A stretch of 64,000 nt of DNA from Cohaesibacter marisflavi (lineage in GTDB: Bacteria > Pseudomonadota > Alphaproteobacteria > Rhizobiales > Cohaesibacteraceae): contig NZ_FOVR01000002.1 in assembly GCF_900115225.1 (NCBI RefSeq), forward strand, positions 248,001 through 312,000. Reading direction: 5' to 3'. A model generated the notes under the pieces. It made no database searches, had not been told where the DNA came from, and worked only from the letters and a program-made list of their open reading frames with translations. Both the position numbers and the translations under genes were made by a program. Position 1 is the first letter of the stretch; each line of letters opens with the position of its first letter. Below, one piece after another: positions 1 to 64,000 of the stretch.

Positions 1-1
1 C

Positions 2-1162
2 AAATATCTCCTGACCGATCTGCTTGAGGCCACCTCGGGAGCGGCTTCGGCCACAAAGACCGCTGAATATCTGAGTGAGCTGCAGTCCTCACTTGGAACG
101 TTGGAAGATCAAACTGGCGCGGGCACATCGCTTGGCTCGACGATTGCAGATTTCGAAGAAGCCTTGACCCAACTGGCCACAACACCCGAAAGCACGGCGC
201 TGGCCAATAATGCGGTGACCGCTCTGGAAGACCTCACCAGCCAGATCAGGGATACGGCGTCCGATCTTCAGGGCATGGTGGACAAGGCAGATCAGGAGAT
301 TGCCGCAAGTGTGGATGATGTCAATGAAGTGCTTGAGACGATCGATGAACTCAATGATTTGATCCGCACTGAAAAGGCAGCAGGCAACAGCACAGCCAAT
401 CTGGAAGATCAGCTCAACTCGGCCCTGACGGATTTGTCGGGCACGTTGGACATCAAGACCTTTCCATCGGCAGATGGCACCACGAAGGTCTATACCACCA
501 CCGGACAAATACTCGTAGGGTCGACGGCGCATCTTCTCTCAACCGGCCTCGATGCCGAGGGGCAGACGACGATATCCGTCAATGGATCGGACATAACCAG
601 CCGTCTTAATGGTGGCAACAGTAAGATTGGTGCCCTGCTGGAACTCAGGGACGAGACCCTGCCGGAGTATCAGGCTGCTCTTGATGAGATGGCGACGACC
701 ATGATCACGACCCTGAATGGGGTGGCGGGGCTGAGTGGTGATATTCTGACAGGCACCAGCGCCAGCGACATAGCGGTTGAAACCACGGTGAAGGATGATC
801 CGACCACTCTGTTGGGAACCGGCAACGGCGCCACGACGGCGAACAATCTGCTTGATGCTCTTCAGGGAGATACGAGCTTTTCTGCTGCTGGCAAGCTCTC
901 TGCGGGAGACCGGACATTCTCCGAATATGCGACGGAAATTCTATCCGCTGCGGTGTCTGATGCCCAGAGCGCCTCTACCTCCCTCAATGCAGCCGAGGCA
1001 GACATGACTGCCGCGACGGATGCAATTTCATCAGCGTATGGCGTGAATGTCGACGAAGAGACGGCGCGCTTGTCAGAGCTTGAGCAGCTTTACTCAATCG
1101 CTTCTACCATTTTGAGTACCTTGCAGGAGATGTTTGATGACCTGCAAGCGGCAGTTTCATAG
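2..1162 (+). CDS. flgK: Flagellar hook-associated protein 1 FlgK (5' end outside window)
   Basis: This reading frame is already open at the first full codon of the window, so only the C-terminal 386 residues are present. It encodes the hook-filament junction protein that is exported through the flagellar type III apparatus and sits between hook and filament. What is seen: an acidic, Ala/Ser/Thr-rich protein with long amphipathic helices (about residues 10-110), a variable middle domain, and a C-terminal D0-type helix rich in heptad-spaced Leu and Ile, ending near the stop as axial flagellar proteins do. The next gene begins 8 bp downstream and is flgL, the usual partner. There is no cysteine, as is common in axial proteins. 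Confidence comes from this composition plus the flgL neighbour. Confidence 0.9.
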   Translation, partial: KYLLTDLLEATSGAASATKTAEYLSELQSSLGTLEDQTGAGTSLGSTIADFEEALTQLATTPESTALANNAVTALEDLTSQIRDTASDLQGMVDKADQEIAASVDDVNEVLETIDELNDLIRTEKAAGNSTANLEDQLNSALTDLSGTLDIKTFPSADGTTKVYTTTGQILVGSTAHLLSTGLDAEGQTTISVNGSDITSRLNGGNSKIGALLELRDETLPEYQAALDEMATTMITTLNGVAGLSGDILTGTSASDIAVETTVKDDPTTLLGTGNGATTANNLLDALQGDTSFSAAGKLSAGDRTFSEYATEILSAAVSDAQSASTSLNAAEADMTAATDAISSAYGVNVDEETARLSELEQLYSIASTILSTLQEMFDDLQAAVS

Positions 1163-1170
1163 GTGACGAT

Positions 1171-2067
1171 ATGGCAATGCGCGTAGCTACATTCCAGACA
1201 ACCTCTGCCCTGATGCAAAAGACGATGACCACGCAGGCTAGATTAGCTGAAGTGCAAGCGCAGCAGGCCAATGGTCTGAAAAGCTCGGACTATGGCGGCT
1301 TGGGGTCAAGTGCGGGCAGGGTGGTTGATCTCAGCATTTCCGTCACCCGCGCCGAAGCGAATATTTCTGCGGCAAATACCGTCGTCTCGCGCAATGATAT
1401 GGCCTCGTCGGTTCTTCAGGACATCACGGACATTCTGACCAATGCGCGCAGTGCGGTCTCGGCCACCCGGTCCGATGATGAACTGCAAAGCCTGCAAAAT
1501 AATGCGGCCGAGTATCTCGAAGACCTCAAGACCATGCTCAATACGCAATATCAGGGGCGCTATCTTTTTTCCGGCAGCACCACCGATACTGCGCCCGTCG
1601 ATTTCACCGCCTATGCGGTTGCGGATCTGACGACCGTCAATACGGACTATTACCAGGGTGATGGCTATACCCAGACGATCCGGTTGAACAATGGCCAGCA
1701 GATGGATTACGGCATCACCGCAACTGTGAGCGGCTTTGAAGAGGCCCTGCGGGCGCTTTCCTATGTGGCCGACGGCAACCTGACCGATACCAGTGAGCTG
1801 CAGGATGTGGATGCGCTACTGGTCAGTGCACAGGATAGCGTGATTGCTGCCACTTCCAAGGCCGGGAATACGTCAAGCCGTTTGGGAAGCTACATCGAGA
1901 ATGAAGAGGATTTCATCGCCGAGGCAGAAAATCTGGCTGCCGGAGAGACCTCTATCGATGCTGCCGAGGCCACGGTACTGGCGACGTCATACGAAACCCA
2001 GCTGGAAGCCAGCTATTCCGCTCTGAGTAAAATTCTCAACCTGAATCTGTCTGACTATCTGCGTTGA
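1171..2067 (+). CDS. flgL: Flagellar hook-associated protein 3 FlgL
   Basis: The 298-residue protein is the second hook-filament junction protein, placed between FlgK and flagellin. The N-terminal 60 residues show the flagellin-like D0/D1 helix typical of FlgL (MRVATFQT start, then a Gln/Ala-rich helix and an SSDYGGLGSSAG turn). The C-terminal 40 residues are the matching helix (ETQLEASYSALSKILNLNLSDYLR). Length fits the family, which is about 300 residues. It follows flgK by 8 bp, so the two are co-transcribed and probably translationally linked. The Shine-Dalgarno match (GGTGACGAT) is weak, which fits coupling to flgK. No other flagellar gene follows, so this is the end of the flagellar block. 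Confidence 0.92.
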   Translation: MAMRVATFQTTSALMQKTMTTQARLAEVQAQQANGLKSSDYGGLGSSAGRVVDLSISVTRAEANISAANTVVSRNDMASSVLQDITDILTNARSAVSATRSDDELQSLQNNAAEYLEDLKTMLNTQYQGRYLFSGSTTDTAPVDFTAYAVADLTTVNTDYYQGDGYTQTIRLNNGQQMDYGITATVSGFEEALRALSYVADGNLTDTSELQDVDALLVSAQDSVIAATSKAGNTSSRLGSYIENEEDFIAEAENLAAGETSIDAAEATVLATSYETQLEASYSALSKILNLNLSDYLR

Positions 2068-2236
2068 GTCTGGCGCCTGAGTGCCCGGTGGCTGTTTTTC
2101 CTTCTTGGCTGTGGTAGCTTGCCATGGTCATCTCCCTGTCATGATTGAGCGCCTAAAAGGGCTGCAAGCCTGTTGGCGCATCCTTCTGCGAACAGGTGCG
2201 CGTAAAAAAGCCAATCAAAACAAAAGGAGTGCGCTT

Positions 2237-3076
2237 GTGAAACTCGACCCATCCAGACAACAGGCTTTGATCAATCTTGTCCGGCAAGCGGCAGAAAGCG
2301 AAATCATGCCGCGCTTTCGCCATCTCTCGCCCGAGTCCGTGCGGATCAAGACACGGCATGACGATCTGGTGACTGACGCCGATGTGGCCTCTGAAGCCAA
2401 GATCAGCAAGGGCGCACTTGAGATCCTCCCAGAGGCCCTGATCATTGGCGAAGAAGCGGTTGCCGCCGATCCTTCCATTCTGGACAAGATGAGCGATGCC
2501 GATTGGGCCGTCATCATCGATCCGGTGGATGGCACATGGAATTTCGCCAACGGCCTGACGCAGTTCGGCGTCATTCTCGCGGTAACCTACAAGGGCGAAA
2601 CCTGCTTCGGTCTTCTCTATGATCCGGTAATGGATGACTGGATCATGGCCAGCCGCGGCGAGGGGGCATGGTTCTGCCGCCCCGATGGGAAGCCCATCCG
2701 CCTGGAAACCTCCGCGCCAAAGTCTTACGGCGAGTTGGAAGGAATGCTGCCGCTGTTCATTTTCCCTCAGAACCAGCGGGAACGTTTGGCAGCCCAGATG
2801 GCTGCCCAGTTTGGTCGCCTTGATTGCCTCAAATGCTCTTGCCACGAATATCGCATGCTGGCGCAGGGGCGGGCGGATTTCATCCTGAGCCCCAAGAAGA
2901 ATCCATGGGACCATGCTGCTGGCGTCTTGATCACGCAGGAAGCGGGCGGCGATGCGGTTTGTCTGGATGGCCGCCCTTACAAGCCGACCGATCATACAGG
3001 GTCGTTCATTGTGGCGCATAACAAGCAAAGCCTCGAGGCCCTGCGCAAGGAGCTCGCCTGGCTGGATGCCGAGTAA
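2237..3076 (+). CDS. Inositol monophosphatase family protein
   Basis: A 279-residue Mg2+-dependent sugar- or nucleotide-phosphate phosphatase of the IMPase/FBPase/CysQ fold. The signature metal-binding motif DPVDGTWNF is near residue 95, the upstream acidic pair of GEEAV near residue 71, and the C-terminal motif WDHAAG near residue 220. All ligands expected for two or three Mg2+ ions are present. The frame is open further upstream (to 2081), but GTG at 2237 has a strong ribosome-binding site (AAAAGGAG, 2222-2229) and gives normal family length. Substrate cannot be told from sequence: inositol-1-phosphate, histidinol-phosphate and 3'-phosphoadenosine 5'-phosphate are all possible. It is a single gene facing the hydroxyproline island, with a shared terminator between. 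Confidence 0.85.
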   Translation: MKLDPSRQQALINLVRQAAESEIMPRFRHLSPESVRIKTRHDDLVTDADVASEAKISKGALEILPEALIIGEEAVAADPSILDKMSDADWAVIIDPVDGTWNFANGLTQFGVILAVTYKGETCFGLLYDPVMDDWIMASRGEGAWFCRPDGKPIRLETSAPKSYGELEGMLPLFIFPQNQRERLAAQMAAQFGRLDCLKCSCHEYRMLAQGRADFILSPKKNPWDHAAGVLITQEAGGDAVCLDGRPYKPTDHTGSFIVAHNKQSLEALRKELAWLDAE

Positions 3077-3102
3077 GCGGCAGTCTTGCCCATCCCATAA
3101 GA

Positions 3103-3137
3103 AAGCCCCGCAGCAGCGACGCTGGCGGGGCTTTTGC
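3103..3137. terminator. Bidirectional rho-independent terminator
   Basis: The arms AAGCCCCG and CGGGGCTT are extended by CAGC/GCTG with a one-base bulge and followed by CTTTTGCTTTT. It lies between the convergent phosphatase gene and the D-amino-acid dehydrogenase gene and can serve both. Confidence 0.8.
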
Positions 3138-3162
3138 TTTTGAGTGACGGGCAAAGCTCCGT

Positions 3163-4407
3163 CTAGAAGAAGCGGCGGGATGAGAAGCCGTCAACGCTGA
3201 GGCATGGCTCCTGACCGGTGACAAGGTCGGCCGTCATCTTGCCCGTGATCGGCCCAACGGCAAAGCCCATATGCCCATGGCCAAAGTTGAAATAGAGGCC
3301 CTCATGCTGGCGCGATTCTTCGATCAGCGGCAGGTTGTCCGGGAAGCAGGGGCGGAAGCCCATCCACGGTTCATCTTCAACCGGCTTGCCGATCGGATAG
3401 AGTTTCTTGGCCCATTTGGTGGCCTTTTTAATCTGAACCGGCGTCTTGCGTGTATCCCGTGCGGCAAATTCAATGCCGCTCGTCAGCCGGATGCCATCTT
3501 CCATCGGGGTTAGAAGAAAGCCGATATCTTCATCCACGACAGGACGGATCATGCTGGCGCCATTGTCACTGGCAAAATGCTGATGATATCCGCGTTTGAC
3601 TTCAAGCGGGAATTTATAGCCGAAGGGTTTGAGCAGATCCATGCTCCATGCGCCAAGGGCGATGACTACCTTGGGGGCGGTGACCGGACCATCTTGAGAA
3701 GACACTATCCAACCGCCATTTTCCTGCTTCAGGCTGCGCGCGTCGCCAAGCAGCAAGGCTCCGCCACGCCCCTTGAACAGTTCGGCATAGGCCTGCGTCA
3801 CGCCGCCGGGAGAGGAAACAGAAACGCAGCCTTTCCAGTGAATGGCTCTGTCCTGCTCGGTGAAATGGAAGGAGGGCTCAAGCGCCTCCAGCTCTTTCTT
3901 GCCTACAATGTCATATTCAACGCCAAACTCGTCGGCATAGCCGAGAGTGCGGGCAGTGGATTCAAAGCTTTTCGGGCTGTGATAGAGATTGATCCAGCCG
4001 GTTTCGCGGAACTTGTCCATGATGCCGGCGTCGCGCGCGAAATGGAAATGCTCTGTTGCCGAAACCTGACGCAAGGGCGTAACGCGCCGTGCATAGGAGG
4101 AAATGCCAAAGGGCGTGGAAAGCCTCCACATGGCAAACAACCAAGGCGCAAGGCGTGGCATCATCGTGGGGTGATAATGCATCGAAACCTGGGTGTTGCT
4201 GCCATATTTCATCAGCGGCACGATCTCACTGGGAATGACCAGCGGCACATGGCCGTCTTTCTCGATGATTCCGGCATTGCCGTAAGAGGCTTCAAGGCCC
4301 GGTTCCTGACGATCCAGAATGGCAACTTTCAGGCCGCGCTCCTGCAGATGCAGGGCAGTACTTACGCCAACAATGCCGGCACCCAGGACGATAACATCAT
4401 ATGACAC
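3163..4407 (-). CDS. FAD-dependent D-amino-acid dehydrogenase (probable cis-4-hydroxy-D-proline dehydrogenase)
   Basis: A 414-residue DAO/DadA-family flavoprotein. The N-terminal dinucleotide-binding motif GAGIVG (residues 8-13) is followed by an acidic residue ending strand 2 (ILDR) and the DadA-type EASYGNAG segment. The C-terminal GHGHMGFAVGPITGK motif contacts FAD. It should oxidise a D-amino acid to the imino acid and pass electrons to the respiratory chain. Inference from context: with hydroxyproline epimerase, a DHDPS-family deaminase and ketoglutarate-semialdehyde dehydrogenase nearby, its substrate is probably cis-4-hydroxy-D-proline, giving 1-pyrroline-4-hydroxy-2-carboxylate; D-proline is a likely side substrate. 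It lies 131 bp downstream of the dehydrogenase gene on the same strand, but a terminator-like hairpin separates them. Confidence 0.82.
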   Translation of the reverse strand: MSYDVIVLGAGIVGVSTALHLQERGLKVAILDRQEPGLEASYGNAGIIEKDGHVPLVIPSEIVPLMKYGSNTQVSMHYHPTMMPRLAPWLFAMWRLSTPFGISSYARRVTPLRQVSATEHFHFARDAGIMDKFRETGWINLYHSPKSFESTARTLGYADEFGVEYDIVGKKELEALEPSFHFTEQDRAIHWKGCVSVSSPGGVTQAYAELFKGRGGALLLGDARSLKQENGGWIVSSQDGPVTAPKVVIALGAWSMDLLKPFGYKFPLEVKRGYHQHFASDNGASMIRPVVDEDIGFLLTPMEDGIRLTSGIEFAARDTRKTPVQIKKATKWAKKLYPIGKPVEDEPWMGFRPCFPDNLPLIEESRQHEGLYFNFGHGHMGFAVGPITGKMTADLVTGQEPCLSVDGFSSRRFF

Positions 4408-4502
4408 AGCAATACTCCTAAAGCATTTCCCAAAAGAAAGCGGCCTCTTGTTGGGCCTCTCGTTCGGCTTCTTGGGAACAGACGAAAAATGATTGAAACA
4501 AA

Positions 4503-4535
4503 GAAGGGGCCGGGTCGTCCAAACCCAGCCCCCTT
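4503..4535 (-). terminator. Terminator-like hairpin after the semialdehyde dehydrogenase gene
   Basis: On the minus strand AAGGGGG-CTGGGT pairs with ACCCGG-CCCCTT around a seven-base loop, followed by CTTTG. It may reduce read-through from the aldehyde dehydrogenase gene into the D-amino-acid dehydrogenase gene. Confidence 0.6.
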
Positions 4536-4538
4536 GAC

Positions 4539-6056
4539 TTACATATCCTTGGCGTCCTGAGGCAGAACGTCAAGCGGAATGTCCTGATAGCAGACTGGCC
4601 GCAGGAAACGACGGATGGACATGGTGCCAACCGACGTCGCACCAAAGTTGGTGGAAGCCGGGAACGGTCCGCCATGCACCATGGAGTCGCAAACCTCAAC
4701 CCCTGTCGGGAAGGCGTTGGCCAGAATGCGGCCCGCCTTGCGCTCAAGGATCGGCAACAACTTGCTGGCAAGCGGTTTGTCTGCGTCGTCCATCAGCATC
4801 GTGGCGGTCAGCTGCCCTTCAAAGCTCTTGGCGATGGTGAGCATTTCCTCTTCGTCCTTTGCCGTGACGATGATGCCCATCGGGCCGAAAACCTCTTCCT
4901 TCAACGTCTGATTGGAGAGCCAGTCCGCGCCGGAAACCATGAACAGGTTCGGCGTTGCATTGCGCATGTCGCACATGGAAGTGAGCAACTCGCGGACGCT
5001 GGTTTCAGAAGCAACTGCGGCAACGCCCTTACGGTAGGTGTCGGCCATGCTTGATGTCAGCATGACTTGCTCTCCCACTTCCTTAAGGCCTGCAACTGTT
5101 GCCTGACCAAAGGCTTCGGCCTGTTCTTTCAGAATGATGGCAAGGCCCGGGTTGGTGCAGAACTGCCCGGCTCCGATGGAAAGGGAACCAGCCCAGCCTT
5201 TGCCCAGCTCTTCGCCTTTGGCCTTTACGGCTTCGGGCAGCACGAACATCGGATTGACCGAGCCAAGCTCGCCAAAGAATGGAATGGGTTCAGGCCGCGC
5301 AACACAAAGATCATAAAGCGCCTTGCCGCCCCAGAAGGAACCGGTAAAGCCGACGGCCTTGATCAGTGGATGCTGCACAAGAGTGGTGCCCACATCGCGA
5401 CCACCGCCCTGAACAAGGCTGAAGACGCCCGGATGGATGCCGCACTTTTTGACGGCAGCAACAATCGCATCCCCGACGATTTCACCCGTGCCCGGATGGG
5501 CGCTATGGCCTTTGACCACCACGGGGCAACCAGCCGCCAGAGCGGCAGCGGTGTCGCCACCGGCAACAGAAAAGGCCAATGGGAAGTTGGAGGCGCCAAA
5601 CACGGCCACCGGCCCGATCGGACGCTGCATGAGCCGCAAATCAGGGCGCGGTGCTGGCTGACGATCTGGCAGGGCTTCCGTGAGACGACGGTCGAGATAT
5701 TCACCATTGCGGATGTGATTGGCAAACATGCGCAGCTGGCCGGTCGTGCGGCCCCGCTCTCCCTCAAGACGTCCTGTCGGCAGGCCGGTTTCCAGATTGC
5801 CTGTCTCGGTAATCTCGGCAGCACGCGCCTCGATTTCATCGGCGATGCATTCAAGGAAAGCCGCGCGCTCTTCGCGGGAGGAATAGCCATAGGACCAGAA
5901 AGCCTCTTCCGCAGCCTCACATGCCTTTGCTACAAGGTCAGGTGTGCCTTTTGAAAAATCATGTGCTGGTCCGGAGACGGGCGCTGAGGAGAAAATCTCT
6001 TCGCTTTTGACCTTCTCACCCGCGATCAGATGGCTGCCGTGGGGGGTATAGCTCAT
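4539..6056 (-). CDS. Alpha-ketoglutarate-semialdehyde (2,5-dioxovalerate) dehydrogenase
   Basis: A 505-residue NAD(P)+-dependent aldehyde dehydrogenase. The catalytic glutamate lies in FFGELGSVNP and the nucleophilic cysteine in GAGQFCTNPG; the NAD(P)-binding motif GSFWGGKALYD (GxxxxG) precedes them. The GELGSVNPMFVLPEA segment is typical of ketoglutarate-semialdehyde dehydrogenases rather than general ALDHs. It would oxidise the semialdehyde to 2-oxoglutarate, the last step of hydroxyproline breakdown. The frame extends 25 codons upstream, but ATG at 6056 has a good ribosome-binding site (AAAGGAT) and the extra residues look non-coding. The promoter region, shared with the divergent reductase gene, carries the island's operator motif. 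Alternative: a dehydrogenase of sugar-acid pathways, which use the same semialdehyde. Confidence 0.87.
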   Translation of the reverse strand: MSYTPHGSHLIAGEKVKSEEIFSSAPVSGPAHDFSKGTPDLVAKACEAAEEAFWSYGYSSREERAAFLECIADEIEARAAEITETGNLETGLPTGRLEGERGRTTGQLRMFANHIRNGEYLDRRLTEALPDRQPAPRPDLRLMQRPIGPVAVFGASNFPLAFSVAGGDTAAALAAGCPVVVKGHSAHPGTGEIVGDAIVAAVKKCGIHPGVFSLVQGGGRDVGTTLVQHPLIKAVGFTGSFWGGKALYDLCVARPEPIPFFGELGSVNPMFVLPEAVKAKGEELGKGWAGSLSIGAGQFCTNPGLAIILKEQAEAFGQATVAGLKEVGEQVMLTSSMADTYRKGVAAVASETSVRELLTSMCDMRNATPNLFMVSGADWLSNQTLKEEVFGPMGIIVTAKDEEEMLTIAKSFEGQLTATMLMDDADKPLASKLLPILERKAGRILANAFPTGVEVCDSMVHGGPFPASTNFGATSVGTMSIRRFLRPVCYQDIPLDVLPQDAKDM

Positions 6057-6094
6057 GGATATATCCTTTTGCTGCAAGAAAGACTTGATGTTCT

Positions 6095-6121
6095 GACGAC
6101 ACAGATAATACAATTTGTATG
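6095..6121. promoter_or_regulatory. Candidate GntR operator, copy 1
   Basis: Reads GACGAC-N6-AATACAA (6095-6113), i.e. TTGTATT-N6-GTCGTC on the minus strand. The same arrangement, with GTCGAC, recurs at 8415-8435 and 12075-12095. Here it is also part of a near-palindrome ATACAA-T-TTGTAT (6108-6120). It sits between two divergent hydroxyproline-island genes, 39 bp upstream of the dehydrogenase start. Confidence 0.6.
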
Positions 6122-6229
6122 CATTTGGCAACCGGAGGATTTCCCGTTAGGGTCGGGAACCACAATTTGTCGCAAATTTAGCTACAGTTTAGAGAACGAA
6201 ATACGCTTTTTGAACGATAAGAGGACGAT

Positions 6230-7267
6230 ATGTCACAAAAAGAAACGGTCACCATCGAAGCGCTGGAAGCGCGTGTTTCCCAAATCTTTGAGAAGATTGG
6301 CGCGCTTCGGGATGTGGCGGATTGCCTTGCCCACGTCATCGTGGCTGGCGAACGCGACCATTGTGCGGCGCATGGGCTTTACCGTATCGAGGGATGTCTG
6401 CGCACCATCAAGGCTGGACAGGTAAAACCGGATGTCGAGCCTGCTCTGATGTCGAGCGACGGGGCGATCGTCAAGGTGGATGCAAAAATGGGCTTCTCCA
6501 ATCCGGCTTTCGCTTTTGGGTTGCCGCTGCTGGTGGAAAAGGCCAGAGAATTCGGCCTTGCCGCAATGGTGATACAGGACTGCACACACTTCTCCGCGCT
6601 CTGGCATGAAACCGAGGCCATCGCCGCCCATGGGCTTGCTGGCCTTGCCATGTGCCCAAGCTATGCCACTGTAGCGCCATTTGGCGGCAACGCACCCTTG
6701 CTTGGCACCAACCCGCTGGCCTTCGGCTGGCCGCGCCCTAACAAAGATCCTTATGTTTTTGACTTTGCCACCAGCATGGCGGCGCGTGGTGAAATAGAGC
6801 TTTACAATCGGGCTGGCAAACCGCTGCCGCAAGGGTGGGGCATCGACAAGGATGGCAAGGAAACTACCGATCCGGCTGCCGTTCTGGAAGGCTCCATGTT
6901 GCCATTTGGCACCCACAAGGGCTCGGCTATTTCTACCATGATAGAATTGCTCGCAGGTGCCATGATCGGCGATCTGACCAGCCCCGAAGCATTGGAAGCG
7001 CTGGGCACCACAACGCTGGCCCCTCATCATGGCGAACTGATTCTGGCGCTCGACCCGATCAAATTCTCTGCCGGGCGCACGGACAACCCGTTTGAGCGCG
7101 CCGAAATGATGCTTGATGCCATCGCCGGACAGGGCGCGCGCCTGCCGTCTCAGCGACGCTTTGCCGCCCGCAAGCAAACGCTGGCTGAAGGAATCTCGCT
7201 GGATGAAAATCAGCTGGCGCTGCTGGCGAAGTTTGAGGAAAAGGGGCTGGACGGGGTTAGCCTCTGA
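6230..7267 (+). CDS. Ldh2/DpkA-family oxidoreductase (probable 1-pyrroline-2-carboxylate reductase)
   Basis: A 345-residue protein of the malate/L-lactate dehydrogenase (Ldh2) superfamily, whose NAD(P)H site differs from a Rossmann fold. Family landmarks are visible: ERDHCAAHGLYRIEGC near residue 45 (the SxG/AHG substrate loop), the catalytic-His segment DCTHFSALWHETE near 122, the cofactor motif GGNAPLLGTNPLAFGWPRP near 152, and LPFGTHKGSAISTMIELLAGA near 225. In proline and hydroxyproline clusters such enzymes reduce 1-pyrroline-2-carboxylate to L-proline. Inference: it recovers L-proline when the epimerase and dehydrogenase act on proline instead of hydroxyproline. RBS AGAGGA before ATG. 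It is divergent from the semialdehyde dehydrogenase gene, with the operator motif between. Confidence 0.78.
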   Translation: MSQKETVTIEALEARVSQIFEKIGALRDVADCLAHVIVAGERDHCAAHGLYRIEGCLRTIKAGQVKPDVEPALMSSDGAIVKVDAKMGFSNPAFAFGLPLLVEKAREFGLAAMVIQDCTHFSALWHETEAIAAHGLAGLAMCPSYATVAPFGGNAPLLGTNPLAFGWPRPNKDPYVFDFATSMAARGEIELYNRAGKPLPQGWGIDKDGKETTDPAAVLEGSMLPFGTHKGSAISTMIELLAGAMIGDLTSPEALEALGTTTLAPHHGELILALDPIKFSAGRTDNPFERAEMMLDAIAGQGARLPSQRRFAARKQTLAEGISLDENQLALLAKFEEKGLDGVSL

Positions 7268-7297
7268 CCACTCTAGGCCCTGCCAAGGCGAAAAAAA

Positions 7298-7329
7298 CGG
7301 AACCCTTTTGCAATAGCAGAAGGGCTCCG
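7298..7329 (-). terminator. Terminator between convergent genes
   Basis: The imperfect stem CGGAACCCTTTTGC / GCAGAAGGGCTCCG has the loop AATA. On the minus strand it is followed by a run of seven T, so it mainly terminates the DHDPS-family gene. Confidence 0.65.
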
Positions 7330-7360
7330 CAGGGGGACTGGGTAATAGAGAAAGTGTGTC

Positions 7361-8323
7361 TTACCCAAGATATGGAGCGAGTGAAGGCTGCTTGCTCCAA
7401 TTTGCGTACCAGTCATCAAACAGCTTGAGCTGTGTGGCGATATAGCCCTTCTGGCTTTCGCTCAAGACATCCGTCTCATTGAAGTTGAGCGTATATTCGG
7501 CCTTGCCGCGCAGAACCATCATATATTTGAAGCTGAGAACCAGATCTGGCATCTCATCAAACTTGGACAGAACCGCCAGCGACGCTTCCAGCTCAAGGGC
7601 CAGTCGACGGGCTTCTGTGTTGCCTTTCACGGCATCTTTGCAAAGTGCGATCATCAACAGCACTTCTTTTGGCAGGATGTTACCGATACCGGTGATGGCC
7701 CCTTGTGCACCGCAATTGACATAGCCATGGAAAACGGCCGTATCCACACCAACCATCAAGAGCGCATCGTCACTATCGCTGCTGGTCATGTTTTCTGCTG
7801 CATAGGAGAGCGCGGCTACGCCACCAAATTCCTTGAAGCCGACCAGATTCGGATGGGTCTTGCGCAGCTCGAAGAAGAGATCCGCTTTGGTGGCAAAGCC
7901 ATAATAAGGGCTGTTATAGATCACGCCGGGCAGATCAGGTGCCGCAGAAAGAACGGCTTCGAAATGGGCCTTCTGGGCGGCAGCAACAGAGGTGCGGGAA
8001 AGCTGGCGCGGGATGATCATCAGGCCCTTGGCGCCGACTTTCTGCGCATGAGCAGCGTGGGCGGCAGCCATTTTGGTATTCATGGCGCCCAGACCGGCAA
8101 CGACGGGAAGGCCTGCTTCGACCAGAAGCTCAACGCCTTTCATGCGCTCCGCATCCGTCAGCAGAGGCCAGTCGCCCATGGAGCCGCAATAGACAACGGC
8201 GCCCATTCCGGCGTCGATCATTTCCTTGCCTTGTTTGACAAGAGCGTCATAGTCGGGGGTGCGGTCTTCTTTGCATGGCGTCATCAGAGCAGGCATGCAG
8301 CATGTGAAAATAGTGGAGTCCAT
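7361..8323 (-). CDS. DHDPS-family 1-pyrroline-4-hydroxy-2-carboxylate deaminase (probable)
   Basis: A 320-residue TIM-barrel Schiff-base enzyme of the dihydrodipicolinate synthase family. Lys164 (VGFKEFGG) is the Schiff-base lysine and Tyr136 (IYNSPYYG) the conserved tyrosine; the Ser/Thr loop is GSMGDWPLL near residue 48. The GSMGDWPLLT loop and IYNSPYYGF segment are as I remember for hydroxyproline-cluster members (LhpC/HypD type), which convert 1-pyrroline-4-hydroxy-2-carboxylate to alpha-ketoglutarate semialdehyde plus ammonia. The context supports this. The frame runs open far upstream, but ATG at 8323 begins the homologous sequence and has a GGGA RBS. It is divergent from the Xaa-Pro peptidase gene, with an exact operator copy between them. 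Confidence 0.83.
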   Translation of the reverse strand: MDSTIFTCCMPALMTPCKEDRTPDYDALVKQGKEMIDAGMGAVVYCGSMGDWPLLTDAERMKGVELLVEAGLPVVAGLGAMNTKMAAAHAAHAQKVGAKGLMIIPRQLSRTSVAAAQKAHFEAVLSAAPDLPGVIYNSPYYGFATKADLFFELRKTHPNLVGFKEFGGVAALSYAAENMTSSDSDDALLMVGVDTAVFHGYVNCGAQGAITGIGNILPKEVLLMIALCKDAVKGNTEARRLALELEASLAVLSKFDEMPDLVLSFKYMMVLRGKAEYTLNFNETDVLSESQKGYIATQLKLFDDWYANWSKQPSLAPYLG

Positions 8324-8414
8324 GTGATTGTCCCAAGAATTATCCGAAAACCCGACCGGTCCCGCCTTTTCGGGGTGGATAGAAAGATCTATGTTTATGC
8401 AGAGACAATACCAG

Positions 8415-8435
8415 TTGTATTTTAATTGTCGACAT
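8415..8435. promoter_or_regulatory. Candidate GntR operator, copy 2
   Basis: The 21-bp element reads TTGTATT-TTAATT-GTCGACAT. It is identical, in inverted orientation, to 12075-12095. It lies between the divergent DHDPS-family deaminase and Xaa-Pro peptidase genes. On the minus strand a TCGACA-N16-TATTGT promoter for the deaminase would overlap it. Confidence 0.72.
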
Positions 8436-8503
8436 GAAATGTTACAAAAGGCACGGCTTTTTTGCTTTCTGTTGATAGGACGTATGAAATGGAGCAGATC
8501 CTT

Positions 8504-9616
8504 ATGAATGATTCCAAGAAAATTCTGTTTGAGAATCGCCTCTCGCGGCTCAGAGCGCGCATGGCGGAGATAGGGACGGATCTGGTCGCTGTGGGGCCGA
8601 CTTCGAACATGGCCTGGTTGGCAGGCGTCTCTGCGCATGGGGATGAGCGGCCGGTGATGGTGCTGGTCACCCAGAAGGATGCCGCCTTCCTGATGCCGGC
8701 GCTCAATCAGGATAGCGTACGCCAGCATACGGATCTGCCTTTCTACTGCTGGACCGATGCCGATGGCGCTACAGGCACCTTGAACAAGATGCTGGCCGAC
8801 TTCGGCCTTGCGAGGCAAGGTGTGTCGGTGGCTGTAGATGAAGCGATGCGCGCCGATTTTGCTCTGCTGCTGCTGGATGCGCTGCCGGATAACAAACGTC
8901 AGTTCCTTGGTGATACGCTTGGATATCTGCGCTGTCGCAAGGATGAAACGGAATATGCCCAGCTCAAGGAAAATGCCGTGCTGACCGATGCCTGTGTCAC
9001 CGCAGCCTTTGACCATCTGCAGGTGGGCATGACGGAGCTGGATGTCATCAAATTCATCGATGACTATTTTGCAAGCCACGGCGCAACCACGGAATTTGCC
9101 AGCGTCTGCTTTGGCGGCAATGGGGCATTTCCTCATCACGACAGCGGCGAGACAAAGCTTCAAGAGGGCATGCCTCTGATGATCGATCTGGGGTGCCGCA
9201 AGGGGGGCTATCCAAGTGACATGACTCGTTCGGGCTATTTCGGGGCCAAACCGGAAGGCTATGAAGAGATCGCAGTCGTCGTGGAGGCGGCGGTCAAGGC
9301 CGCTCTTGCTGCGGCCAAGCCGGGCGTGAAAGCCAGCGCCATTGATGATGCCGCCCGCTCGACCATTGCCAAGGCTGGCTATGGTGAAAAGTTCCTGCAC
9401 CGCACTGGTCATGGACTGGGTATCGACGTGCATGAGCATCCCTACATGTCGGCCAGTTCAGAGACAATCCTTGAAGAAGGCATGGTCTTTTCCATCGAAC
9501 CGGGCATCTATCTGGCAGGCCAGTTCGGCGTGCGTCTGGAAGATATCGTCATCATGCGCAAGGATGGGCCGGAAATCCTGTCCGACAAAACGCGTGACCT
9601 GATTGCAGCCAAGTGA
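8504..9616 (+). CDS. M24-family Xaa-Pro peptidase
   Basis: A 370-residue metallopeptidase (Xaa-Pro aminopeptidase/prolidase family). The five dinuclear metal ligands are all present: Asp228 and Asp239 (IDLGCRKGGYPSDMTRSG), His303 (HRTGHGLGIDVHEHP), Glu332 (FSIEPGIY) and Glu346 (RLEDIV). The N-terminal creatinase-like domain spans about residues 1-145. It cleaves the bond before proline or hydroxyproline, so with the downstream iminopeptidase it would release (hydroxy)proline from short collagen peptides in the cytoplasm; no signal peptide is seen. The start is uncertain: ATG 8504 matches family N-termini, but ATG 8489 (RBS AGGA) and TTG 8462 are in frame. The iminopeptidase gene follows after 37 bp, probably in one operon. 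Confidence 0.88.
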   Translation: MNDSKKILFENRLSRLRARMAEIGTDLVAVGPTSNMAWLAGVSAHGDERPVMVLVTQKDAAFLMPALNQDSVRQHTDLPFYCWTDADGATGTLNKMLADFGLARQGVSVAVDEAMRADFALLLLDALPDNKRQFLGDTLGYLRCRKDETEYAQLKENAVLTDACVTAAFDHLQVGMTELDVIKFIDDYFASHGATTEFASVCFGGNGAFPHHDSGETKLQEGMPLMIDLGCRKGGYPSDMTRSGYFGAKPEGYEEIAVVVEAAVKAALAAAKPGVKASAIDDAARSTIAKAGYGEKFLHRTGHGLGIDVHEHPYMSASSETILEEGMVFSIEPGIYLAGQFGVRLEDIVIMRKDGPEILSDKTRDLIAAK

Positions 9617-9653
9617 TGGCTTGTCCTGAACTCTGCTCTTTAAGGAGAGTGCA

Positions 9654-10928
9654 ATGACTTATATGACATTTCCCGGTGTCGCCTATCGCGATATCACGCT
9701 GCCGGTTCCCCTGGATTGGGCCAAACCGCAGGGAGAAGGTCTGACGCTGTTTGCCCGTGAGGTGGTGGACCCTGTGCGCAAGGAGGAAGATCTGCCGTTG
9801 CTCGTCTTCCTTCAAGGTGGCCCCGGTGGCAAGGGCCCGCGCCCACAAGGGGGCGGCCCGGCATGGCTTAAAACCGCACTCAAGACACACCGCGTCGTGC
9901 TGCTCGATCAGCGCGGCACGGGGCGGTCCTCACCGGTGGAAGGGCGCCATATGCAGCGCTTTGCCTCCGGCGAAGAGGGGGCTCGTTTCCTTGCCTGCTT
10001 CAGGGCAGACAGCATCATTCGCGATTGCGAGCATCTGCGCAAAGAGGTCTATGGTGGCCGCAAATGGTCGAGCCTTGGCCAGAGCTATGGCGGTTTTCTG
10101 ACCCTGTGCTACCTCTCCATGGCCCCAGAGGCGCTGGAAGCCTGCTATGTAACGGGCGGATTGGCCGGGATTGAGGCCCGTGCGGAAGATGTCTATGAGC
10201 GCACCTTCCTGCGGGTGGCTGAAAAGAACCGGCATTATTATGCCCGCTATGAGGCCGATAGGGATGTGGTTGCCCGCATCGCTGATCGTCTGGCAAGTGA
10301 CGACATTCGCCTGCCAGATGGAGACCGGTTGACTGTGCGCCGGTTGCAAACCCTCGGTATGGCCTTCGGCATGAAGCCGGGTTACGAGATGGTGCATTGG
10401 TTGATCGATGAAGCGCTCGATGGCGATGGCACCCTGACCGACAGCTTCCTTTCTTCCATTATGGTGGAAACAGGTTATGCCACCAACCCGCTTTTCTGTG
10501 TGCTGCAAGAGGCCATCTATGGCCAGCATGGCAACGCTTCCAACTGGGCGGCGCAACGGGAGCGGGAAAAGCATGCCGCTTTCGCAGAGAGCCATCGGCC
10601 CTTGCTTTTTACCGGCGAAATGATGTTCCCGTGGATGTTTGAGGAGATCAGGGCGCTCAAACCATTCCAGGCGGCAACAGAGGCACTGCATGCCATGCCG
10701 CTGGAAGAACAGCTCTATGACAAGGCGCGTCTGGCCGCCAACGAGGTGCCTGTTGCGGCTGCCGTCTATTTTGATGACATGTATGTGGATGCAGGCCTGT
10801 CACTGGAAACAGCCGGTCGGGTTGGCAATCTCAAGGCGTGGGTGACCAACGAATATGAGCATGACGGCTTGCGTCAGGACCCGCGTGTTTTGGCGCGTCT
10901 GATGGATATGGTCGCAGGCAACGAATAG
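9654..10928 (+). CDS. pip: Proline iminopeptidase (alpha/beta hydrolase, S33)
   Basis: A 424-residue alpha/beta hydrolase. The oxyanion-hole segment is LQGGPGGKGPRPQ (near residue 56), DQRGTGRSSP follows near 85, and the nucleophile elbow GQSYGG puts the catalytic serine at residue 144. DDMYVDAGLSLE and NEYEHDGLR near the C-terminus likely supply Asp and His. These are the marks of prolyl aminopeptidases of about 420 residues, which remove N-terminal proline (and hydroxyproline) from peptides. RBS AAGGAG before ATG is strong. It lies 37 bp downstream of the M24 peptidase gene. Inference: the pair completes the digestion of Pro/Hyp-rich peptides and feeds the epimerase encoded next door. Confidence 0.85.
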   Translation: MTYMTFPGVAYRDITLPVPLDWAKPQGEGLTLFAREVVDPVRKEEDLPLLVFLQGGPGGKGPRPQGGGPAWLKTALKTHRVVLLDQRGTGRSSPVEGRHMQRFASGEEGARFLACFRADSIIRDCEHLRKEVYGGRKWSSLGQSYGGFLTLCYLSMAPEALEACYVTGGLAGIEARAEDVYERTFLRVAEKNRHYYARYEADRDVVARIADRLASDDIRLPDGDRLTVRRLQTLGMAFGMKPGYEMVHWLIDEALDGDGTLTDSFLSSIMVETGYATNPLFCVLQEAIYGQHGNASNWAAQREREKHAAFAESHRPLLFTGEMMFPWMFEEIRALKPFQAATEALHAMPLEEQLYDKARLAANEVPVAAAVYFDDMYVDAGLSLETAGRVGNLKAWVTNEYEHDGLRQDPRVLARLMDMVAGNE

Positions 10929-10945
10929 CCGAGGCTTGTGCGAGA

Positions 10946-10976
10946 TAAAAATAAAGCGCGGAGCAAGGCCCCGCGC
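10946..10976 (-). terminator. Terminator between convergent genes
   Basis: The stem GCGCGG / CCGCGC (10956-10961 and 10971-10976) is followed on the minus strand by TTTATTTTTAT. It suits the end of the epimerase transcript. Confidence 0.65.
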
Positions 10977-11005
10977 CAGTTTGCCTTCAAGCTGTTTAGT
11001 CTGCT

Positions 11006-12007
11006 TTAAAGCACCGTAAAACCGTGGGCATAAGGGTCGCGATCATCAATGAAGATGGTGTTGAACCCGGTCTGGCGTGCCCAGCCGCCGATAGATGGAA
11101 TGATGGCATCCTTGTCGCCGACCTTGGCGGCGGCTTCTACCCGTCCCTTGAACAGGCTGCCAATGATGCTCTCGTGAATGAAGGCATCGCCGACACCCAG
11201 CCGCCCCTTGGCGACCCAATGGGCCATGCGGGCAGAAGTGCCTGTACCGCAAGGGGAGCGATCAATGGCCTTCTCGCCATAAAAGACTGCGTTGCGGGCT
11301 GTGGCTTCCGGCGCCAGCGGCTTGCCGGTCCACAGAATATGGCTTAGGCCGTTGATGGCCGGATTCTCCGGATGCACAAAGTCGTATTTTTCATTGAGCG
11401 CCGCACGTAGCTTGGGTGAGAAGCCTACCAGCTCACCGGCTGAGAAGTCGGCCATATCCTTGTAGCAATCCTGAGGCTCGACTATGGCGTAGAAATTGCC
11501 GCCATAGGCCACATCCACATGCACTTCTCCAAGCCCGTCAATCTCGGCAGTCATGTCTTCAGCATAAAGGAAGGCGGGCACGTTGGTCAGCCGGACCTCT
11601 TCCACATAGCGGCCTTCCTGCCGATACTCTACGGTGACCAGCCCGGCGGGCGTATCCAGACGAAGCTTGCCCGGTTCCTTTGGGGTCACCAGACCGTTCT
11701 CGATGGCCATGGTCACAGTGCCAATGGTGCCGTGGCCACACATGGGCAGACAGCCTGAGGTTTCAATGAACAGGACGGCGATATCGCAATCATCCCGCGT
11801 TGGCGGATAGAGAATCGATCCGGACATCATGTCATGACCGCGCGGTTCAAACATCAGCCCTGTGCGAATCCAGTCAAATTCGGCCAGAAAATGTGCCCGT
11901 TTCTCTATCATGGTGCTGCCTTCCAGCTGCGGGGCGCCGCCCGCAACTAGTCGCACCGGATTGCCACATGTATGGCCATCAATGCATTGAAATGTATGGT
12001 TTTTCAT
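11006..12007 (-). CDS. 4-hydroxyproline 2-epimerase (proline racemase superfamily)
   Basis: A 333-residue two-base epimerase. Both catalytic residues are cysteines: Cys90 in MCGHGTIG and Cys253 in SPCGTGTSA. Superfamily members with Thr at the second position are trans-3-hydroxyproline dehydratases, so the Cys/Cys pair indicates a racemase or epimerase. With the D-amino-acid dehydrogenase, deaminase and semialdehyde dehydrogenase nearby, 4-hydroxyproline is the best substrate, giving cis-4-hydroxy-D-proline; proline racemisation could be a secondary activity. Other family marks are DGHTCGNPVR at the N-terminus and AYGGNFYAIV near 168. The gene is divergent from the GntR regulator gene, and the operator lies between them. 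Confidence 0.88.
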   Translation of the reverse strand: MKNHTFQCIDGHTCGNPVRLVAGGAPQLEGSTMIEKRAHFLAEFDWIRTGLMFEPRGHDMMSGSILYPPTRDDCDIAVLFIETSGCLPMCGHGTIGTVTMAIENGLVTPKEPGKLRLDTPAGLVTVEYRQEGRYVEEVRLTNVPAFLYAEDMTAEIDGLGEVHVDVAYGGNFYAIVEPQDCYKDMADFSAGELVGFSPKLRAALNEKYDFVHPENPAINGLSHILWTGKPLAPEATARNAVFYGEKAIDRSPCGTGTSARMAHWVAKGRLGVGDAFIHESIIGSLFKGRVEAAAKVGDKDAIIPSIGGWARQTGFNTIFIDDRDPYAHGFTVL

Positions 12008-12061
12008 CGGATACTCTGCTCAGGTGATGCGCTTTGTGCTCTGTGCGTTTCTTTTCTCGCA

Positions 12062-12091
12062 TTGACACGTTAATATGTCGACAATTAAAAT
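12062..12091 (+). promoter_or_regulatory. Predicted sigma-70 promoter of the GntR regulator gene
   Basis: TTGACA (12062-12067), an 18-bp spacer, then TAAAAT (12086-12091). The candidate operator at 12075-12095 covers the spacer and -10 box, which fits autorepression. Confidence 0.55.
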
Positions 12092-12095
12092 ACAA
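12075..12095. promoter_or_regulatory. Candidate GntR operator, copy 3
   Basis: The 21-bp element reads ATGTCGAC-AATTAA-AATACAA, the exact reverse complement of 8415-8435. It lies between the divergent epimerase and regulator genes and overlaps the predicted regulator promoter. Confidence 0.72.
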
Positions 12096-12164
12096 ACATT
12101 TGCTTCAGGACTTTCAAGATATTCGCTAGAAATATTCATCGCAACATCGTTGGGCAGCAAGGGC

Positions 12165-12881
12165 ATGACCGAAACAAAAGAGAAAAAATCGACCAAGGGA
12201 CCCTATAAGAGAGGCGCAGGCGTTGGCCATGTCTATCAGACCCTGCATCGTGAAATCATAGAATTGAAGATTGCGCCAGGCAGCCCGATTGATGAGCTGC
12301 AGCTGGCGGCGCGTTTTTCCATGTCGCGCACTCCCATCCGCGAAGCGCTGGTTCGTCTGGCTGCGGAAGGCCTAATCACAACGCTGCCCAACAGGGCGAC
12401 CATCGTTTCCAATATCGATTTTCTCAATCTCTCGCAGTTCTTCGATGCACTGACCCTGATGTATCGCGTCACGACGCGACAGGCCGCCGCCAACTATGAA
12501 GAAGGCGATCTGGCCGATATCAATCACTGGAAGGATCTCTACGCCAAAGCGGTGGAAACGCGCGATGTCTTCGAGATGATCGCTACCAACCGCGAATTCC
12601 ATCTGGCCATCGCAAAGGCAGGGCGCAACCGCTATTATGTCGAGCTGTTCACCCGTCTTCTTGATGAGGGACGGCGTATCCTGCGTCTCTATTACCAGTC
12701 CTACAATGATGATATCCCACATCTTTATGTCGATGAACATGAGAAGATGATCAAGGCCATCATGGGGCGCGATCTGGCGTTGGCAGACAAACTGGCAGCA
12801 GAACATGCAGATCAGATCGTACGCCAGATCCAGTCCTATATCGCAGCTGATACGCGGGTGAATGGCTCCCTTGCGCTTTAG
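12165..12881 (+). CDS. GntR-family (FCD) regulator of the hydroxyproline island
   Basis: A 238-residue regulator with an N-terminal winged helix (VYQTLHREIIELKIAPGSPI...FSMSRTPIREALVRLAAEGLI, residues about 22-85) and a C-terminal all-helical FCD ligand-binding domain (residues about 95-230) with metal-ligand-like histidines (NREFHLAIAKA near 150 and DEHEKMI near 190). An upstream ATG at 12075 is in frame, but it lies inside the operator/promoter and has no ribosome-binding site, so ATG 12165 is preferred. Inference: it represses the three divergent promoter regions carrying TTGTATT-N6-GTCGWC and is released by hydroxyproline or an intermediate. Activation instead of repression cannot be excluded. 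Confidence 0.85.
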   Translation: MTETKEKKSTKGPYKRGAGVGHVYQTLHREIIELKIAPGSPIDELQLAARFSMSRTPIREALVRLAAEGLITTLPNRATIVSNIDFLNLSQFFDALTLMYRVTTRQAAANYEEGDLADINHWKDLYAKAVETRDVFEMIATNREFHLAIAKAGRNRYYVELFTRLLDEGRRILRLYYQSYNDDIPHLYVDEHEKMIKAIMGRDLALADKLAAEHADQIVRQIQSYIAADTRVNGSLAL

Positions 12882-12896
12882 CTTTACGCTGGAAAG

Positions 12897-12917
12897 ACCG
12901 GGCTCTCAGAGCCCGGT
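12897..12917. terminator. Hairpin terminator between convergent genes
   Basis: Perfect nine-base arms ACCGGGCTC and GAGCCCGGT with the loop TCA lie between the regulator gene and the COG0523 GTPase gene. Poly-T is weak on both sides. Confidence 0.6.
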
Positions 12918-12920
12918 TGC

Positions 12921-14165
12921 CTATTTGCTTTGCGCATATTCCCAGGCAGGGAAGGGGTCAGGCAGATGCTCATAGAGGGAAGGGTCGAATGGCCCTTCAC
13001 CAACAGGAGCCGCCAGAGCCCTATCCAGCATCGAGCAGATGCGATCCTTGTTCATTTCACCCAGCATGCCGATAAAGACGATCTGCTGGCGCCGGTCTCC
13101 ATAGTGAGGGTCAAGCACCGCCTTGAGCTGTTTGCGCGTCGCACGATCCTTGGGCCAGCGATCCTGAGGCACGGACGCCCACCAATAGCCCAGCGGACCT
13201 GTTCGGGCCATATTGCCTGCAAGGCTATATTCGCCGACAATGCGGTGGCGTGTGGCCAGCCAGAAATGCCCTTTGGCGCGGATCACGCCGGGCAGTGGCG
13301 TCTGGGTGAATTCGTGAAATTTCTCCGGAAGCAAGGGGCGGCGGGCCGTCCAGACAAAGCTGGTGATGCCGAATTCGGAATCCTCTGGCATGTGGTCAGC
13401 AAAGCCGTAAAGTTCCTTGTACCATTGAGGATGCTCATGGGCGCGTTGGAAATCAAACAGACCCGTATTGAAAATGGCGTCAGGCTCGACCGCTCCAAAG
13501 TCCGTTTCGATCAAGCGGGCTCCGGGGTTGAGACCATGAATGATGGAGCGGGCCGCGTCCAATTGTTCGCGGGTGGCGTCTGACACCTTGTTGAGAATGA
13601 TGATATCGGCAAATTCGATCTGATCCACGAGCAGGTCAGCCAATGTCCGCTCATCATGGTCGGAAAGATCCGCCTTGAGCACTTCCCTGTCAGCCAGGAA
13701 ATCCTTCGAGTCGAAATCCTTGAGCAGATGAACTGCGTCGATCACAGTTGCCATTGTGTCCAGACGGGCAACATCATTGAGGCTGCGCCCCTCTTCATCG
13801 CGAAATTCAAAGGTTGTCGCAACGGGCAACGGCTCGGATACGCCGGTACTTTCCACCAGCAGATAGTCAAAGCGCCCTTCTTCAGCCAATTGCCGCACCT
13901 TGACCAGAAGGTCATCGCGCAAGGTGCAGCAAATGCAGCCATTGCTCATTTCCACCAGCTTCTCTTCTGATTGGTTGAGCGTGGATTCTTCGCGTACCAG
14001 ATCTGCGTCAATATTCACTTCGCTCATATCGTTGACGATGACGGCAACCCGCCGGCCATCCCGATTGTTGAGCACATGGTTGAGGAGGGTTGTTTTTCCG
14101 GCGCCAAGAAATCCTGAAAGCACGGTAACAGGCAGCCGCTTGTCGATTTTACGTCGTCTGAACAT
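12921..14165 (-). CDS. COG0523/CobW-family GTP-dependent metallochaperone (probably zinc)
   Basis: A 414-residue G3E GTPase. The Walker A motif GFLGAGKTT is at residues 18-26, the metal-binding CxCC motif (GCICC, Cys77-Cys79-Cys80) follows, then the ESTGVSEP switch region and the base-specificity NKVS near 190. The C-terminal CobW domain spans about residues 265-400. Such proteins deliver Zn2+ to client enzymes during zinc shortage (ZigA/YciC/ZagA group); cobalamin or nitrile-hydratase chaperones are the other branches. The operator-like dyad ATGTTATAACAT 17 bp upstream of the start looks like a Zur box, which argues for the zinc role. No cobalamin synthesis genes are adjacent. It is monocistronic. 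Confidence 0.86.
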
Positions 14166-14178
14166 CTATTTACCATAT

Positions 14179-14197
14179 GAAATGTTATAACATGGCA
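14179..14197 (-). promoter_or_regulatory. Zur-box-like palindrome upstream of the COG0523 gene
   Basis: The perfect 12-bp palindrome ATGTTATAACAT (14182-14193), preceded by GAA, matches the core of the proteobacterial Zur site (GAAATGTTATAnTATAACATTTC type). It lies 17-28 bp from the start codon, where a repressor would block transcription. Confidence 0.62.
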
Positions 14198-14364
14198 AAT
14201 ATCAGTCTCCAGAGTGGCCCGTCAAGCGTTCAAAAGGGGGGGGCGGAATGATGAGGCATAACTGCCTGTGGCAAATTGTCCTTTGAAACCAAAGACAAGG
14301 CCGTAGGCTACCCATAGACCAGACAGCCGGACAGACAAACAGCCGCCAGCCAGACAAACTGAGA

Positions 14365-14402
14365 TAAAAAAACGGTGCGCCCCTGTCGGAGAACACCGTT
14401 TC
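14365..14402 (-). terminator. Terminator downstream of the doxX-like gene
   Basis: On the minus strand AAACGGTG pairs with CACCGTTT around 16 bases and is followed by a T-run. The remainder of 14198-14476 shows no gene. Confidence 0.75.
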
Positions 14403-14476
14403 AAGTGAGAGAGCCTTATTCTTGGTTTTATGCTCTACGTAAGATTTTGTTGCTTGCTTGGTTCCTGATAGCGGGC

Positions 14477-14899
14477 TTACTGAGCCCAGGCCAGCTTCTG
14501 GTTGACTACTGGCAGACGCAGAGCGAATGCACCGCTGCCCAGAAGGGCTATGGAGAGGTTGGTGATGGCCCAGAATAGCGGGAATTCCCAGCCGCCACCT
14601 TCGCTGGAGAAGACCCAGCCATTGCCCGAATGAACAAACAGGGCACCAATGATCGGTGGCAGGGTCAGGATGGCAACCGCACGGGTGGCGACACCGAGGA
14701 TCAGGGCAGCGCCGCCAACCACTTCAGCGAAAATGGTCAGGTAGGCAAAGAGGCCAGGGAAGCCGAGGCTTTCAAAAAAGCCGACCGTACCTGGGATGGT
14801 GAAGATGAAGATCTTCATCAGGCCGTGGGCCAGAAGCAGGGCGCCAGAGATGACGCGGAGAAGAAAGGCTGCATAAGGAGCGGATTGATTGTCGATCAT
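14477..14899 (-). CDS. DoxX-family membrane protein
   Basis: A 140-residue integral membrane protein with four predicted transmembrane helices: about residues 10-30 (AFLLRVISGALLLAHGLMKIF), 45-68, 72-92, and 108-127 (FWAITNLSIALLGSGAFAL). The LLRVISGALLLAHGLMK start and AEVVGGAALILG motif in helix 2 are characteristic of DoxX/DoxD-like proteins. Members occur with thiosulfate:quinone oxidoreductases or in redox-stress complexes, but most have no known function and nothing nearby suggests one here. It is followed by a strong terminator and appears to be a single-gene unit. Confidence 0.85.
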   Translation of the reverse strand: MIDNQSAPYAAFLLRVISGALLLAHGLMKIFIFTIPGTVGFFESLGFPGLFAYLTIFAEVVGGAALILGVATRAVAILTLPPIIGALFVHSGNGWVFSSEGGGWEFPLFWAITNLSIALLGSGAFALRLPVVNQKLAWAQ

Positions 14900-15195
14900 T
14901 ATAGTGTTCCAACTGTGGTTGCGTGCAGTCTTTGCACTGATTTCACTGGTTCATTCGGTTTTATGAAAGGGCTCGTTCTTATTCTCGTTTTTTGCCCTGC
15001 ATTTGCTGTACGCCCTATATGGACTTGTTTTTTAATCAATGAAATGAAGATTGTGTAGAATGACTATCCACAATTTATTCTCAATAAAGATGAGGCCTCC
15101 CCAAGCCGCAGATGGCGGACGCAAAAGAGCAGAAGCAGGCGTGTTCACCTGCACAACTGTCTTCATAGCAATGGAAATGTGGTGATGTCGGCTGC
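14900..15195. other. Intergenic region (296 bp), no gene seen
   Basis: It separates the doxX-like gene from the TetR-like gene, both on the minus strand. It must carry the doxX-like promoter and the end of the TetR transcript. I see no convincing coding frame, strong terminator or dyad. Confidence 0.5.
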
Positions 15196-16173
15196 TTAAG
15201 GTTTTACATAGCGCAGGATCGTCTCAACGATCATGTCCCGCTGGGCGGGCACTTCAGCCTCGTCCCACAGGTCGATGTCAAACACGGCTCGCCAGGAATA
15301 GCGGTTGGAAACGCGCATGAAGCAGAAAGAGGAGATAAGAAAATGCAGGTGCCACGGATTGATATCCTTGCGGAAAACACCTGCTTTGGCACCACGCTCC
15401 AGAAGATCGCTGACGGTCTGGATGGCAATGGCGTTGCGCTCTACAAGGCTCTGCCGACCAGTGATATGGCGTCCCATCTCGATATTCTCGACAGACACCA
15501 GCCGGACATATTCGGGATGTTCAGCATGGTGGTCAAAGGTCACTTCCACGAGGCGGCGCATGGCCTCTTCAGGGGGGAGAGCATCCAGATGCAAGCCCTG
15601 CTCCTTGCTGCGCACCCCACCATAGGCTTCTTCCATTACGGCTGCATAGAGCTTTTCCTTGCTGCCAAAATGATAATAGATCATCGGCTTGGTGGTGCGG
15701 GTTCTGGCGGCGATCGCATCCACCCGGGCGCCGCTGAGCCCCTTTGCCGCGAATTCTTCCATGGCGGCATCAAGGATGTCCCGCCGGGTTATCTCCGCTT
15801 CTCTGCGTCGGGGAGCGGGGCGGCGCTCATCTTTGGAGGCATCCTCTTCGAGCTCCCTGACACCTGCGATCTCTTTATTGTCTCGAAGCTGCGGCGACGG
15901 TCGCTCTTCCTGAGGAGCAATTGAACCCAGGGGTGTCTCATGATCAATGACCGGAAGCTCTGAGCGCGCCGAGGCAAATTCCTGCTCAAGATCCTCCAGC
16001 ATGGCGCGAGCGATCTTAACCCCTTCCGTCACATTGATGGCTCCGGTAGAACGCTCGATGACCTTGGAGCGATCTTTATATTGCGGATGCTCCCAAAGGT
16101 CTCTGGGTATCTTCTTGAGAATACCAACGCGACCATTTCGTCCGATACGCACATTCTTGGGGAGCTTTGTCAT
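15196..16173 (-). CDS. TetR-family regulator with an integrase-like N-terminal extension
   Basis: A 325-residue protein, about 110 residues longer than usual TetR proteins. Residues 128-175 form the TetR helix-turn-helix (RRDILDAAMEEFAAKGLSGARVDAIAARTRTTKPMIYYHFGSKEKLY, described here in parts: DAAMEEFAAKG, then MIYYHFGSKE). Residues 185-325 resemble RutR-type C-terminal domains (EYVRLVSVENIEMGRHI). Residues 1-70 (LPKNVRIGRNGRVGILKKIP, RDLW, then an Ala/Glu helix) look like the DUF6538-type N-terminal arm of tyrosine recombinases, joined by an acidic/Pro-rich linker (75-125). It is divergent from the TRAP operon across a 607-bp region with several dyads and probably controls it. No internal start with a good RBS would remove the extension. 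Confidence 0.78.
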   Translation of the reverse strand: MTKLPKNVRIGRNGRVGILKKIPRDLWEHPQYKDRSKVIERSTGAINVTEGVKIARAMLEDLEQEFASARSELPVIDHETPLGSIAPQEERPSPQLRDNKEIAGVRELEEDASKDERRPAPRRREAEITRRDILDAAMEEFAAKGLSGARVDAIAARTRTTKPMIYYHFGSKEKLYAAVMEEAYGGVRSKEQGLHLDALPPEEAMRRLVEVTFDHHAEHPEYVRLVSVENIEMGRHITGRQSLVERNAIAIQTVSDLLERGAKAGVFRKDINPWHLHFLISSFCFMRVSNRYSWRAVFDIDLWDEAEVPAQRDMIVETILRYVKP

Positions 16174-16780
16174 CTTCGCCTCAGGTCTTTGGAAAGTATG
16201 GAACTCCTTCCAAAGTATGGATTTTTCACTCTGTTGGTATGGATGATAGGCACTTCACGGCGCTTGTCAATATCCGTGATCTGGATCTGAACTGTTAGAA
16301 AAAGACCTTCGGTATTTGGTAAAAATACGGGTTAACCACCTAATATGTAGCGATATTCTGCAAAAACGAACTCTATCATGGGCAATATCATTCACAACAG
16401 TATGCGACGCGTTGTCGCAATAGTGGCAAATACAATACTTGTTTATTGACAAAATCTACCAGTAAGTAGTGTTGTGGGGATGTGCTGTTGTCGCGGTATG
16501 GATGATTGGGAGACCATTCATGCCTCACGCTCGTTCAGGCCGGAGCGCATTCCGGCTGTGTGAAAGACGCAAATGAACCCTTGGGAGGGGACAGAGCAAA
16601 CAGCAGCATGCAGCCCGGCCACAACGGTTCGGGACGACTTGCTGGCGCTCAGGCTGACCAATCGAGCTTCGCGGCTCCATCAGATGATGCGCTCAAATAG
16701 GCTCTAGCGAGGAGAAGGAGGCGGTGAGGAATGCACCGCTTCGCCGCTCATAAAGGCGGTTACCAAAAGGGAGGCATTCA
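16174..16780. promoter_or_regulatory. Long regulatory intergenic region between tetR-like and TRAP genes
   Basis: 607 bp without a convincing gene. It contains several candidate protein-binding elements: AAAGTATGGA twice (about 16192 and 16212); a 12-bp direct repeat GGTATGGATGAT (16236-16247 and 16495-16506); the dyad GTATTT-N5-AAATAC (16312-16328); and the perfect dyad TGCGAC-N5-GTCGCA (16403-16419). Close to the start of dctP there is a GC-rich leader hairpin GCGGTG-N7-CACCGC near 16720. The short open frame at 16506-16700 has no RBS or recognisable product. Confidence 0.5.
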
Positions 16781-17767
16781 ATGAACAAGGCATTTGCGAA
16801 ACTCGCAATCATGGCCGTGGGGATCGGGCTAGCATTTCCGGTCATGGCAGCAGACTTCAATTTCAAATTCGCGCATTCTCAGCCAGACAGCTCCGTCCGG
16901 CATAAATCCATGCTCTTCTTCAAGGAAGCGCTGGAGAAGGAAAGCGAAGGGCGTATTTCCGTTGAGATCTTTTCGGGCAGCCAGCTGGGCAGCGAACCGG
17001 AAGTGATGGATATGGTCAAGATGGGCACCGTGCAGGGCACCCGTGGTGGCGCTTTCACCAAGGCCAACAAGAAATTCCTGATTTACACCCTGCCATTCCT
17101 TTATGACAGCACAGACGCCGTGCTCAAGGCCATGCGCAGCGATTTCGGCACCCATATCGCCGATGCAGCCAAAGCCAATGGCTATTATATTCCGGCAACC
17201 GGTGTGGCTGGCGGCTTCCGTGTGGTGACCAACAATAAGCACCCCATCAACACGCCAGCTGATGTGGAAGGCCTCAAGATCCGCACGCCGGGTATTGAAA
17301 CCATCATCAAGACCTTCGAAGCCCTTGGCGCCAGCCCGACCTCCATTCCTTATGGCGAGGTCTATATGGCTCTGAAGATGGGTGTCGCAGACGGCCAGGA
17401 AAATCCTCCGAGCAATATCTCGGTGATGAAATTTTATGAAGCCCAGACCTATCTCTCCCTACTTAACTACCAGATCCATCCAGATCCCCTCTTTGTGAAT
17501 CTGAAATGGTATGAAGGCCTGCCGGACGATCTCAAAACTGTTTTTGACAAGGTCTCCAAGGAAGCCATAGCATGGAGCGACGAGCATTGGCTCGCCTCCG
17601 AAGCTGACTATCTTAAATTCCTCAGCGATAAGCTGGAAGTGAATGAGATTTCGGCTGAAAACCGCGCCAAATTTGTCGAAAAGGTTCGCCCAGTCTGGGA
17701 TTTCTACATCCAGAACGGCACTTTCTCCGAAGAGGAAGTCAATCAGGCCATCGAAGCTGGCAAGTGA
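16781..17767 (+). CDS. dctP: TRAP transporter substrate-binding protein (DctP)
   Basis: A 328-residue periplasmic protein with a signal peptide ending at VMA-AD (about residue 23). DctP family features are FKFAHSQPDSS at the mature N-terminus, then FSGSQLGSEPEVMDMVKMGTV near 65. The carboxylate-clamp arginine region is LKIRTPG near 168, followed by SIPYGEVYMALKMGVADGQENP near 190. It binds an organic acid in the periplasm and hands it to the DctQM permease. RBS AAAGGGAGG precedes ATG. The ligand is not predictable; the upstream TetR-like regulator and lack of adjacent enzymes leave open that it serves the nearby hydroxyproline island. Confidence 0.9.
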   Translation: MNKAFAKLAIMAVGIGLAFPVMAADFNFKFAHSQPDSSVRHKSMLFFKEALEKESEGRISVEIFSGSQLGSEPEVMDMVKMGTVQGTRGGAFTKANKKFLIYTLPFLYDSTDAVLKAMRSDFGTHIADAAKANGYYIPATGVAGGFRVVTNNKHPINTPADVEGLKIRTPGIETIIKTFEALGASPTSIPYGEVYMALKMGVADGQENPPSNISVMKFYEAQTYLSLLNYQIHPDPLFVNLKWYEGLPDDLKTVFDKVSKEAIAWSDEHWLASEADYLKFLSDKLEVNEISAENRAKFVEKVRPVWDFYIQNGTFSEEEVNQAIEAGK

Positions 17768-17854
17768 CAACCAATCTGAATAGAGCAGGCGCCGGAAGCG
17801 GGAAATCGATCCGGCACCTGCCAGAGACCACTCAAACCATCTGAAAGCTTTGAC

Positions 17855-18373
17855 ATGTCCGGTCCGGCTCCTGCCTATCAGGTGCATCCGGTGCTTCGCG
17901 CCGAAAAACTGCTGATGCACTTATTGACGTGGCTTTTGACAGCGCTCTTTGGCCTCATCTTCGTTCTGGTCGTCATTCTGGTGATCATGCGCTATGGCTT
18001 CAACACAACGATCATCGGCGGCAGCGAAGCAACCGTGATGCTGTTTATCTATACAACAGCGCTCGGTGCGGCGGTGGATATCGCCCGTGGCAAGCATATC
18101 CGCATCGACGCGCTGATCGACAGTTTGCCCTTGCGGATAAAAAGCTGGCTGGAGGGGATCAACCTGATCCTGATCGGCATTTTACACGCCATGCTGCTCT
18201 ATTACAGCACGCAATGGATCTCGGTGGTGGGCAACAGCGAAGACCCTGTCCTGCATATTGCCGAAGGGCTCATCGAGGTGGCCATCCCCATTGGCTGTGC
18301 CTTTGCCATTCTCTTCTGCATCACGCGGCTGATTGCTCTGATCATGACGCCCCTTCCCAAACCCACAAACTAG
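17855..18373 (+). CDS. dctQ: TRAP transporter small permease (DctQ)
   Basis: A 172-residue membrane protein with four transmembrane helices (about residues 20-48, 58-78, 98-120, 140-165). The ARGKHIRIDALIDSLP loop is the conserved DctQ motif between helices 2 and 3. It forms the integral membrane complex with the following large permease. It lies 87 bp after dctP and 14 bp before dctM, so the three genes form one operon. Confidence 0.9.
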   Translation: MSGPAPAYQVHPVLRAEKLLMHLLTWLLTALFGLIFVLVVILVIMRYGFNTTIIGGSEATVMLFIYTTALGAAVDIARGKHIRIDALIDSLPLRIKSWLEGINLILIGILHAMLLYYSTQWISVVGNSEDPVLHIAEGLIEVAIPIGCAFAILFCITRLIALIMTPLPKPTN

Positions 18374-18387
18374 CGGTGTGACAAACC

Positions 18388-19665
18388 ATGCTCTTGCTCA
18401 TTGGCAGTCTTGTCCTGTTCATGCTCATCGGTGTTCCCATCGCTTATTCGATGGGCCTGTCGGGGCTACTCTATTTTCTCGTCTATCAACCCGATCTCAT
18501 CGCGGTGCTGCCCGCACGCGTCTATGCCGGCATGAACAGTTCGGTGATGTTGTCGCTGCCCCTCTTTATCGTCATGGGGCACCTGATGAACCATGGCGGC
18601 CTTACCGGTCGGCTGATTGACTTCTGCATGCTTTTCGTTGGTCGCCTCAGAGGGGGGCTCGGCTTGGTCTCTGTCCTAACGGCGATGGTCTTTGGCGGCA
18701 TCTCGGGCTCGTCGGTGTCTGATGCCGCCTCCATCGGTCAGGTGATGATCCCGGCCATGAAGAAAAAAGGCTATCCGGTGCGCACCGCCACAGGCCTCAT
18801 TGCTGCGTCCTCCACCATGGGCATGATTATTCCGCCCTCCATCCCAATGGTCATCTATGCCTTTGCCGCGTCGGAATCGGTCGGTCGGCTGTTTCTGGGC
18901 AGCCTGATCGCAGGCGTCATGGTGGGCGTCTTCATGCTGGGCATTGTGCTGATCATTGCCCACAAGAACCAGTTCCCCTGCGAAGAGGTGGATCTCGCCC
19001 CCGCAAAGGTTTTGCGCGGTACGATGGAAGGCCTGCCCGCCCTCCTGATGCCGCTCATCGTGGTTGGTTCTGTGGTGACGGGCATCGCAACGGCAACGGA
19101 ATCGGCTGCTGTTGGGGCGCTCTATGCCTTGCTGGTCGGCCTGTTCGTCTATCGAGGCCTTACATTCAAAGATTTGCCCAAACTGTTTGGCGAGGCCATT
19201 CTCAGCTCGGCCAACGTGATGATCATCATTGCCTTTTCCGGCGTCTTCACTTGGATTCTTGCCCTTGAGCATGTCACGCAGATGATCGGCATGCTGTTTG
19301 TGCAGCTTCAGCTCGGCCCGACAACAGCGATGCTGGCTGTGGCGGTGGTCATTCTGCTGATCGGCTTCTTTGTCGATGTCAGTCCGGCCATTCTGCTGTT
19401 AACGCCGGTCTTTTTGCCGGCGCTCAAGATGCTGGGTGTGTCGCCGATCCAGTTTGGTGCAGTGTTGATTTCCGGTCTCGCCGTGGGCTTGGTGACGCCG
19501 CCGGTCGGCATGTGCCTCAATGTCTGCGCCAGCGTTTCGGGGGAGGGAATTCTGTCGGTCTTTCGTGGAGCGCTGCCCTTCCTTCTGGCAAACTTTCTTG
19601 TGGTGCTGCTGCTCTGCCTCTTCCCGGTTCTGAGCACTTGGCTCCCGTCCCTTCTGATGGGCTAG
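18388..19665 (+). CDS. dctM: TRAP transporter large permease (DctM)
   Basis: A 425-residue, twelve-helix Na+-coupled permease. Family motifs include PLFIVMGHLMNHGGLTGRL near 53, GGISGSSVSDAASIGQVMIPAM near 108, and STMGMIIPPSIPMVIYA near 145. Near the C-terminus there is VGLVTPPVGMCLNVCASVSG. Length matches DctM proteins of about 425 residues. It is the last gene of the operon, closed by a strong terminator at 19693-19726. Confidence 0.92.
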   Translation: MLLLIGSLVLFMLIGVPIAYSMGLSGLLYFLVYQPDLIAVLPARVYAGMNSSVMLSLPLFIVMGHLMNHGGLTGRLIDFCMLFVGRLRGGLGLVSVLTAMVFGGISGSSVSDAASIGQVMIPAMKKKGYPVRTATGLIAASSTMGMIIPPSIPMVIYAFAASESVGRLFLGSLIAGVMVGVFMLGIVLIIAHKNQFPCEEVDLAPAKVLRGTMEGLPALLMPLIVVGSVVTGIATATESAAVGALYALLVGLFVYRGLTFKDLPKLFGEAILSSANVMIIIAFSGVFTWILALEHVTQMIGMLFVQLQLGPTTAMLAVAVVILLIGFFVDVSPAILLLTPVFLPALKMLGVSPIQFGAVLISGLAVGLVTPPVGMCLNVCASVSGEGILSVFRGALPFLLANFLVVLLLCLFPVLSTWLPSLLMG

Positions 19666-19692
19666 TGGGGCACTATCTGCTGGAAGAAGAGA

Positions 19693-19726
19693 AGAAACCC
19701 CGTAAGCACAGCTTGCGGGGTTTCTT
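19693..19726 (+). terminator. Rho-independent terminator after TRAP operon
   Basis: The arms AGAAACCCCG-T-AAGC and GCTT-G-CGGGGTTTCT are followed by TGTGT. The mirrored T-rich side on the minus strand may also serve the convergent ABC permease gene. Confidence 0.8.
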
Positions 19727-19744
19727 GTGTGAAAACAGGCGGTG

Positions 19745-21445
19745 CTAGTTAAGCCCTGCCACCTGCCCTTTGGAGAGCCAGCGGAGCAGACCGATCAATC
19801 CTAGTGGAATGAGCGTGGTGATCATGATGGCACAAAAGGCCATGGCCATGCCCAGCCCAGCAGAGCCTTGGTCGAACTGGGTCCAGATATAGACGGCGAT
19901 GGTCTGGAAACCGATGGGTGCGACCAGAAGAGATGCGACCAGCTCGCGCGAGGCCACTGCAAAGACAAGGATCATCGATGTGACCATGCTGGGCAGGATC
20001 AGCGGGAAGATGATCCGGATGAACGCCTTGAGCGGACCTGATCCGCTTACCCTTGCCGCCGATTCAAGATTGTCGCCCAGTTGGTGCAGAGAGGCGGTGG
20101 CATAGCGCACCGGTTGGGGCAGCAGGATGCAGATATAGGCCAACAGCAGAATGAAAGGCGTGTTATAGGGCGTAATTGGCAGCCAAGGCTGGTTCCACGC
20201 CAGAATGATGCCGACCGCGACGACGACGCCGGGCAGAGAATTCGGCGTGATGGACAGGGCATCCAGCACGAGACGGAAACGACCGCGTCCCTTGACCACG
20301 GAATAGGCGGTGATTGCGCCGAGCAGGCCAGCCAACAGCGCCGTGGAAACGCCAAGCGCCAGAGAGTTGCCCAAGGCGACAAGCCCCTCGCTGCCCTTGC
20401 CGAGCAGCTCATTGAAATTGTCCATGCCCATATTCTCTGCCGTCAGACCACCGGAGATGGTGCGCGACAAGGCCGTTGCCAGAATGGCCAGAATGGGCAG
20501 GCCCGTGGCCAGAAAAGTAATGAAGCCGAAATAGAGCGAAACCGGCACAGCCCAGAGGCCGAGCGCGCGTTTGTCCGAAGCCTGCGGTTTGCCACTGACG
20601 ATGCGATAATCGCGCCGCGTCAGCAGCCAGCGCTGGATCATGAAGGCCACCAGAGCCATGCCCACGAGCACCAGAGACAGGGTCGCGGAACCGGGCAGGT
20701 CGATGGGCCATTCGGAAATCCGGTTCTCGATACCGGTCACCAGCACGTCAAAGCCGATCCTGCGGCCCAGCGCTGCGGGGGTGCCATATTCCTCGATGGA
20801 CATGGCAAAAACCAGCAAGAGGCTAGCGGCAAGTCCGGGCATGGCGAGCGGAAAGGTAATGCGCCAGAATGAGCGCCACTGTCCCGCACCAAACACACGG
20901 CCTACATCGCTATAGCGCGCGCCGATGGTTTCGAAGGTGCGCGAGAGAACGAAATAGACCACCGAAAAGGTGTTGAGCCCCATGATGATCATGATGCCGG
21001 GCACCGAGAAAATCAGCCCGGCCAGATTGATGCCCGTCACCTGTTCCATATAGCCATGAGGCTGCAGCGTCATGATCCAGCCAAGGGCTGCGATATAGGG
21101 CGGGATCATGAAAGGGATCAGCAACAGCGCATCCCAAATGATCGCGCCGGGCACCTTGAAGAGGGCACGCAAAGCGGCAAGAGGAACAGCGAAGAGAGCG
21201 GCGAAAAAGACCGTGCCAACACCCAGAAGAAGGGTGTTTCCGGCCAGCCCGAACAGGTCTGGATCAGACAGGGTCCTGAAAAAGAGAGAGAAGGGAGCGG
21301 CCAGTGAGCCGCTCCCGATGTCTGGAAAGATTGCCTGAATGATGATGAACAGGCAGGGAACTGCAACGACGAGCAGCAGCCCGGAGGTGGCGATCCATCT
21401 TAAGAGCGCGCTTCCTTCTGCGCCTGTCGTCGTTGCCTTTGCCAT
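19745..21445 (-). CDS. ABC transporter permease, fused double domain (FbpB type)
   Basis: A 566-residue inner-membrane protein containing two tandem binding-protein-dependent permease domains (about residues 60-280 and 345-560), each with an EAA-type loop (DVGRVFGAGQWRSFWRITFPLAMPG split near 195; AARVSGSGPLKAFIRIIFPLILPS near 480). This duplicated layout is typical of ferric-ion (FbpB/SfuB) and 2-aminoethylphosphonate-type importers, where one chain replaces a permease dimer. Its start overlaps the stop of the binding-protein gene, indicating translational coupling. It is the last gene of the ATPase, binding protein, permease operon. Confidence 0.88.
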   Translation of the reverse strand: MAKATTTGAEGSALLRWIATSGLLLVVAVPCLFIIIQAIFPDIGSGSLAAPFSLFFRTLSDPDLFGLAGNTLLLGVGTVFFAALFAVPLAALRALFKVPGAIIWDALLLIPFMIPPYIAALGWIMTLQPHGYMEQVTGINLAGLIFSVPGIMIIMGLNTFSVVYFVLSRTFETIGARYSDVGRVFGAGQWRSFWRITFPLAMPGLAASLLLVFAMSIEEYGTPAALGRRIGFDVLVTGIENRISEWPIDLPGSATLSLVLVGMALVAFMIQRWLLTRRDYRIVSGKPQASDKRALGLWAVPVSLYFGFITFLATGLPILAILATALSRTISGGLTAENMGMDNFNELLGKGSEGLVALGNSLALGVSTALLAGLLGAITAYSVVKGRGRFRLVLDALSITPNSLPGVVVAVGIILAWNQPWLPITPYNTPFILLLAYICILLPQPVRYATASLHQLGDNLESAARVSGSGPLKAFIRIIFPLILPSMVTSMILVFAVASRELVASLLVAPIGFQTIAVYIWTQFDQGSAGLGMAMAFCAIMITTLIPLGLIGLLRWLSKGQVAGLN

Positions 21446-22377
21446 CAGTTGAAGATCTTCTTGAAGCCAGCCAGAACCTCTTCGCGTGACGGCGCGCCTT
21501 CGGTGGAAAGCAGCTTCAGATCGCCGATCAGCGGACGGTCGACCTTGATGTCGGTGCGGGACGGCATCAGGTGAACCTTGGCCACTTCATTCTGGCCTTC
21601 AGGAGAAAGCACATAGTCGACGAATTTCTTCGCATCATCCTGATTTTGGGAGGATTTGAGGATCATGATCGGGCGTGGCGCAACCACGGTGCCGCTTTCA
21701 GGGAAGATGGCTTCAACGCTTTCGCCCTTGGCCGCAGCGCCCATAGTGATGTAGTCAACGCCTGCAAAAACGGCGGCCTTTGCGCCCTGCAGAACAGGGT
21801 TGAGCGCTGCCTTGTTGGCACCGGCAACGATCGCGCCATTGTCTTTGAGGCCTTCCAGCACATCAGTCATGCCATTGGCCGTAAAGGCTTCAACCAGCGT
21901 GTAGGTGCCACCAGAAGCGGCTGGATCAGGCAGGGTGACCAGATCTTTATACTCGGGCTTGGTGAGGTCGGACCAGTCGGTTGGCTTCGGGGTGCCGGAT
22001 TTGGTGTTCCAGCCAATAACCAGACCGGCAACGCCCTGAGCGACAGCGGTATCGGTCTTCAGGAAGTCAGGAACCGTTTCGGCATTCGGGCTGGTGTAAG
22101 GCAGGAGCAGGCCTTTTTCGGCAAAGCTGGTTGCGGTGCCCCAGCTGGCAGAGACGACGACATCGGCAACAGGGTTGGCGCTTTCCGCTTCAAGGCGGGC
22201 CATCACCTTGCCGGTGGTTGCCTGAAACACATTGGCCTTTATGCCGGTTTTGGCGGTAAAGCCCTTGACGAGATTCTTAATCAGAGCGCCCGGACCGGCA
22301 GAATAAACGGTCACGTCTGCATGGGCAGCAGTGGATGCCATGAGGCCAAGGGTCAAAGCAAGAGTAAGACGACGCAT
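21445..22377 (-). CDS. ABC transporter substrate-binding protein (FbpA-like family)
   Basis: A 310-residue periplasmic binding protein with a cleavable signal (about residues 1-20, AHA-DV). The mature start DVTVYSAGPGALIKNLVKGF and the ATTGKVMARLEAE segment are typical of the FbpA / PotD-like cluster D family that binds Fe3+, phosphonates or other small ligands. The tyrosine pair that coordinates iron in FbpA is not evident (DYITMGAAAKG replaces the usual YY segment), so Fe3+ is doubtful and a phosphonate or organic ligand is possible. It is encoded between the ATPase and permease genes. Confidence 0.82.
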   Translation of the reverse strand: MRRLTLALTLGLMASTAAHADVTVYSAGPGALIKNLVKGFTAKTGIKANVFQATTGKVMARLEAESANPVADVVVSASWGTATSFAEKGLLLPYTSPNAETVPDFLKTDTAVAQGVAGLVIGWNTKSGTPKPTDWSDLTKPEYKDLVTLPDPAASGGTYTLVEAFTANGMTDVLEGLKDNGAIVAGANKAALNPVLQGAKAAVFAGVDYITMGAAAKGESVEAIFPESGTVVAPRPIMILKSSQNQDDAKKFVDYVLSPEGQNEVAKVHLMPSRTDIKVDRPLIGDLKLLSTEGAPSREEVLAGFKKIFN

Positions 22378-22404
22378 GAAAATGCTCCAATAGTTTGGTC
22401 ATGT

Positions 22405-23466
22405 CTACGCAGGGAACCAGCGCAGCTCTTCAGGTGAATAGGAAATATCGATTAAATCTCCGATCCTTGCGCGCTGGGCGCTGACAAGGCGGATGAGGTG
22501 GTTAGTCCCTTCGATACCCAAAGTAAGGGCATGTCCGGTGCTTCTTGTCTGGGCGCGCAGCACACGCGCCTTGAATTGTGCCGGGCCTTCGCTCCCCAGC
22601 CTCATGGCCCGCTCGGGCAGCAGCAAAGTGCTCTTGGCAGAGGCTACCGGACCATCGGGCAACCGCACCGATGTGCCTTCCACCTGCCAGCCATCGCCAT
22701 TGCGATCCGCAGGCAGCAGGCAGCCCAGCCGCAGGAAGTCAGCCACGGCCACTGTGGCAGGATTGCTGACCAGCTCATCAGGGCAGGCCAGCTGTTCTAT
22801 CTTGCCGCCGCGCATGACAGCCACATGGTCGGCTAGCGTCAGCGCTTCGCCATGGTCATGGGTCACATAAACCGCGCTGAGATTAAGGTCGGCAACGAGA
22901 TCGCTGAGCTCTTCGACCATGCATTCGCGCAATTCGCGGTCAAGGTTGGAAAGGGGCTCGTCAAACAGCACGAGCGGCGGTTCGGCAACGATGGCCCGGG
23001 CAATAGCTACGCGCTGTTGCTGGCCGCCGGAGAGGTCGGATGGGCGCCGCTCTGCCATGGCGCCAAGCCCGACCCGGTCGAGCGCCTTTGCGACACGGTC
23101 CCTGCATTCAGCGCCGGAGCGCCGCTGCATTTCCAGCGGGAAGGCGACATTTTTGGCAACGGACATGTGAGGCCACAGGGCGTAATCCTGAAACACCATG
23201 CCAAGGCCGCGCTGCTCGGGCGGAAGGGCGATACCTTTGGCTGGCGCGGCAACCGCGCGCCCCGCTATTTCGATTATGCCCTCATCGGGCAAAAGCAGGC
23301 CTGAGACGAGACGCAACAGGGTTGTCTTGCCACAGCCAGAAGGGCCCAAAAGTCCAAGGACCTTGCCAGCTTCAAGGGAGACGTCAATCCCGTCGAGAAC
23401 TTTGTTCGCTCCATAACTCATTGATATTGAATGGATGGAAAGAGCCGTCTGCGAGGAATTGGTCAT
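22405..23466 (-). CDS. ABC transporter ATP-binding protein (FbpC/PotA type)
   Basis: A 353-residue ATPase that energises the importer encoded downstream. Walker A GPSGCGKTT is at residues 41-49, the Q-loop VFQDYALWPH near 91, the LSGGQ signature at 145-149, Walker B VLFDEP at 166-171, and the switch histidine in YVTHDHGEA near 203. Residues 240-353 form a TOBE-like regulatory domain. The frame extends to GTG 23508, but ATG 23466 (MTNSSQ) gives the family N-terminus; neither start has a clear ribosome-binding site. It is first gene of the operon on the minus strand. Confidence 0.88.
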   Translation of the reverse strand: MTNSSQTALSIHSISMSYGANKVLDGIDVSLEAGKVLGLLGPSGCGKTTLLRLVSGLLLPDEGIIEIAGRAVAAPAKGIALPPEQRGLGMVFQDYALWPHMSVAKNVAFPLEMQRRSGAECRDRVAKALDRVGLGAMAERRPSDLSGGQQQRVAIARAIVAEPPLVLFDEPLSNLDRELRECMVEELSDLVADLNLSAVYVTHDHGEALTLADHVAVMRGGKIEQLACPDELVSNPATVAVADFLRLGCLLPADRNGDGWQVEGTSVRLPDGPVASAKSTLLLPERAMRLGSEGPAQFKARVLRAQTRSTGHALTLGIEGTNHLIRLVSAQRARIGDLIDISYSPEELRWFPA

Positions 23467-23747
23467 AAAGGGAGCTTTGTAGAAATATGGGCGCACGGGA
23501 CTAAACACGGGACTGAAAATGGTGTGGTGTGTGGGGCGGTCTATAGGAGCTGTATATGACAGTCGTGTGAAGCTTTGATGTCAGCCGTCACATTGGGCCT
23601 GCCAAACGGGGCTTTTGTCCGTTCTTGCCAAAAGCCTTTACGCTGACAGTCTCAGAAGGCATAGTCAGGCCAACGCAACGCAGTTTCTCGCCTTTGATAC
23701 GGCGGCGCCACACGGATCGGTTCGAAAGGAAAGGACACCCATTGCCC

Positions 23748-24533
23748 ATGGCCGCATCGATACTCTCCAAAGCCCAAAACATCATGACAGACCCGCTTGC
23801 CCGGCCCCGGCTGGTGCTGGATGAGCAACCAAGAGATGTTTATGCGATCGGTGATATTCACGGCCGGCTTGATCTGCTCAAGCTGCTTGAGGGCATGATC
23901 TTCGCGGAAGCCAAAAGCCGGGCAACGCCGAGCCTCATTGTCTCGGTCGGCGATTTGGTGGACCGAGGGCCCGATTCCAAAGGCGTGATCGAGCATTGCC
24001 TCTCATCTCCATTGCCGAACAATGTTGAGCGGCTGGTGCTGTGCGGCAACCATGATCTGACCTTCTGCGAATTTCTCATGCAGCCCACCCTCTCTAGCCC
24101 GTGGATCGGATGGGGCGGCGTGGCAACACTTGCTTCCTACGGCATTGATTTGGATGATTTTGTTAAAACCGGCATGCCCGAGGGCGCGCTTTCGGGTTGG
24201 TTAGCCGAGCGGATACCGGCCAAGCATCGCGCCTTTCTAGCCCAATTGCCAGCCGCGCTCACCATGCCCAATGCCCATATCGTGCATGCCGGTATGCGCC
24301 ATCATGTGCCCATGCAAGAGCAGACCATGCGGGATCTGCTTTGGATACGTGAGCCGTTCCTAGTGGAAGAACCGGCGTCAGATCGCCGGATCATACATGG
24401 CCACACGCCTTTTGACGTCCCGGAAGTCGGGCTTGGCCGGATTGGCATCGACACCGGCGCCGTCTATGGCAACGCCCTTACCGCCGTGCATCTGCAAGGG
24501 GAACGCTATCGCTTCCTAAGCGTGCCTGCCTGA
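23748..24533 (+). CDS. PPP-family metallophosphoesterase (Ser/Thr phosphatase or Ap4A hydrolase-like)
   Basis: A 261-residue dimetal phosphatase. The three PPP signature motifs are present: GDIHGRLD (near 35), GDLVDRGPDSKG (near 69) and GNHD (near 104), followed by the metal-ligand histidines in IVHAGMRHH and IIHGHTPF. It could hydrolyse phosphoproteins or diadenosine tetraphosphate; sequence alone does not decide. Several in-frame starts exist: TTG 23742 has the best spacing to AAGGA (23731-23735), and ATG 23748 is used here. It is divergent from the ABC importer operon and closed by its own terminator. Confidence 0.85.
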   Translation: MAASILSKAQNIMTDPLARPRLVLDEQPRDVYAIGDIHGRLDLLKLLEGMIFAEAKSRATPSLIVSVGDLVDRGPDSKGVIEHCLSSPLPNNVERLVLCGNHDLTFCEFLMQPTLSSPWIGWGGVATLASYGIDLDDFVKTGMPEGALSGWLAERIPAKHRAFLAQLPAALTMPNAHIVHAGMRHHVPMQEQTMRDLLWIREPFLVEEPASDRRIIHGHTPFDVPEVGLGRIGIDTGAVYGNALTAVHLQGERYRFLSVPA

Positions 24534-24540
24534 CAGGCAG

Positions 24541-24563
24541 ACAAGGCCAAAAGGGGCCTTGTT
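24541..24563 (+). terminator. Rho-independent terminator after the metallophosphatase gene
   Basis: The perfect stem ACAAGGCC / GGCCTTGT has the loop AAAAGG and is followed by TCTT. Confidence 0.75.
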
Positions 24564-24604
24564 CTTCCAGAGAGATGAGCTGCACGAAAGCAAAGAGACG
24601 CGGA

Positions 24605-25942
24605 CTATCGCTTCTCCGCTTCGGTTTCCTCGTCAGCACGGTCAGGGGTGCTTTCCAAAGGGTCACTTGCCAGACTTTCGCCCTCATAGTCATCTGACAA
24701 TTCTTCTTCAGCGATTTCGCCATCAGCCAAAAGAATGGTCTGCGGCGTACGGGTACGCATTGGAGAAATAGGAACAAACTGTCCCTTGTCCTCGTCATCA
24801 ACCGCGACACGCTGGGTCATACGCCAGATGGTGAAGAGCAGGATGCCGATATGGGCCATCGTTGTTGAGACAAACAGACCATTGGGGCCTTGTACGGACA
24901 TCAGCACACCACCCAGCAAGGGCCCGATCATCGTTCCGCACCCCATCAGCAGCAGTAGGCCGCCACTGGTTTGCAGGCCCTCGGAAGGATCCGCATGGTC
25001 GTTCGCATGCGCCACCAGCACTGGATAGAAGGAATAGACAGCAGCGCCGAAAATGGCTGAATAGATGACGGCGATCGTTGTTGTGGTCGGGGCATGGGTA
25101 ACAAACATGCTGTCCGAAGCGATGGCAACCAGTGCAATTACAATCACGACCAGACGACGATCAATCATGTCTGACAGAAAGCCGATGGGGATTTGGGCGG
25201 CCGCACCCGCAAGAATGGACGCACTGACGAACAGCGCCACACCTGAGACCGACAGGCCGATATTGTGACCATACACGGCAACCAGAGTACCGAAGCTGCC
25301 GTTCGAGATGCCGGTCAGCAACACAGCGATCACAGCGACGGGCGAGTTCTTCCATAGGCGGGGTACGTTGAGTTTGGCCCGTGCCAACGGCACTGGCGCC
25401 TGGGATTTGGTGAGAGCTGTTGGCAAAAGCGCAATAACATAGAAGATGCAGGCGACGGTAAACAGCTGGAAAGTTTCCGGTGACCCAATGGCGATGACCA
25501 TCTGTCCTGCGGTGCTCGCAAACAGGTTGACCATGGTATAAGTGCCAAAGATCATGCCTCGGCTTTCAGGCTCCGAGCGTTCCACCAGCCAGCCTTCAAC
25601 GATCATGGCTGCACCTGCAAAGGCAAAGCCGGCCAGCGCGCGCAGAATGATCCAGGCGTAAGGCAAGACCAGCAGGGACGACATCAAGACTGAAATACAG
25701 GCCATGGCAGCCATCACGCTGAAAGCGCGAATATGGCCTACTCTCGTTACAAGTTGAGGAACCAGCAGGCAACCAGACACATAGCCCACGGCCCAGCCCG
25801 TACCCAGAAGACCGAGGTTAAAGCTCGAAAAACCCTCGATGCCGCCTCGAACAGGCAAGAGCATACCGGTTAGTCCACCAGCAAAAAACAGGAAGGCAGA
25901 ACCGAGCAGAAGCGAAGCGATGGAGAACAGGCTACGGGACAC
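24605..25942 (-). CDS. MFS transporter (YcaD-like)
   Basis: A 445-residue major facilitator protein with twelve hydrophobic segments and an acidic cytoplasmic C-terminal tail (about residues 395-445, Glu/Asp-rich). The WLVERSEPESRGMIFGTYTMVNLFAS segment (split near residue 125) and the FALIxG-type pattern FLSDMIDRRLVVI between helices 8 and 9 resemble YcaD-like transporters of unknown substrate. GTG at 25942 is chosen because AAAAGGAT lies six bases upstream; a TTG at 25978 would add twelve residues. It stands alone between the phosphatase and RND genes, and nothing in the context shows its substrate. Confidence 0.83.
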   Translation of the reverse strand: MSRSLFSIASLLLGSAFLFFAGGLTGMLLPVRGGIEGFSSFNLGLLGTGWAVGYVSGCLLVPQLVTRVGHIRAFSVMAAMACISVLMSSLLVLPYAWIILRALAGFAFAGAAMIVEGWLVERSEPESRGMIFGTYTMVNLFASTAGQMVIAIGSPETFQLFTVACIFYVIALLPTALTKSQAPVPLARAKLNVPRLWKNSPVAVIAVLLTGISNGSFGTLVAVYGHNIGLSVSGVALFVSASILAGAAAQIPIGFLSDMIDRRLVVIVIALVAIASDSMFVTHAPTTTTIAVIYSAIFGAAVYSFYPVLVAHANDHADPSEGLQTSGGLLLLMGCGTMIGPLLGGVLMSVQGPNGLFVSTTMAHIGILLFTIWRMTQRVAVDDEDKGQFVPISPMRTRTPQTILLADGEIAEEELSDDYEGESLASDPLESTPDRADEETEAEKR

Positions 25943-26073
25943 AGAAAAATCCTTTTTAAAAAAGCACTGGTTACTCAAACTGATAAAAGAAAACCACAGC
26001 TGATTCCTGCAATCAACATAACAATCATGAGGGTGCGATCAGACGTGGCGATATGTCCCTGATCCTCAGCATG

Positions 26074-26113
26074 AAAAAGGGGCATCACTCGGATAATGAG
26101 CGACGCCCCTCTT
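26074..26113 (-). terminator. Rho-independent terminator of the RND operon
   Basis: On the minus strand the 13-pair stem AGGGGCGTCGCTC / GAGTGATGCCCCT (with G-T pairs) has the loop ATTATCC and is followed by TTTTTC. Confidence 0.85.
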
Positions 26114-26142
26114 TGTTCCAAACAAATCGGCTTTATTGAGCC

Positions 26143-29100
26143 TTATGAAGCTGTCGCGGTATCATCCTTCTTTTTGCCTTTGAACAGGTTGGCAATGCCA
26201 ACCACAAAGACGAAGAAGGCAGGCACGAACAAGAGGCCAAGGAATGTGGCCGTGATCATGCCGCCGAACACACCGGTGCCGATCGCATGCTGGGTTTCAG
26301 CACTGGCGCCACTGGAAAGCATCAGAGGCACTACACCAAGCGTGAAGGCAAGCGAGGTCATCAGGATCGGTCGCATACGCAGGCGGGCGGCCTCCGTCAC
26401 GGCATCCAACAGACTGTTCCCTTCGTCGTAAAGTGCGCGGGCGAACTCGACGATCAGAATGGCGTTCTTGGCTGAGAGCCCGATGATGGTGATCAGACCG
26501 ACTTTGAAGAACACGTCATTCTCAAGACCGCGCAGATACACCGACACGACGGCACCGATCACACCAAGCGGAATGACAAGCAACACCGAGAAGGGAATAG
26601 ACCAGCTTTCGTAAAGAGCCGCCAGCACGAGGAAGACAACGAGCATGGACAAGGCCAGCAGCATTGGCGTCTGCGCGTTGGTATTCTTCTCCTGCAGAGA
26701 CTGTCCGGTCCATTCGATGCCAAAGCCTTCAGGCAGCTGGCTGGCCAGACGTTCCATTTCCAGCATTGCCTCACCGGCAGAAACGCCTGGTGCGGCGCTG
26801 CCGCTGATACGCTCGGCAGGCAGGCCGTTGTAGCGAACAAGCTGCAACGGGCTCTGCTCCCAAACCGGCTTCACGACTTCTGAGAGTTCAACCATGGCTC
26901 CGGTGGAGCTTGGCAGGTTGAGCTTCAGCACGTCCTCGATCTGCATGCGGAATGGAGCATCAGCCTGTACGGTGACGCGGCGCAACTGGCCCTGATAACT
27001 ATAGTCGTTGACATAGTTGGAGCCCATGGCCGAAGACAGTGTCGACGCGATGGAAGCAAACGGCACGCCAAGAAATTCGGCTTTCTGCCTGTCAATTTCA
27101 AGCCGGATGCTGGCCCCCTGTGGCAAGCCGTCCGGACGGACACCTGTCAGCAGATCACTTTGCGCGGCCATGCCGAGCAACTGGTTTCGTGCGTTGACCA
27201 ATGCTTCGTTGCCAAGACCTGCACGATCCTGAAGACGCATGGCAAAGCCCGAAGAAGTGCCAAGCGATGGAATGGATGGCGGCAGGATACTGTAGATCTG
27301 CCCTTCCGGAGCTGCAAACATGGTGCGGTTGGCGACATTGGCCTCATCGGCCGCCGACGAGTCACGTTCTGCCCAGTCATCCAGCGTGGTAAAGGACAAT
27401 GCGGTGTTGGCACCCATGCCGCTGAAGCTGAAGCCCACGACGGCGAACACATCCTTGGTCGCTTCACGTGTATGAGCATGTTTCTCATACATGGCAACGA
27501 TTTCCTTGGTCCGCTCCTGGGTTGCCTCTGATGGCAAGCTGTAAAGGGTAATGAAAGACCCCTGGTCTTCCACCGGCAAGAACGAGGTTGGCAGTTTGAT
27601 GAAGCTGTAACCAAGCCCGGAGACAATGGCCAGATAGAGCACTGCCATGATCGCAATCTTGCGGGCAAACAACGCCACGATGCGGACATAGACATTGGTG
27701 ATGCCGTCCAGCCCGCGGTTGAACCAGCCAAAGAAACCGCCCTTTGATGCATGGTGATCCGGGTCGATCGGTTTGAGCAGGGTCGCACACAGCGCCGGCG
27801 TCATCGATAGGGCAAGGAAGGCGGAGAACAGGATCGACACAGCCATGGACATGGTGAACTGTCGATAGATCTCACCCACGGCGCCAGACGACATGCCCAT
27901 TGGGATGAACACTGCCGTCAGAACCAGCGTGATGCCGATAACGGCGCTGGTAATCTGCTTCATGGCCTTTCGGGTTGCCTCCTTTGGAGGCAGCCCTTCG
28001 GTCGCCATGATACGCTCCACATTCTCCACCACAACGATGGCGTCATCCACGATGATACCGATGGCGAGCACCATGCCGAACATGGTGAGCACGTTGATCG
28101 AGAAGCCCGAAGCATACATGACGACAAGTGTACCCGCCAATGCAATGGGGGCAACGATCGCCGGAATGAGCGTGTAGCGGATCTTCTGCAGGAACAGCAA
28201 CATCACCAGGAACACAAGGACCATGGCTTCGATCAGCGTATGGACCACCTTCTCGATGGAAATCGCAACGAATGGTGAGGTGTCATAGGGCACTGACCAT
28301 TCCATTCCGTCCGGCATTGCGGTGGCCAGATCGGCCATGCGGTCCTGCACTGCCTGAGACACGCGCATGGCGTTTGCCCCAGGAGCCAGCTGGATGGCCA
28401 TGGCCGCTGATGGCGAGCCATTGATCCGTGAGACAAAGGCATAGGTTTGTGCGCCGACTTCGACGCGCGCTACATCACCCAATGTCAACTTGGAACCATC
28501 CTGATTGGACTGCAGAACGATATTGTTGAATTCTTCCGGCGTACTAAGCTGTCCTTCCACTGTGAGCGGAACACCAATTCTCTGCCCTTCCACCGTTGGT
28601 TCTGCACCAACACGGCCCGGCGAGATCTGCACGTTCTGAGCCGCAATCGCGCTTGTCACGTCGGAAACAGACAGCGAGTAGGAGAGTAGCTTGTGTGGAT
28701 CAATCCACACACGCATTGCCTTTTTGGAAACAAAGGACTGCACGCGCCCGACGCCAGCCACACGGTTTAGGGGCTGAACGAGATTTCGCTCCATATAGTC
28801 GCCCAGATCGAGGGCGGTCAGGGTGCCGTCAGGAGAGGTCAACGCAACGACCATCAGGAAGCCTGAAGAGGAGGATTCAATGGTCAGACCGGTTCGCTGC
28901 ACCGCTTCGGGCAGGCGAGGCTCGATCGACTTGATCTTGTTCTGAACATCGACCTGCGCCAACTCGGGATCAGTGCCGGATTCAAAGGTTGCGGTAATGG
29001 TTGCCATGCCCGAAGAGTTGGCGGTAGATTCAAAATAAAGCAGATGCTTTACACCGGACAATTCGGGCTCGATGATGCTGACGACACTGTCGTTGACCAC

Positions 29101-29265
29101 TTCGGGAGACGCGCCGGGATAGGTCGCACGAATGGATACGCTGGGAGGCGCAATATCCGGATAACGCGTGACCGGCAGCAATGACAGGGTCAACAGCCCG
29201 CCAAGCACGATAAATATCGCTATGACCCATGCAAAGACGGGTCTATCGATGAAAAAACTAGGCAT
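26143..29265 (-). CDS. RND multidrug efflux inner-membrane pump (AcrB/MexB, HAE-1)
   Basis: A 1040-residue proton-driven drug exporter with the start typical of the family (MPSFFIDRPVFAWVIAIFIVLGGLLTL in parts). Twelve transmembrane helices flank two large periplasmic loops. The proton-relay Asp pair is in GIIVDDAIVVVENVER (near residue 405), and the conserved Lys region is in TIIGLSAKNAILIVEFA (near 940). It forms a trimer and works with the fusion protein encoded 12 bp upstream. No outer-membrane channel gene follows, so a TolC encoded elsewhere must be used. RBS GGGAA. It is presumably repressed by the divergent TetR protein. Confidence 0.93.
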   Translation of the reverse strand: MPSFFIDRPVFAWVIAIFIVLGGLLTLSLLPVTRYPDIAPPSVSIRATYPGASPEVVNDSVVSIIEPELSGVKHLLYFESTANSSGMATITATFESGTDPELAQVDVQNKIKSIEPRLPEAVQRTGLTIESSSSGFLMVVALTSPDGTLTALDLGDYMERNLVQPLNRVAGVGRVQSFVSKKAMRVWIDPHKLLSYSLSVSDVTSAIAAQNVQISPGRVGAEPTVEGQRIGVPLTVEGQLSTPEEFNNIVLQSNQDGSKLTLGDVARVEVGAQTYAFVSRINGSPSAAMAIQLAPGANAMRVSQAVQDRMADLATAMPDGMEWSVPYDTSPFVAISIEKVVHTLIEAMVLVFLVMLLFLQKIRYTLIPAIVAPIALAGTLVVMYASGFSINVLTMFGMVLAIGIIVDDAIVVVENVERIMATEGLPPKEATRKAMKQITSAVIGITLVLTAVFIPMGMSSGAVGEIYRQFTMSMAVSILFSAFLALSMTPALCATLLKPIDPDHHASKGGFFGWFNRGLDGITNVYVRIVALFARKIAIMAVLYLAIVSGLGYSFIKLPTSFLPVEDQGSFITLYSLPSEATQERTKEIVAMYEKHAHTREATKDVFAVVGFSFSGMGANTALSFTTLDDWAERDSSAADEANVANRTMFAAPEGQIYSILPPSIPSLGTSSGFAMRLQDRAGLGNEALVNARNQLLGMAAQSDLLTGVRPDGLPQGASIRLEIDRQKAEFLGVPFASIASTLSSAMGSNYVNDYSYQGQLRRVTVQADAPFRMQIEDVLKLNLPSSTGAMVELSEVVKPVWEQSPLQLVRYNGLPAERISGSAAPGVSAGEAMLEMERLASQLPEGFGIEWTGQSLQEKNTNAQTPMLLALSMLVVFLVLAALYESWSIPFSVLLVIPLGVIGAVVSVYLRGLENDVFFKVGLITIIGLSAKNAILIVEFARALYDEGNSLLDAVTEAARLRMRPILMTSLAFTLGVVPLMLSSGASAETQHAIGTGVFGGMITATFLGLLFVPAFFVFVVGIANLFKGKKKDDTATAS

Positions 29266-29277
29266 CAGAAATTCCCG

Positions 29278-30414
29278 TTACTGTTTGGGCTGTTCTGCGG
29301 GGGTCGCATTCACTTGTGCGCCGTCCTGAGTAACCCGTGTCTGGCCGCGAATGATGACAGTCTCATTCGGTTCAAGACCTTCGGTGACGATGTAGCTTCT
29401 CTTGACCAGCTCGCCCAGAACCACATTCTTGAAATGCGCCTTGCCTTCGTCGTCAACCACAACGACGCGCGCATCTCCTGTCACTCCGCGAATAATGGCC
29501 TGCTGAGGAAGCAGCAAGGCATTCTCTACGATCTGACGGGGTACCAGAGCACGAACGAACATGCCGGGCAGCAGATCCTGATTGGGATTTTCCACCAGCA
29601 CGCGCATGGTCACATCGCCAGTGGCTTCATCCACCGTGACGTCGGTAAAGATTGGCTGGCCTTTTTGCTCATAGGCCGTGCCGTCGACACCCAGAATTTC
29701 GATGGAGGAGGAATCCGGCGCCAGATTGGCCATCTTCTGCATCTTGAGCAGATCAAGGGCCGACCTGCGCAAGTCGACATACACCTTGTCAACCTGCTGC
29801 ACCGTCGCCAGTGCCTGAGACTGGTTGGCCGAGACAAGAGCGCCTTCGCTCACCAGAGCCGCTCCGATGCGGCCATTGATAGGGGAGCGAACCGTGGTGT
29901 GATCAAGGTTGATCTGCTGGGCTTTCAAGGTGGCCTTGGCAGCTGCTACGCTCGCCTCGGCGCTTTTGGCTTCGGCCTGTGCGCTATCATAGGTCTGCTG
30001 ACTGGCAGATTTTTTCTCGAACAGCTGTCTGGCACGATCCAGCTGGATATTGGCCAAATCGAGAGACGCTTCAGCGCTGGTCAATGCGGCGCGGGCATTG
30101 TCGACCTGCGCTTCATAGGTTTCCGAAGCGATCTTGAAAAGAGGTTGGTTTTCCTTGACGTCGGCCCCCTGTTCAAACAGGCGCTCTTCGAGAATGCCAC
30201 CAACCTGCGGGCGAATAGCCGCCGTGCGAAAGGCCGAGACGCGCCCGGGCAATTCTTCGCTGATGGTTACCGTCTCGGGCTTGATCTGCATGGTGGTGAC
30301 CATCGCAGGCGGGCGTCCCGCGCCCTGAGCCGAGCTGGAGGTTGGTGCAAAGGCGAGACCAATCGCAAGGCCCATCGCAACGGTTAGAATATGTTTTCTG
30401 GAAGAATGGGTCAT
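29278..30414 (-). CDS. RND periplasmic membrane-fusion protein (AcrA/MexA)
   Basis: A 378-residue adaptor. It has an export signal at residues 1-30 (LTVAMGLAIGLAFAPTSSSAQG; no clear lipobox cysteine), a split lipoyl domain (VGGILEERLFEQGADVKENQPLF near 70, LDHTTVRSPINGRIG near 170), an alpha-helical hairpin between (Ala/Gln-rich, about 95-160), and a beta-barrel domain. It links the AcrB-like pump to an outer-membrane channel. ATG 30414 with GGAAGG is chosen over the 44-codon upstream extension, which has no family similarity. It is the first gene of the efflux operon. Confidence 0.91.
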   Translation of the reverse strand: MTHSSRKHILTVAMGLAIGLAFAPTSSSAQGAGRPPAMVTTMQIKPETVTISEELPGRVSAFRTAAIRPQVGGILEERLFEQGADVKENQPLFKIASETYEAQVDNARAALTSAEASLDLANIQLDRARQLFEKKSASQQTYDSAQAEAKSAEASVAAAKATLKAQQINLDHTTVRSPINGRIGAALVSEGALVSANQSQALATVQQVDKVYVDLRRSALDLLKMQKMANLAPDSSSIEILGVDGTAYEQKGQPIFTDVTVDEATGDVTMRVLVENPNQDLLPGMFVRALVPRQIVENALLLPQQAIIRGVTGDARVVVVDDEGKAHFKNVVLGELVKRSYIVTEGLEPNETVIIRGQTRVTQDGAQVNATPAEQPKQ

Positions 30415-30515
30415 ATTGCCTTCCACTACTTTCAAAAAAGAGATCATCATCTTGCAAGAAATGCTCCTGCAAGACAAAAGACTGTTGGTGACACACGTAA
30501 AGTGGTCATAAGAGG

Positions 30516-30566
30516 TGGACAGTTTAGCACTTGTACATATGTCCAAATTGCACTGATGTCCAGTTT
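30516..30566. promoter_or_regulatory. Candidate TetR operator array upstream of the RND operon
   Basis: ATGTCCAAATTG (30539) and ATGTCCAGTTTG (30556) are direct repeats 17 bp apart. An inverted half-site TGGACA lies at 30516-30521. The cluster lies between the divergent efflux and tetR-like genes, where the repressor should bind. Confidence 0.5.
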
Positions 30567-30652
30567 GATTTTATTTTTAAGGCGATTTATTTAACAAATG
30601 CCTTGATTCTCAAATGTGACAGGATCAGGCACGTGTCGCTTTGGAAAATAAA

Positions 30653-31246
30653 ATGTCATATCTACCTAAAGAGCAAAGGCGCTCCGAGATTATCGAAGCG
30701 GCCATTGATGTTATTCAGCATCAGGGGCTGGCTGCTGCAACCGTGAGGAATGTCGCGAAAGCCACAGCTTCTTCGCCCGGCCAAATTCATCACCATTTTG
30801 ACTCTGCCGATGCATTGCGTGCAGAAGCGCTGCTGTGCCTGTGGCAACGTATGAAGATCGAGTTTCTTAGTCAAATCAAAACTACGTCACCGCTCGAAAC
30901 GCTGATCGCCAATCTTGGCGGCTGCGCCCAGAAAGAAGTCAAGGAAACCTTTGCTCAGCTTTACAAGGACTTGCTGGAAGCTTCGCGTATGAGTGAGACC
31001 ATGCATGCTGTTCTCATGCAGATCATGAATAATAGTAAGGTTAAATATAGCGAGTTGCTCAAAGCCGCCCAGGAAGAAGGCGAGCTTCACCAAGACGCCG
31101 ATATCGAAAAGCTTGCACTGTCCATCCTGGCTCTCGCTTTCGGTTTTGGCTTCATGAAAGACATCGCCTTCACGAACTACGAGGTACATGACGTCGTGCG
31201 CTTCCAGATTGATCTGGTCAACCGGGCCTGTGGTGGCAGCGCCTGA
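30653..31246 (+). CDS. TetR-family regulator of the RND pump
   Basis: A 197-residue regulator. The N-terminal helix-turn-helix spans about residues 8-52 (IIEAAIDVIQHQGLAAATVRN, then SPGQIHHHFDSADALRAEAL). The C-terminal ligand domain is helical and ends with a BetI-like LVNRACGG tail. It lies divergently from the acrA-like gene, the standard layout for local repressors of drug pumps (AcrR type). ATG 30653 has TTTGGA eight bases upstream; TTG 30641 is an alternative. The ligand is unknown, presumably a pump substrate. Confidence 0.87.
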   Translation: MSYLPKEQRRSEIIEAAIDVIQHQGLAAATVRNVAKATASSPGQIHHHFDSADALRAEALLCLWQRMKIEFLSQIKTTSPLETLIANLGGCAQKEVKETFAQLYKDLLEASRMSETMHAVLMQIMNNSKVKYSELLKAAQEEGELHQDADIEKLALSILALAFGFGFMKDIAFTNYEVHDVVRFQIDLVNRACGGSA

Positions 31247-31260
31247 TCTGACGGCCCCGA

Positions 31261-31428
31261 GTGGCCCTTTGGGCTGCGATAATATGCCAGCCTGAAAAGG
31301 GTTTCCCGCACCTGGCTCAGGCTGGACAAGCCTTGCAACGGGCGTTAAATCAGAGCCCGTCACCGCAAAAAAAGTGAAAAGACAATAAGGGTTGCCGTAC
31401 CTCTTTCCGTCCTTATCGCCCGGCAACC
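31261..31428 (+). ncRNA. Structured 5' leader of the histidine phosphatase gene (riboswitch-like, unassigned)
   Basis: Three consecutive dyads: CCAGCCTGA / TCAGGCTGG (31287-31325) enclosing GGG-TTT-CCC; ACGGGC / GCCCGT (31338-31360); and GGTTGCCG / CGGCAACC (31390-31428). The last competes with ATAAGG (31385-31390) / CCTTAT (31411-31416), a possible switch. The fragments TGAAAAGGG and GCAACGGG recall the cobalamin riboswitch core, but no B12 box is seen. The following gene has no clear Shine-Dalgarno sequence. Class and function are not established. Confidence 0.4.
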
Positions 31429-31453
31429 AAGAGCCAACCGAAAGCGATTTCCC

Positions 31454-32020
31454 ATGACACTCCCCTCTTTGCCCCAACGTACCTTCTGCATGATCCGCCA
31501 TGGCCAGACGACGGCCAACCGGGATGCCATCGTCGCCGGTGCGACCGATGTGCCCCTGTCTGATCTTGGCCGGGAACAGGCCAGCAAGCTTTCCAGCCTC
31601 CACTGGCTGCAAGAAACCAGCCTGTTTGTTAGCCCCAAGACTAGAGCAATGGATACCTGCCAGCTGGCCTTTCCGGATCGCACTTTCGAGATCCATGAGG
31701 ATCTGCGCGAGAGAGATTGGGGTGAGTTTGAGGGCAAACTGGTAAGCGACCTGCCCTCGCGCCATGCCGAGCCCAAGGGGGGCGATACATGGGATGAGCT
31801 GCTCGCGCGCGTGCTCAAGGCGATTTCGGAATGCTGTGCCAAGGCTGAAGACAGCTTGCCGGTCTTCGTGTGCCATGCTGGGGTCATCCGCGCAGCAATG
31901 GTTCTGGCAAGCATTGGCAATGATGTTCCCACGGCCCCTAATGCGAAGCCACTTTTTTTCCGCTGGACCGGTGAGGGGCATGAAATGACGGATCAGCTTG
32001 CAGGTGTTCTTCAGCTCTGA
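31454..32020 (+). CDS. Histidine phosphatase (phosphoglycerate-mutase-like / CobC-like)
   Basis: A 188-residue branch-1 histidine phosphatase. The catalytic RHG motif (MIRHGQTTANRD) is at about residue 15, followed by the conserved TRAMDTC at 63, the acid residue in LRERDWGEFEGK at 85, and the second histidine in VFVCHAGVIRA at 138. Possible substrates are alpha-ribazole phosphate (CobC), phosphoglycerate or other phosphate monoesters. A cobalamin role would fit the structured leader upstream but is unproven, as no cobalamin genes are adjacent. It ends at a bidirectional terminator facing uxuB. Confidence 0.84.
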   Translation: MTLPSLPQRTFCMIRHGQTTANRDAIVAGATDVPLSDLGREQASKLSSLHWLQETSLFVSPKTRAMDTCQLAFPDRTFEIHEDLRERDWGEFEGKLVSDLPSRHAEPKGGDTWDELLARVLKAISECCAKAEDSLPVFVCHAGVIRAAMVLASIGNDVPTAPNAKPLFFRWTGEGHEMTDQLAGVLQL

Positions 32021-32060
32021 CTTGTCTTCTGTTGGAGAGGTCTCTGCTCTCTGCAAAGAA

Positions 32061-32088
32061 AATGGCCCGTCAAAGCAACGGGCCATTA
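32061..32088. terminator. Bidirectional terminator
   Basis: AATGGCCCGT / ACGGGCCATT lies between the convergent histidine phosphatase and uxuB genes, with ATTATTG on one side and TTTTC on the other. Confidence 0.8.
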
Positions 32089-32137
32089 TTGTATGGAGTG
32101 ATGTTGATCGCCTTCAGTCAGTCATTCTGGCCAGCGG

Positions 32138-33598
32138 TCAGGCGAGCGCAGAAACCGCGTCTTTGACGCCTTTCTCCTTGATAGCTCTATAGGCCTCTTC
32201 CAGTGAAATCTTGAGCGCGGCGCTCAGCGCCAGCTCTGCAGGGAAGACGCCTGATTGCTGCATGAGGTTGGAAACGATGATTTCTATGCTGTCCCCTTGT
32301 GCCAGCTCTTTGAGCTTTTCGGAGAGCGGATCGCGCACATCAATCGGCTGTCCTTCCAGATCCACCCCGCTCACATAGATCATCCAGCCAGCCACCAGTA
32401 GGGCAAGCCGAGGGTAGGGCGTGCCAGCCTTGAGGTGATGGGCAATGGATTCCAGCGCGCGTTGGGGGAGCTTCTGGCTGCCATCCATGGCGATTTGCCA
32501 TGTGCGGTGACGAATATTCGGATTGCAATAGCGCCCGATCAAGGCATCAGCATAGGCACCAAGGTCGACCCCTTGCGGCGCTTCCAGCGTCGGGGCCTGC
32601 TCCTTGATCATCAAGGCATGGGCCGCCGCCTTGTAGGCTTCATCGCCCATGGTATCGGCGATGGTCTCATACCCGCCCAGATAGCCAAGATAGGCAAGGA
32701 AAGAGTGGGAGCCGTTCAGCATCCGCAGTTTCATATTTTCATAAGGCAACACATTGCGGGTGAAGGTGGCTCCGGCCTGATCCCAGTCTGGACGCCCCGA
32801 GACGAAGTCATCCTCGATCACCCACTGACGGAAGGGCTCGCACAGGATACCGGCCGGATCAGTATAGCCGATGTAATCGGCCAGGATCTGATGGCTTTCT
32901 TCGGTCATGGCCGGCACGATGCGGTCGACCATGGTGGAGGGGAAGCGCGCTTCGGTTTCGATCCATGCTGCCAGATCTGCATCCACCGCGCGGGCAAAGT
33001 CCAGCACGGCGCGTTTGGTCATATGACCGTTGGAAGGTAGGTTGTCGCATGAGAGAATGGTGAAAGGCGGCTTGCCCGCCTCGCGACGCTTGGCAAGACC
33101 GGCAACCAGCGTGCCGACCACCGTCTTGGGTGCATGGGGGCTTTCCAGATCGGCCTTCACCATCGGATTGTCAAAATCCAGCCCGCCATTGGCCGTCAAC
33201 GTGTAGCCTTTTTCCGTTACGGTGATGGAAACCAGTTCGATGCCGTCCTCGGAAATCGCGTCAACAATGCCTTCCGGCCCCACCTGCGCCATGTGGCGAT
33301 GGTCAATCACGGAGCCAACGATGCGGGCGTCCTGCTCTTCGGCGCCATTTTCAACCACGGTGTAGAGATAGCCGCGCTCGGCCAGACCATCAAGCAGGTC
33401 TGTCGGTCCCATAAGTTCGATTTCGCGATAGGCCCAATCCGTTCCGCCTGCGCCGATCAATTGATCGGTATAGACGGCCTGATGGGCCCGGTGAAACGCG
33501 CCAAAGCCAATATGGCACATGCGTACCTTGAGGGCATCGCGATCATAAGCGGGGCGCCTTACGGTTTCTTTTGCTGCGTCGAAAATGTCGGAAGTCAT
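32138..33598 (-). CDS. uxuB: D-mannonate oxidoreductase / fructuronate reductase (UxuB)
   Basis: A 486-residue member of the long-chain mannitol dehydrogenase family. Landmarks: the NAD-binding start VRMCHIGFGAFHRAHQAVYTDQL (split near residue 25), DNLPSNGHMTKRAVLDFA near 200, FPSTMVDRIVPAM near 230, and the catalytic Lys segment MKLRMLNGSHSFLAYLGYL near 290. Members include mannitol 2-dehydrogenase, tagaturonate reductase and UxuB; the mannonate dehydratase gene at 37676 makes UxuB (D-fructuronate to D-mannonate) the best call. ATG 33598 drops a 14-codon extension. It is the last gene after the TRAP genes on the minus strand, separated from dctM by a perfect nine-base-pair hairpin. Confidence 0.87.
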   Translation of the reverse strand: MTSDIFDAAKETVRRPAYDRDALKVRMCHIGFGAFHRAHQAVYTDQLIGAGGTDWAYREIELMGPTDLLDGLAERGYLYTVVENGAEEQDARIVGSVIDHRHMAQVGPEGIVDAISEDGIELVSITVTEKGYTLTANGGLDFDNPMVKADLESPHAPKTVVGTLVAGLAKRREAGKPPFTILSCDNLPSNGHMTKRAVLDFARAVDADLAAWIETEARFPSTMVDRIVPAMTEESHQILADYIGYTDPAGILCEPFRQWVIEDDFVSGRPDWDQAGATFTRNVLPYENMKLRMLNGSHSFLAYLGYLGGYETIADTMGDEAYKAAAHALMIKEQAPTLEAPQGVDLGAYADALIGRYCNPNIRHRTWQIAMDGSQKLPQRALESIAHHLKAGTPYPRLALLVAGWMIYVSGVDLEGQPIDVRDPLSEKLKELAQGDSIEIIVSNLMQQSGVFPAELALSAALKISLEEAYRAIKEKGVKDAVSALA

Positions 33599-33676
33599 AT
33601 CAAAAACTCTTGCGTTGAGTGGCCCGGAGTAGAATGACACGGGTCAGCATAAGTGGAATTATACGGGCAAAGAGGC

Positions 33677-33707
33677 GAGAGCCGCTGGCAATGGCGCGGC
33701 GGCTCTC
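33677..33707 (-). terminator. Hairpin between dctM and uxuB (attenuator-like)
   Basis: Perfect nine-base arms GAGAGCCGC and GCGGCTCTC lie in the 147-bp gap between the transporter genes and uxuB. The T-run is weak, so partial termination or RNA processing is more likely than full termination. Confidence 0.45.
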
Positions 33708-33745
33708 TGGCTTCTCTTTGCAGGAGCGGAAAAAGGCAATATCCG

Positions 33746-35026
33746 CTAACCAAATGCCCAGTTGGGCAAGAAGAGCACCAGCTCTGGTACAAACAGGAGT
33801 AACAGAACAAGGCACAGGATGGCCAGCATGAAAGGCAGACTTTCTTTCACATACTCCTCGATTGGCGTGTCCAGAAGGCTACAGACGGTGAACATGGCCA
33901 CTCCGACCGGCGGCGTCATGGAACCGAAGGTCACGATCGTCATCATTAGGATGCCGAAATGCACAGGGTCTACCCCGGCGCTCTTGATGACCGGCACAAA
34001 GATCGGCGTGAGCAGCAACACCAGAATGGTGCTCTCGAAGAATAGCCCCGAGATCAGAAGAAAGATCAGGATAACCCCGACGATCAAATGCGGCTCACTG
34101 AGAGAATTGAGCAGGAAGCCCGCCACGCTCTGGGGCACCTGCATAAAGATGATGGCAAAACCGATCATGCCACTCATCAGGATGATCAGCATGATCATGC
34201 CGATATCGGAAAGCGCATGGCCGAAAGCGCGCTTGATGGAATCGAATGTCATCACCCGATGGGCAAAGCTGCCGATCAGAATGGCATAGACCACGGCGAA
34301 AGCACCCACTTCCGATGGGGTGAAGATTCCGCCGCGGATGGAGATGATCAGCAACACAGGGAACAGTAGAGCCCATTTGGCGTCCCATGCCGCCCGGCCC
34401 ACTTCGCCAAGGGTCGGCTTCTCGGCCGCTTCAATCACATAATTGCGCCGCTTGGCGATGACGAAGGCGGCAACCATCAGGAACAGCATCATCAAAAGGC
34501 CCGGAACCACCCCGGCCAGAAACAACCGGCCAATGGAAACCTGCCCCACATAGCCATAGAGAATGAGCCCAATGGAGGGCGGGATGGTTGCCGTGATCAG
34601 AGAGGAAAGCGCGATGACTGACGCCGTGTAGCCCTTGGAATAGCGATTGGCCAGCATCTGCGGTCCAAGCACCCGCGCTTCCATGGCTGCATCTGCCACA
34701 GCCGAGCCGGAAACGCCCCCCATCAGTGTCGACAGGAAGATGGACACAAGAGCCAAGCCTCCGGACATCCAGCCGAGCGTTGCCTTGGAGAAGCGGAACA
34801 GGCGATCGGTTATGTCGCTTTCATTCATCAGGTGTCCGGCCAGCACGAAGAAGGGAACGGCCAGAAGCGGAAAGCTCTGAGACACCGTGGCAATCTTTTG
34901 CACGCCGATGGAGACCGGCATGATGTCTGAAGTGAGGAAGAAGACGAAGCCCGAGATCCCGATGGCAAAGGCCACCGGAGCGCCCAGAATCATGAGAATT
35001 GCAAAGATAAGTGCGATCAGTCCCAT
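33746..35026 (-). CDS. dctM: TRAP transporter large permease (DctM), hexuronate cluster
   Basis: A 426-residue, twelve-helix permease. Family motifs are seen at FPLLAVPFFVLAGHLMNESD (near 52), GGVSGSAVADAAMEARVLGPQM (split, near 112), LITATIPPSIGLILYGYVG (near 143) and FGSMTPPVGVAMFTVCSL near the C-terminus. With the small permease and binding protein encoded upstream it forms a complete Na+-coupled uptake system. Inference: the cargo is a hexuronate or hexonate such as glucuronate, galacturonate or mannonate, because uxuA, uxuB and a GntR regulator gene surround it. Confidence 0.92.
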   Translation of the reverse strand: MGLIALIFAILMILGAPVAFAIGISGFVFFLTSDIMPVSIGVQKIATVSQSFPLLAVPFFVLAGHLMNESDITDRLFRFSKATLGWMSGGLALVSIFLSTLMGGVSGSAVADAAMEARVLGPQMLANRYSKGYTASVIALSSLITATIPPSIGLILYGYVGQVSIGRLFLAGVVPGLLMMLFLMVAAFVIAKRRNYVIEAAEKPTLGEVGRAAWDAKWALLFPVLLIISIRGGIFTPSEVGAFAVVYAILIGSFAHRVMTFDSIKRAFGHALSDIGMIMLIILMSGMIGFAIIFMQVPQSVAGFLLNSLSEPHLIVGVILIFLLISGLFFESTILVLLLTPIFVPVIKSAGVDPVHFGILMMTIVTFGSMTPPVGVAMFTVCSLLDTPIEEYVKESLPFMLAILCLVLLLLFVPELVLFLPNWAFG

Positions 35027-35029
35027 GGG

Positions 35030-35560
35030 TTAGCCCTCCACAGCATCTTGTTGGTTGGCCAGCTCGTCGGTGCTCTTGGGACGGGTGAAGACAAGCCGTT
35101 TTGTTTCTTCTCCCGAACGCCACGAAAGGACCGTGTTTGAAAGAATGGAGATGGTGAGCAGGATCGAACCAGCTGGCACCGAAATGGTGACCCACGCATA
35201 GGAGAGACCGGAATCGCCGAATACGCGTTGCCAGTTGAGCATCGTCAGCTTGTAGCCTTCATAGGCCAGCACCAGAAGAAAGGCGATGAAAAGGAAAGCC
35301 AGCGCTGTTTCAATCAGGCGGCGCGCTGCGAAGGGAAACAGGCGGACCAGAAAGTCTACGCCCAGATGCACGCGCTCGCGCATGGCCCGGGTTGCCCCAA
35401 CAAAGCACAGCCAGATGAACAGCAGCTGCGCCAGATCCACCGACCAGATCAGCGGATGGCCAAAGAAGCGCATCACTGCCGCGATAAAGACCAGAAATGT
35501 GATCACGGCCAGCAGCACCGCGCCAACAAAAAATTCGATTTTTCCAAGAAACCCCGGCAT
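35030..35560 (-). CDS. dctQ: TRAP transporter small permease (DctQ), hexuronate cluster
   Basis: A 176-residue protein with four membrane helices (about residues 8-30, 42-62, 85-105 and 125-148). The conserved loop RERVHLGVDFLVRLFP follows helix 2. It ends 3 bp before the dctM start and so is tightly coupled to it. The last 30 residues form a charged cytoplasmic tail, longer than in the DctQ encoded at 17855. Confidence 0.9.
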   Translation of the reverse strand: MPGFLGKIEFFVGAVLLAVITFLVFIAAVMRFFGHPLIWSVDLAQLLFIWLCFVGATRAMRERVHLGVDFLVRLFPFAARRLIETALAFLFIAFLLVLAYEGYKLTMLNWQRVFGDSGLSYAWVTISVPAGSILLTISILSNTVLSWRSGEETKRLVFTRPKSTDELANQQDAVEG

Positions 35561-35738
35561 GACAGCCTCGCTTTTTGTTCATTCCTTCAAGACGGGGGAC
35601 GAAAGAATGATGCGGTTTATCGTTGAAGTGCGCAAGCCTTGGTGACCATCTCGCAGGTGAAAGTGTACGCTTGAGATTGGGCCGCGTTGGGCGAACTGCC
35701 GCAAGGGGGCTTGCGACAGTCCTGATGCATGCTATTGA

Positions 35739-36719
35739 TTATTCGGCGGCCATGGCGCGCAGTTTGTCGCGCAGGTCGCCATAGCCCAGATCGTCATAGA
35801 CCTTGGCGGTGGCTTCCTTGAAAGGCGTGACATCGACTTCGCGCACTTCGACGCCTTTTTCCTTCAGCTCTTTTTCGATGCCTTCGAAGGATTTGAGCGT
35901 GCCATAAGAGGCAATGTCACCTGCTTTGAGGGCTTCTTCGCGAAGAACGGTCTGAAGATCTGCAGGCAGGCTGTCGAACCACATGGCAGAAGTGACCATG
36001 CCGGTGATCAGGTTGATATGACCGGTCTTGGTGACATACTTGATGACCTCATCCAGCTTTGCGCCAACAATGGCGGGCAACTGGGCTTCGGCGGCATCAA
36101 TCACGTTGGACGACAGAGCCGAATAGACTTCACCCCATGGCATCGGGGTTGGCGTTGCGCCCATGGCGGCAATGGTGCCGGTCCAGACAGGGGCGCCCGG
36201 CGTCCGCATGCGGATGCCGTTGAGGTCTGCGGGAACGTTGATTTCCTTGTTGGTCAGCAGATGGCGCTCGCCCTGCCACCAGTTGAAAGAAAGGATCTGA
36301 TGACCGGAAGCGTCATGCAGTTTCTTGACCCATTCTTCAAACAGATCAGAGGTGACAACCTTGCGGATGCCTTCATAGCCAGACGCCAGGAAAGGAGCGC
36401 CAAGCACCCCCAGCTCTTTCTGGAAAACGGCGAGACGACCGCCGTCGACAATCACGGCCACCGGCGCACCGGCGCGGGCCTGTTCCAGCACGTCTTCATC
36501 AGGGCCGAGCTGGGAATTGGGGAACAGTTTGACTTCGATGCGGCCATCGGATGCGTCCAGAACACTGGCCTGGAAGGCTTCAAGGCCCTTATAGAGCGGA
36601 TCGCTGGTGGCCAGAGCAGTATTGATGCTCAGGGTATAGTCGGCAGCCATGGCTGCGGAGCCGAGAAGGCTGGCAACCGCGCCAGCCAGAATGGTTTTGC
36701 TAATAGCCGAAAATGACAT
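35739..36719 (-). CDS. dctP: TRAP transporter substrate-binding protein (DctP), hexuronate cluster
   Basis: A 326-residue periplasmic binding protein. The signal peptide ends at AMA-AD (about residue 25) and the mature start is DYTLSINTALATSDPLYKGLEAF (split). DctP motifs follow: KLFPNSQLGPDEDVLEQARAG near 72, the ligand-arginine segment GIRMRTPGAPVWTGTIAAMG near 170, and TPMPWGEVYSALSSNVIDAAEAQ near 192. ATG 36719 has a strong ribosome-binding site (GGGAGGA). It is encoded upstream of dctQM and downstream of the GntR regulator gene, so the set looks like one regulated transcript. Confidence 0.9.
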   Translation of the reverse strand: MSFSAISKTILAGAVASLLGSAAMAADYTLSINTALATSDPLYKGLEAFQASVLDASDGRIEVKLFPNSQLGPDEDVLEQARAGAPVAVIVDGGRLAVFQKELGVLGAPFLASGYEGIRKVVTSDLFEEWVKKLHDASGHQILSFNWWQGERHLLTNKEINVPADLNGIRMRTPGAPVWTGTIAAMGATPTPMPWGEVYSALSSNVIDAAEAQLPAIVGAKLDEVIKYVTKTGHINLITGMVTSAMWFDSLPADLQTVLREEALKAGDIASYGTLKSFEGIEKELKEKGVEVREVDVTPFKEATAKVYDDLGYGDLRDKLRAMAAE

Positions 36720-36748
36720 TTGTTCCTCCCAGTCATTGTCGATGGGGA

Positions 36749-37453
36749 TCAACCGTCCCCGGGTTCAAATAGTTCAGGTTTTTCTTGAGCGATCTGCGGC
36801 AGATCCTTCAGGATGCGCCGCAAGTGGGACCGCATGGCGGCCTCTGCCGCTGTAGCGTCGTGGACAGCAATCGCCGCAACGATGGCATTGTGCTGTTCCA
36901 GCAATTTCGCGGTATTATGCTCAACCAACGAGAGATAGCGGACACGGTCCATCTGCGCCTTCTGGCTTTGAACAACGGCCCAAGCGCCCATTTTGTGGGC
37001 CACCTCGGCCAAGGTCTGATGGAACAATTCATCCAGCGCGATGAAGGCATCCGGATCATCCGTCTCCACGGCCCGTTTTTGATGTTCGATCTGGTTTGCC
37101 AGCTCGCGGTCTACTGCCGCGTCATGGGTTTCCGCCACGAGACGCACAATGTCTGCTTCGATTGCCTCGCGCACAAAGCGGGCATCCATGACGGCGTTGG
37201 GGGAGATCTTTTTCACAAAGCTGCCCCGGTTGGGCAGGATATCGAGCAGACCGTCATTGGCCAGCTTGATAAAGGCCTCCCTTACTGGCTGGCGCGAAAC
37301 AGCAAAGGCAGTGGCCCATTCGGCCTCTGACATGCGGCTTCCCGGCGTCAGTTGGTTGCGGATGATTTGTTGGCGCAAAATCCCGTGAATCTGCGGTGCC
37401 ACCGGCAAACGCAAATCAATTTCCTGTTGCTCCAACCCATCAAGCAGCGACAT
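36749..37453 (-). CDS. GntR-family (FCD) regulator of the hexuronate cluster
   Basis: A 234-residue regulator. The winged helix spans about residues 18-85 (IHGILRQQIIRNQLTPGSRMSE, WATAFAVSRQPVREAFIKLANDGLL). The FCD ligand domain spans about 95-225, with histidines at LDELFHQTLAEVAHKMG (near 143) and MRSHLRRIL near the end that can bind a metal and ligand. It belongs to the UxuR/ExuR/FadR group. It is encoded upstream of the TRAP genes and divergent from uxuA, so it probably represses both directions and responds to a hexuronate or its catabolite. Confidence 0.88.
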   Translation of the reverse strand: MSLLDGLEQQEIDLRLPVAPQIHGILRQQIIRNQLTPGSRMSEAEWATAFAVSRQPVREAFIKLANDGLLDILPNRGSFVKKISPNAVMDARFVREAIEADIVRLVAETHDAAVDRELANQIEHQKRAVETDDPDAFIALDELFHQTLAEVAHKMGAWAVVQSQKAQMDRVRYLSLVEHNTAKLLEQHNAIVAAIAVHDATAAEAAMRSHLRRILKDLPQIAQEKPELFEPGDG

Positions 37454-37469
37454 AAGCTATCCTCCAATT

Positions 37470-37510
37470 GCTAACCACCATACCGGCATACCACCATACT
37501 TGTCAACCGG
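37470..37510. promoter_or_regulatory. Candidate operator between gntR and uxuA
   Basis: On the minus strand the repeated half-sites GGTATG-CC-GGTATGGTGG and AGTATGGTGG occur (plus strand ACCACCATAC twice, around 37475 and 37490). They are placed to control the divergent regulator/TRAP and uxuA transcripts. The spacing and symmetry are not clear enough to name the site. Confidence 0.4.
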
Positions 37511-37675
37511 CTTTGGCTGTGATAAAGATTGATATAACGCGGCAACAGAGCGCAGAGGCATTGGACCATATGCGCATTGCGGCCGGATAAATTGCACCGG
37601 AGGAACCGGTCATGCACCCTTGTCCTTGCGAATTCGGGCAGTCGGGCGCCAAGAACAACATACGGGAGACGGCAA

Positions 37676-38875
37676 ATGCGTCAGACGTGGCGGTGGTTCG
37701 GTCCTCAGGATCGAGTTGGGATTAAGGACATGCTTCAGGCCGGTGTGGAAGGGGTCGTCAGCGCCCTGCATCACATTCCAACCGGCGATATCTGGAGCCC
37801 CGAAGAAATTGCAGCGCGCCAACAGCTCATCGCTTGCAAGAAGGATGGCACACCTTCCGGTCTGGCATGGGAAGTTGTCGAAAGCCTGCCTGTTTCTGAA
37901 GACATCAAGCAGCAGATGGGCAACTGGCGCACCCATATCGAGAATTACAAGCAAAGCATGCAGCATCTGGCCGACGCCGGCATCAAGATCATTTGCTATA
38001 ATTTCATGCCGGTGCTGGATTGGACGCGAACGGATCTGACCTATCGTCTGCCGAGCGGCGCCACCTGCATGCGGTTCGATCTGATCGACTTCGCAGCCTT
38101 TGATCTGTTCATTCTGGAACGGGCCGGAGCGCACGAAGACTTCCCCGACGATGTGATCGAAGAAGCCAAAGGTCGCTTCGAGCGCCTTGATGATGCCGGG
38201 CGCGAGCTGTTGGTCGGATCAATCATTTATGGCCTACCCGGAGATGCCGAGGCACCTTCCATGGCAAATGTGCGGGCCAACCTTGCCCAGTATGACAATA
38301 TCTCCCAGGAGCAACTACGCAGCCATTTTGTTGCCTTTCTGGAAGAAGTGGCTCCAGTGGCCCAAACCCTTGGCATGCGCCTTTGCTGCCACCCGGATGA
38401 TCCTCCGTTCGGACTTCTGGGCCTGCCACGCATCATGTCCACTGAGGCGGACTACAAATATATGATGGATGCGGTCGATATTCCTGCCAATGGCATCACG
38501 CTTTGCTCCGGCTCACTGGGGGCGCGCCCGGATAATGATCTGCCCGGCATGATGAAACGCCTTGGTGATCGGGTTCATTTCCTGCATTTGCGCAACGTGG
38601 CTCTGGAAAGTGACGCGATCAAGGGCTCCTTTTATGAATCGGAACATCTGGGCGGACATGTGAACATGGTTGCCCTCATGCAAGCGGCGCTGGATGAAGA
38701 GGCAAGGCGCAAGGTGGAAGGCCGAGATGACTGGTCGATCCCCATGCGGCCTGACCATGGTCTCGATATTCTCGACGACCAGAAGCGCAAGGCCCAGCCG
38801 GGCTATCCTGCCATTGGCCGCTTGAAGGGGCTGGCCGAACTGCGCGGGATCATGGCAGCCCTTTTGTCTCTTTGA
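37676..38875 (+). CDS. uxuA: Mannonate dehydratase (UxuA)
   Basis: A 399-residue TIM-barrel enzyme that dehydrates D-mannonate to 2-keto-3-deoxygluconate. UxuA marks are MRQTWRWFGPQDRVGI at the start, ALHHIPTGDIW near 25, YNFMPVLDWTRTDL near 110, and the metal-binding segments RLCCHPDDPPFGLLGLPRIM near 240, FLHLRNV near 302 and the terminal MRPDHG near 358. The frame is open for 33 codons upstream, but ATG 37676 has GGGAGAC and begins the true N-terminus. Length fits E. coli UxuA (about 394). KDG kinase and aldolase genes are not in the window, so the pathway must be completed elsewhere. Confidence 0.93.
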   Translation: MRQTWRWFGPQDRVGIKDMLQAGVEGVVSALHHIPTGDIWSPEEIAARQQLIACKKDGTPSGLAWEVVESLPVSEDIKQQMGNWRTHIENYKQSMQHLADAGIKIICYNFMPVLDWTRTDLTYRLPSGATCMRFDLIDFAAFDLFILERAGAHEDFPDDVIEEAKGRFERLDDAGRELLVGSIIYGLPGDAEAPSMANVRANLAQYDNISQEQLRSHFVAFLEEVAPVAQTLGMRLCCHPDDPPFGLLGLPRIMSTEADYKYMMDAVDIPANGITLCSGSLGARPDNDLPGMMKRLGDRVHFLHLRNVALESDAIKGSFYESEHLGGHVNMVALMQAALDEEARRKVEGRDDWSIPMRPDHGLDILDDQKRKAQPGYPAIGRLKGLAELRGIMAALLSL

Positions 38876-38923
38876 CGGCAAAACAGACAAATTTATCAAC
38901 ACGATAAAATTGGAAAGCAAACT

Positions 38924-38954
38924 GGGTCGGCAAACTGCCGGCCCTTCTTTTTCG
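38924..38954 (+). terminator. Rho-independent terminator after uxuA
   Basis: The stem GGGTCGGC / GCCGGCCC (one G-T pair) has the loop AAACT and is followed by TTCTTTTTC. Confidence 0.8.
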
Positions 38955-39081
38955 TCCCTGCTACAAGCAAGACCGCCGACGGCAAGGCGATATCCGTACT
39001 AGCCCTGTTGACACCGGCTTGTCACCTGAGGTCTGTTATTTATCATATTAATAAGCAAGGCAGCCAGCCAGAAGGAACAGT

Positions 39082-40263
39082 GTGGTGACACCCGTCGAAA
39101 ATATTGAGCATCTCGAGATCGAGCATCTAGAGGTCGGATTTGATATTCCAGCCCGACCAGGCATGAAGGAAGCCGATATTCAAACCCCGTGTCTTGTTCT
39201 TGATCTTGATGCATTGGAACGGAATATTGCCAAGATGGGGGCCTATATCAAGGCCCATGGCATGCGCCACCGCTTGCATGGCAAGATGCATAAATCAGTC
39301 GATATTGCATTGCTGCAAATGGAAATGGGCGGCGCTTGTGGCGTCTGTTGCCAGAAGGTTTCCGAGGCGGAAGTCTTTGCCCGTGGCGGTATTTCCGATG
39401 TTCTCATCTCCAATCAGGTGCGCGATCCACACAAGATAGATCGCCTTGCCAGCTTGCCCAAACTGGGGGCGCGCACGATTGTGTGTGTTGATGCTCTGGA
39501 AAATATTGACGAGCTTTCCGAAGCCGCCCGCGCCCATGAAACAGAAATCGAATGTCTGGTCGAGGTCGATTGCGGGGCAGGGCGCTGCGGTGTCTCAACT
39601 CCTCAGGAAGTCCTGATCTTGGCCAAGGCCATTAACAAGGCTTATGGACTTAAATTCTCCGGTCTGCAAGCCTATCAGGGATCCATGCAGCATCTGCCTG
39701 CTTATGCCGACCGCAAGGCCAAGATCGATGCTGCCGTTCTTCTGGTCAAGGACTGTCTGGCGCTGCTGGACGAAGAAGGGCTGGGCTGTGATATTGTCGG
39801 TGGCGGCGGAACTGGCTCCTACTATTTCGAATCCACTTCCGGTGTCTACAACGAATTGCAATGCGGCTCCTATGCCTTCATGGATGCGGACTACGGGCGC
39901 ATTCTTGATGAAGATGGCAAGCGCATCGATGAGGACGAATGGGAGAATGCCCTGTTCCTGCTGACATCCGTGATGAGCCATGTGAAGGCAGACCGTGCCA
40001 TCGTGGACGCGGGCCTTAAGGTACAGTCTGTCGATAGCGGCCTACCGGTCGTTTATGGGCGGGATGATGTGACCTATCTGGAATGCTCTGATGAACATGG
40101 AACCATCGCCGACCCTGACGGTGTTCTAAAAATCAACGAAAAGCTGCGCCTTGTGCCGGGTCACTGCGATCCGACCTGCAATATTCATGACTATTATGTG
40201 GGCGTGCGCAAAGGGGTGGTCGAATGCCTCTGGCCGGTGTCTGCCCGCGGAAAGGCCTATTAG
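39082..40263 (+). CDS. D-threonine aldolase-fold PLP enzyme, probable 3-hydroxy-D-aspartate / beta-hydroxyaspartate aldolase
   Basis: A 393-residue fold-type III (alanine-racemase-like) PLP enzyme. The PLP lysine lies in RHRLHGKMHKSVDIA (near residue 62), the phosphate-binding segment is GGGGTGSYYFES (near 238), and the C-terminal metal ligands His and Cys are in LRLVPGHCDPTCNIHDYYVG (near 358). EVDCGAGRCGV and GSYAFMDADYGRILDEDG also match, from memory, the BhcC beta-hydroxyaspartate aldolases of Paracoccus, which split the substrate into glycine and glyoxylate. The other bhc genes are absent here. GTG start with GAAGGA. It is encoded convergently with the sigma-54 activator; its relation to that regulon is unknown. 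D-serine dehydratase is a less likely alternative. Confidence 0.8.
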   Translation: MVTPVENIEHLEIEHLEVGFDIPARPGMKEADIQTPCLVLDLDALERNIAKMGAYIKAHGMRHRLHGKMHKSVDIALLQMEMGGACGVCCQKVSEAEVFARGGISDVLISNQVRDPHKIDRLASLPKLGARTIVCVDALENIDELSEAARAHETEIECLVEVDCGAGRCGVSTPQEVLILAKAINKAYGLKFSGLQAYQGSMQHLPAYADRKAKIDAAVLLVKDCLALLDEEGLGCDIVGGGGTGSYYFESTSGVYNELQCGSYAFMDADYGRILDEDGKRIDEDEWENALFLLTSVMSHVKADRAIVDAGLKVQSVDSGLPVVYGRDDVTYLECSDEHGTIADPDGVLKINEKLRLVPGHCDPTCNIHDYYVGVRKGVVECLWPVSARGKAY

Positions 40264-40302
40264 GCAAGACGAATCGGGCCACAAAATAGCAAATGGGCGA
40301 GC

Positions 40303-40323
40303 GGCCCCATGCCTAATGGGGCA
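40303..40323. terminator. Hairpin between convergent genes
   Basis: GCCCCAT / ATGGGGC with the loop GCCTA spans the stop codon of the sigma-54 activator gene. There is no strong T-run. Confidence 0.45.
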
Positions 40324-42226
40324 CGATGCCTTGTGGTTTGCTGTCCTTGCCAAGCCAGCGCTTGACGGTGTTGCGGTCTATCGAGAGACGCTGCGCCGTC
40401 TTGCTGATATTGTAATTCTCCTGCTTGAAAATCTGGTTCACCTTCGCGGCAATCATCTCGTCAAGGGTCGAGCCCTCCAACAGACTTTCGGATGCCGTGC
40501 CATCGCTCGATATCCGCCCCATATGATGGGTTTCCGAAGAGAGGAGCGGCGTGTCGAAATCATGCAGGCTTTGCAGCGTGGCAAACTTCTCGGCGCAATT
40601 CTCAAGCTCGCGTACATTGCCCGGCCAGCTATGGTGTCGCAATTCCTTTAGCAATTTGCCAGACAGCGGCGGCACCGGAATAGATTGCAAATGGCAGGCC
40701 TTTTCCAGAAAACGGGTGAAGAGCAGCTCCGGATCTCCCTTCCGGTCGCGTAGAGGGGGAATTTTAAGATCCAGCACATTGAGGCGATAGAACAAATCGG
40801 CCCGCAACCGCCCCGCCTTGATGGCTTCAAGCGGGTTCTTGTTGGTTGCGGCAATGATGCGCACCTTGATCGGGATGACCTTATTGTCGCCGATTCGCAT
40901 GATTTCGCCCGTTTGCAAAGCGCGCAACAGCTTGGCCTGCAGAAAGACATCCATTTCGGTCAATTCATCAAGGAACAATGTGCCTTCATGGGCCAGCTCG
41001 AACAGGCCGATTTTGCCGGCACGGGACGCTCCGGTGAAGGCCCCCGGCGCATAACCGAACAACTCGCTTTCCAGCAGGTTGCCGGGCAAGGCGGCGCAGT
41101 TCACGGCAACAAAGGGGCCGTTTGAAAGCGCCCCCGCATTATGGATCGACTGGGCAAACAGCTCCTTGCCGGTCCCCGTTTCACCCACAATCATGATGTT
41201 GCTGGCTGTGCGGCTATAAAGCTGAGCCATCTCCACCAAACGCTTCATCTCCTGACAATGATAGATGATATGCTCGAAGGTATATTTGGCGTAAAAGCCG
41301 CTTTCGCTCAGTTTCTTGCGGATCAGGTTGCCTGCATCCTGAATTTTCTGCACCGGCTGGAAGAGAATGACCGAGGCATTGTCGGAAAGCTTCTCCGATG
41401 AGACGGGGATATGATCCAAAGCCAGCTTGTCGTCATGACAGGTTACGATCATGTTTCGGGCATGGGCTTTCTTGCGGAAGGCCTTGCTGAGTTCGGGCGT
41501 ATTGAAGAAACCGGCAATATTGGATCCAAGCAGATCATCGCGCTCCTGTCCCAATATCGTGCAGCCCTGTCTGTTGATCTCGTCGATCTGGCCTTCACTA
41601 TTGACAAGAACAGCGCCATCCCGCGTGCAGTCGAGCACGGCCTCGAGCTTCTTCTCAGCCAGAAAATAGCGGTTCAGATTTTTATAGACGAGCATGGCGC
41701 GCTCAAAGGCATCGACGATGGTTTCCATGCTGGATTCGATCAGATAGGCGTTGAGCCCCTTGGATTTGGCCCACTGGAAGGCAACGGCGTCGCCGATCAC
41801 CACATCCGGATTCCAATGCACCAGCGTATCCATCCGCTCCTGAAAGCTCTCCTTCTCGCGCAATTCGAACGAGCGATAATTGCGCGATAGAATGGTGCAA
41901 ATGGGGGAAACAAGATTGATGAGGGGGGCAAAGCCAACAATTCCCACCCGGCTCGTCTCTGTTGTTTCCTTATAGACAAAGGCAAGTGTGCGCTGCACCG
42001 AGGCCTCCACCTCGATCACCTCGACATCAAGCGAACGGCGAATGAGGCGCGCGGTGCCCCCGCGGCTGATGATGATCTTGGCTCCGTCATCAAGCGCGCG
42101 CTTGGCTGCTTTCACGCCCTGATGCAAATCGCCCAGATAGGCCTTGGCCGGGTAATTGGATGTATCGATGATGCTCTGCGCCTTGATGCGGATCTGCTCA
42201 AAAGGCGCGATAAACGCAATAACCAT
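40313..42226 (-). CDS. PrpR-type sigma-54-dependent transcriptional activator
   Basis: A 637-residue activator. Residues 1-185 form a PrpR_N-like sensor domain ([19 protein letters not shown] and [18 protein letters not shown]). Residues 190-290 form a PAS domain. Residues 320-545 are the AAA+ core with Walker A GETGTGKE (348-355), the sigma-54 contact loop GAFTGA (395-400), the Walker B segment [12 protein letters not shown] and the arginine-finger region [11 protein letters not shown]. The C-terminus has a Fis-type helix-turn-helix ([19 protein letters not shown]). ATG 42226 with GGGGGAG is chosen over an upstream start without family similarity. It is divergent from the dpp-type operon, whose -24/-12 promoter it should activate. 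Family precedent is PrpR sensing 2-methylcitrate; the effector here is unknown. Confidence 0.9.
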
Positions 42227-42292
42227 GACCTGATCTCCCCCTCTGGTCGCAAGCAAGTATGCGGGCGGAGGGGCGAAATTGCAACGAACTGC

Positions 42293-42342
42293 TGATGCGA
42301 TATGCATCAACAATTAGTGCAAACCACCACAGCTACGCATCA
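42293..42342. promoter_or_regulatory. Candidate upstream activator sequence
   Basis: The perfect dyad TGATGC-N5-GCATCA (42293-42309) is accompanied by a further half-site GCATCA at 42337-42342. It is centred about 96 bp upstream of the -24 element, the usual distance for sigma-54 activators, and lies between the activator gene and its presumed target operon. Confidence 0.6.
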
Positions 42343-42396
42343 GGCTATCTTCTTAGTTTCAGAAAAAAGAAACTTATTTTCAATCGGTTAGGCGAG

Positions 42397-42412
42397 TGGC
42401 ACGCGAATTGCA
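42397..42412 (+). promoter_or_regulatory. Sigma-54 (-24/-12) promoter
   Basis: TGGCACG-CGAA-TTGCA matches the RpoN consensus TGGCACG-N4-TTGCW at every defined position, with the correct GG-to-GC spacing. Transcription should begin near 42423-42425, leaving about 57 bp before the binding-protein gene. Confidence 0.85.
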
Positions 42413-42480
42413 AAAATTTCGTTAAGGCGCACCAAGAACGTCATTGCTTTTACGAAGTTGAAATGAGAGGAGACAACTAC

Positions 42481-44100
42481 ATGAAAAAGGATCTTTTCAA
42501 AGTCCTTTTGCTCGGGCTTACAGTGCTCGGGCTGACACCGCTACAAAGCGGCCAGGCATCGGCCGAAGATGGTCAGGTGCTCAATATTGCCCACCCCGTT
42601 TTACAGCAGAACTGGTCGCCCCTTCAGGGAGGAGGACACGCGGCACGCTGGCAATCTCTTAGCTGGGCTGCCCCAATGTATTTCGACAAGGACGGCAAGC
42701 TGACCCCTTACGTTCTTTCAAGTGTTGAGTCCGATGACAGCTATGTCAATTGGACCCTGCATGTCAATCCCGATGCAGTCTGGTCTGACGGCTCCAAGAT
42801 CACGGCCGAAGATGTGGTCGGCACATGGAATCTGTCCGCCCGTCCGGCAACCAAGCACGCCCGCGTTAACCTGTTCCTTGGTGGCGTTGAAGGCTTCAAC
42901 GACGTGGTCGTCGGCAAAGCAAAAGACATGACGGGATTGTCCGTCACCGATGACGCAACGGTGAGCGTCAAGCTCGCAAGCGCCGACCCGATCTTTGACC
43001 AGAAAATCGCAACGGCGCTGATCGCACCGGTGAAGATTTCTCAGGCTGAAGACGAGAATGGCAATGAAAAGTCCGATTGGTGGATGCCTCAGAATGGCGT
43101 CGTTGTCTCCGGTCCTTTCATGCCGGAAACCATGGACCTTGACCAGGGTGTTCTGACACTCGTACCGAACCCGAACTTTTTTGGTCCGAAACCAAAGCTT
43201 GAAAAAATCGTCCTGACCACTGTGGCTGATGCCAGCACAGCAACCCTGATGCTCAAACGCGGTACCATGGATGCTCATACCGAGCTCATCACGCCGACGA
43301 TCATTCAGGACCTTGGACCTGACTTCCTTGGTGGCCCTGCGCTTGCCAAAGGCCAGCAGTTCTGGATCAATATCAAAAAGCCACCAATGGACGATATTAA
43401 CGTCCGAAAAGCTCTGATCATGTCCATCAATCCTGATGAACTCGCTCTTGCAGCTTTCCCCGATGGCCCCTTCACCGCTGCATCCCAGATCCTTAACAAG
43501 GTTCCCGGTGTGGATCCGGACTTCAAGAAATATCCATATGATCCCGAAGCTGCCAAGGCTGCCCTTGCTGCCTCAAAATACAAAGATGCCAACCGCCTGC
43601 CAAAAATCATGTTTGTCGGTATTTCTACCCCGACCCATGAAGCCGCTGCCCAGTATATCGCTGAACAATGGCGCAAAACACTTGGCATTCAGGGCATTGA
43701 AATGAAACCTGCCATCGAAACCTATTCCGGCCCTGACCAGAAGAGCGTTCAGATCTTCCGTGACGATGTCGGCACGCGGGTTCCTGATGCGGTTTCCTAC
43801 CTGATGGGCTCGATCTATTCGAAGTCCGGTAACGCCCGCAACAAGCTGGGTAGTTACAAAAACGACAAGATTGATGCCCTACTCGAAGAAGCATCCGTCA
43901 AGGGTGTGAAAGACCCGGACCGCATCAAACTTGCACAGGAAGCACAGCGTCTCTTCCGTGAAGACTGGACCTACATTCCTTACTACTACGACGTGATGTC
44001 GAAATGGGCCATGCCATGGGTCATGAATTTCGACAAGAACGATGACTGGCAGGTCATCGAGCCTTGGAATGTAACCATCGACGAAGCAAAACGTCCGTAA
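42481..44100 (+). CDS. Oligopeptide/dipeptide-type ABC substrate-binding protein (SBP_bac_5)
   Basis: A 539-residue periplasmic protein with a signal peptide (about residues 1-26, SGQASA-ED). Family 5 marks are the TLHVNPDAVWSDGSKITAEDVVGTW segment (split, near 95), NPNFFGPKPKLEKIV near 225, and DDINVRKALIMSINPDELA near 305. The family binds peptides, nickel, opines or oligosaccharides, so the name does not fix the ligand. The sialidase-like, acid-sugar kinase and lyase genes downstream suggest a glycoside or sugar-acid conjugate. ATG 42481 follows GAGGAG. It is the first gene of the sigma-54-controlled operon. Confidence 0.88.
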   Translation: MKKDLFKVLLLGLTVLGLTPLQSGQASAEDGQVLNIAHPVLQQNWSPLQGGGHAARWQSLSWAAPMYFDKDGKLTPYVLSSVESDDSYVNWTLHVNPDAVWSDGSKITAEDVVGTWNLSARPATKHARVNLFLGGVEGFNDVVVGKAKDMTGLSVTDDATVSVKLASADPIFDQKIATALIAPVKISQAEDENGNEKSDWWMPQNGVVVSGPFMPETMDLDQGVLTLVPNPNFFGPKPKLEKIVLTTVADASTATLMLKRGTMDAHTELITPTIIQDLGPDFLGGPALAKGQQFWINIKKPPMDDINVRKALIMSINPDELALAAFPDGPFTAASQILNKVPGVDPDFKKYPYDPEAAKAALAASKYKDANRLPKIMFVGISTPTHEAAAQYIAEQWRKTLGIQGIEMKPAIETYSGPDQKSVQIFRDDVGTRVPDAVSYLMGSIYSKSGNARNKLGSYKNDKIDALLEEASVKGVKDPDRIKLAQEAQRLFREDWTYIPYYYDVMSKWAMPWVMNFDKNDDWQVIEPWNVTIDEAKRP

Positions 44101-44175
44101 GGACGGCGAACCTGGACGGGTCGTGGTGGTCTCACTTCCCGTCCTTTTTTCCCGAATTCGCAAGGATGACTTGAT

Positions 44176-45132
44176 ATGGGACGCTACATCTTATTCCGAC
44201 TTCTGAAGTGGATTCCCTCGGTTTTTATTCTTCTTCTGTTAATCTACGCTCTCGTGTTCTTCGGAGCAGGCGACCCGATCAAGCTTATCTTCCTGCAGGC
44301 TCCGGGGGATGTGGCGTATGATCCGGACAGAGTTGAAGCCATAAGGGATGCCGCTGGCCTGAACCGGCCGTTTCTGGTTCAGTTCATGGACTATCTGGGC
44401 AATATCGCGAACGGCAACTTTGGCAACTCGCTGGTTTCCGGTCGCTCGGTCAACTCGATGATCAGTGCAGCGCTTCCGGTGACCCTAAAAATCGGACTCA
44501 CCGCGATTTTCCTGCTCTCCATCGTTGGCATCATTCTGGGCGTGATCGCCGCGCTCAATCAGAACAAGCTTCTTGATAACCTGATCGTGGGCTTTGCCCT
44601 CATCGTTTGGGGCATTCCGGTTTTTGTTGCCGGTCCGCTGATCATCGTCTTTCTCGTGCTGGTTATGGATATGGACGTGCCCTATGGCTGGAGTGGCCTG
44701 CTCAGTTTCAAAGTGATTGTCCCCCTTCTGGTTCTGGGGCTCAACCCCATGGCGCTGATCATTCGACAGGCGCGCGCCGGTGTGCTTGAGGTGCTCAGTG
44801 AAGACTATGTCCGCACAGCCCGCGCCAAGGGCATTCCGAATTATCAGGTCGTGGTCAAGCATATCATGCGCCCCGTGCTGACGCCTGTTGTCAGTCAGAT
44901 CGGCCTTCTGGTGATTGCCACGCTCAACAACTCTATTCTCATCGAAAAGGTTTTCGGGCTGCCCGGCCTTGGGCGCCTCACCGAAACCGCAATCAAAACC
45001 TCGGACTATCCGGTCATTCTCGCGATCGTGTTGATCTTCTCGACGGTGGTCATGGCCTCCAACCTGCTGGTTGATATTTCCTATCCGCTGCTTGACCCCC
45101 GCGCGGCAGCCAAAAAGACAGGAGACGAATAA
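44176..45132 (+). CDS. ABC transporter permease (DppB/OppB type)
   Basis: A 318-residue inner-membrane permease with six predicted helices. The N-terminal RYILFRLLKWIPSVFILLLLIY is the DppB hallmark, and VLEVLSEDYVRTARAKGIPNYQVVVKH (split, near 215) is the EAA loop that contacts the ATPases. It ends overlapping the start codon of the next permease (TAATG), so the pair is translationally coupled. It pairs with DppC in the permease heterodimer. Confidence 0.9.
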   Translation: MGRYILFRLLKWIPSVFILLLLIYALVFFGAGDPIKLIFLQAPGDVAYDPDRVEAIRDAAGLNRPFLVQFMDYLGNIANGNFGNSLVSGRSVNSMISAALPVTLKIGLTAIFLLSIVGIILGVIAALNQNKLLDNLIVGFALIVWGIPVFVAGPLIIVFLVLVMDMDVPYGWSGLLSFKVIVPLLVLGLNPMALIIRQARAGVLEVLSEDYVRTARAKGIPNYQVVVKHIMRPVLTPVVSQIGLLVIATLNNSILIEKVFGLPGLGRLTETAIKTSDYPVILAIVLIFSTVVMASNLLVDISYPLLDPRAAAKKTGDE

Positions 45133-46085
45133 TGACGGACAATACGCTTGAGCTGCAACAGGAAGAGAAGCAGTTCAGTCTGGCCAAGGATGCCTTTGAC
45201 CGGCTGATAGCCAACAAGCTCGCCGTGATCGGCATGCTGCTGGTGGTGTTCCTGTTCTTCATCGCCATTTTCGGCCCCTATATCACGCCTTACGACTTCT
45301 TGTCGCAGGATTTGCAGGCCCGCAATCAGGCGCCAAGCTGGGCACACTGGTTCGGCACCGATGATCTGGGGCGCGACATCATGAGCCGCGTGATCTATGG
45401 TGCAAGAACTGCCGTTATCGTGGCCTTCTCAACCACCTTTCTCAGCCTGATTATCGGTATTTTCATGGGCTCGCTGGGTGGCTATTTTGGCGGCAAGGTG
45501 GATGCTTTCATCGTCTGGCTTATCGACATCACTATGTCGGTGCCCTCTCTGCTGCTGGTCATCGTCATCAACGTTTCGATGAAGCCACGGCTGGTCAACT
45601 GGATGGATGAGCAATTCCTGCTCACGGGTAACTCTTTCTATCGCAATACCATTCTGGTGGACTTCGTGCTGGTGTTCGGCTCTCTGGCCCTCATCAAATG
45701 GCCCAAGGCGGCCCGCATCATTCGCGGCCAGATCATGTCGGTGCGCAACAAGAACTATGTGCTCGCCGCCGAGGCCATCGGGGTGCCGACGCCCAAGATC
45801 GTCTGGAAATATGTCATTCCGAACTCAATCGGTCCGATCATCGTCTATATTAGTGCCGCTCTTGGGGAGGCGATGGTGTTTGAATCGTCCTTCTCCTTCC
45901 TGGGTGTTGGCGTGCGTCCTCCAATCCCCAGCTGGGGCAACATGATCTCGGATGGATTGCGCGTCTGGCAGCTCTATCCGCACATTCTCGCAGCGCCTGC
46001 CGCAGTGCTTGCGTTGGTCACCATCGCCTTCAGTTTCCTTGGCGACGGCCTCAACGATGCGCTCAACCCGCGGCAATGGAAATAG
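45132..46085 (+). CDS. ABC transporter permease (DppC/OppC type)
   Basis: A 317-residue permease with a cytoplasmic N-terminal arm and six helices. Typical motifs are FGTDDLGRDIMSRVIYGARTA near 77 and the EAA loop VRNKNYVLAAEAIGVPTPKIVWKYVIPN (split, near 205). There is an extended loop at about residues 145-180 (MKPRLVNWMDEQFLLTGNSFYRNT) that is longer than in standard DppC and resembles permeases of sugar- or opine-type family 5 systems. Its start overlaps the dppB-like stop. Confidence 0.9.
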   Translation: MTDNTLELQQEEKQFSLAKDAFDRLIANKLAVIGMLLVVFLFFIAIFGPYITPYDFLSQDLQARNQAPSWAHWFGTDDLGRDIMSRVIYGARTAVIVAFSTTFLSLIIGIFMGSLGGYFGGKVDAFIVWLIDITMSVPSLLLVIVINVSMKPRLVNWMDEQFLLTGNSFYRNTILVDFVLVFGSLALIKWPKAARIIRGQIMSVRNKNYVLAAEAIGVPTPKIVWKYVIPNSIGPIIVYISAALGEAMVFESSFSFLGVGVRPPIPSWGNMISDGLRVWQLYPHILAAPAAVLALVTIAFSFLGDGLNDALNPRQWK

Positions 46086-46116
46086 AGACACAACGAACAG
46101 CTAAAGGGAGGGCGCT

Positions 46117-47132
<1,016 letters not shown>

Positions 47133-47136
<4 letters not shown>

Positions 47137-48158
47137 CGCGTGCAGCCAAGCAGCCACTGGTCAAGGTGAAAAACCTTGTCAAATATTTCCCCATCAAGAT
47201 CGGCGCTTTCGGAAGTGAGAAAGCGGTCGTGCATGCCATCGATGACGTCAGTTTCGATATATTCAGGGGCGAGACCCTGGGGCTCGTAGGCGAGTCAGGA
47301 TGCGGCAAATCGACGACTGGTTTCACGATCCTGCAGATCTATCGCTCCACGTCCGGAAGCGTCGAATTTGAAGGGGTTGATCTGGCCTCCCTGTCCAAAC
47401 AGGAGCTGCGCGCCATGCGCAAGCGGGCCCAGATTGTCTTTCAGGATCCCTATTCAACGCTCAATCCGCGCATGACCATCGGTGAAGCGCTGGCTGAGCC
47501 GATGAAGGTCCATAAAATCTGCCCTGACAATGAGATTCAAGGCCGAATTGCCCAGCTTATTCGCGATGTCGGGCTCAATCCCAATGTCGCCAATCGCTAT
47601 CCGCATGAATTCTCCGGCGGCCAGCGTCAGAGGATCTGCATTGCCCGTGCTCTTGCGTGCAATCCGGAATTCATCGTCTGTGACGAACCTATTTCCGCGC
47701 TTGATGTGTCCATTCAGGCCCAGATCATCAACCTCTTGATGGATATTCAGGAGAAATACAATCTCACCTATCTCTTCATCGCCCATGATCTGGCCGTTGT
47801 ACGCCATATCAGCGACAGGATTGCAGTGATGTATCTCGGCAAGATCATGGAGATTGCCGAAAAGAAGGATTTGTTCAAGAGGCCATTGCATCCCTACACC
47901 AAGGCGCTGCTGTCGGCCGTGCCGGAAGCAGATCCGGATATCGAACGCCAACGCCAGCGGATCATTCTCAAGGGGGATGTTTCCAACGCCATTGATCCGC
48001 CAAGCGGCTGTCGGTTCCACCCGCGTTGTGCCTACGCAACAGATGCCTGTGCGCAATCCGTACCGGAACTGGAGGATTATGGCGATGGACATCAGGTCGC
48101 CTGCCTGCGTCTGGACGAGATTGCCATGGAAGAAAAACTGGAAACTGAAGACGCCTGA
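47133..48158 (+). CDS. ABC transporter ATP-binding protein (DppF/OppF type)
   Basis: A 341-residue ATPase, partner of DppD. Walker A GESGCGKSTTG is near residue 50, the Q-loop VFQDPYSTLNPRM near 99, the signature FSGGQRQRICIARAL near 160, and Walker B IVCDEPISALDVS near 182. The C-terminal domain has CRFHPRCAYATDAC near 293. It overlaps the dppD-like gene (ATGA type). A 182-bp gap with no visible promoter or terminator separates it from the sialidase-like gene. Confidence 0.92.
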
Positions 48159-48340
48159 CCTTGGCTCTTGAGCAATCCCGATGGCCCCATTTCGCAGGAC
48201 CACACTGACAACGCGGGCGGCAGACCAACCGCTTTCGCCCGTGCGTACTACCCGTTTATGCCTATTCGCCACCTATTATGCCGAGAATCTTGCCGGGCAT
48301 CGCATGTGGCGCCGATCATAAAGCAAAGCCAGGTAACGCC

Positions 48341-49414
48341 ATGAAAATAATTGAAAGCAGAGCCATTCCGACCCCATGCCTGAGCAACCATGCATCCAAT
48401 CTTCTGAAGCTGGAGAGTGGCGATCTTCTGTGCACCTGGTTCGGTGGCAGCATGGAGGGCTCATCCGATATCTCCATCTATTTGTCCCGTTTTGATCATA
48501 CTGAAAAGACATGGAGCGATGCGGTCAAGATGAGCGATGATGCCAACCGCTCCGAGCAAAATCCGGCCCTTTTCCGCCATCCTTCCGGACAGATCTGGCT
48601 GCTCTATACGGCTCAACTCAAGACAGATCAGGGAACCGCCATTGTGCGCTTGCGCCGCTCGGATGATGAGGGGCAGAGCTGGGCCCCGATTGAAACATTG
48701 TTTGCGCGGGAAGGCACCTTCATTCGCCATCCGCCAGTGGTCAACCCCGATGGCAAGCTTCTGCTGCCGATCTGGTTTTCCAGCATGAAAAACGCCTTTG
48801 GAGATGACCGTTCACTGGTGCAGATTTCCGATGATGGCGGTATGAGTTGGCGCCTTGAAGGCGTGCCCAGAAGCGAGGGCTGCGTGCATATGAATATCCA
48901 GCCCAGTTGCAAGGTGGCTTTCTATCGCAGCCGCCGGGCGGACAATATCTTCCGGTCTGTTTCAGATGATGGCGGCCTGACATGGTCTGCGCCGGAACCA
49001 ACGCCATTGCCCAACAACAATTCGTCCATTCAGGCTGCCGAGCTGTCCGATGGCCGGTTGCTTATCATCTACAACCATATCAGCGCTGCTGGTCGCGATT
49101 GCGAAAGTGCGGTGCCGCCCTGGGTGCAGGATAAGGAAGCCTTTCTGGCTGAATGCGACGTAACCGAAAACAGTGCCATCTGGGGCGTGCCGCGCAATCC
49201 GCTCATCATTGCCAGCTCGACCGATCTGGGAAAAAGCTGGAAAGAGGAGCTGGTCGTCGAAGAAGACGCTCACCTTCTGTCGGCTCATGACAAGAAGGGC
49301 GCCTTCCGGGGGGATTATTCCTATCCCTCGATCATCGAGACATCCGATGGGCGCCTCCATATCAGCTATTCCTACCTGCGCGACTATATCAAACACGTCA
49401 CGCTGAGCATGTGA
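48341..49414 (+). CDS. BNR/sialidase-like (PF13088-type) protein, no signal peptide
   Basis: A 357-residue six-bladed beta-propeller protein. Four Asp-box motifs (SxDxGxTW) are seen: SDDEGQSW, SDDGGMSW, SDDGGLTW and STDLGKSW. The family segments SNHASNLLKLESGDLLCTWFGG near 12, NNNSSIQAAELSDGRLLIIYNH near 230, and the C-terminal YSYPSIIETSDGRLHISYSYLRDYIKHV (split) place it in the BNR_2 group, whose substrates are mostly unknown. There is no export signal, so it probably acts on an imported compound in the cytoplasm; a lactonase or isomerase-like function cannot be excluded. ATG 48341 removes a 21-residue extension; its ribosome-binding site is weak. Confidence 0.8.
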   Translation: MKIIESRAIPTPCLSNHASNLLKLESGDLLCTWFGGSMEGSSDISIYLSRFDHTEKTWSDAVKMSDDANRSEQNPALFRHPSGQIWLLYTAQLKTDQGTAIVRLRRSDDEGQSWAPIETLFAREGTFIRHPPVVNPDGKLLLPIWFSSMKNAFGDDRSLVQISDDGGMSWRLEGVPRSEGCVHMNIQPSCKVAFYRSRRADNIFRSVSDDGGLTWSAPEPTPLPNNNSSIQAAELSDGRLLIIYNHISAAGRDCESAVPPWVQDKEAFLAECDVTENSAIWGVPRNPLIIASSTDLGKSWKEELVVEEDAHLLSAHDKKGAFRGDYSYPSIIETSDGRLHISYSYLRDYIKHVTLSM

Positions 49415-49511
49415 GTTTGGCTGGAAAAGGGGAATGGCAACATAGTTGAAGAAGGCCTGAAGAAGAGTTGAAGAAGACAAGAACGGGCTTGGAACATTGT
49501 GGGGGGAAAGG

Positions 49512-50783
49512 GTGAAACAGGATCAGAAACTGGCGATCATCGCAGATGATTTCACCGGCGCAGGGGATTCCGGGGTGCATTTCTCGCGGCTTGGCAAGCA
49601 GATCAAGTTGCTCCTTCATTTCCCGTCCCTGCATGACGAAGGACTGCTCGAAGGGAACGTCTCCATCAATTCCGAAACCCGATTTCTGGCTCCGGATGCG
49701 GCAGCGGCCACGGTGGCCCATGTGATCGGCATTTGCCGCCAGAAGGGATATGAGCGCTTTTACAAGAAGATCGATTCCACCATGCGCGGCAATCCCGGCG
49801 CCGAAATCGAGGCCGCCCTTGAGGCAACCGGTAAAGCCGCCGCGCTCATTTGCACCGCCATGCCCGAAACCGGACGCACCTGCCGCGAGGGAACCATCTT
49901 TTTGTCCGGCGTGCCTCTGCATGAGACAGATATTGGCAAAGACCCTTTCCACCCGATCTCGACCTCGAACATCGCCTGCATGCTCGGCGAACAGTCACGC
50001 CTTGTCACCGCTGGACTGACGATTGCCGATTGCGAAGCCGGAGAGGAGGCGCTGGTCTCCTCCATCAAGGCGCATATCATAGCCGGAGCCCGGCTGATCA
50101 TTGCCGATGCGGTCAATGAAACCCATTTGGCAACGCTGGCCAGAGCTGCATTGCAGGCCGACTGTTTGCCCGTGGGAGCAGGGGGCTTTGCCAGAGCGCT
50201 GGCGGCTTCCGAGGCAACACCAAAAAGCAAATCCACCAGACGGCAGGGTACTATTCTGGACGGGCCTCTGCTGGCCATCGTCGGCAGCCTTGCCAAGCCA
50301 TCGCTGCGACAGGCGGAGGTCGCTGAAAAGCTGGGAGACTACCAATCCATCATAGTCCCTCCCGATGCCAAGCCGCAGGACGTGGGCGGTCTCTGCTGCG
50401 CACAGCTTGAGACGAACGGAGGCAGATCTGGCGACATCCTTCTGCGCATGGATAACAGCAGCGTCGCCGCGCGGGTAAGCAAAGAAGAAGGCGCTCGCAT
50501 CGCCGCTCTTGTCGGGCAGGCTGCGCTTGATATTTGCCAGAGCCAGCATTGCAAAACCGTGTTCAGCACGGGGGGAGAAACCGCCATTTCTGTTGCCTCC
50601 GCGCTCGGCATTGAGGCCATTGATCTTGCCGACGAGCTACTGCCGGGCGTCGTACTCGGGGCCTGCCGGTCCGACAAGGTGGATGTGAAATGGTTCATCT
50701 CCAAGGCCGGTGGCTTTGGCGATGATGCCGTACTGCTCGATATTCAGGCTCAAACGCGCAACCCCATCAGAAAAGCTCAATGA
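49512..50783 (+). CDS. Four-carbon acid-sugar kinase family protein (DUF1537)
   Basis: A 423-residue kinase. The N-terminal substrate domain starts with IIADDFTGAGDSGVHFSRLGK and has the family motif FYKKIDSTMRGNPGAEIEAAL (split, near 85). The C-terminal nucleotide domain has LAIVGSLAKPSLRQAE near 252, the ATP-binding region FSTGGETAISVASALGIEAIDL near 350 and a VKWFISKAGGFGDD ending. DUF1537 enzymes phosphorylate threonate, erythronate or 3-oxo-tetronates (OtnK/DtnK), usually beside PdxA2 or class II aldolase genes; neither is here. Instead it is followed directly by a DHDPS-family gene, so its substrate may be different. GTG 49512 is used; TTG 49497 is an alternative. Confidence 0.85.
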   Translation: MKQDQKLAIIADDFTGAGDSGVHFSRLGKQIKLLLHFPSLHDEGLLEGNVSINSETRFLAPDAAAATVAHVIGICRQKGYERFYKKIDSTMRGNPGAEIEAALEATGKAAALICTAMPETGRTCREGTIFLSGVPLHETDIGKDPFHPISTSNIACMLGEQSRLVTAGLTIADCEAGEEALVSSIKAHIIAGARLIIADAVNETHLATLARAALQADCLPVGAGGFARALAASEATPKSKSTRRQGTILDGPLLAIVGSLAKPSLRQAEVAEKLGDYQSIIVPPDAKPQDVGGLCCAQLETNGGRSGDILLRMDNSSVAARVSKEEGARIAALVGQAALDICQSQHCKTVFSTGGETAISVASALGIEAIDLADELLPGVVLGACRSDKVDVKWFISKAGGFGDDAVLLDIQAQTRNPIRKAQ

Positions 50784-50784
50784 G

Positions 50785-51732
50785 ATGGAAGACCTTCGCA
50801 TAGCAAAGCAGGACATGCCGCATGTGGCACCAGAGACAACCGGACAGCCCGCGAGGGCCGAGGCTTACGTTGCCATTATTACCTGTTTCAACCGCGATGA
50901 CACGATCAACTACTCTGCGGTGAGAAATCAGGTCCGGCGGCAGATCAGCTTCGGCAACAATATTCTCGTGGGGGACACGCAAGGGGATTTTACCTGCCTG
51001 ACCCATGCGGAGAAAGTGCGCCTTTGCGCCGAAATCGTTGAAGAAGCAGACGGGCGCGTCAAGGTCTTGGCCAATATCGGGATGCCCTCCACCTACCAGT
51101 CCATTCTGGTGGGCAAGGATATCTCCGGACTCGGAGTGGATGGTGCAACCGTGCTCGCCCCCTATTTTGCCGATTGCCCGGATGAGGATGTGTTCCTGCA
51201 TTACAGCAAGGTTGCCGACAGCTTGCAGATGCCGATTTATCTTTACAATGCGCCTGCCATCACCATGCGGCCTCTTTCGGCAGAGGTGGTTGGGCAACTG
51301 GCGTCCCACAGCAACATCAAGGGCATCAAGGACAATAGCACCGATGGAGCCCGAATGCGGGCCTATCTGGATATCGCAGCGGACAATGCGGATTTTGTGC
51401 ATTATGTGGGCACGGATTCCCTCATCTGTGAGGCGCTTTCCCATGGGGCAGCAGGATGTATGTCTGATCTGGGGAATATCCTGCCCCGAACGCTCAATAA
51501 TCTCTGTCTTACCTTTGCCAATGGCAGCAGCAAGGAGGCACTGAAATGGCAATCCCTGCTGTCTGAACTGCGCGCCGATCTGCTGGCATTGGGGCCCATG
51601 GCCCTGTGGGTCAAACAACTTCTCTATTTGATGGATAACAGCGTCGGTCTCGGGCGCCAGCCCTTTCCGCGCCCCAACAGCGCACAGGAAGAAGCCCTGT
51701 GCGCCATCGTCGAGAAATATCAGATCGTGTGA
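50785..51732 (+). CDS. DHDPS/N-acetylneuraminate-lyase-family aldolase or dehydratase
   Basis: A 315-residue Schiff-base TIM-barrel enzyme. Lys182 (GIKDNSTDG) forms the Schiff base with a 2-keto acid and Tyr154 (IYLYNAP) is the conserved general acid; the carboxylate loop is VGDTQGDFT near 63. The GDTQGDF loop replaces the usual GTTGE, so the substrate differs from dihydrodipicolinate synthase and from the DHDPS-family protein encoded at 7361. In this operon it probably cleaves or dehydrates a 2-keto sugar acid, possibly a nonulosonate-like or keto-deoxy acid. The start codon lies 1 bp after the kinase stop, so the two are coupled. It is the last gene of the operon. Confidence 0.82.
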   Translation: MEDLRIAKQDMPHVAPETTGQPARAEAYVAIITCFNRDDTINYSAVRNQVRRQISFGNNILVGDTQGDFTCLTHAEKVRLCAEIVEEADGRVKVLANIGMPSTYQSILVGKDISGLGVDGATVLAPYFADCPDEDVFLHYSKVADSLQMPIYLYNAPAITMRPLSAEVVGQLASHSNIKGIKDNSTDGARMRAYLDIAADNADFVHYVGTDSLICEALSHGAAGCMSDLGNILPRTLNNLCLTFANGSSKEALKWQSLLSELRADLLALGPMALWVKQLLYLMDNSVGLGRQPFPRPNSAQEEALCAIVEKYQIV

Positions 51733-51764
51733 TGGATGCCTTGATGCCTCTCCACTGGGGCTTC

Positions 51765-53711
51765 TTAAACGCGTCCCCGGCCGATGCGGCTGACCAGCAC
51801 GGCCATCAAGCGCTGATAGAGATCCGCCCCCAGCACATCATCCTCAATGCCATAATCAACGGACGGGTTGTCGTTGATCTCGATGATGCACGGCCCTTTC
51901 GGTGTTTCCTTGATGTCCACTCCGTAAAAGCCGTTGCCGATTAACCGGGTGCCGCGAATGGCCGTTTCGACCACGTCAACAGGCACGGCTGAGATGGGCA
52001 TCGTTTCCGAGTCGCCTGACTGGATGGTGCCGTCCTTTTCATATTCGTAGATCTTCCAGTTGCCGCTCACCATGTAATATTTGCAGGCATAGAGCGCTTC
52101 CCCGTCCAGCACCCCGATCCGCCAGTCAAAATCCGTCGGCATGAATTCCTGAATCATCAGAAGATCCGTTTTGCGGAACAGCGATTTGCTGAGATCGTTC
52201 AGCTCATCGCGGCTCGACACCTTGTGTACGCCCTTGGAGAAACAGCCATCGGGAATTTTCAGAATGCCGGGAAACTCGAACGCGTCGACGAGCGCCTTTA
52301 GACGCGGGCGGTCAAAGATCGTTGTCTTGGGCGTCAGGATCCTGTTCGACTTCAAAAGTTCCGCCAGATAGATCTTGTTCGTGCAACACAGGATCGAATG
52401 TGGATCATCGATAACGGGCATCCCCTCACGCTGCGCCCGCTTGGCAAAGCGATAGGTGTGATGGTTGAGAGCCGTTGTCTCACGAATGAATAGGGCATCA
52501 AATTCAAGCAGGCGTCCGAAATCCTTCGCGGTGATGAATTCAGCGCGTGCGTCCACGGTTTCAGCGGCAGCTGCGAATGCCTCCAACGCCTTGGCATCGC
52601 TCGGAGGGCTCTCTTCTTCCGGATTGGCAAGAATGGCCACGACGGCGGAAGGCAGCTTGCGGATTGACGGTTTGGGTAGACTGCCTTTGAGAAAGGCGCT
52701 AAGGGCCGACAGGAAGCGCGGCTTTTCATCTTCGCCCAGCTTGTGAATGGCAACCGCTTCGATTTCCTTGATCCTGAATTTCGCGTCTTCTTGCAAGGTG
52801 ATGCGAATGGCAGGGCAGCGGAACAGGTCGAAAGCCGTTTTGCCAATGTCGCGAAAGCGCCGTTCGGAGGTGCGGCCGAAATAGATGTCTATGGAAGCGG
52901 GGAAGCTCTTGTCCTGCATGCTGCCAAGCATTTGATCCAGGCGCAGGAGGGCCTGTCGATGGATGCGCTTCCAGTTGATGTCGAGCAGTGCATCGGCTTC
53001 TGGCAGGCAGCGTTCCTTGCGGGCTTCGGCCAGCAGACTGCAATAATAGCCAAGGGATAATGGTTCATAGGAGCGCGACAGGTTGATGATGCGTCGCCCC
53101 GGAACCCCATGTTCGAGCGCCAGATATTGGCGCACAGTCATGACCAGCGAGCCGCTAGGCGGTGTTTCCAGATCCTTGAGCTGATCCACCAGAATGATCG
53201 GCAGGCGGGTGCGGTTGGCCGGTTTGGAGCCATGGGGCAGATGCTCAAGCACGCGCAAAAGGCGAAGCCCGTCTGCGCCATCCTCATAATAGCCCGGCAA
53301 GGCCTCTTCCGGCACGAAGCCATAGCGCTGGTAAAGACTGATCGCCTTGCTGTTATCGGCGCGAACCTCCAGCGACAGTCGGTCGCATTCCAGCTCTTTG
53401 GCAATAGCCTCGGCACCCCCCAGAAGCTGGGAGCCAATGCCAAGCCCGCGAGCCTCCGGCTCCACGGCAATCGAATAGAGACGCGCGACAGATGTGCCCT
53501 GTCGGGTGAGGATCAAGGCATAGCCGAACAGCCTGTCCTGCTCGCCAATTGCCACAAGAAGGCGGGCTGTGTCTGTCTTCATGAAAGAAGAAAAGGAACG
53601 GCGACTGATCTGGTCGCTATCAAAACAGCGGTCTTCTAGCGTCACAAGAGCGGAAAGGTCGTCCATATTGGCCGGACGAATGAGGACTTGGGAAAGAGGA
53701 TGCGATGGCAT
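51765..53711 (-). CDS. GNAT acetyltransferase - RLAN - RimK-like ATP-grasp fusion
   Basis: A 648-residue three-domain protein. Residues 10-160 are a GNAT acetyltransferase (acyl-CoA loop EARGLGIGSQLL, then YQRYGFVPEE). Residues 170-330 match the RLAN domain that precedes some RimK-type ligases (QYLALEHGVPGRRIINLSRSY, LDINWKR). Residues 400-640 are an ATP-grasp ligase: KTTIFDRP, FPGILKIPDGCFSKGVHKV, LLMIQEFMPTDFDWRIGVLDG and the Mg2+-binding CIIEINDNPSVDYGIEDD. Such a protein could join amino acids and acylate the product. It resembles in layout, but is not, the N-acetylglutaminylglutamine synthetase. It is monocistronic and convergent with the preceding operon. GTG 53720 is an alternative start. 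Confidence 0.84.
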   Translation of the reverse strand: MPSHPLSQVLIRPANMDDLSALVTLEDRCFDSDQISRRSFSSFMKTDTARLLVAIGEQDRLFGYALILTRQGTSVARLYSIAVEPEARGLGIGSQLLGGAEAIAKELECDRLSLEVRADNSKAISLYQRYGFVPEEALPGYYEDGADGLRLLRVLEHLPHGSKPANRTRLPIILVDQLKDLETPPSGSLVMTVRQYLALEHGVPGRRIINLSRSYEPLSLGYYCSLLAEARKERCLPEADALLDINWKRIHRQALLRLDQMLGSMQDKSFPASIDIYFGRTSERRFRDIGKTAFDLFRCPAIRITLQEDAKFRIKEIEAVAIHKLGEDEKPRFLSALSAFLKGSLPKPSIRKLPSAVVAILANPEEESPPSDAKALEAFAAAAETVDARAEFITAKDFGRLLEFDALFIRETTALNHHTYRFAKRAQREGMPVIDDPHSILCCTNKIYLAELLKSNRILTPKTTIFDRPRLKALVDAFEFPGILKIPDGCFSKGVHKVSSRDELNDLSKSLFRKTDLLMIQEFMPTDFDWRIGVLDGEALYACKYYMVSGNWKIYEYEKDGTIQSGDSETMPISAVPVDVVETAIRGTRLIGNGFYGVDIKETPKGPCIIEINDNPSVDYGIEDDVLGADLYQRLMAVLVSRIGRGRV

Positions 53712-54110
53712 GGGATGCACTCACGATCACGGTTGAGACAGGCTCCCATTTCCGCAAGAGTCCCAGATAGAGAGCGATGGTCCTATATACTGTTGCTTGA
53801 GGTTTGAATATCGAAAAATGCAAGTTTTAGGACGAAAATGTAAGAGGATATGTGCGAGGATATATTGGTCATTTCTGTCGAAATTGTTTCTGCCAATTAC
53901 GAATGGCAAAACGGATGTGTATGTCGCTACGGTGACGTAATCGGCGCTGTCTGACTATGTTCGCGCCGCAAGAGTAACCCTACTGTTTTTCTTTAAAACA
54001 CAAGGGTTTTGGTTACGGGTTTATAACCGCTTTAAGAATTTCGATTGGCCTGAGTCGTACCTTAATTCCGGCTACACGGGTGCTATGCAGAAATTGCAAG
54101 CTCTTCTGCA
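53712..54110. other. Intergenic region upstream of the GNAT-ATP-grasp and marR genes
   Basis: About 400 bp between divergent genes. It is AT-richer than its surroundings, and I see no coding frame with a ribosome-binding site. It must contain the promoter of the GNAT-ATP-grasp gene. Several T/A-rich runs exist near 53975-54030, but no dyad stands out. Confidence 0.45.
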
Positions 54111-54153
54111 TTGACTCAAGGGAAATCCACAACATATATGCGCTTATTATAAG
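54111..54153 (+). promoter_or_regulatory. marR-emrAB promoter with an overlapping dyad
   Basis: TTGACT (54111-54116), a 17-bp spacer and ATATAT (54134-54139) form a good sigma-70 promoter. The perfect palindrome CTTAT-T-ATAAG (54143-54153) just downstream, at the expected start point, is a plausible MarR operator. Confidence 0.6.
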
Positions 54154-54184
54154 TACACATATGATTTGGTCTCTTGAGGTTTGC

Positions 54185-54649
54185 ATGGATATGAAGGAAG
54201 CCGAACAGCATGTGGGCTACCTTCTGTTCGAAGTGTCCCGCCTGTTTCGTCGCCGCTATGAAGAGCGGTCCAAGTCCTGTGGGCTGACGTTACAGCAGGC
54301 CCGTGTCATCGGGCATCTGTCACATCATCCTGACGGTTTGTCGCAGGCAACACTGGCGCAGGCCATCGATAGCGATCCGATGACCATCAGCGGCATATTG
54401 GACCGGCTGGAGAAACGCGCACTGGTTAAACGCGTTCAGGATCCTGCCGATAGCCGTGCCAAGCTGGTAACCATTACGCCGGAAGGCCGCGAGCTTTTCA
54501 TCCATGCGCGTAGCATCAGCCGCGAACTCTTTGACCAGATACTCGGTAACCTGGAGGATGGGCACAGGGAAATCCTGATGGAAAGCCTGAAAAGCATCCG
54601 TAACCAGCTAATTGATATGTCTCCCGAAAACAAGGAATCACAGAAATGA
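54185..54649 (+). CDS. MarR-family regulator
   Basis: A 154-residue winged-helix regulator. The MarR domain spans about residues 20-125: CGLTLQQARVIGHLSHHPDG, LAQAIDSDPMTISGILDRLEKRALVKRV (recognition helix, split) and the wing DPADSRAKLVTITPEG. It probably represses its own operon, which encodes an EmrAB-type pump, and is released by a drug or phenolic ligand. ATG 54185 follows GAGG; the frame extends upstream to GTG 54080 but would then cross the promoter. Its stop overlaps the emrA start (ATGA). Confidence 0.9.
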   Translation: MDMKEAEQHVGYLLFEVSRLFRRRYEERSKSCGLTLQQARVIGHLSHHPDGLSQATLAQAIDSDPMTISGILDRLEKRALVKRVQDPADSRAKLVTITPEGRELFIHARSISRELFDQILGNLEDGHREILMESLKSIRNQLIDMSPENKESQK

Positions 54650-55815
54650 GTGCTCGCACCACAACGGTTGCAGACAATGTGACCGAATTGGAAATTGAAG
54701 GCGATGCGTCCACTCCCGAGAGTGAAGACCGCATTCCCGCTTCTGCACCGATGCCTCAATCTGAAGACGATACTGTAGCCACGAGCAAAAGAAGGCCCGG
54801 TCGGCTTCTCCTCATGGTGTCCGTGCCATTGCTCATCGTGCTGGGCGGCCTTTGGGTCTGGTTGACCGGAGGACGGTTTGAAGAAACCGATAATGCCTAT
54901 GCGCATCAGACAAAGGTTGCCATCTCGGCGGATATTTCGGGCCGGATCGCCTCTGTTGGTGTGAAGGACAACCAGCATGTTTCTGTTGGCGACGTCTTGT
55001 TCACGCTCGACCCTGAGCCTTTCCAGATCGCCGTGGATGAGGAAAAGGCTGCGCTCGCCAAGGCACGTCTGGATGTAGAGCAGCTGAAAGTGAGCTTCCA
55101 CACCGCAGAGGCCTCTCTGGCGTCGGCCCGGGATACCCTTGCCGTTCAACAGGAACTCTATGATCGCCGCGCCATTCTGGCTGAAAAGGGCATTGCTTCG
55201 AGCTCCACACTGGATGAACTCAAGCTTTCCCTTCTGGCAGCAAAGAATGCCGTTACCACAGCGGAAAAGCAGGTGGATAGCGCTAGGGCTGCGCTGGGCG
55301 GAAATCCCTCCATCCAAACAGACGAGCATCCAACGGTTCGCACCGAGCTTGCCAAGCTGGAACTGGCCGAGCGCAATCTGAGGAAGACCACTATCAAGGC
55401 TCCAAGCTCTGGCGTTATTGCGCAAGTGGATGACATGAATGTTGGCCAATTTGTTACCGCAGGCAGTGCAATGGCCAGTCTGTTTGAAGCAGATGACACT
55501 TGGGTGGAAGCCAATTTCAAGGAAACCCAACTGGAAGGCATCCAGGTAGGCATGCCGGTGGAAATAACCTTTGATGCTTATCCGAGTACCCATTTCGATG
55601 GCAAGGTTAGCAGCATCAGCGCTGGAACAGGGGCAGAATTCGCCCTGATCCCCGCCCAGAATGCAACCGGCAACTGGGTGAAGGTCGTTCAACGTGTACC
55701 GGTGCGCATCGAACTGGAACAGGCGCCCGAAACGTCGAACTTGCGCTCGGGCATGAGTGCAGTGGTTAGCGTCGACAAAGGCCAGTCCACTCTGGATAAA
55801 CTCAAGGGCATTTAA
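54646..55815 (+). CDS. emrA: EmrA-type membrane-fusion protein
   Basis: A 389-residue HlyD-family adaptor. A hydrophilic, acidic N-terminal tail (residues 1-48) is followed by one membrane helix (49-70, LLLMVSVPLLIVLGGLWVWL). Then come the split lipoyl domain (DISGRIASVGVKDNQHVSVGD near 92, TIKAPSSGVIAQVDDMNVGQ near 248), a coiled-coil hairpin (about 120-235) and a C-terminal beta-barrel. It bridges the EmrB-like pump to an outer-membrane channel. It overlaps marR by 4 bp. No outer-membrane factor gene is adjacent. Confidence 0.9.
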   Translation: MSARTTTVADNVTELEIEGDASTPESEDRIPASAPMPQSEDDTVATSKRRPGRLLLMVSVPLLIVLGGLWVWLTGGRFEETDNAYAHQTKVAISADISGRIASVGVKDNQHVSVGDVLFTLDPEPFQIAVDEEKAALAKARLDVEQLKVSFHTAEASLASARDTLAVQQELYDRRAILAEKGIASSSTLDELKLSLLAAKNAVTTAEKQVDSARAALGGNPSIQTDEHPTVRTELAKLELAERNLRKTTIKAPSSGVIAQVDDMNVGQFVTAGSAMASLFEADDTWVEANFKETQLEGIQVGMPVEITFDAYPSTHFDGKVSSISAGTGAEFALIPAQNATGNWVKVVQRVPVRIELEQAPETSNLRSGMSAVVSVDKGQSTLDKLKGI

Positions 55816-55869
55816 GGACATCATGCATCGGGCATCCGCATGGGTGCCCGGTCTGCAGGGGAAACAGGC

Positions 55870-57396
55870 ATGTCTCACTCCGTATCCGATTCACAACCTG
55901 CTGTGGTGGTCGCCAATAGAGCGCTGCTGACTTTCGGGCTGATGCTGGCCACGATCATGCAGGTGCTCGATACGACGATCGCAAACGTAGCCCTGCCGCA
56001 TATGTCTGCATCGCTTGGTGCCGCTCAGCATGAGATCAACTGGGTTCTGACTTCTTATATCGTGGCGGCAGCCATCGCCACCCCCATTACGGGCTGGCTC
56101 AGCGACAGGATCGGGCAAAAGCCATTGTTCCTCTTTGCCGTGACGGGCTTTACGGTGGCCTCGGCCCTGTGTGGCATCGCCACCAGCCTTGGCGAGATGG
56201 TTGCCTTCCGCATCCTTCAGGGGCTGTGTGGCGCCATGATTGCGCCGCTGGCGCAGACCGTGATCATGAATATCAACCCCAAGGAACGTCTGGCGCAAGC
56301 CATGGCGATCTACGGCATGGGGATCATGGTGGCCCCGATCATCGGGCCAACCCTTGGTGGTTGGCTGACCGAGAGTGTCAACTGGCGCTGGGTGTTTCTG
56401 GTGAATGTGCCTGTTGGTATCCTCTGTATCGTCATGTTGCTTATCTATATGCCGAACTCTGATGTTCGGAAGCGGAATTTCGACTTTTTCGGCTTCGCCA
56501 TGCTTGCGCTCGGTGTCGGCTCGCTGCAGTTGATGCTCGATCGTGGCTCCGACAACAACTGGTTTGAAAGCATTGAAACCTGGATCGAACTCGGGCTCGT
56601 GGTCTCCGGTCTTTGGGTCTATGTGGTCCACTCGGTGACCGCAAAAAACCCCTTTGTTGATCTGCGGATCTTCAAGGACGCGAACTTTGCCCTGGCCTCT
56701 GTTGTCATGTTTCTGATCGGGCTGTCCCTGTTTTCCGGTCTGGCGCTTCTGCCGCCGCTGCTGCAGAATTTCCTCGGTTATTCCGTGCTTTCCTCCGGCG
56801 AGCTCATGGCGCCACGAGGGGTCGCCTCCATGGTTGCCATGATGATTGTCGGGCGCGTGAGCCATAGGGTTGATTTACGCCTGATGATGGTTTTCGGAGC
56901 CTTGGTGATGACGGTTTCGCTATGGATGATGACCGGCTTTAACCTGCAGATGGGGTCCTGGCCGATCATTTTGACCGGTGCCCTGCAGGGCTTCGGTATG
57001 GGCTTCATCTTTGTTCCGCTCTCCACGATGGCCTTCATGACCCTTTCGCCAAAGCTACGCGGGGACGGAACTGCCATGTATGCTCTGGTGCGCAATATGG
57101 GGCAGGGGATAGGCGTGTCTGTGGTTTCGGCTGTGCTCACCCACATGATGCAGGTGAACCATGCCGAATTGGCCAGCCGTATCACAATCACGTCTGACGC
57201 GGTGCACCAACATGCTCCAGGCCTTCTTTCCGGGGTGCTAACATCCATATACCAGGTCAATGCGCTGGTAACCCAGCAATCGGCGATGCTGAGCTATATC
57301 GATGACTTCTGGCTGATGGCGGTTCTGAGTCTGGTTTCCATTCCGCTTCTGGTTCTGCTACGCAAACCCAAGAAGCAACCCGTCAAGGAATCCTGA
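55870..57396 (+). CDS. emrB: EmrB/QacA-type MFS drug exporter (DHA2 family)
   Basis: A 508-residue, fourteen-helix proton antiporter. The helix 1 motif MQVLDTTIANVALPHMSASLGA (split, near 30), the loop 2-3 motif GWLSDRIGQKPLF near 80 and the antiporter motif C GIMVAPIIGPTLGGWLTESVNWRWVFL (split, near 152) are those of the EmrB subfamily. It exports hydrophobic toxicants together with the preceding EmrA-like protein. ATG 55870 is preferred over 55840 because it matches the family N-terminus. It is the last gene of the marR-emrAB operon. Confidence 0.92.
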   Translation: MSHSVSDSQPAVVVANRALLTFGLMLATIMQVLDTTIANVALPHMSASLGAAQHEINWVLTSYIVAAAIATPITGWLSDRIGQKPLFLFAVTGFTVASALCGIATSLGEMVAFRILQGLCGAMIAPLAQTVIMNINPKERLAQAMAIYGMGIMVAPIIGPTLGGWLTESVNWRWVFLVNVPVGILCIVMLLIYMPNSDVRKRNFDFFGFAMLALGVGSLQLMLDRGSDNNWFESIETWIELGLVVSGLWVYVVHSVTAKNPFVDLRIFKDANFALASVVMFLIGLSLFSGLALLPPLLQNFLGYSVLSSGELMAPRGVASMVAMMIVGRVSHRVDLRLMMVFGALVMTVSLWMMTGFNLQMGSWPIILTGALQGFGMGFIFVPLSTMAFMTLSPKLRGDGTAMYALVRNMGQGIGVSVVSAVLTHMMQVNHAELASRITITSDAVHQHAPGLLSGVLTSIYQVNALVTQQSAMLSYIDDFWLMAVLSLVSIPLLVLLRKPKKQPVKES

Positions 57397-57416
57397 GGAG
57401 GAGCTGGTGCGGATCG

Positions 57417-58304
57417 TCAATCGCGCTGGACACCATATTCGCCACAAAGCTCGGCGAGCAAAGCGTGCAATCGCTCGATCACCTCTCCACGAGGGGCATT
57501 GATTCGCTCGACGATGCCGATGCGGCGCGTGATATGCGGATTGCCAAAGGGCAGTTTTATAACCCTGTCTGCATCAGGGGACTGAACCGCAGAATGTGGC
57601 ACCACCGAGATGCCCAGCCCTTGCCGTACGCAGGTGACAATCGCGCCGATCGTATCGATTTCTGCCACATCCAGTGTAACGACTCCCAATCTGGAAATTT
57701 CGGTATCGATCAGATTCGACAAGGGAACATTGGTGGCAAATCTGACAAAGGGATAGCTGCCCAGCAGATGAATCGGATCTCGTTCCGTGACTGTTTCGGG
57801 TGCGATTATCCAAAGGGGCTCGTGCAAAAAGGGACTCCACCTTAGTTGGGGGGGCAAACTGACATGCTCCGCAACGACTGCGGCATCGAGACGCCCAGAA
57901 GCGACATCCGAGATCATTGCAGAGGAAAATCCGACCCTCAAATTGATTTTCAAGGCCGGATATTTGTCATGCATTGCAACTACAGCTTGAGGTAGCAAGT
58001 TGAGGGCACTGGTCCGGACCGTGCCAAGCCGGATGGTCCCCGACATCTTCCTGCCTCTCAGTCCGGCAATCGTATTTTCTTCAAGGTGCAAAATTTCTTT
58101 TGCTAATTCAAGAACTTGCCTTCCTTCTGTGGTCAGGCTTGGCGGGCGGGATGCGCGCTCGAATATCTTCACATTGAGCTCGGATTCCAGTGCCTGGATC
58201 TGCTGGCTGACAGCTGAAGGTGTAAGCCCCACTATTTCGGCTGCCTTGCTGAAAGTACGGTAAGTTGTAATTGCGACTAAAGTTTTAAGCTGCCGGGTGT
58301 CCAT
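57417..58304 (-). CDS. LysR-family transcriptional regulator
   Basis: A 295-residue LysR regulator. The helix-turn-helix spans residues 1-60 (MDTRQLKTLVAITTYRTFSKAAE, LTPSAVSQQIQALESELNVKIFERA, split), and the co-inducer domain follows from about 90 to 290 (IRLGTVRTSALNLLPQAVVAM, FATNVPLSNL, CVRQGLGISVVPHSAV). It is divergent from the hydroxyacid dehydrogenase/TTT operon and most likely regulates it in response to the transported acid or a product. Confidence 0.9.
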   Translation of the reverse strand: MDTRQLKTLVAITTYRTFSKAAEIVGLTPSAVSQQIQALESELNVKIFERASRPPSLTTEGRQVLELAKEILHLEENTIAGLRGRKMSGTIRLGTVRTSALNLLPQAVVAMHDKYPALKINLRVGFSSAMISDVASGRLDAAVVAEHVSLPPQLRWSPFLHEPLWIIAPETVTERDPIHLLGSYPFVRFATNVPLSNLIDTEISRLGVVTLDVAEIDTIGAIVTCVRQGLGISVVPHSAVQSPDADRVIKLPFGNPHITRRIGIVERINAPRGEVIERLHALLAELCGEYGVQRD

Positions 58305-58352
58305 TACTTCATCCAGTTTTTCTTAATCTAACAACCAGAATTTTTCGCTTCC

Positions 58353-58366
58353 ATAAAGATATTTAT
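58353..58366. promoter_or_regulatory. Candidate LysR binding dyad
   Basis: ATAAA-GATA-TTTAT, an interrupted dyad of the T-N11-A type, lies in the 229-bp gap between the lysR-like gene and the divergent catabolic operon, about 50 bp from the lysR-like start. Confidence 0.45.
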
Positions 58367-58533
58367 TCTTACAACATTTTTAACCGGAGGGAACTGCTCT
58401 TTTGTTTGAAGTCAAAGGGCAGGGCCAAAAAGGGAGGGACTCCGTGCAAGCTGTTTGGAGGCAGCGCGCGGTATCCAGCAAAAATTAAGATTATGTCGCT
58501 TTCCGCCAGGCGGGAAGACGGGAGGAATGTATC

Positions 58534-59526
58534 ATGTCAAAGACGATCCTCGTCACGGGGCCGGATCTGGCTCCGGCTGCGCAGGAGCTTGTGCAAACGC
58601 ATGGCTTCGAGACGGTTCACACACCGGCTTATGCAGCCAGCGAGGTTATTGCCGATTTTCTCGTAAAGACAGACGCCGTTGCCGTCGTGTCCCGCATGGG
58701 GCGGATCGATGCCAACGTGATTGCGAGTGCTCCGTCTCTGAAAGTGATTTCCAAGCATGGAGTTGGCGTCGACAACATCGATCTGGCAGCTGCAGCACAA
58801 AAGGGTATTCCGGTGCTCAAGGCGACCGGAGCCAACGCAATATCCGTTGCCGAGCATGCCATCACGCTGATGCTGACCACAGTCAAGCGCATTCTGCCGC
58901 TGGACTCTGGCCTACGTGCCGGCAAGTGGGAAAAACCGGGTTTCAAGGGTGTTGAACTGGCTGGCTCGACCCTTGCTCTGATGGGCTTGGGCGCGATTGC
59001 TCAGGAAACCGGCAAAATCGCCAAGGGCCTTGGGCTCAAACTTGTCGGCTACGACCCCTTCGCCAGTCAGGACTGTTTTGATGAGTTGGGCGTCGAACGC
59101 GTCGACAGCCTGACGGCCCTGCTTGCACAGGCAGACATTCTCAGCCTGCACTGTCCTCTCAACGATCAGACACGCCAGATGATCAACGAGGAGAGCATCC
59201 GCTTGATGCCGGAGGGAAGTTACATCGTTAACACCGCCCGTGGTGGTCTGATCGACGAAGACGCGCTTCTGGCGGCGGTCCAGTCAGGTCACTTGGCAGG
59301 TGCCGGTCTGGACACCTTCGCCACGGAACCTCCGGCTGCAGATCATCCCTTCTGGCAAGAACCTCGAATTGTTTCAACGCCCCATATCGGCGGCGTGACC
59401 CATCAGGCCAATGCCCGTGTGGGCTGCGAGGCGGTGCGGGGCATTTTCCAGATTTTGGACGGTGAAGCCGTCGCCAAGGACCGTTATGCCAACTGGGCTT
59501 TGTTGGTTGAAGCCGGGCATCGTTAA
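58534..59526 (+). CDS. D-2-hydroxyacid dehydrogenase (phosphoglycerate-dehydrogenase-like)
   Basis: A 330-residue NAD(P)-dependent dehydrogenase. The Rossmann motif LALMGLGAIAQ (near 148) is followed by the aspartate that selects NAD (VGYDPF near 170). The catalytic Arg, Glu and His are in VNTARGGLIDEDAL (near 230), TFATEPP (near 262) and STPHIGGVTHQA (near 280). It oxidises or reduces a 2-hydroxy acid; the TTT transporter and aldolase genes downstream suggest a hydroxy-polycarboxylate rather than serine synthesis. RBS GGGAGGA precedes ATG. It is first gene of the operon. Confidence 0.88.
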   Translation: MSKTILVTGPDLAPAAQELVQTHGFETVHTPAYAASEVIADFLVKTDAVAVVSRMGRIDANVIASAPSLKVISKHGVGVDNIDLAAAAQKGIPVLKATGANAISVAEHAITLMLTTVKRILPLDSGLRAGKWEKPGFKGVELAGSTLALMGLGAIAQETGKIAKGLGLKLVGYDPFASQDCFDELGVERVDSLTALLAQADILSLHCPLNDQTRQMINEESIRLMPEGSYIVNTARGGLIDEDALLAAVQSGHLAGAGLDTFATEPPAADHPFWQEPRIVSTPHIGGVTHQANARVGCEAVRGIFQILDGEAVAKDRYANWALLVEAGHR

Positions 59527-59546
59527 ACAAAGTTGGAGTTAGAACC

Positions 59547-60221
59547 ATGGATATCGGATTTCGGATTTGCAAACGTGAGCGCGTTGCGCCGAAGGAGCTC
59601 ATAGAGGCTTACAAACAGGTGCCGGTGGCCAATGTCTCGGACAGCATGTTCCGCATGACAGCCGCAGGCTCCAAGCTGCGTCCCATGCATGCCAGCGGCA
59701 GCATGGCTGGCTCGGCACTGACCGTCAAGGCGCGCCCCGGCGACAATCTCATGTTCCAGAAAGCAATCGACCTGGCCGAGCCGGGCGACATCATCGTGGT
59801 CGATGCTGGCGGCGATGTCACCAATGCCCTGATGGGCGAGCTGATGCTGGCCTGGGCGATCCAGCGCGGTGTGGCAGGCTTTGTCATCAACGGCGCAATC
59901 CGCGATGTGGACGCCTTTGTTGAAACCAACCTGCCTACTTTTGCCGCAGGCATATCTCACCGTGGACCATACAAGGATGGACCGGGCGAGATTAACGTTC
60001 CCATCAGCATCAACGGCATGGTGATCCAGCCTGGCGATATCGTTATCGGCGATTCCGATGGCGTATTGGCTGTTCCTCTGGACGCCGCTGAAGAGATTCT
60101 CAAAAAGGCGCAAGCAAAGCACAGCGCAGAAACCCGCCAACTTCAGAATATCTCTGAAGGCAAGAATGATCGCAGCTGGGTGGATGCTGCCTTGAAGGCG
60201 CGGGGCTGCACTTTACCATAA
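59547..60221 (+). CDS. RraA-family protein (4-hydroxy-4-methyl-2-oxoglutarate / CHA aldolase-like)
   Basis: A 224-residue protein of the RraA/HMG aldolase family. The divalent-metal and pyruvate-binding motifs GGDVTNALMGELMLAWAIQRGVAG (split, near 90-115) and the catalytic VINGAIRDVDAF (near 115-125) are present. In this family Gly-Glu-Leu and Arg-Asp bind substrate and metal. HMG/CHA aldolases split the six-carbon product of 4,5-protocatechuate or gallate cleavage into pyruvate and oxaloacetate or pyruvate. The adjacent amidohydrolase_2 and TTT transporter genes favour a catabolic aldolase over RNase E regulation. Confidence 0.84.
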   Translation: MDIGFRICKRERVAPKELIEAYKQVPVANVSDSMFRMTAAGSKLRPMHASGSMAGSALTVKARPGDNLMFQKAIDLAEPGDIIVVDAGGDVTNALMGELMLAWAIQRGVAGFVINGAIRDVDAFVETNLPTFAAGISHRGPYKDGPGEINVPISINGMVIQPGDIVIGDSDGVLAVPLDAAEEILKKAQAKHSAETRQLQNISEGKNDRSWVDAALKARGCTLP

Positions 60222-60251
60222 GACAATCGCAAAGCATGAGGGAGGAGAAAC

Positions 60252-61205
60252 ATGCAGAAGATCTTTAAAACAATCGCATTGGCGAGCGCGTTCCTGACAA
60301 TGGCAGGAACAGCTTTTGCTCAATATCCGGAAAAGCCGATCAAGGTAATCGTGGGCTATTCCGCAGGTGGTGGCACCGACGTCATGGCTCGCACGGTCGC
60401 CCCATTTCTTGAAAAATATCTTGGCGACGGAGCAAGTATCGTCGTCAAGAATATGCCGGGCGCCAGCGGGCAGATTGGTGTGACCGAAGTCGCAAATGCC
60501 GACAAGGATGGTTACACGCTGGGCACCTACAACCTGCCGGGCATGATGGCACGCACATTGGATCGCAAGGCCGATTACGATGCCTCCAGCTTCTCCTATC
60601 TGGCCAACGTCGTAAATGACCCCAATGTGATCGTTACCTCCAAGAGTAGCGGTCTGGATACGGTCGAAAAACTGCTAGCAGAAGCGAAGGCCAACCCGGG
60701 AGCCATCACTGTAGGCATGTCCAGCCTTGGTGGCGATGACCACTTCCTGCTGCGCAAACTTCAGCAGATGACGGAAACGGAATTCACCATTGTGCCGTTC
60801 CGCGGCTCGGCTCCTGCCCGTACCGCCCTTATGGGTGGACATGTGGCCATGGGCATTCTCAACATTTCCGAAGTGTCTGCCTTCAAGGACGAAATCAATG
60901 TTCTTGGCGTTGCTCTGGAAGATCGCTCTGAGTTCGCACCAAATGTGCCGACCTTCAAGGAGCAGGGCGTTGACCTGATCAACGGCTCCATGCGTGGCTT
61001 TGTTGCGCCTGCCGACCTTCCCGATGATGTGCGCGACACCTTGCTTGCCGCATTTGAAAAACTGAAAACCGACAAGGAATTTGCCGCCGCCATGAAAGCA
61101 ACGGCAAACCCGGTTCAGGTCGTCACCGGCGATGCGTTTGAGAAGCTGAATGCCGATTTGCTCGACTTTGCCAAATCCGTTTGGGAAGAGAGCCCTTGGC
61201 GCTGA
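60252..61205 (+). CDS. tctC: TTT transporter substrate-binding protein (TctC)
   Basis: A 317-residue periplasmic protein with a signal peptide ending at AFA-QY (about residue 24). The mature start QYPEKPIKVIVGYSAGGGTD is the classical Bug/TctC motif. It is followed by KNMPGASGQIGVTEVANADKDGYTLGTY (split, near 68). In TctC proteins the loops at about GGGTD and GASG bind the carboxylate of the ligand. It binds a di- or tricarboxylate or aromatic acid for the TctAB permease. RBS GGGAGGAG. Confidence 0.9.
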   Translation: MQKIFKTIALASAFLTMAGTAFAQYPEKPIKVIVGYSAGGGTDVMARTVAPFLEKYLGDGASIVVKNMPGASGQIGVTEVANADKDGYTLGTYNLPGMMARTLDRKADYDASSFSYLANVVNDPNVIVTSKSSGLDTVEKLLAEAKANPGAITVGMSSLGGDDHFLLRKLQQMTETEFTIVPFRGSAPARTALMGGHVAMGILNISEVSAFKDEINVLGVALEDRSEFAPNVPTFKEQGVDLINGSMRGFVAPADLPDDVRDTLLAAFEKLKTDKEFAAAMKATANPVQVVTGDAFEKLNADLLDFAKSVWEESPWR

Positions 61206-61264
61206 TCTGAGTGGTGCGGGGCTCCCCCCGCACCCTTCCCGTTGTCCCCATTGGAGCCTCTCAA

Positions 61265-61726
61265 ATGCATAACAAACCAACCCATCGGTTTCTACGTGCA
61301 GAATCGATCACCGCCTTTTACATTATCGTGGTCGCGGCTGCCTTTCTGATTCCGACAACTGACCTGGCCCCGCTGTCTGCGCTTCTGCCAGCCGCTATGC
61401 TCGTTGGCCTTATTCTGCTGGCACTCGTGATGCTGATTACCGATCAACGCAAAGCAGCCGCCGGAGAAGAAGCCGAAGCGGTAGTGAAATCTCCAAAACG
61501 TGTCTTTGGCGCGTTCGGGCTCATTATCCTTTACGCCATCTGCGTCGACCTGATCGGCTTTTATATCAGCACTGCTCTGTCGCTGCCGCTGGTCGCCTTT
61601 ATTTTCGGTTATCGCAGTCCTGTTGGTCTTGCCATTGCCACAGCCATCGTTCTTTTAGCCATCTATCTGATCTTTGGTGTCTCAATGTCTCAGGAATTCC
61701 CAACCGGTCTTCTGTGGGCGAAGTGA
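61265..61726 (+). CDS. tctB: TTT transporter small permease (TctB)
   Basis: A 153-residue membrane protein with four hydrophobic helices (about residues 15-35, 40-60, 85-105 and 118-145). The LYAICVDLIGFYISTALSLPLVAFIFGYRS region is typical of TctB. ATG 61265 follows GGAG; an upstream in-frame start gives a Pro-rich extension without family support. It ends 6 bp before tctA. Confidence 0.87.
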   Translation: MHNKPTHRFLRAESITAFYIIVVAAAFLIPTTDLAPLSALLPAAMLVGLILLALVMLITDQRKAAAGEEAEAVVKSPKRVFGAFGLIILYAICVDLIGFYISTALSLPLVAFIFGYRSPVGLAIATAIVLLAIYLIFGVSMSQEFPTGLLWAK

Positions 61727-61732
61727 GGTATC

Positions 61733-63241
61733 ATGTATTCTGATCTTATCCAGTCCCTGCCAAACGTTATCGCCTGGGCCAATATCGCCGCACTGGTTAT
61801 CGGCGTTCTTGCCGGTATCGTCGTCGGCGCTATGCCGGGCCTCAGCGCCACCATGGCAATCTCCGTTCTTGTCCCCTTCACATTCGGTCTTGAGCCGCTG
61901 GTCGCGCTCGGTCTGATGGCAGGCATCTATAACGGCGCCATGTATGGCGGAGCCATCCCCGCAGTTTTGCTGCGCATCCCCGGAACGCCGGCAGCCGTCG
62001 CCACGACCTTTGATGGCTACCCCATGGCACAACAGGGAAAGGGCGGCTACGCCCTGCAGGTTGCTGTCGTCTCGTCCGCTTTTGGCGGCATGGCCAGTGC
62101 CATCGCCCTGATGCTGCTCGCTCCGCCTCTTTCGCGCGTCACCCTGCTTTTCGGCCCTGCTGAAGTCTTCTGGGTTGCGGTCTTTGGCCTCTGCAGCATC
62201 ATCTTCCTGCTTGGGGGCAATGTGACCAAGGGGCTCATCAGCGCCTGCTTCGGCGTGTTCGTTTCCGTTGTCGGCTCCGACCCGATATTTGGCAACGACC
62301 GCTACACCTTCGGCCAGCTTGAACTGCTGGACGGCATTCACATCGTTATTCTGCTGGTTGGCCTCTATGCCCTGCCGCCGGTTATCGATCTGCTTGAAAG
62401 CCCGCTGAAGACCGAGAATTCCGCCGGAGATCGCCTTGGCACAGAGCCAATCTGGCGGACATTCCCGCAAATGCTCCGCTTCTGGAAAACATGGATCCGA
62501 TCAGCCCTGATCGGCATCTGGATCGGTATCCTGCCCGGAGCCGGTGGCTCCATGGCAGCCTTCATGTCCTATAACGAAGCACGCCGCTCCAGCAAGACAC
62601 CGGAAACCTGGGGGAATGGGGAACCCGAAGGCGTGGCTGCCTCGGAAACGGCCAACAATGCCGATACCGCCGCAGCGCTCATTCCAGCCCTGACGCTTGG
62701 TATTCCGGGCACGGCTGTTGCTGCCATCATGCTTGGTGGCCTCCTGATCCATGGTCTGCAACCCGGTCCGATGCTCTTCCGCAACAATCCGGACATCGTG
62801 TTCGGCTTCATGTGGCAGTTCCTGTTCGGGGCTATCCTGTTGGTTTTCCTAGGAGGGTCTCTGGCGACCAACAGCTTTGCCAAGTTGCTCAAGCTGCCGC
62901 GTCCGCTATTGGGCTCGGTGATCATTATTCTGATGCTTATCGGTGTCTATTCGATCCACGGGCGCATGTTTGATGTCTATCTGATGCTCGGATTTGGTGC
63001 GATTGGCTATGTCATGGACAAGCTGAGATTCCCGCTTCCGCCGGTTGTTCTCGGTCTAATCCTTGGTGGCTTTGCTGAAGAAAATCTGCGCCTTGCCTTA
63101 CGCATTGGTCGTGGGAACTGGATGGTGCTGTTCCAGAATGTCACCAGCCTCATTCTGGTTGCCCTGACCGTTGCCGTGGTTGTCGGCCCCATGGTGAAGC
63201 ATCGCCTCATCGACAAGAAAAAGGCCGAAAGCAAAGGATAG
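61733..63241 (+). CDS. tctA: TTT transporter large permease (TctA)
   Basis: A 502-residue, twelve-helix permease. TctA motifs are GVLAGIVVGAMPGLSATMAISVLVPFTFGLEP (split, near 20-50), GIYNGAMYGGAIPAVLLRIPGTPAAVATTFDG (split, near 64-95) and GILPGAGGSMAAFMSYNEARRSSK (near 265). The segment FGNGEPEGVAASETANNADTAAALIPALTLGIPGTAVAAI is seen in part near 300-330. It translocates the acid delivered by TctC. It is followed immediately by the amidohydrolase gene, 3 bp away. Confidence 0.93.
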   Translation: MYSDLIQSLPNVIAWANIAALVIGVLAGIVVGAMPGLSATMAISVLVPFTFGLEPLVALGLMAGIYNGAMYGGAIPAVLLRIPGTPAAVATTFDGYPMAQQGKGGYALQVAVVSSAFGGMASAIALMLLAPPLSRVTLLFGPAEVFWVAVFGLCSIIFLLGGNVTKGLISACFGVFVSVVGSDPIFGNDRYTFGQLELLDGIHIVILLVGLYALPPVIDLLESPLKTENSAGDRLGTEPIWRTFPQMLRFWKTWIRSALIGIWIGILPGAGGSMAAFMSYNEARRSSKTPETWGNGEPEGVAASETANNADTAAALIPALTLGIPGTAVAAIMLGGLLIHGLQPGPMLFRNNPDIVFGFMWQFLFGAILLVFLGGSLATNSFAKLLKLPRPLLGSVIIILMLIGVYSIHGRMFDVYLMLGFGAIGYVMDKLRFPLPPVVLGLILGGFAEENLRLALRIGRGNWMVLFQNVTSLILVALTVAVVVGPMVKHRLIDKKKAESKG

Positions 63242-63244
63242 GTG

Positions 63245-64000
63245 ATGAAAGCAGCAAGTCCACATTTCAAGGTTCGCGATGCGTGGCTAAAGCTTGTCCA
63301 CGAAGAGGTGATCGATGCTGAGCAACCGATTTTCGATTGCCATCATCACCTCTGGGACAGGCCCGAAGGCCTCTATGGCGCCAACGAACTGGCCGCAGAT
63401 GTTGGGGATGGGCACGATGTACGTGCCAGCCTCTACGTCCAGTGCCGGACAGGCTACGCAGCGCACGGACCTGAAGAAATGCGTCCTGTTGGAGAGGTGG
63501 AGACGATCCTTGACTGGAGCAAGGATCAGCCTCATTTGCCGGTGGGGCTTGTTGCCTTTGCAGATCTGCAACTGGGCGCAGCAGTGCGCCCGGTGCTCAA
63601 AGCGCTTAAGGCTGCCGGTAAAGGGCGGGTTCTTGGTGTTCGCAATACGACTGCATGGCATGCAGACCCGGCAGTCCGCTCCAATCCAAAACCTTCCCCC
63701 GATGGCCTTTTGCGCACAGAGGCATTCCTTTCTGGTGCCCGCGAAGTGGCCAAAGAAGGCTTGTGCCTTGACATCTGGGCCTATCAAAGCCAGTTGGCCG
63801 AAGTGGCTCATCTAGCGCGGGCCTTGCCCGAATTGACCATCATTTTAGACCATTGCGGCGGTCCGCTTGGCGTGGGGCCTTACCGAATTGATGATAAGAA
63901 GAGCTTTGAGGCATGGCGCTCGGCTCTGGCAGAGGTTGCCGCGTTGCCCAACACCCGCATCAAGATCGGAGGCTTCGGGCTAACTGTCATCGGATATCGC
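63245..64000 (+). CDS. Amidohydrolase_2 family protein (PDC-hydrolase-like), 3' end outside window
   Basis: The first 252 residues of a TIM-barrel hydrolase; no stop occurs before the window end. The metal-binding motif FDCHHHLWD near residue 34 and ILDHCGGP near 204 are typical of the amidohydrolase_2 group that includes 2-pyrone-4,6-dicarboxylate lactonase (LigI), sugar lactonases and decarboxylases. With the RraA-like aldolase and TTT transporter encoded upstream, a lactone- or ring-opening hydrolase is likely. ATG 63245 follows AAAGGA and lies 3 bp after tctA. The full length and the remaining catalytic residues cannot be seen. Confidence 0.8.
   Translation, partial: MKAASPHFKVRDAWLKLVHEEVIDAEQPIFDCHHHLWDRPEGLYGANELAADVGDGHDVRASLYVQCRTGYAAHGPEEMRPVGEVETILDWSKDQPHLPVGLVAFADLQLGAAVRPVLKALKAAGKGRVLGVRNTTAWHADPAVRSNPKPSPDGLLRTEAFLSGAREVAKEGLCLDIWAYQSQLAEVAHLARALPELTIILDHCGGPLGVGPYRIDDKKSFEAWRSALAEVAALPNTRIKIGGFGLTVIGYR

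What the first reader, a model, noticed from the sequence alone, without database searches (positions are those of the whole stretch)
42226..51732. Uncharacterised sigma-54-controlled catabolic operon: oligopeptide-type importer, cytoplasmic sialidase-like protein, DUF1537 kinase and DHDPS-family lyase
Eight co-directional genes behind one RpoN promoter combine parts not found together in a pathway I know. A family 5 ABC importer is followed by a BNR/sialidase-like protein without signal peptide, an acid-sugar kinase lacking its usual PdxA2 or class II aldolase partner, and a DHDPS/NAL-family enzyme with a GDTQGDF substrate loop. A simple reading is: import of a conjugated sugar acid, intracellular hydrolysis or ring opening, phosphorylation, and retro-aldol cleavage. 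The visible facts are gene order, motifs and the promoter; the substrate and reaction order are inference.
Basis: partly seen in the sequence, partly recalled or inferred. Interest (0 to 1): 0.85.

Follow-up and report, generated by a model that had tools for sequence, protein, structure and literature searches.

The report
Operon for eating sialic-acid-like plant sugar

Summary
The operon is real. Eight genes lie behind a perfect -24/-12 (RpoN) site next to a divergent PrpR-type activator; the unit is intact in 11 of 20 family genomes (own included). It is a lineage version of a wider set: sialidase-fold protein (COG4692/BNR), DHDPS/NAL-type lyase, DUF1537 kinase, Fe-alcohol dehydrogenase and PdxA2, with varying transporters. 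In Cohaesibacter, PdxA2 and Fe-ADH sit in a second cluster, found in all 11 genomes that carry the operon. In six of six Enterobacterales sets scanned, kinase and PdxA meet NCBI's D-threonate models; the window's kinase and own-genome PdxAs do not. Best reading: a 2-keto-3-deoxy heptulosarate (Dha, of pectin RG-II and green-algal scales) is cleaved to pyruvate and D-threuronate, reduced to D-threonate, phosphorylated and converted to DHAP and CO2. Stereochemistry fits; no activity is shown. The sialidase-like protein has an invariant His where sialidases have their catalytic Glu, so its reaction is the weakest step. The set is in print (ExPEC E. coli, S. meliloti) without a substrate, as far as the passages I saw show.

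The parts
40313..42226 (-). PrpR-type sigma-54 activator (PrpR_N + PAS + AAA), divergent; start taken at the ATG of MVIAF
   Evidence: next to the operon in all 11 loci
42397..42412 (+). -24/-12 promoter TGGCACGCGAATTGCA
   Evidence: only perfect match in the window; kept in relatives
42481..44100 (+). family-5 solute-binding protein
   Evidence: SBP_bac_5 2.9e-54; nearest solved relatives are OppA-type proteins
44176..45132 (+). OppB/DppB-type permease
45132..46085 (+). OppC/DppC-type permease
46117..47136 (+). OppD/DppD-type ATPase
47133..48158 (+). OppF/DppF-type ATPase
48341..49414 (+). BNR_2 (COG4692-type) sialidase-fold protein, no visible signal peptide; catalytic Glu position is His183
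   Evidence: BNR_2 1.1e-66; model pLDDT 92; Foldseek to GH33 sialidases, TM 0.66-0.74 in the 50 listed
49512..50783 (+). DUF1537 kinase, best model D-threonate kinase but below its cut-off (234 of 450 bits); start codon uncertain (49497 or 49512)
50785..51732 (+). DHDPS/NAL-family lyase, GDTQGDF loop, GIKD motif (Schiff-base Lys by family knowledge)
   Evidence: tree

Best explanation
The operon is the uptake and entry part of a catabolic pathway for a 2-keto-3-deoxy sugar diacid of the sialic-acid/Kdo type, most likely 3-deoxy-D-lyxo-2-heptulosarate (Dha), free or as a small glycoside. Proposed order: (1) the Dpp-type ABC importer brings it in (inferred). (2) The BNR protein frees or prepares it in the cytoplasm, as a ketosidase or another ring-level reaction (inferred, weakest step). 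(3) The DHDPS/NAL-type lyase cleaves C3-C4 to pyruvate and D-threuronate (inferred from family). (4) An Fe-ADH reduces the aldehyde to D-threonate (inferred; gene in a second cluster here, in the set elsewhere). (5) The DUF1537 kinase makes 4-phospho-D-threonate and PdxA2 makes DHAP + CO2 (activity known for the families, by homology here). PrpR-type activator and RpoN switch it on. Overall Dha -> pyruvate + DHAP + CO2 at the cost of one ATP, redox neutral.
For: In an evenly drawn sample of 199 genomes of the order, of the 16 BNR loci outside the genus (one, L140, is the same sequence as L045) 14 have the lyase, 13 kinase, 12 Fe-ADH, 14 PdxA, 12 OppB; of 18 control stretches 1 has a lyase and none the other three. 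Kinase-PdxA single reading frames in 11 loci, two of them with one partner incomplete. Second cluster in the own genome with PdxA, Fe-ADH, a sister lyase, kinase and TctABC; close PdxA (>=80%) in 11 of 11 genomes with the operon and 1 of 9 without, Fe-ADH (>=80%) 11 of 11 and 0 of 9. D-threonate kinase and D-threonate-4-P dehydrogenase models met by both genes in 6 of 6 Enterobacterales loci scanned, of 24 that have both genes. By Fischer bookkeeping Dha gives D-threonate and not its isomers. A YhcH/NanQ-family gene (DUF386) in 30 of 80 loci, as in sialic acid operons (NanQ match also in PMC12928451). TctA and a CitMHS-type carrier replace the importer in some loci. The Dha hydrolase GH143 is a sialidase-like propeller (PMC6811678 passage). 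Dha occurs in prasinophyte scales, the Tetraselmis theca and RG-II (passages).
Against: I found no demonstrated Dha activity for any enzyme of the set. The BNR family has His in place of the sialidase catalytic Glu in 34 of 34 sequences and no Arg at the FRIP-type N-terminal position in 80 of 80 readable sequences, so it is no ordinary ketosidase; it also occurs beside carriers that would import free acids. The window kinase scores 234 of the 450 bits of the D-threonate model; kinases and PdxAs scanned from Lucifera, Bacillus, Priestia, Azospirillum and Burkholderia, and the Rhizobium kinase, are also below. For the two own-genome PdxAs the best model is generic PdxA. PdxA2 and Fe-ADH are not in the window. 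The second cluster has its own lyase and kinase, so the two clusters may serve different isomers; a further kinase-PdxA pair lies on C12. Co-occurrence within one genus is confounded by shared ancestry; with looser cut-offs it is 11 of 11 against 3 of 9. 8 of 80 BNR loci have none of the four partners near. A C4 epimer of Dha would give the same products. The solved GH143 chain (5mqr) is not among the 50 structural matches listed.
Confidence: 0.45

Rival explanations
1. Same lower pathway (lyase, Fe-ADH, DUF1537, PdxA2 via a C4 acid), but the substrate is not Dha: another 2-keto-3-deoxy acid, or a C4 epimer, or a conjugate in which the four-carbon acid is one half.
For: All gene-set evidence fits equally; window kinase is below the D-threonate cut-off; transporter types vary.
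Against: D-threonate models met in 6 of 6 Enterobacterales sets scanned; Dha is the one natural heptulosarate that I know of (recall) giving D-threonate.
Confidence: 0.3
2. One reading: conjugated sugar acid imported, hydrolysed by the sialidase-like protein, phosphorylated by the kinase, then cleaved by the lyase.
For: Operon content without PdxA2 or Fe-ADH.
Against: PdxA and Fe-ADH belong to the set in relatives and are probably supplied in trans here; single reading frames join kinase to PdxA, and none joins kinase to lyase among the ORFs over 520 aa examined; NAL/DHDPS lyases mostly take unphosphorylated ulosonates (general knowledge).
Confidence: 0.1
3. A sialic acid (Neu5Ac or Kdn) utilisation operon.
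For: Sialidase fold, NAL-family lyase, YhcH/NanQ-type genes in relatives; annotators name the BNR protein exo-alpha-sialidase.
Against: Kinase and PdxA of the sets scanned best match four-carbon or hydroxythreonine acid enzymes; lyase scores far below the NAL cut-offs; catalytic Glu replaced; I saw no NanE/NanK in the neighbourhoods read, but did not search for them by profile.
Confidence: 0.05
4. In Cohaesibacter the operon has drifted to a new substrate: its lyase and kinase evolve fast beside a nearly fixed importer.
For: Importer proteins 90-100% identical to the window's in the ten other genomes, kinase 50-95%, lyase 58-98%; loop GDTQGDF in the window and two near relatives against GGTNGEF in Silvania; second lyase and kinase in the same genome.
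Against: Fast change may be relaxed constraint or gene conversion; the importer's ligand appears constant; the lyase is sister to the second cluster's lyase.
Confidence: 0.1

Closest known systems
nan operon (sialidase, NanA lyase, NanQ/YhcH, transporter; composition recalled)
   Same: sialidase-fold protein, NAL/DHDPS-type lyase, YhcH-family gene (in 30 of 80 loci) and transporter together
   Different: Fe-ADH, DUF1537 kinase and PdxA in place of the ManNAc branch, which I did not see; sialidase catalytic Glu replaced by His; no YhcH gene in the window operon
D-threonate pathway DtnK/PdxA2 (Zhang 2016: paper not held; known from passages of PMC10971088 and PMC10079672, and recall)
   Same: Kinase and PdxA of six Enterobacterales sets meet these equivalog models
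   Different: Here preceded by lyase, Fe-ADH and BNR protein; window kinase below cut-off
ExPEC BEN2908 region GR6 and S. meliloti cluster (PMC12928451, passages)
   Same: CitT, EbgC, COG4692, DapA, Fe-ADH, OtnK/DtnK, PdxA, GlpR in one region
   Different: The passages assign no substrate and read the kinase/PdxA pair as linked to pyridoxal phosphate; Cohaesibacter has a Dpp importer and PrpR activator, with PdxA and Fe-ADH elsewhere
GH143 Dha hydrolase of Bacteroides thetaiotaomicron (PMC6811678 passage; that 5mqr is this enzyme is recalled)
   Same: Sialidase-like propeller; proposed common sugar Dha; weak profile match of chain 5mqr, E 0.063
   Different: Five-bladed with Tyr-Glu pair (passage); ours is GH33-like in fold with Tyr and His; not secreted; 5mqr not among the 50 listed structural matches
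GudL DapA-like 5-KDG aldolase (PMC11775122, passages)
   Same: DapA-family lyase near an ABC importer for a sugar diacid
   Different: GudL is predicted to give tartronate semialdehyde (C3); no DUF1537/PdxA2 named in the passages; my protein was not compared with GudL

Membership tests
GH33 sialidase | sialidase beta-propeller fold | tested here: met
   Foldseek E 1.8e-16 for the best, TM 0.66-0.74 in the 50 listed, nearly all sialidases; blades not counted
GH33 sialidase | catalytic Glu of the Tyr-Glu pair | tested here: not met
   His183 aligns with the Glu of sialidase B in ATAEAQ (number Glu541 recalled); His in 34 of 34
GH33 sialidase | Arg triad | tested here: inconclusive
   Arg196 aligns with one triad Arg and is invariant; no Arg at the FRIP-type position in 80 of 80 readable sequences of 81; third Arg not aligned
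D-threonate kinase (NF047819) | score over 450 bits | tested here: not met
   window 234 bits; 6 of 6 Enterobacterales set members over it, 489-616; 6 of 6 others below
D-threonate-4-P dehydrogenase (NF002891) | score over 583 bits | tested here: not met
   own-genome PdxA 290.7 and 297.3 bits; Enterobacterales set members 594-682
N-acetylneuraminate lyase | NAL model cut-offs | tested here: not met
   87.8 of 382 and 113.4 of 281 bits
DHDPS/NAL superfamily | PF00701 match and Schiff-base Lys motif | tested here: met
   2.1e-46; GIKD motif
BNR-lyase-kinase-FeADH-PdxA set | all five genes clustered | tested here: not met
   three of five in the window operon; PdxA and Fe-ADH on another contig
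Dha catabolic pathway | activity on Dha | not testable with these tools
   needs enzyme assay

The most novel reading that the evidence does not exclude
This is a so far undescribed bacterial route for Dha, a rare sugar of RG-II that also occurs in marine prasinophyte scales. A COG4692 propeller with a Tyr/His site prepares it, a new Dha lyase makes pyruvate and D-threuronate, and D-threonate, for which I know of no natural source (recall), is its intermediate.
Probability: 0.38. Interest if true: 0.75.

Novelty: new variant of a known kind. Interest (0 to 1): 0.6.

Why it matters
Many plant symbionts, plant-associated enterobacteria and some E. coli carry this set under misleading names (exo-alpha-sialidase, PdxA, DapA); 297 plasmid records alone hold a relative of the BNR protein. 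A substrate would correct those names, say what becomes of Dha once pectin RG-II or algal scales are opened, and give the D-threonate kinases a natural role. The prediction is specific enough (D-threuronate, D-threonate) to be tested with a handful of purified enzymes.

Tried and rejected
Considered and set aside: sialic acid operon (no fit of kinase and PdxA); Kdo as substrate (retro-aldol gives D-arabinose, no use for a DtnK/PdxA2 pair; reasoning only); hexarate/GudL-type substrate (C3 product; PMC11775122 passages); bhcC (39082-40263) as a member: it is not beside the operon in G008 and G009, so the unit ends at prpR. SSS-BNR and PdxA-FeADH fusions suspected from ORF lengths were not confirmed; only kinase-PdxA was. 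The apparent loss of the kinase in G014 was my ORF picker's fault; it is full length. In one search the N-terminal column was mostly gaps because the rows were trimmed, so the Arg question was counted again on untrimmed frames. Rfam and tRNA scans were empty. Print searches for the pathway; they cover open-licence PMC papers only and mostly gave capped listings, so absence there is weak. Of the hits, 'DHA aldolase' in PMC8208507 means dihydroxyacetone, and PMC10311216 only names DHA hydrolases as an enzyme class (passages); PMC6353982 only lists Dha as an RG-II sugar (passage). Catalytic residues could not be placed on the model because its coordinates were not in the Python box; the mapping rests on HMM alignments.
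Full report
What is there. The window lies in or next to Cohaesibacter: the named near relative is C. haloalkalitolerans (L043), and searched the 20 genomes held for the family. Between 42397 and 51732 eight genes follow a perfect -24/-12 site: a family-5 solute-binding protein, two permeases, two ATPases, a BNR_2 protein, a DUF1537 kinase and a DHDPS-family enzyme. A PrpR-type sigma-54 activator (40313-42226) reads the other way. The same unit, activator to lyase, is present in 11 of the 20 genomes, own included (the G014 kinase, missed by my ORF picker, is full length). In G008 and G009 the outer neighbours differ, which sets the limits of the unit. The promoter is kept in all 11, in 8 to the pattern and in 3 with one change. 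Against the window, the proteins of the ten other genomes are 90-100% identical for the importer, 71-96% for the BNR protein, 58-98% for the lyase and 50-95% for the kinase.

The wider set. With profiles built from these neighbourhoods, 67 of 80 loci have the lyase, 67 the kinase, 66 an Fe-ADH and 65 a PdxA; 60 have all four and 8 have none. The profiles were built from the same loci, so an independent sample was taken. Of 199 genomes of the order, drawn evenly, 20 carry the BNR protein (4 of them of the window's genus). Around the 16 others the lyase is found in 14, the kinase in 13, Fe-ADH in 12, PdxA in 14, a Dpp-type permease in 12 and a GntR regulator in 12; one of the 16, L140, is the same sequence as L045, and one, L132, has none of the four. 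In 18 control stretches (8 from genomes outside the genus, 10 from inside) the lyase is found once and kinase, Fe-ADH and PdxA never. In the class the BNR protein is rare: by single-protein search 6 of 385 genomes have a match at E 1e-20, own included, and only two of the others are below 1e-60. In 11 loci kinase and PdxA are one reading frame; in L057 the kinase part and in L109 the PdxA part is incomplete. R. johnstonii 3841 shows the set as annotated: GntR, kinase, Dpp importer, lyase, exo-alpha-sialidase, Fe-ADH, PdxA. The importer changes between lineages: of 67 loci of 20 kb or more, 42 have an SSS carrier, 8 a Dpp-type permease, 5 TctA, 3 a carrier typed as CitMHS in the one member scanned, and 9 none of these. 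Among 72,556 plasmid records 297 hold a relative, chiefly Rhizobium 128, Sinorhizobium 78 and Pantoea 27.

The missing genes. The window operon has no PdxA or Fe-ADH. The same genome holds a second cluster (L035, G000:C18): kinase, GntR-type regulator, PdxA, 2-hydroxyacid dehydrogenase, lyase, TctABC and Fe-ADH, without BNR protein (TctB and TctC by eye). PdxA orthologs of at least 80% identity occur in 11 of 11 genomes with the operon and 1 of 9 without; Fe-ADH orthologs of at least 80% in 11 of 11 and 0 of 9 (Fisher p 7e-5 and 6e-6). With looser cut-offs (64% and 74%) the counts are 11 of 11 and 3 of 9 for both (p 0.002). Shared ancestry inflates these values, and some of the nine are incomplete assemblies. 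Another kinase-PdxA pair lies on C12 (L037). In the lyase tree the window clade is sister to the lyases of the TctA-linked clusters (the joint group has support 100/99) and groups next with Pleomorphomonas, Marinobacterium and then the Enterobacterales set members; Rhizobium, Burkholderia and Bacillus lyases are separate branches, and several long branches make the deep order unsure. Inference: the two clusters share one chemistry and the window operon uses the other cluster's reductase and PdxA.

What it does. In six of six Enterobacterales loci that I chose to scan, of 24 with both genes among 28, the kinase passes NCBI's D-threonate kinase cut-off and the PdxA passes the D-threonate-4-phosphate dehydrogenase cut-off. 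The members scanned outside that group do not, nor does the window kinase (234 of 450 bits), although D-threonate kinase is its best model; the two own-genome PdxAs match generic PdxA best. [quoted passage not shown] What upstream compound gives D-threonate through a pyruvate lyase and an aldehyde reductase? It would be a seven-carbon 2-keto-3-deoxy diacid. Fischer bookkeeping shows that Dha, D-lyxo, yields D-threuronate and, after reduction, D-threonate and no other isomer. C4 is lost as a stereocentre in the cleavage, so its configuration is not constrained. Dha is described as a seven-carbon sialic acid analogue; its known hydrolase (GH143) is a sialidase-like propeller (PMC6811678 passage). 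It occurs in RG-II (PMC12168206 passages) and in scales and thecae of mostly marine green algae (PMC10762512 passages), which fits a marine host and plant-associated relatives. A YhcH/YiaL-family gene (DUF386 in the one member scanned), the family of NanQ, is in 30 of 80 loci, 27 of them Enterobacterales, usually right behind the BNR gene. The window operon has none.

The weak step. The BNR model is confident (mean pLDDT 92) and its best structural matches are GH33 sialidases. But the residue aligned to their catalytic Glu is His183 in 34 of 34 sequences, while Arg196, Arg285 and Tyr328 are invariant. The N-terminal Arg of the sialidase FRIP motif (recalled) is not there in 80 of 80 readable sequences. 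The protein also stands beside carriers that would import free acids. It may be a ketosidase with a changed mechanism, or a lactonase, anomerase or similar. I give hydrolysis of a Dha glycoside about even odds.

What is known. A 2026 paper lists the same set in ExPEC E. coli BEN2908 (CitT, EbgC, COG4692, DapA, Fe-ADH, OtnK, PdxA, GlpR) and notes the S. meliloti cluster; the passages that I saw assign no substrate (PMC12928451). Ten searches of the open library listed no paper that I recognised as a Dha catabolic pathway (three doubtful hits checked by passages). Subscription papers are not covered, and the DUF1537 paper of 2016 was not held.

Verdict. Operon confirmed; reading partly supported; pathway logic (lyase, reductase, kinase, PdxA through a C4 acid) about 0.75 likely, Dha as natural substrate about 0.45 (my estimates). 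It is a new arrangement of known enzyme families with a specific, testable substrate.

Noticed in passing
window 39082-40263: A BhcC equivalog (3-hydroxy-D-aspartate aldolase, 730 bits against cut-off 690) between uxuA and prpR; its usual bhc partners were not looked for. It lies beside the operon in 9 of 11 genomes, own included (window).
   Followed up: partly
window 32138-38875: A hexuronate cluster: UxuA, GntR/FCD regulator, and by eye a UxuB-like reductase and TRAP parts, just upstream.
   Followed up: no
window 51765-53720: A 651-aa fusion of GNAT acetyltransferase, RLAN and RimK-like ATP-grasp domains, beside the operon in 9 of 11 genomes.
   Followed up: no
L035 (G000:C18) 8054-17678: A second DUF1537/lyase/PdxA/Fe-ADH cluster with a Tct-type transporter and a 2-hydroxyacid dehydrogenase but no BNR protein.
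   Followed up: partly
L045 13296-14066, L047 3741-4562: A fumarylacetoacetate hydrolase-family gene (PF01557, scanned for L045 only) near the set in Pleomorphomonas and a soil MAG.
   Followed up: no
L059 12519-16407: Hydantoinase/oxoprolinase A and B genes directly behind the set in Symbiopectobacterium; the same sequence clusters stand behind it in Serratia marcescens L084.
   Followed up: no
L024 864-1787: In G008 the gene next to prpR carries a BrxC/BrxD ATPase match (PF10923); a same-cluster gene lies there in G009 (L025).
   Followed up: no
plasmid records: Many public records name the BNR protein exo-alpha-sialidase although the family has His at the catalytic Glu position: a probable mass misannotation.
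   Followed up: partly
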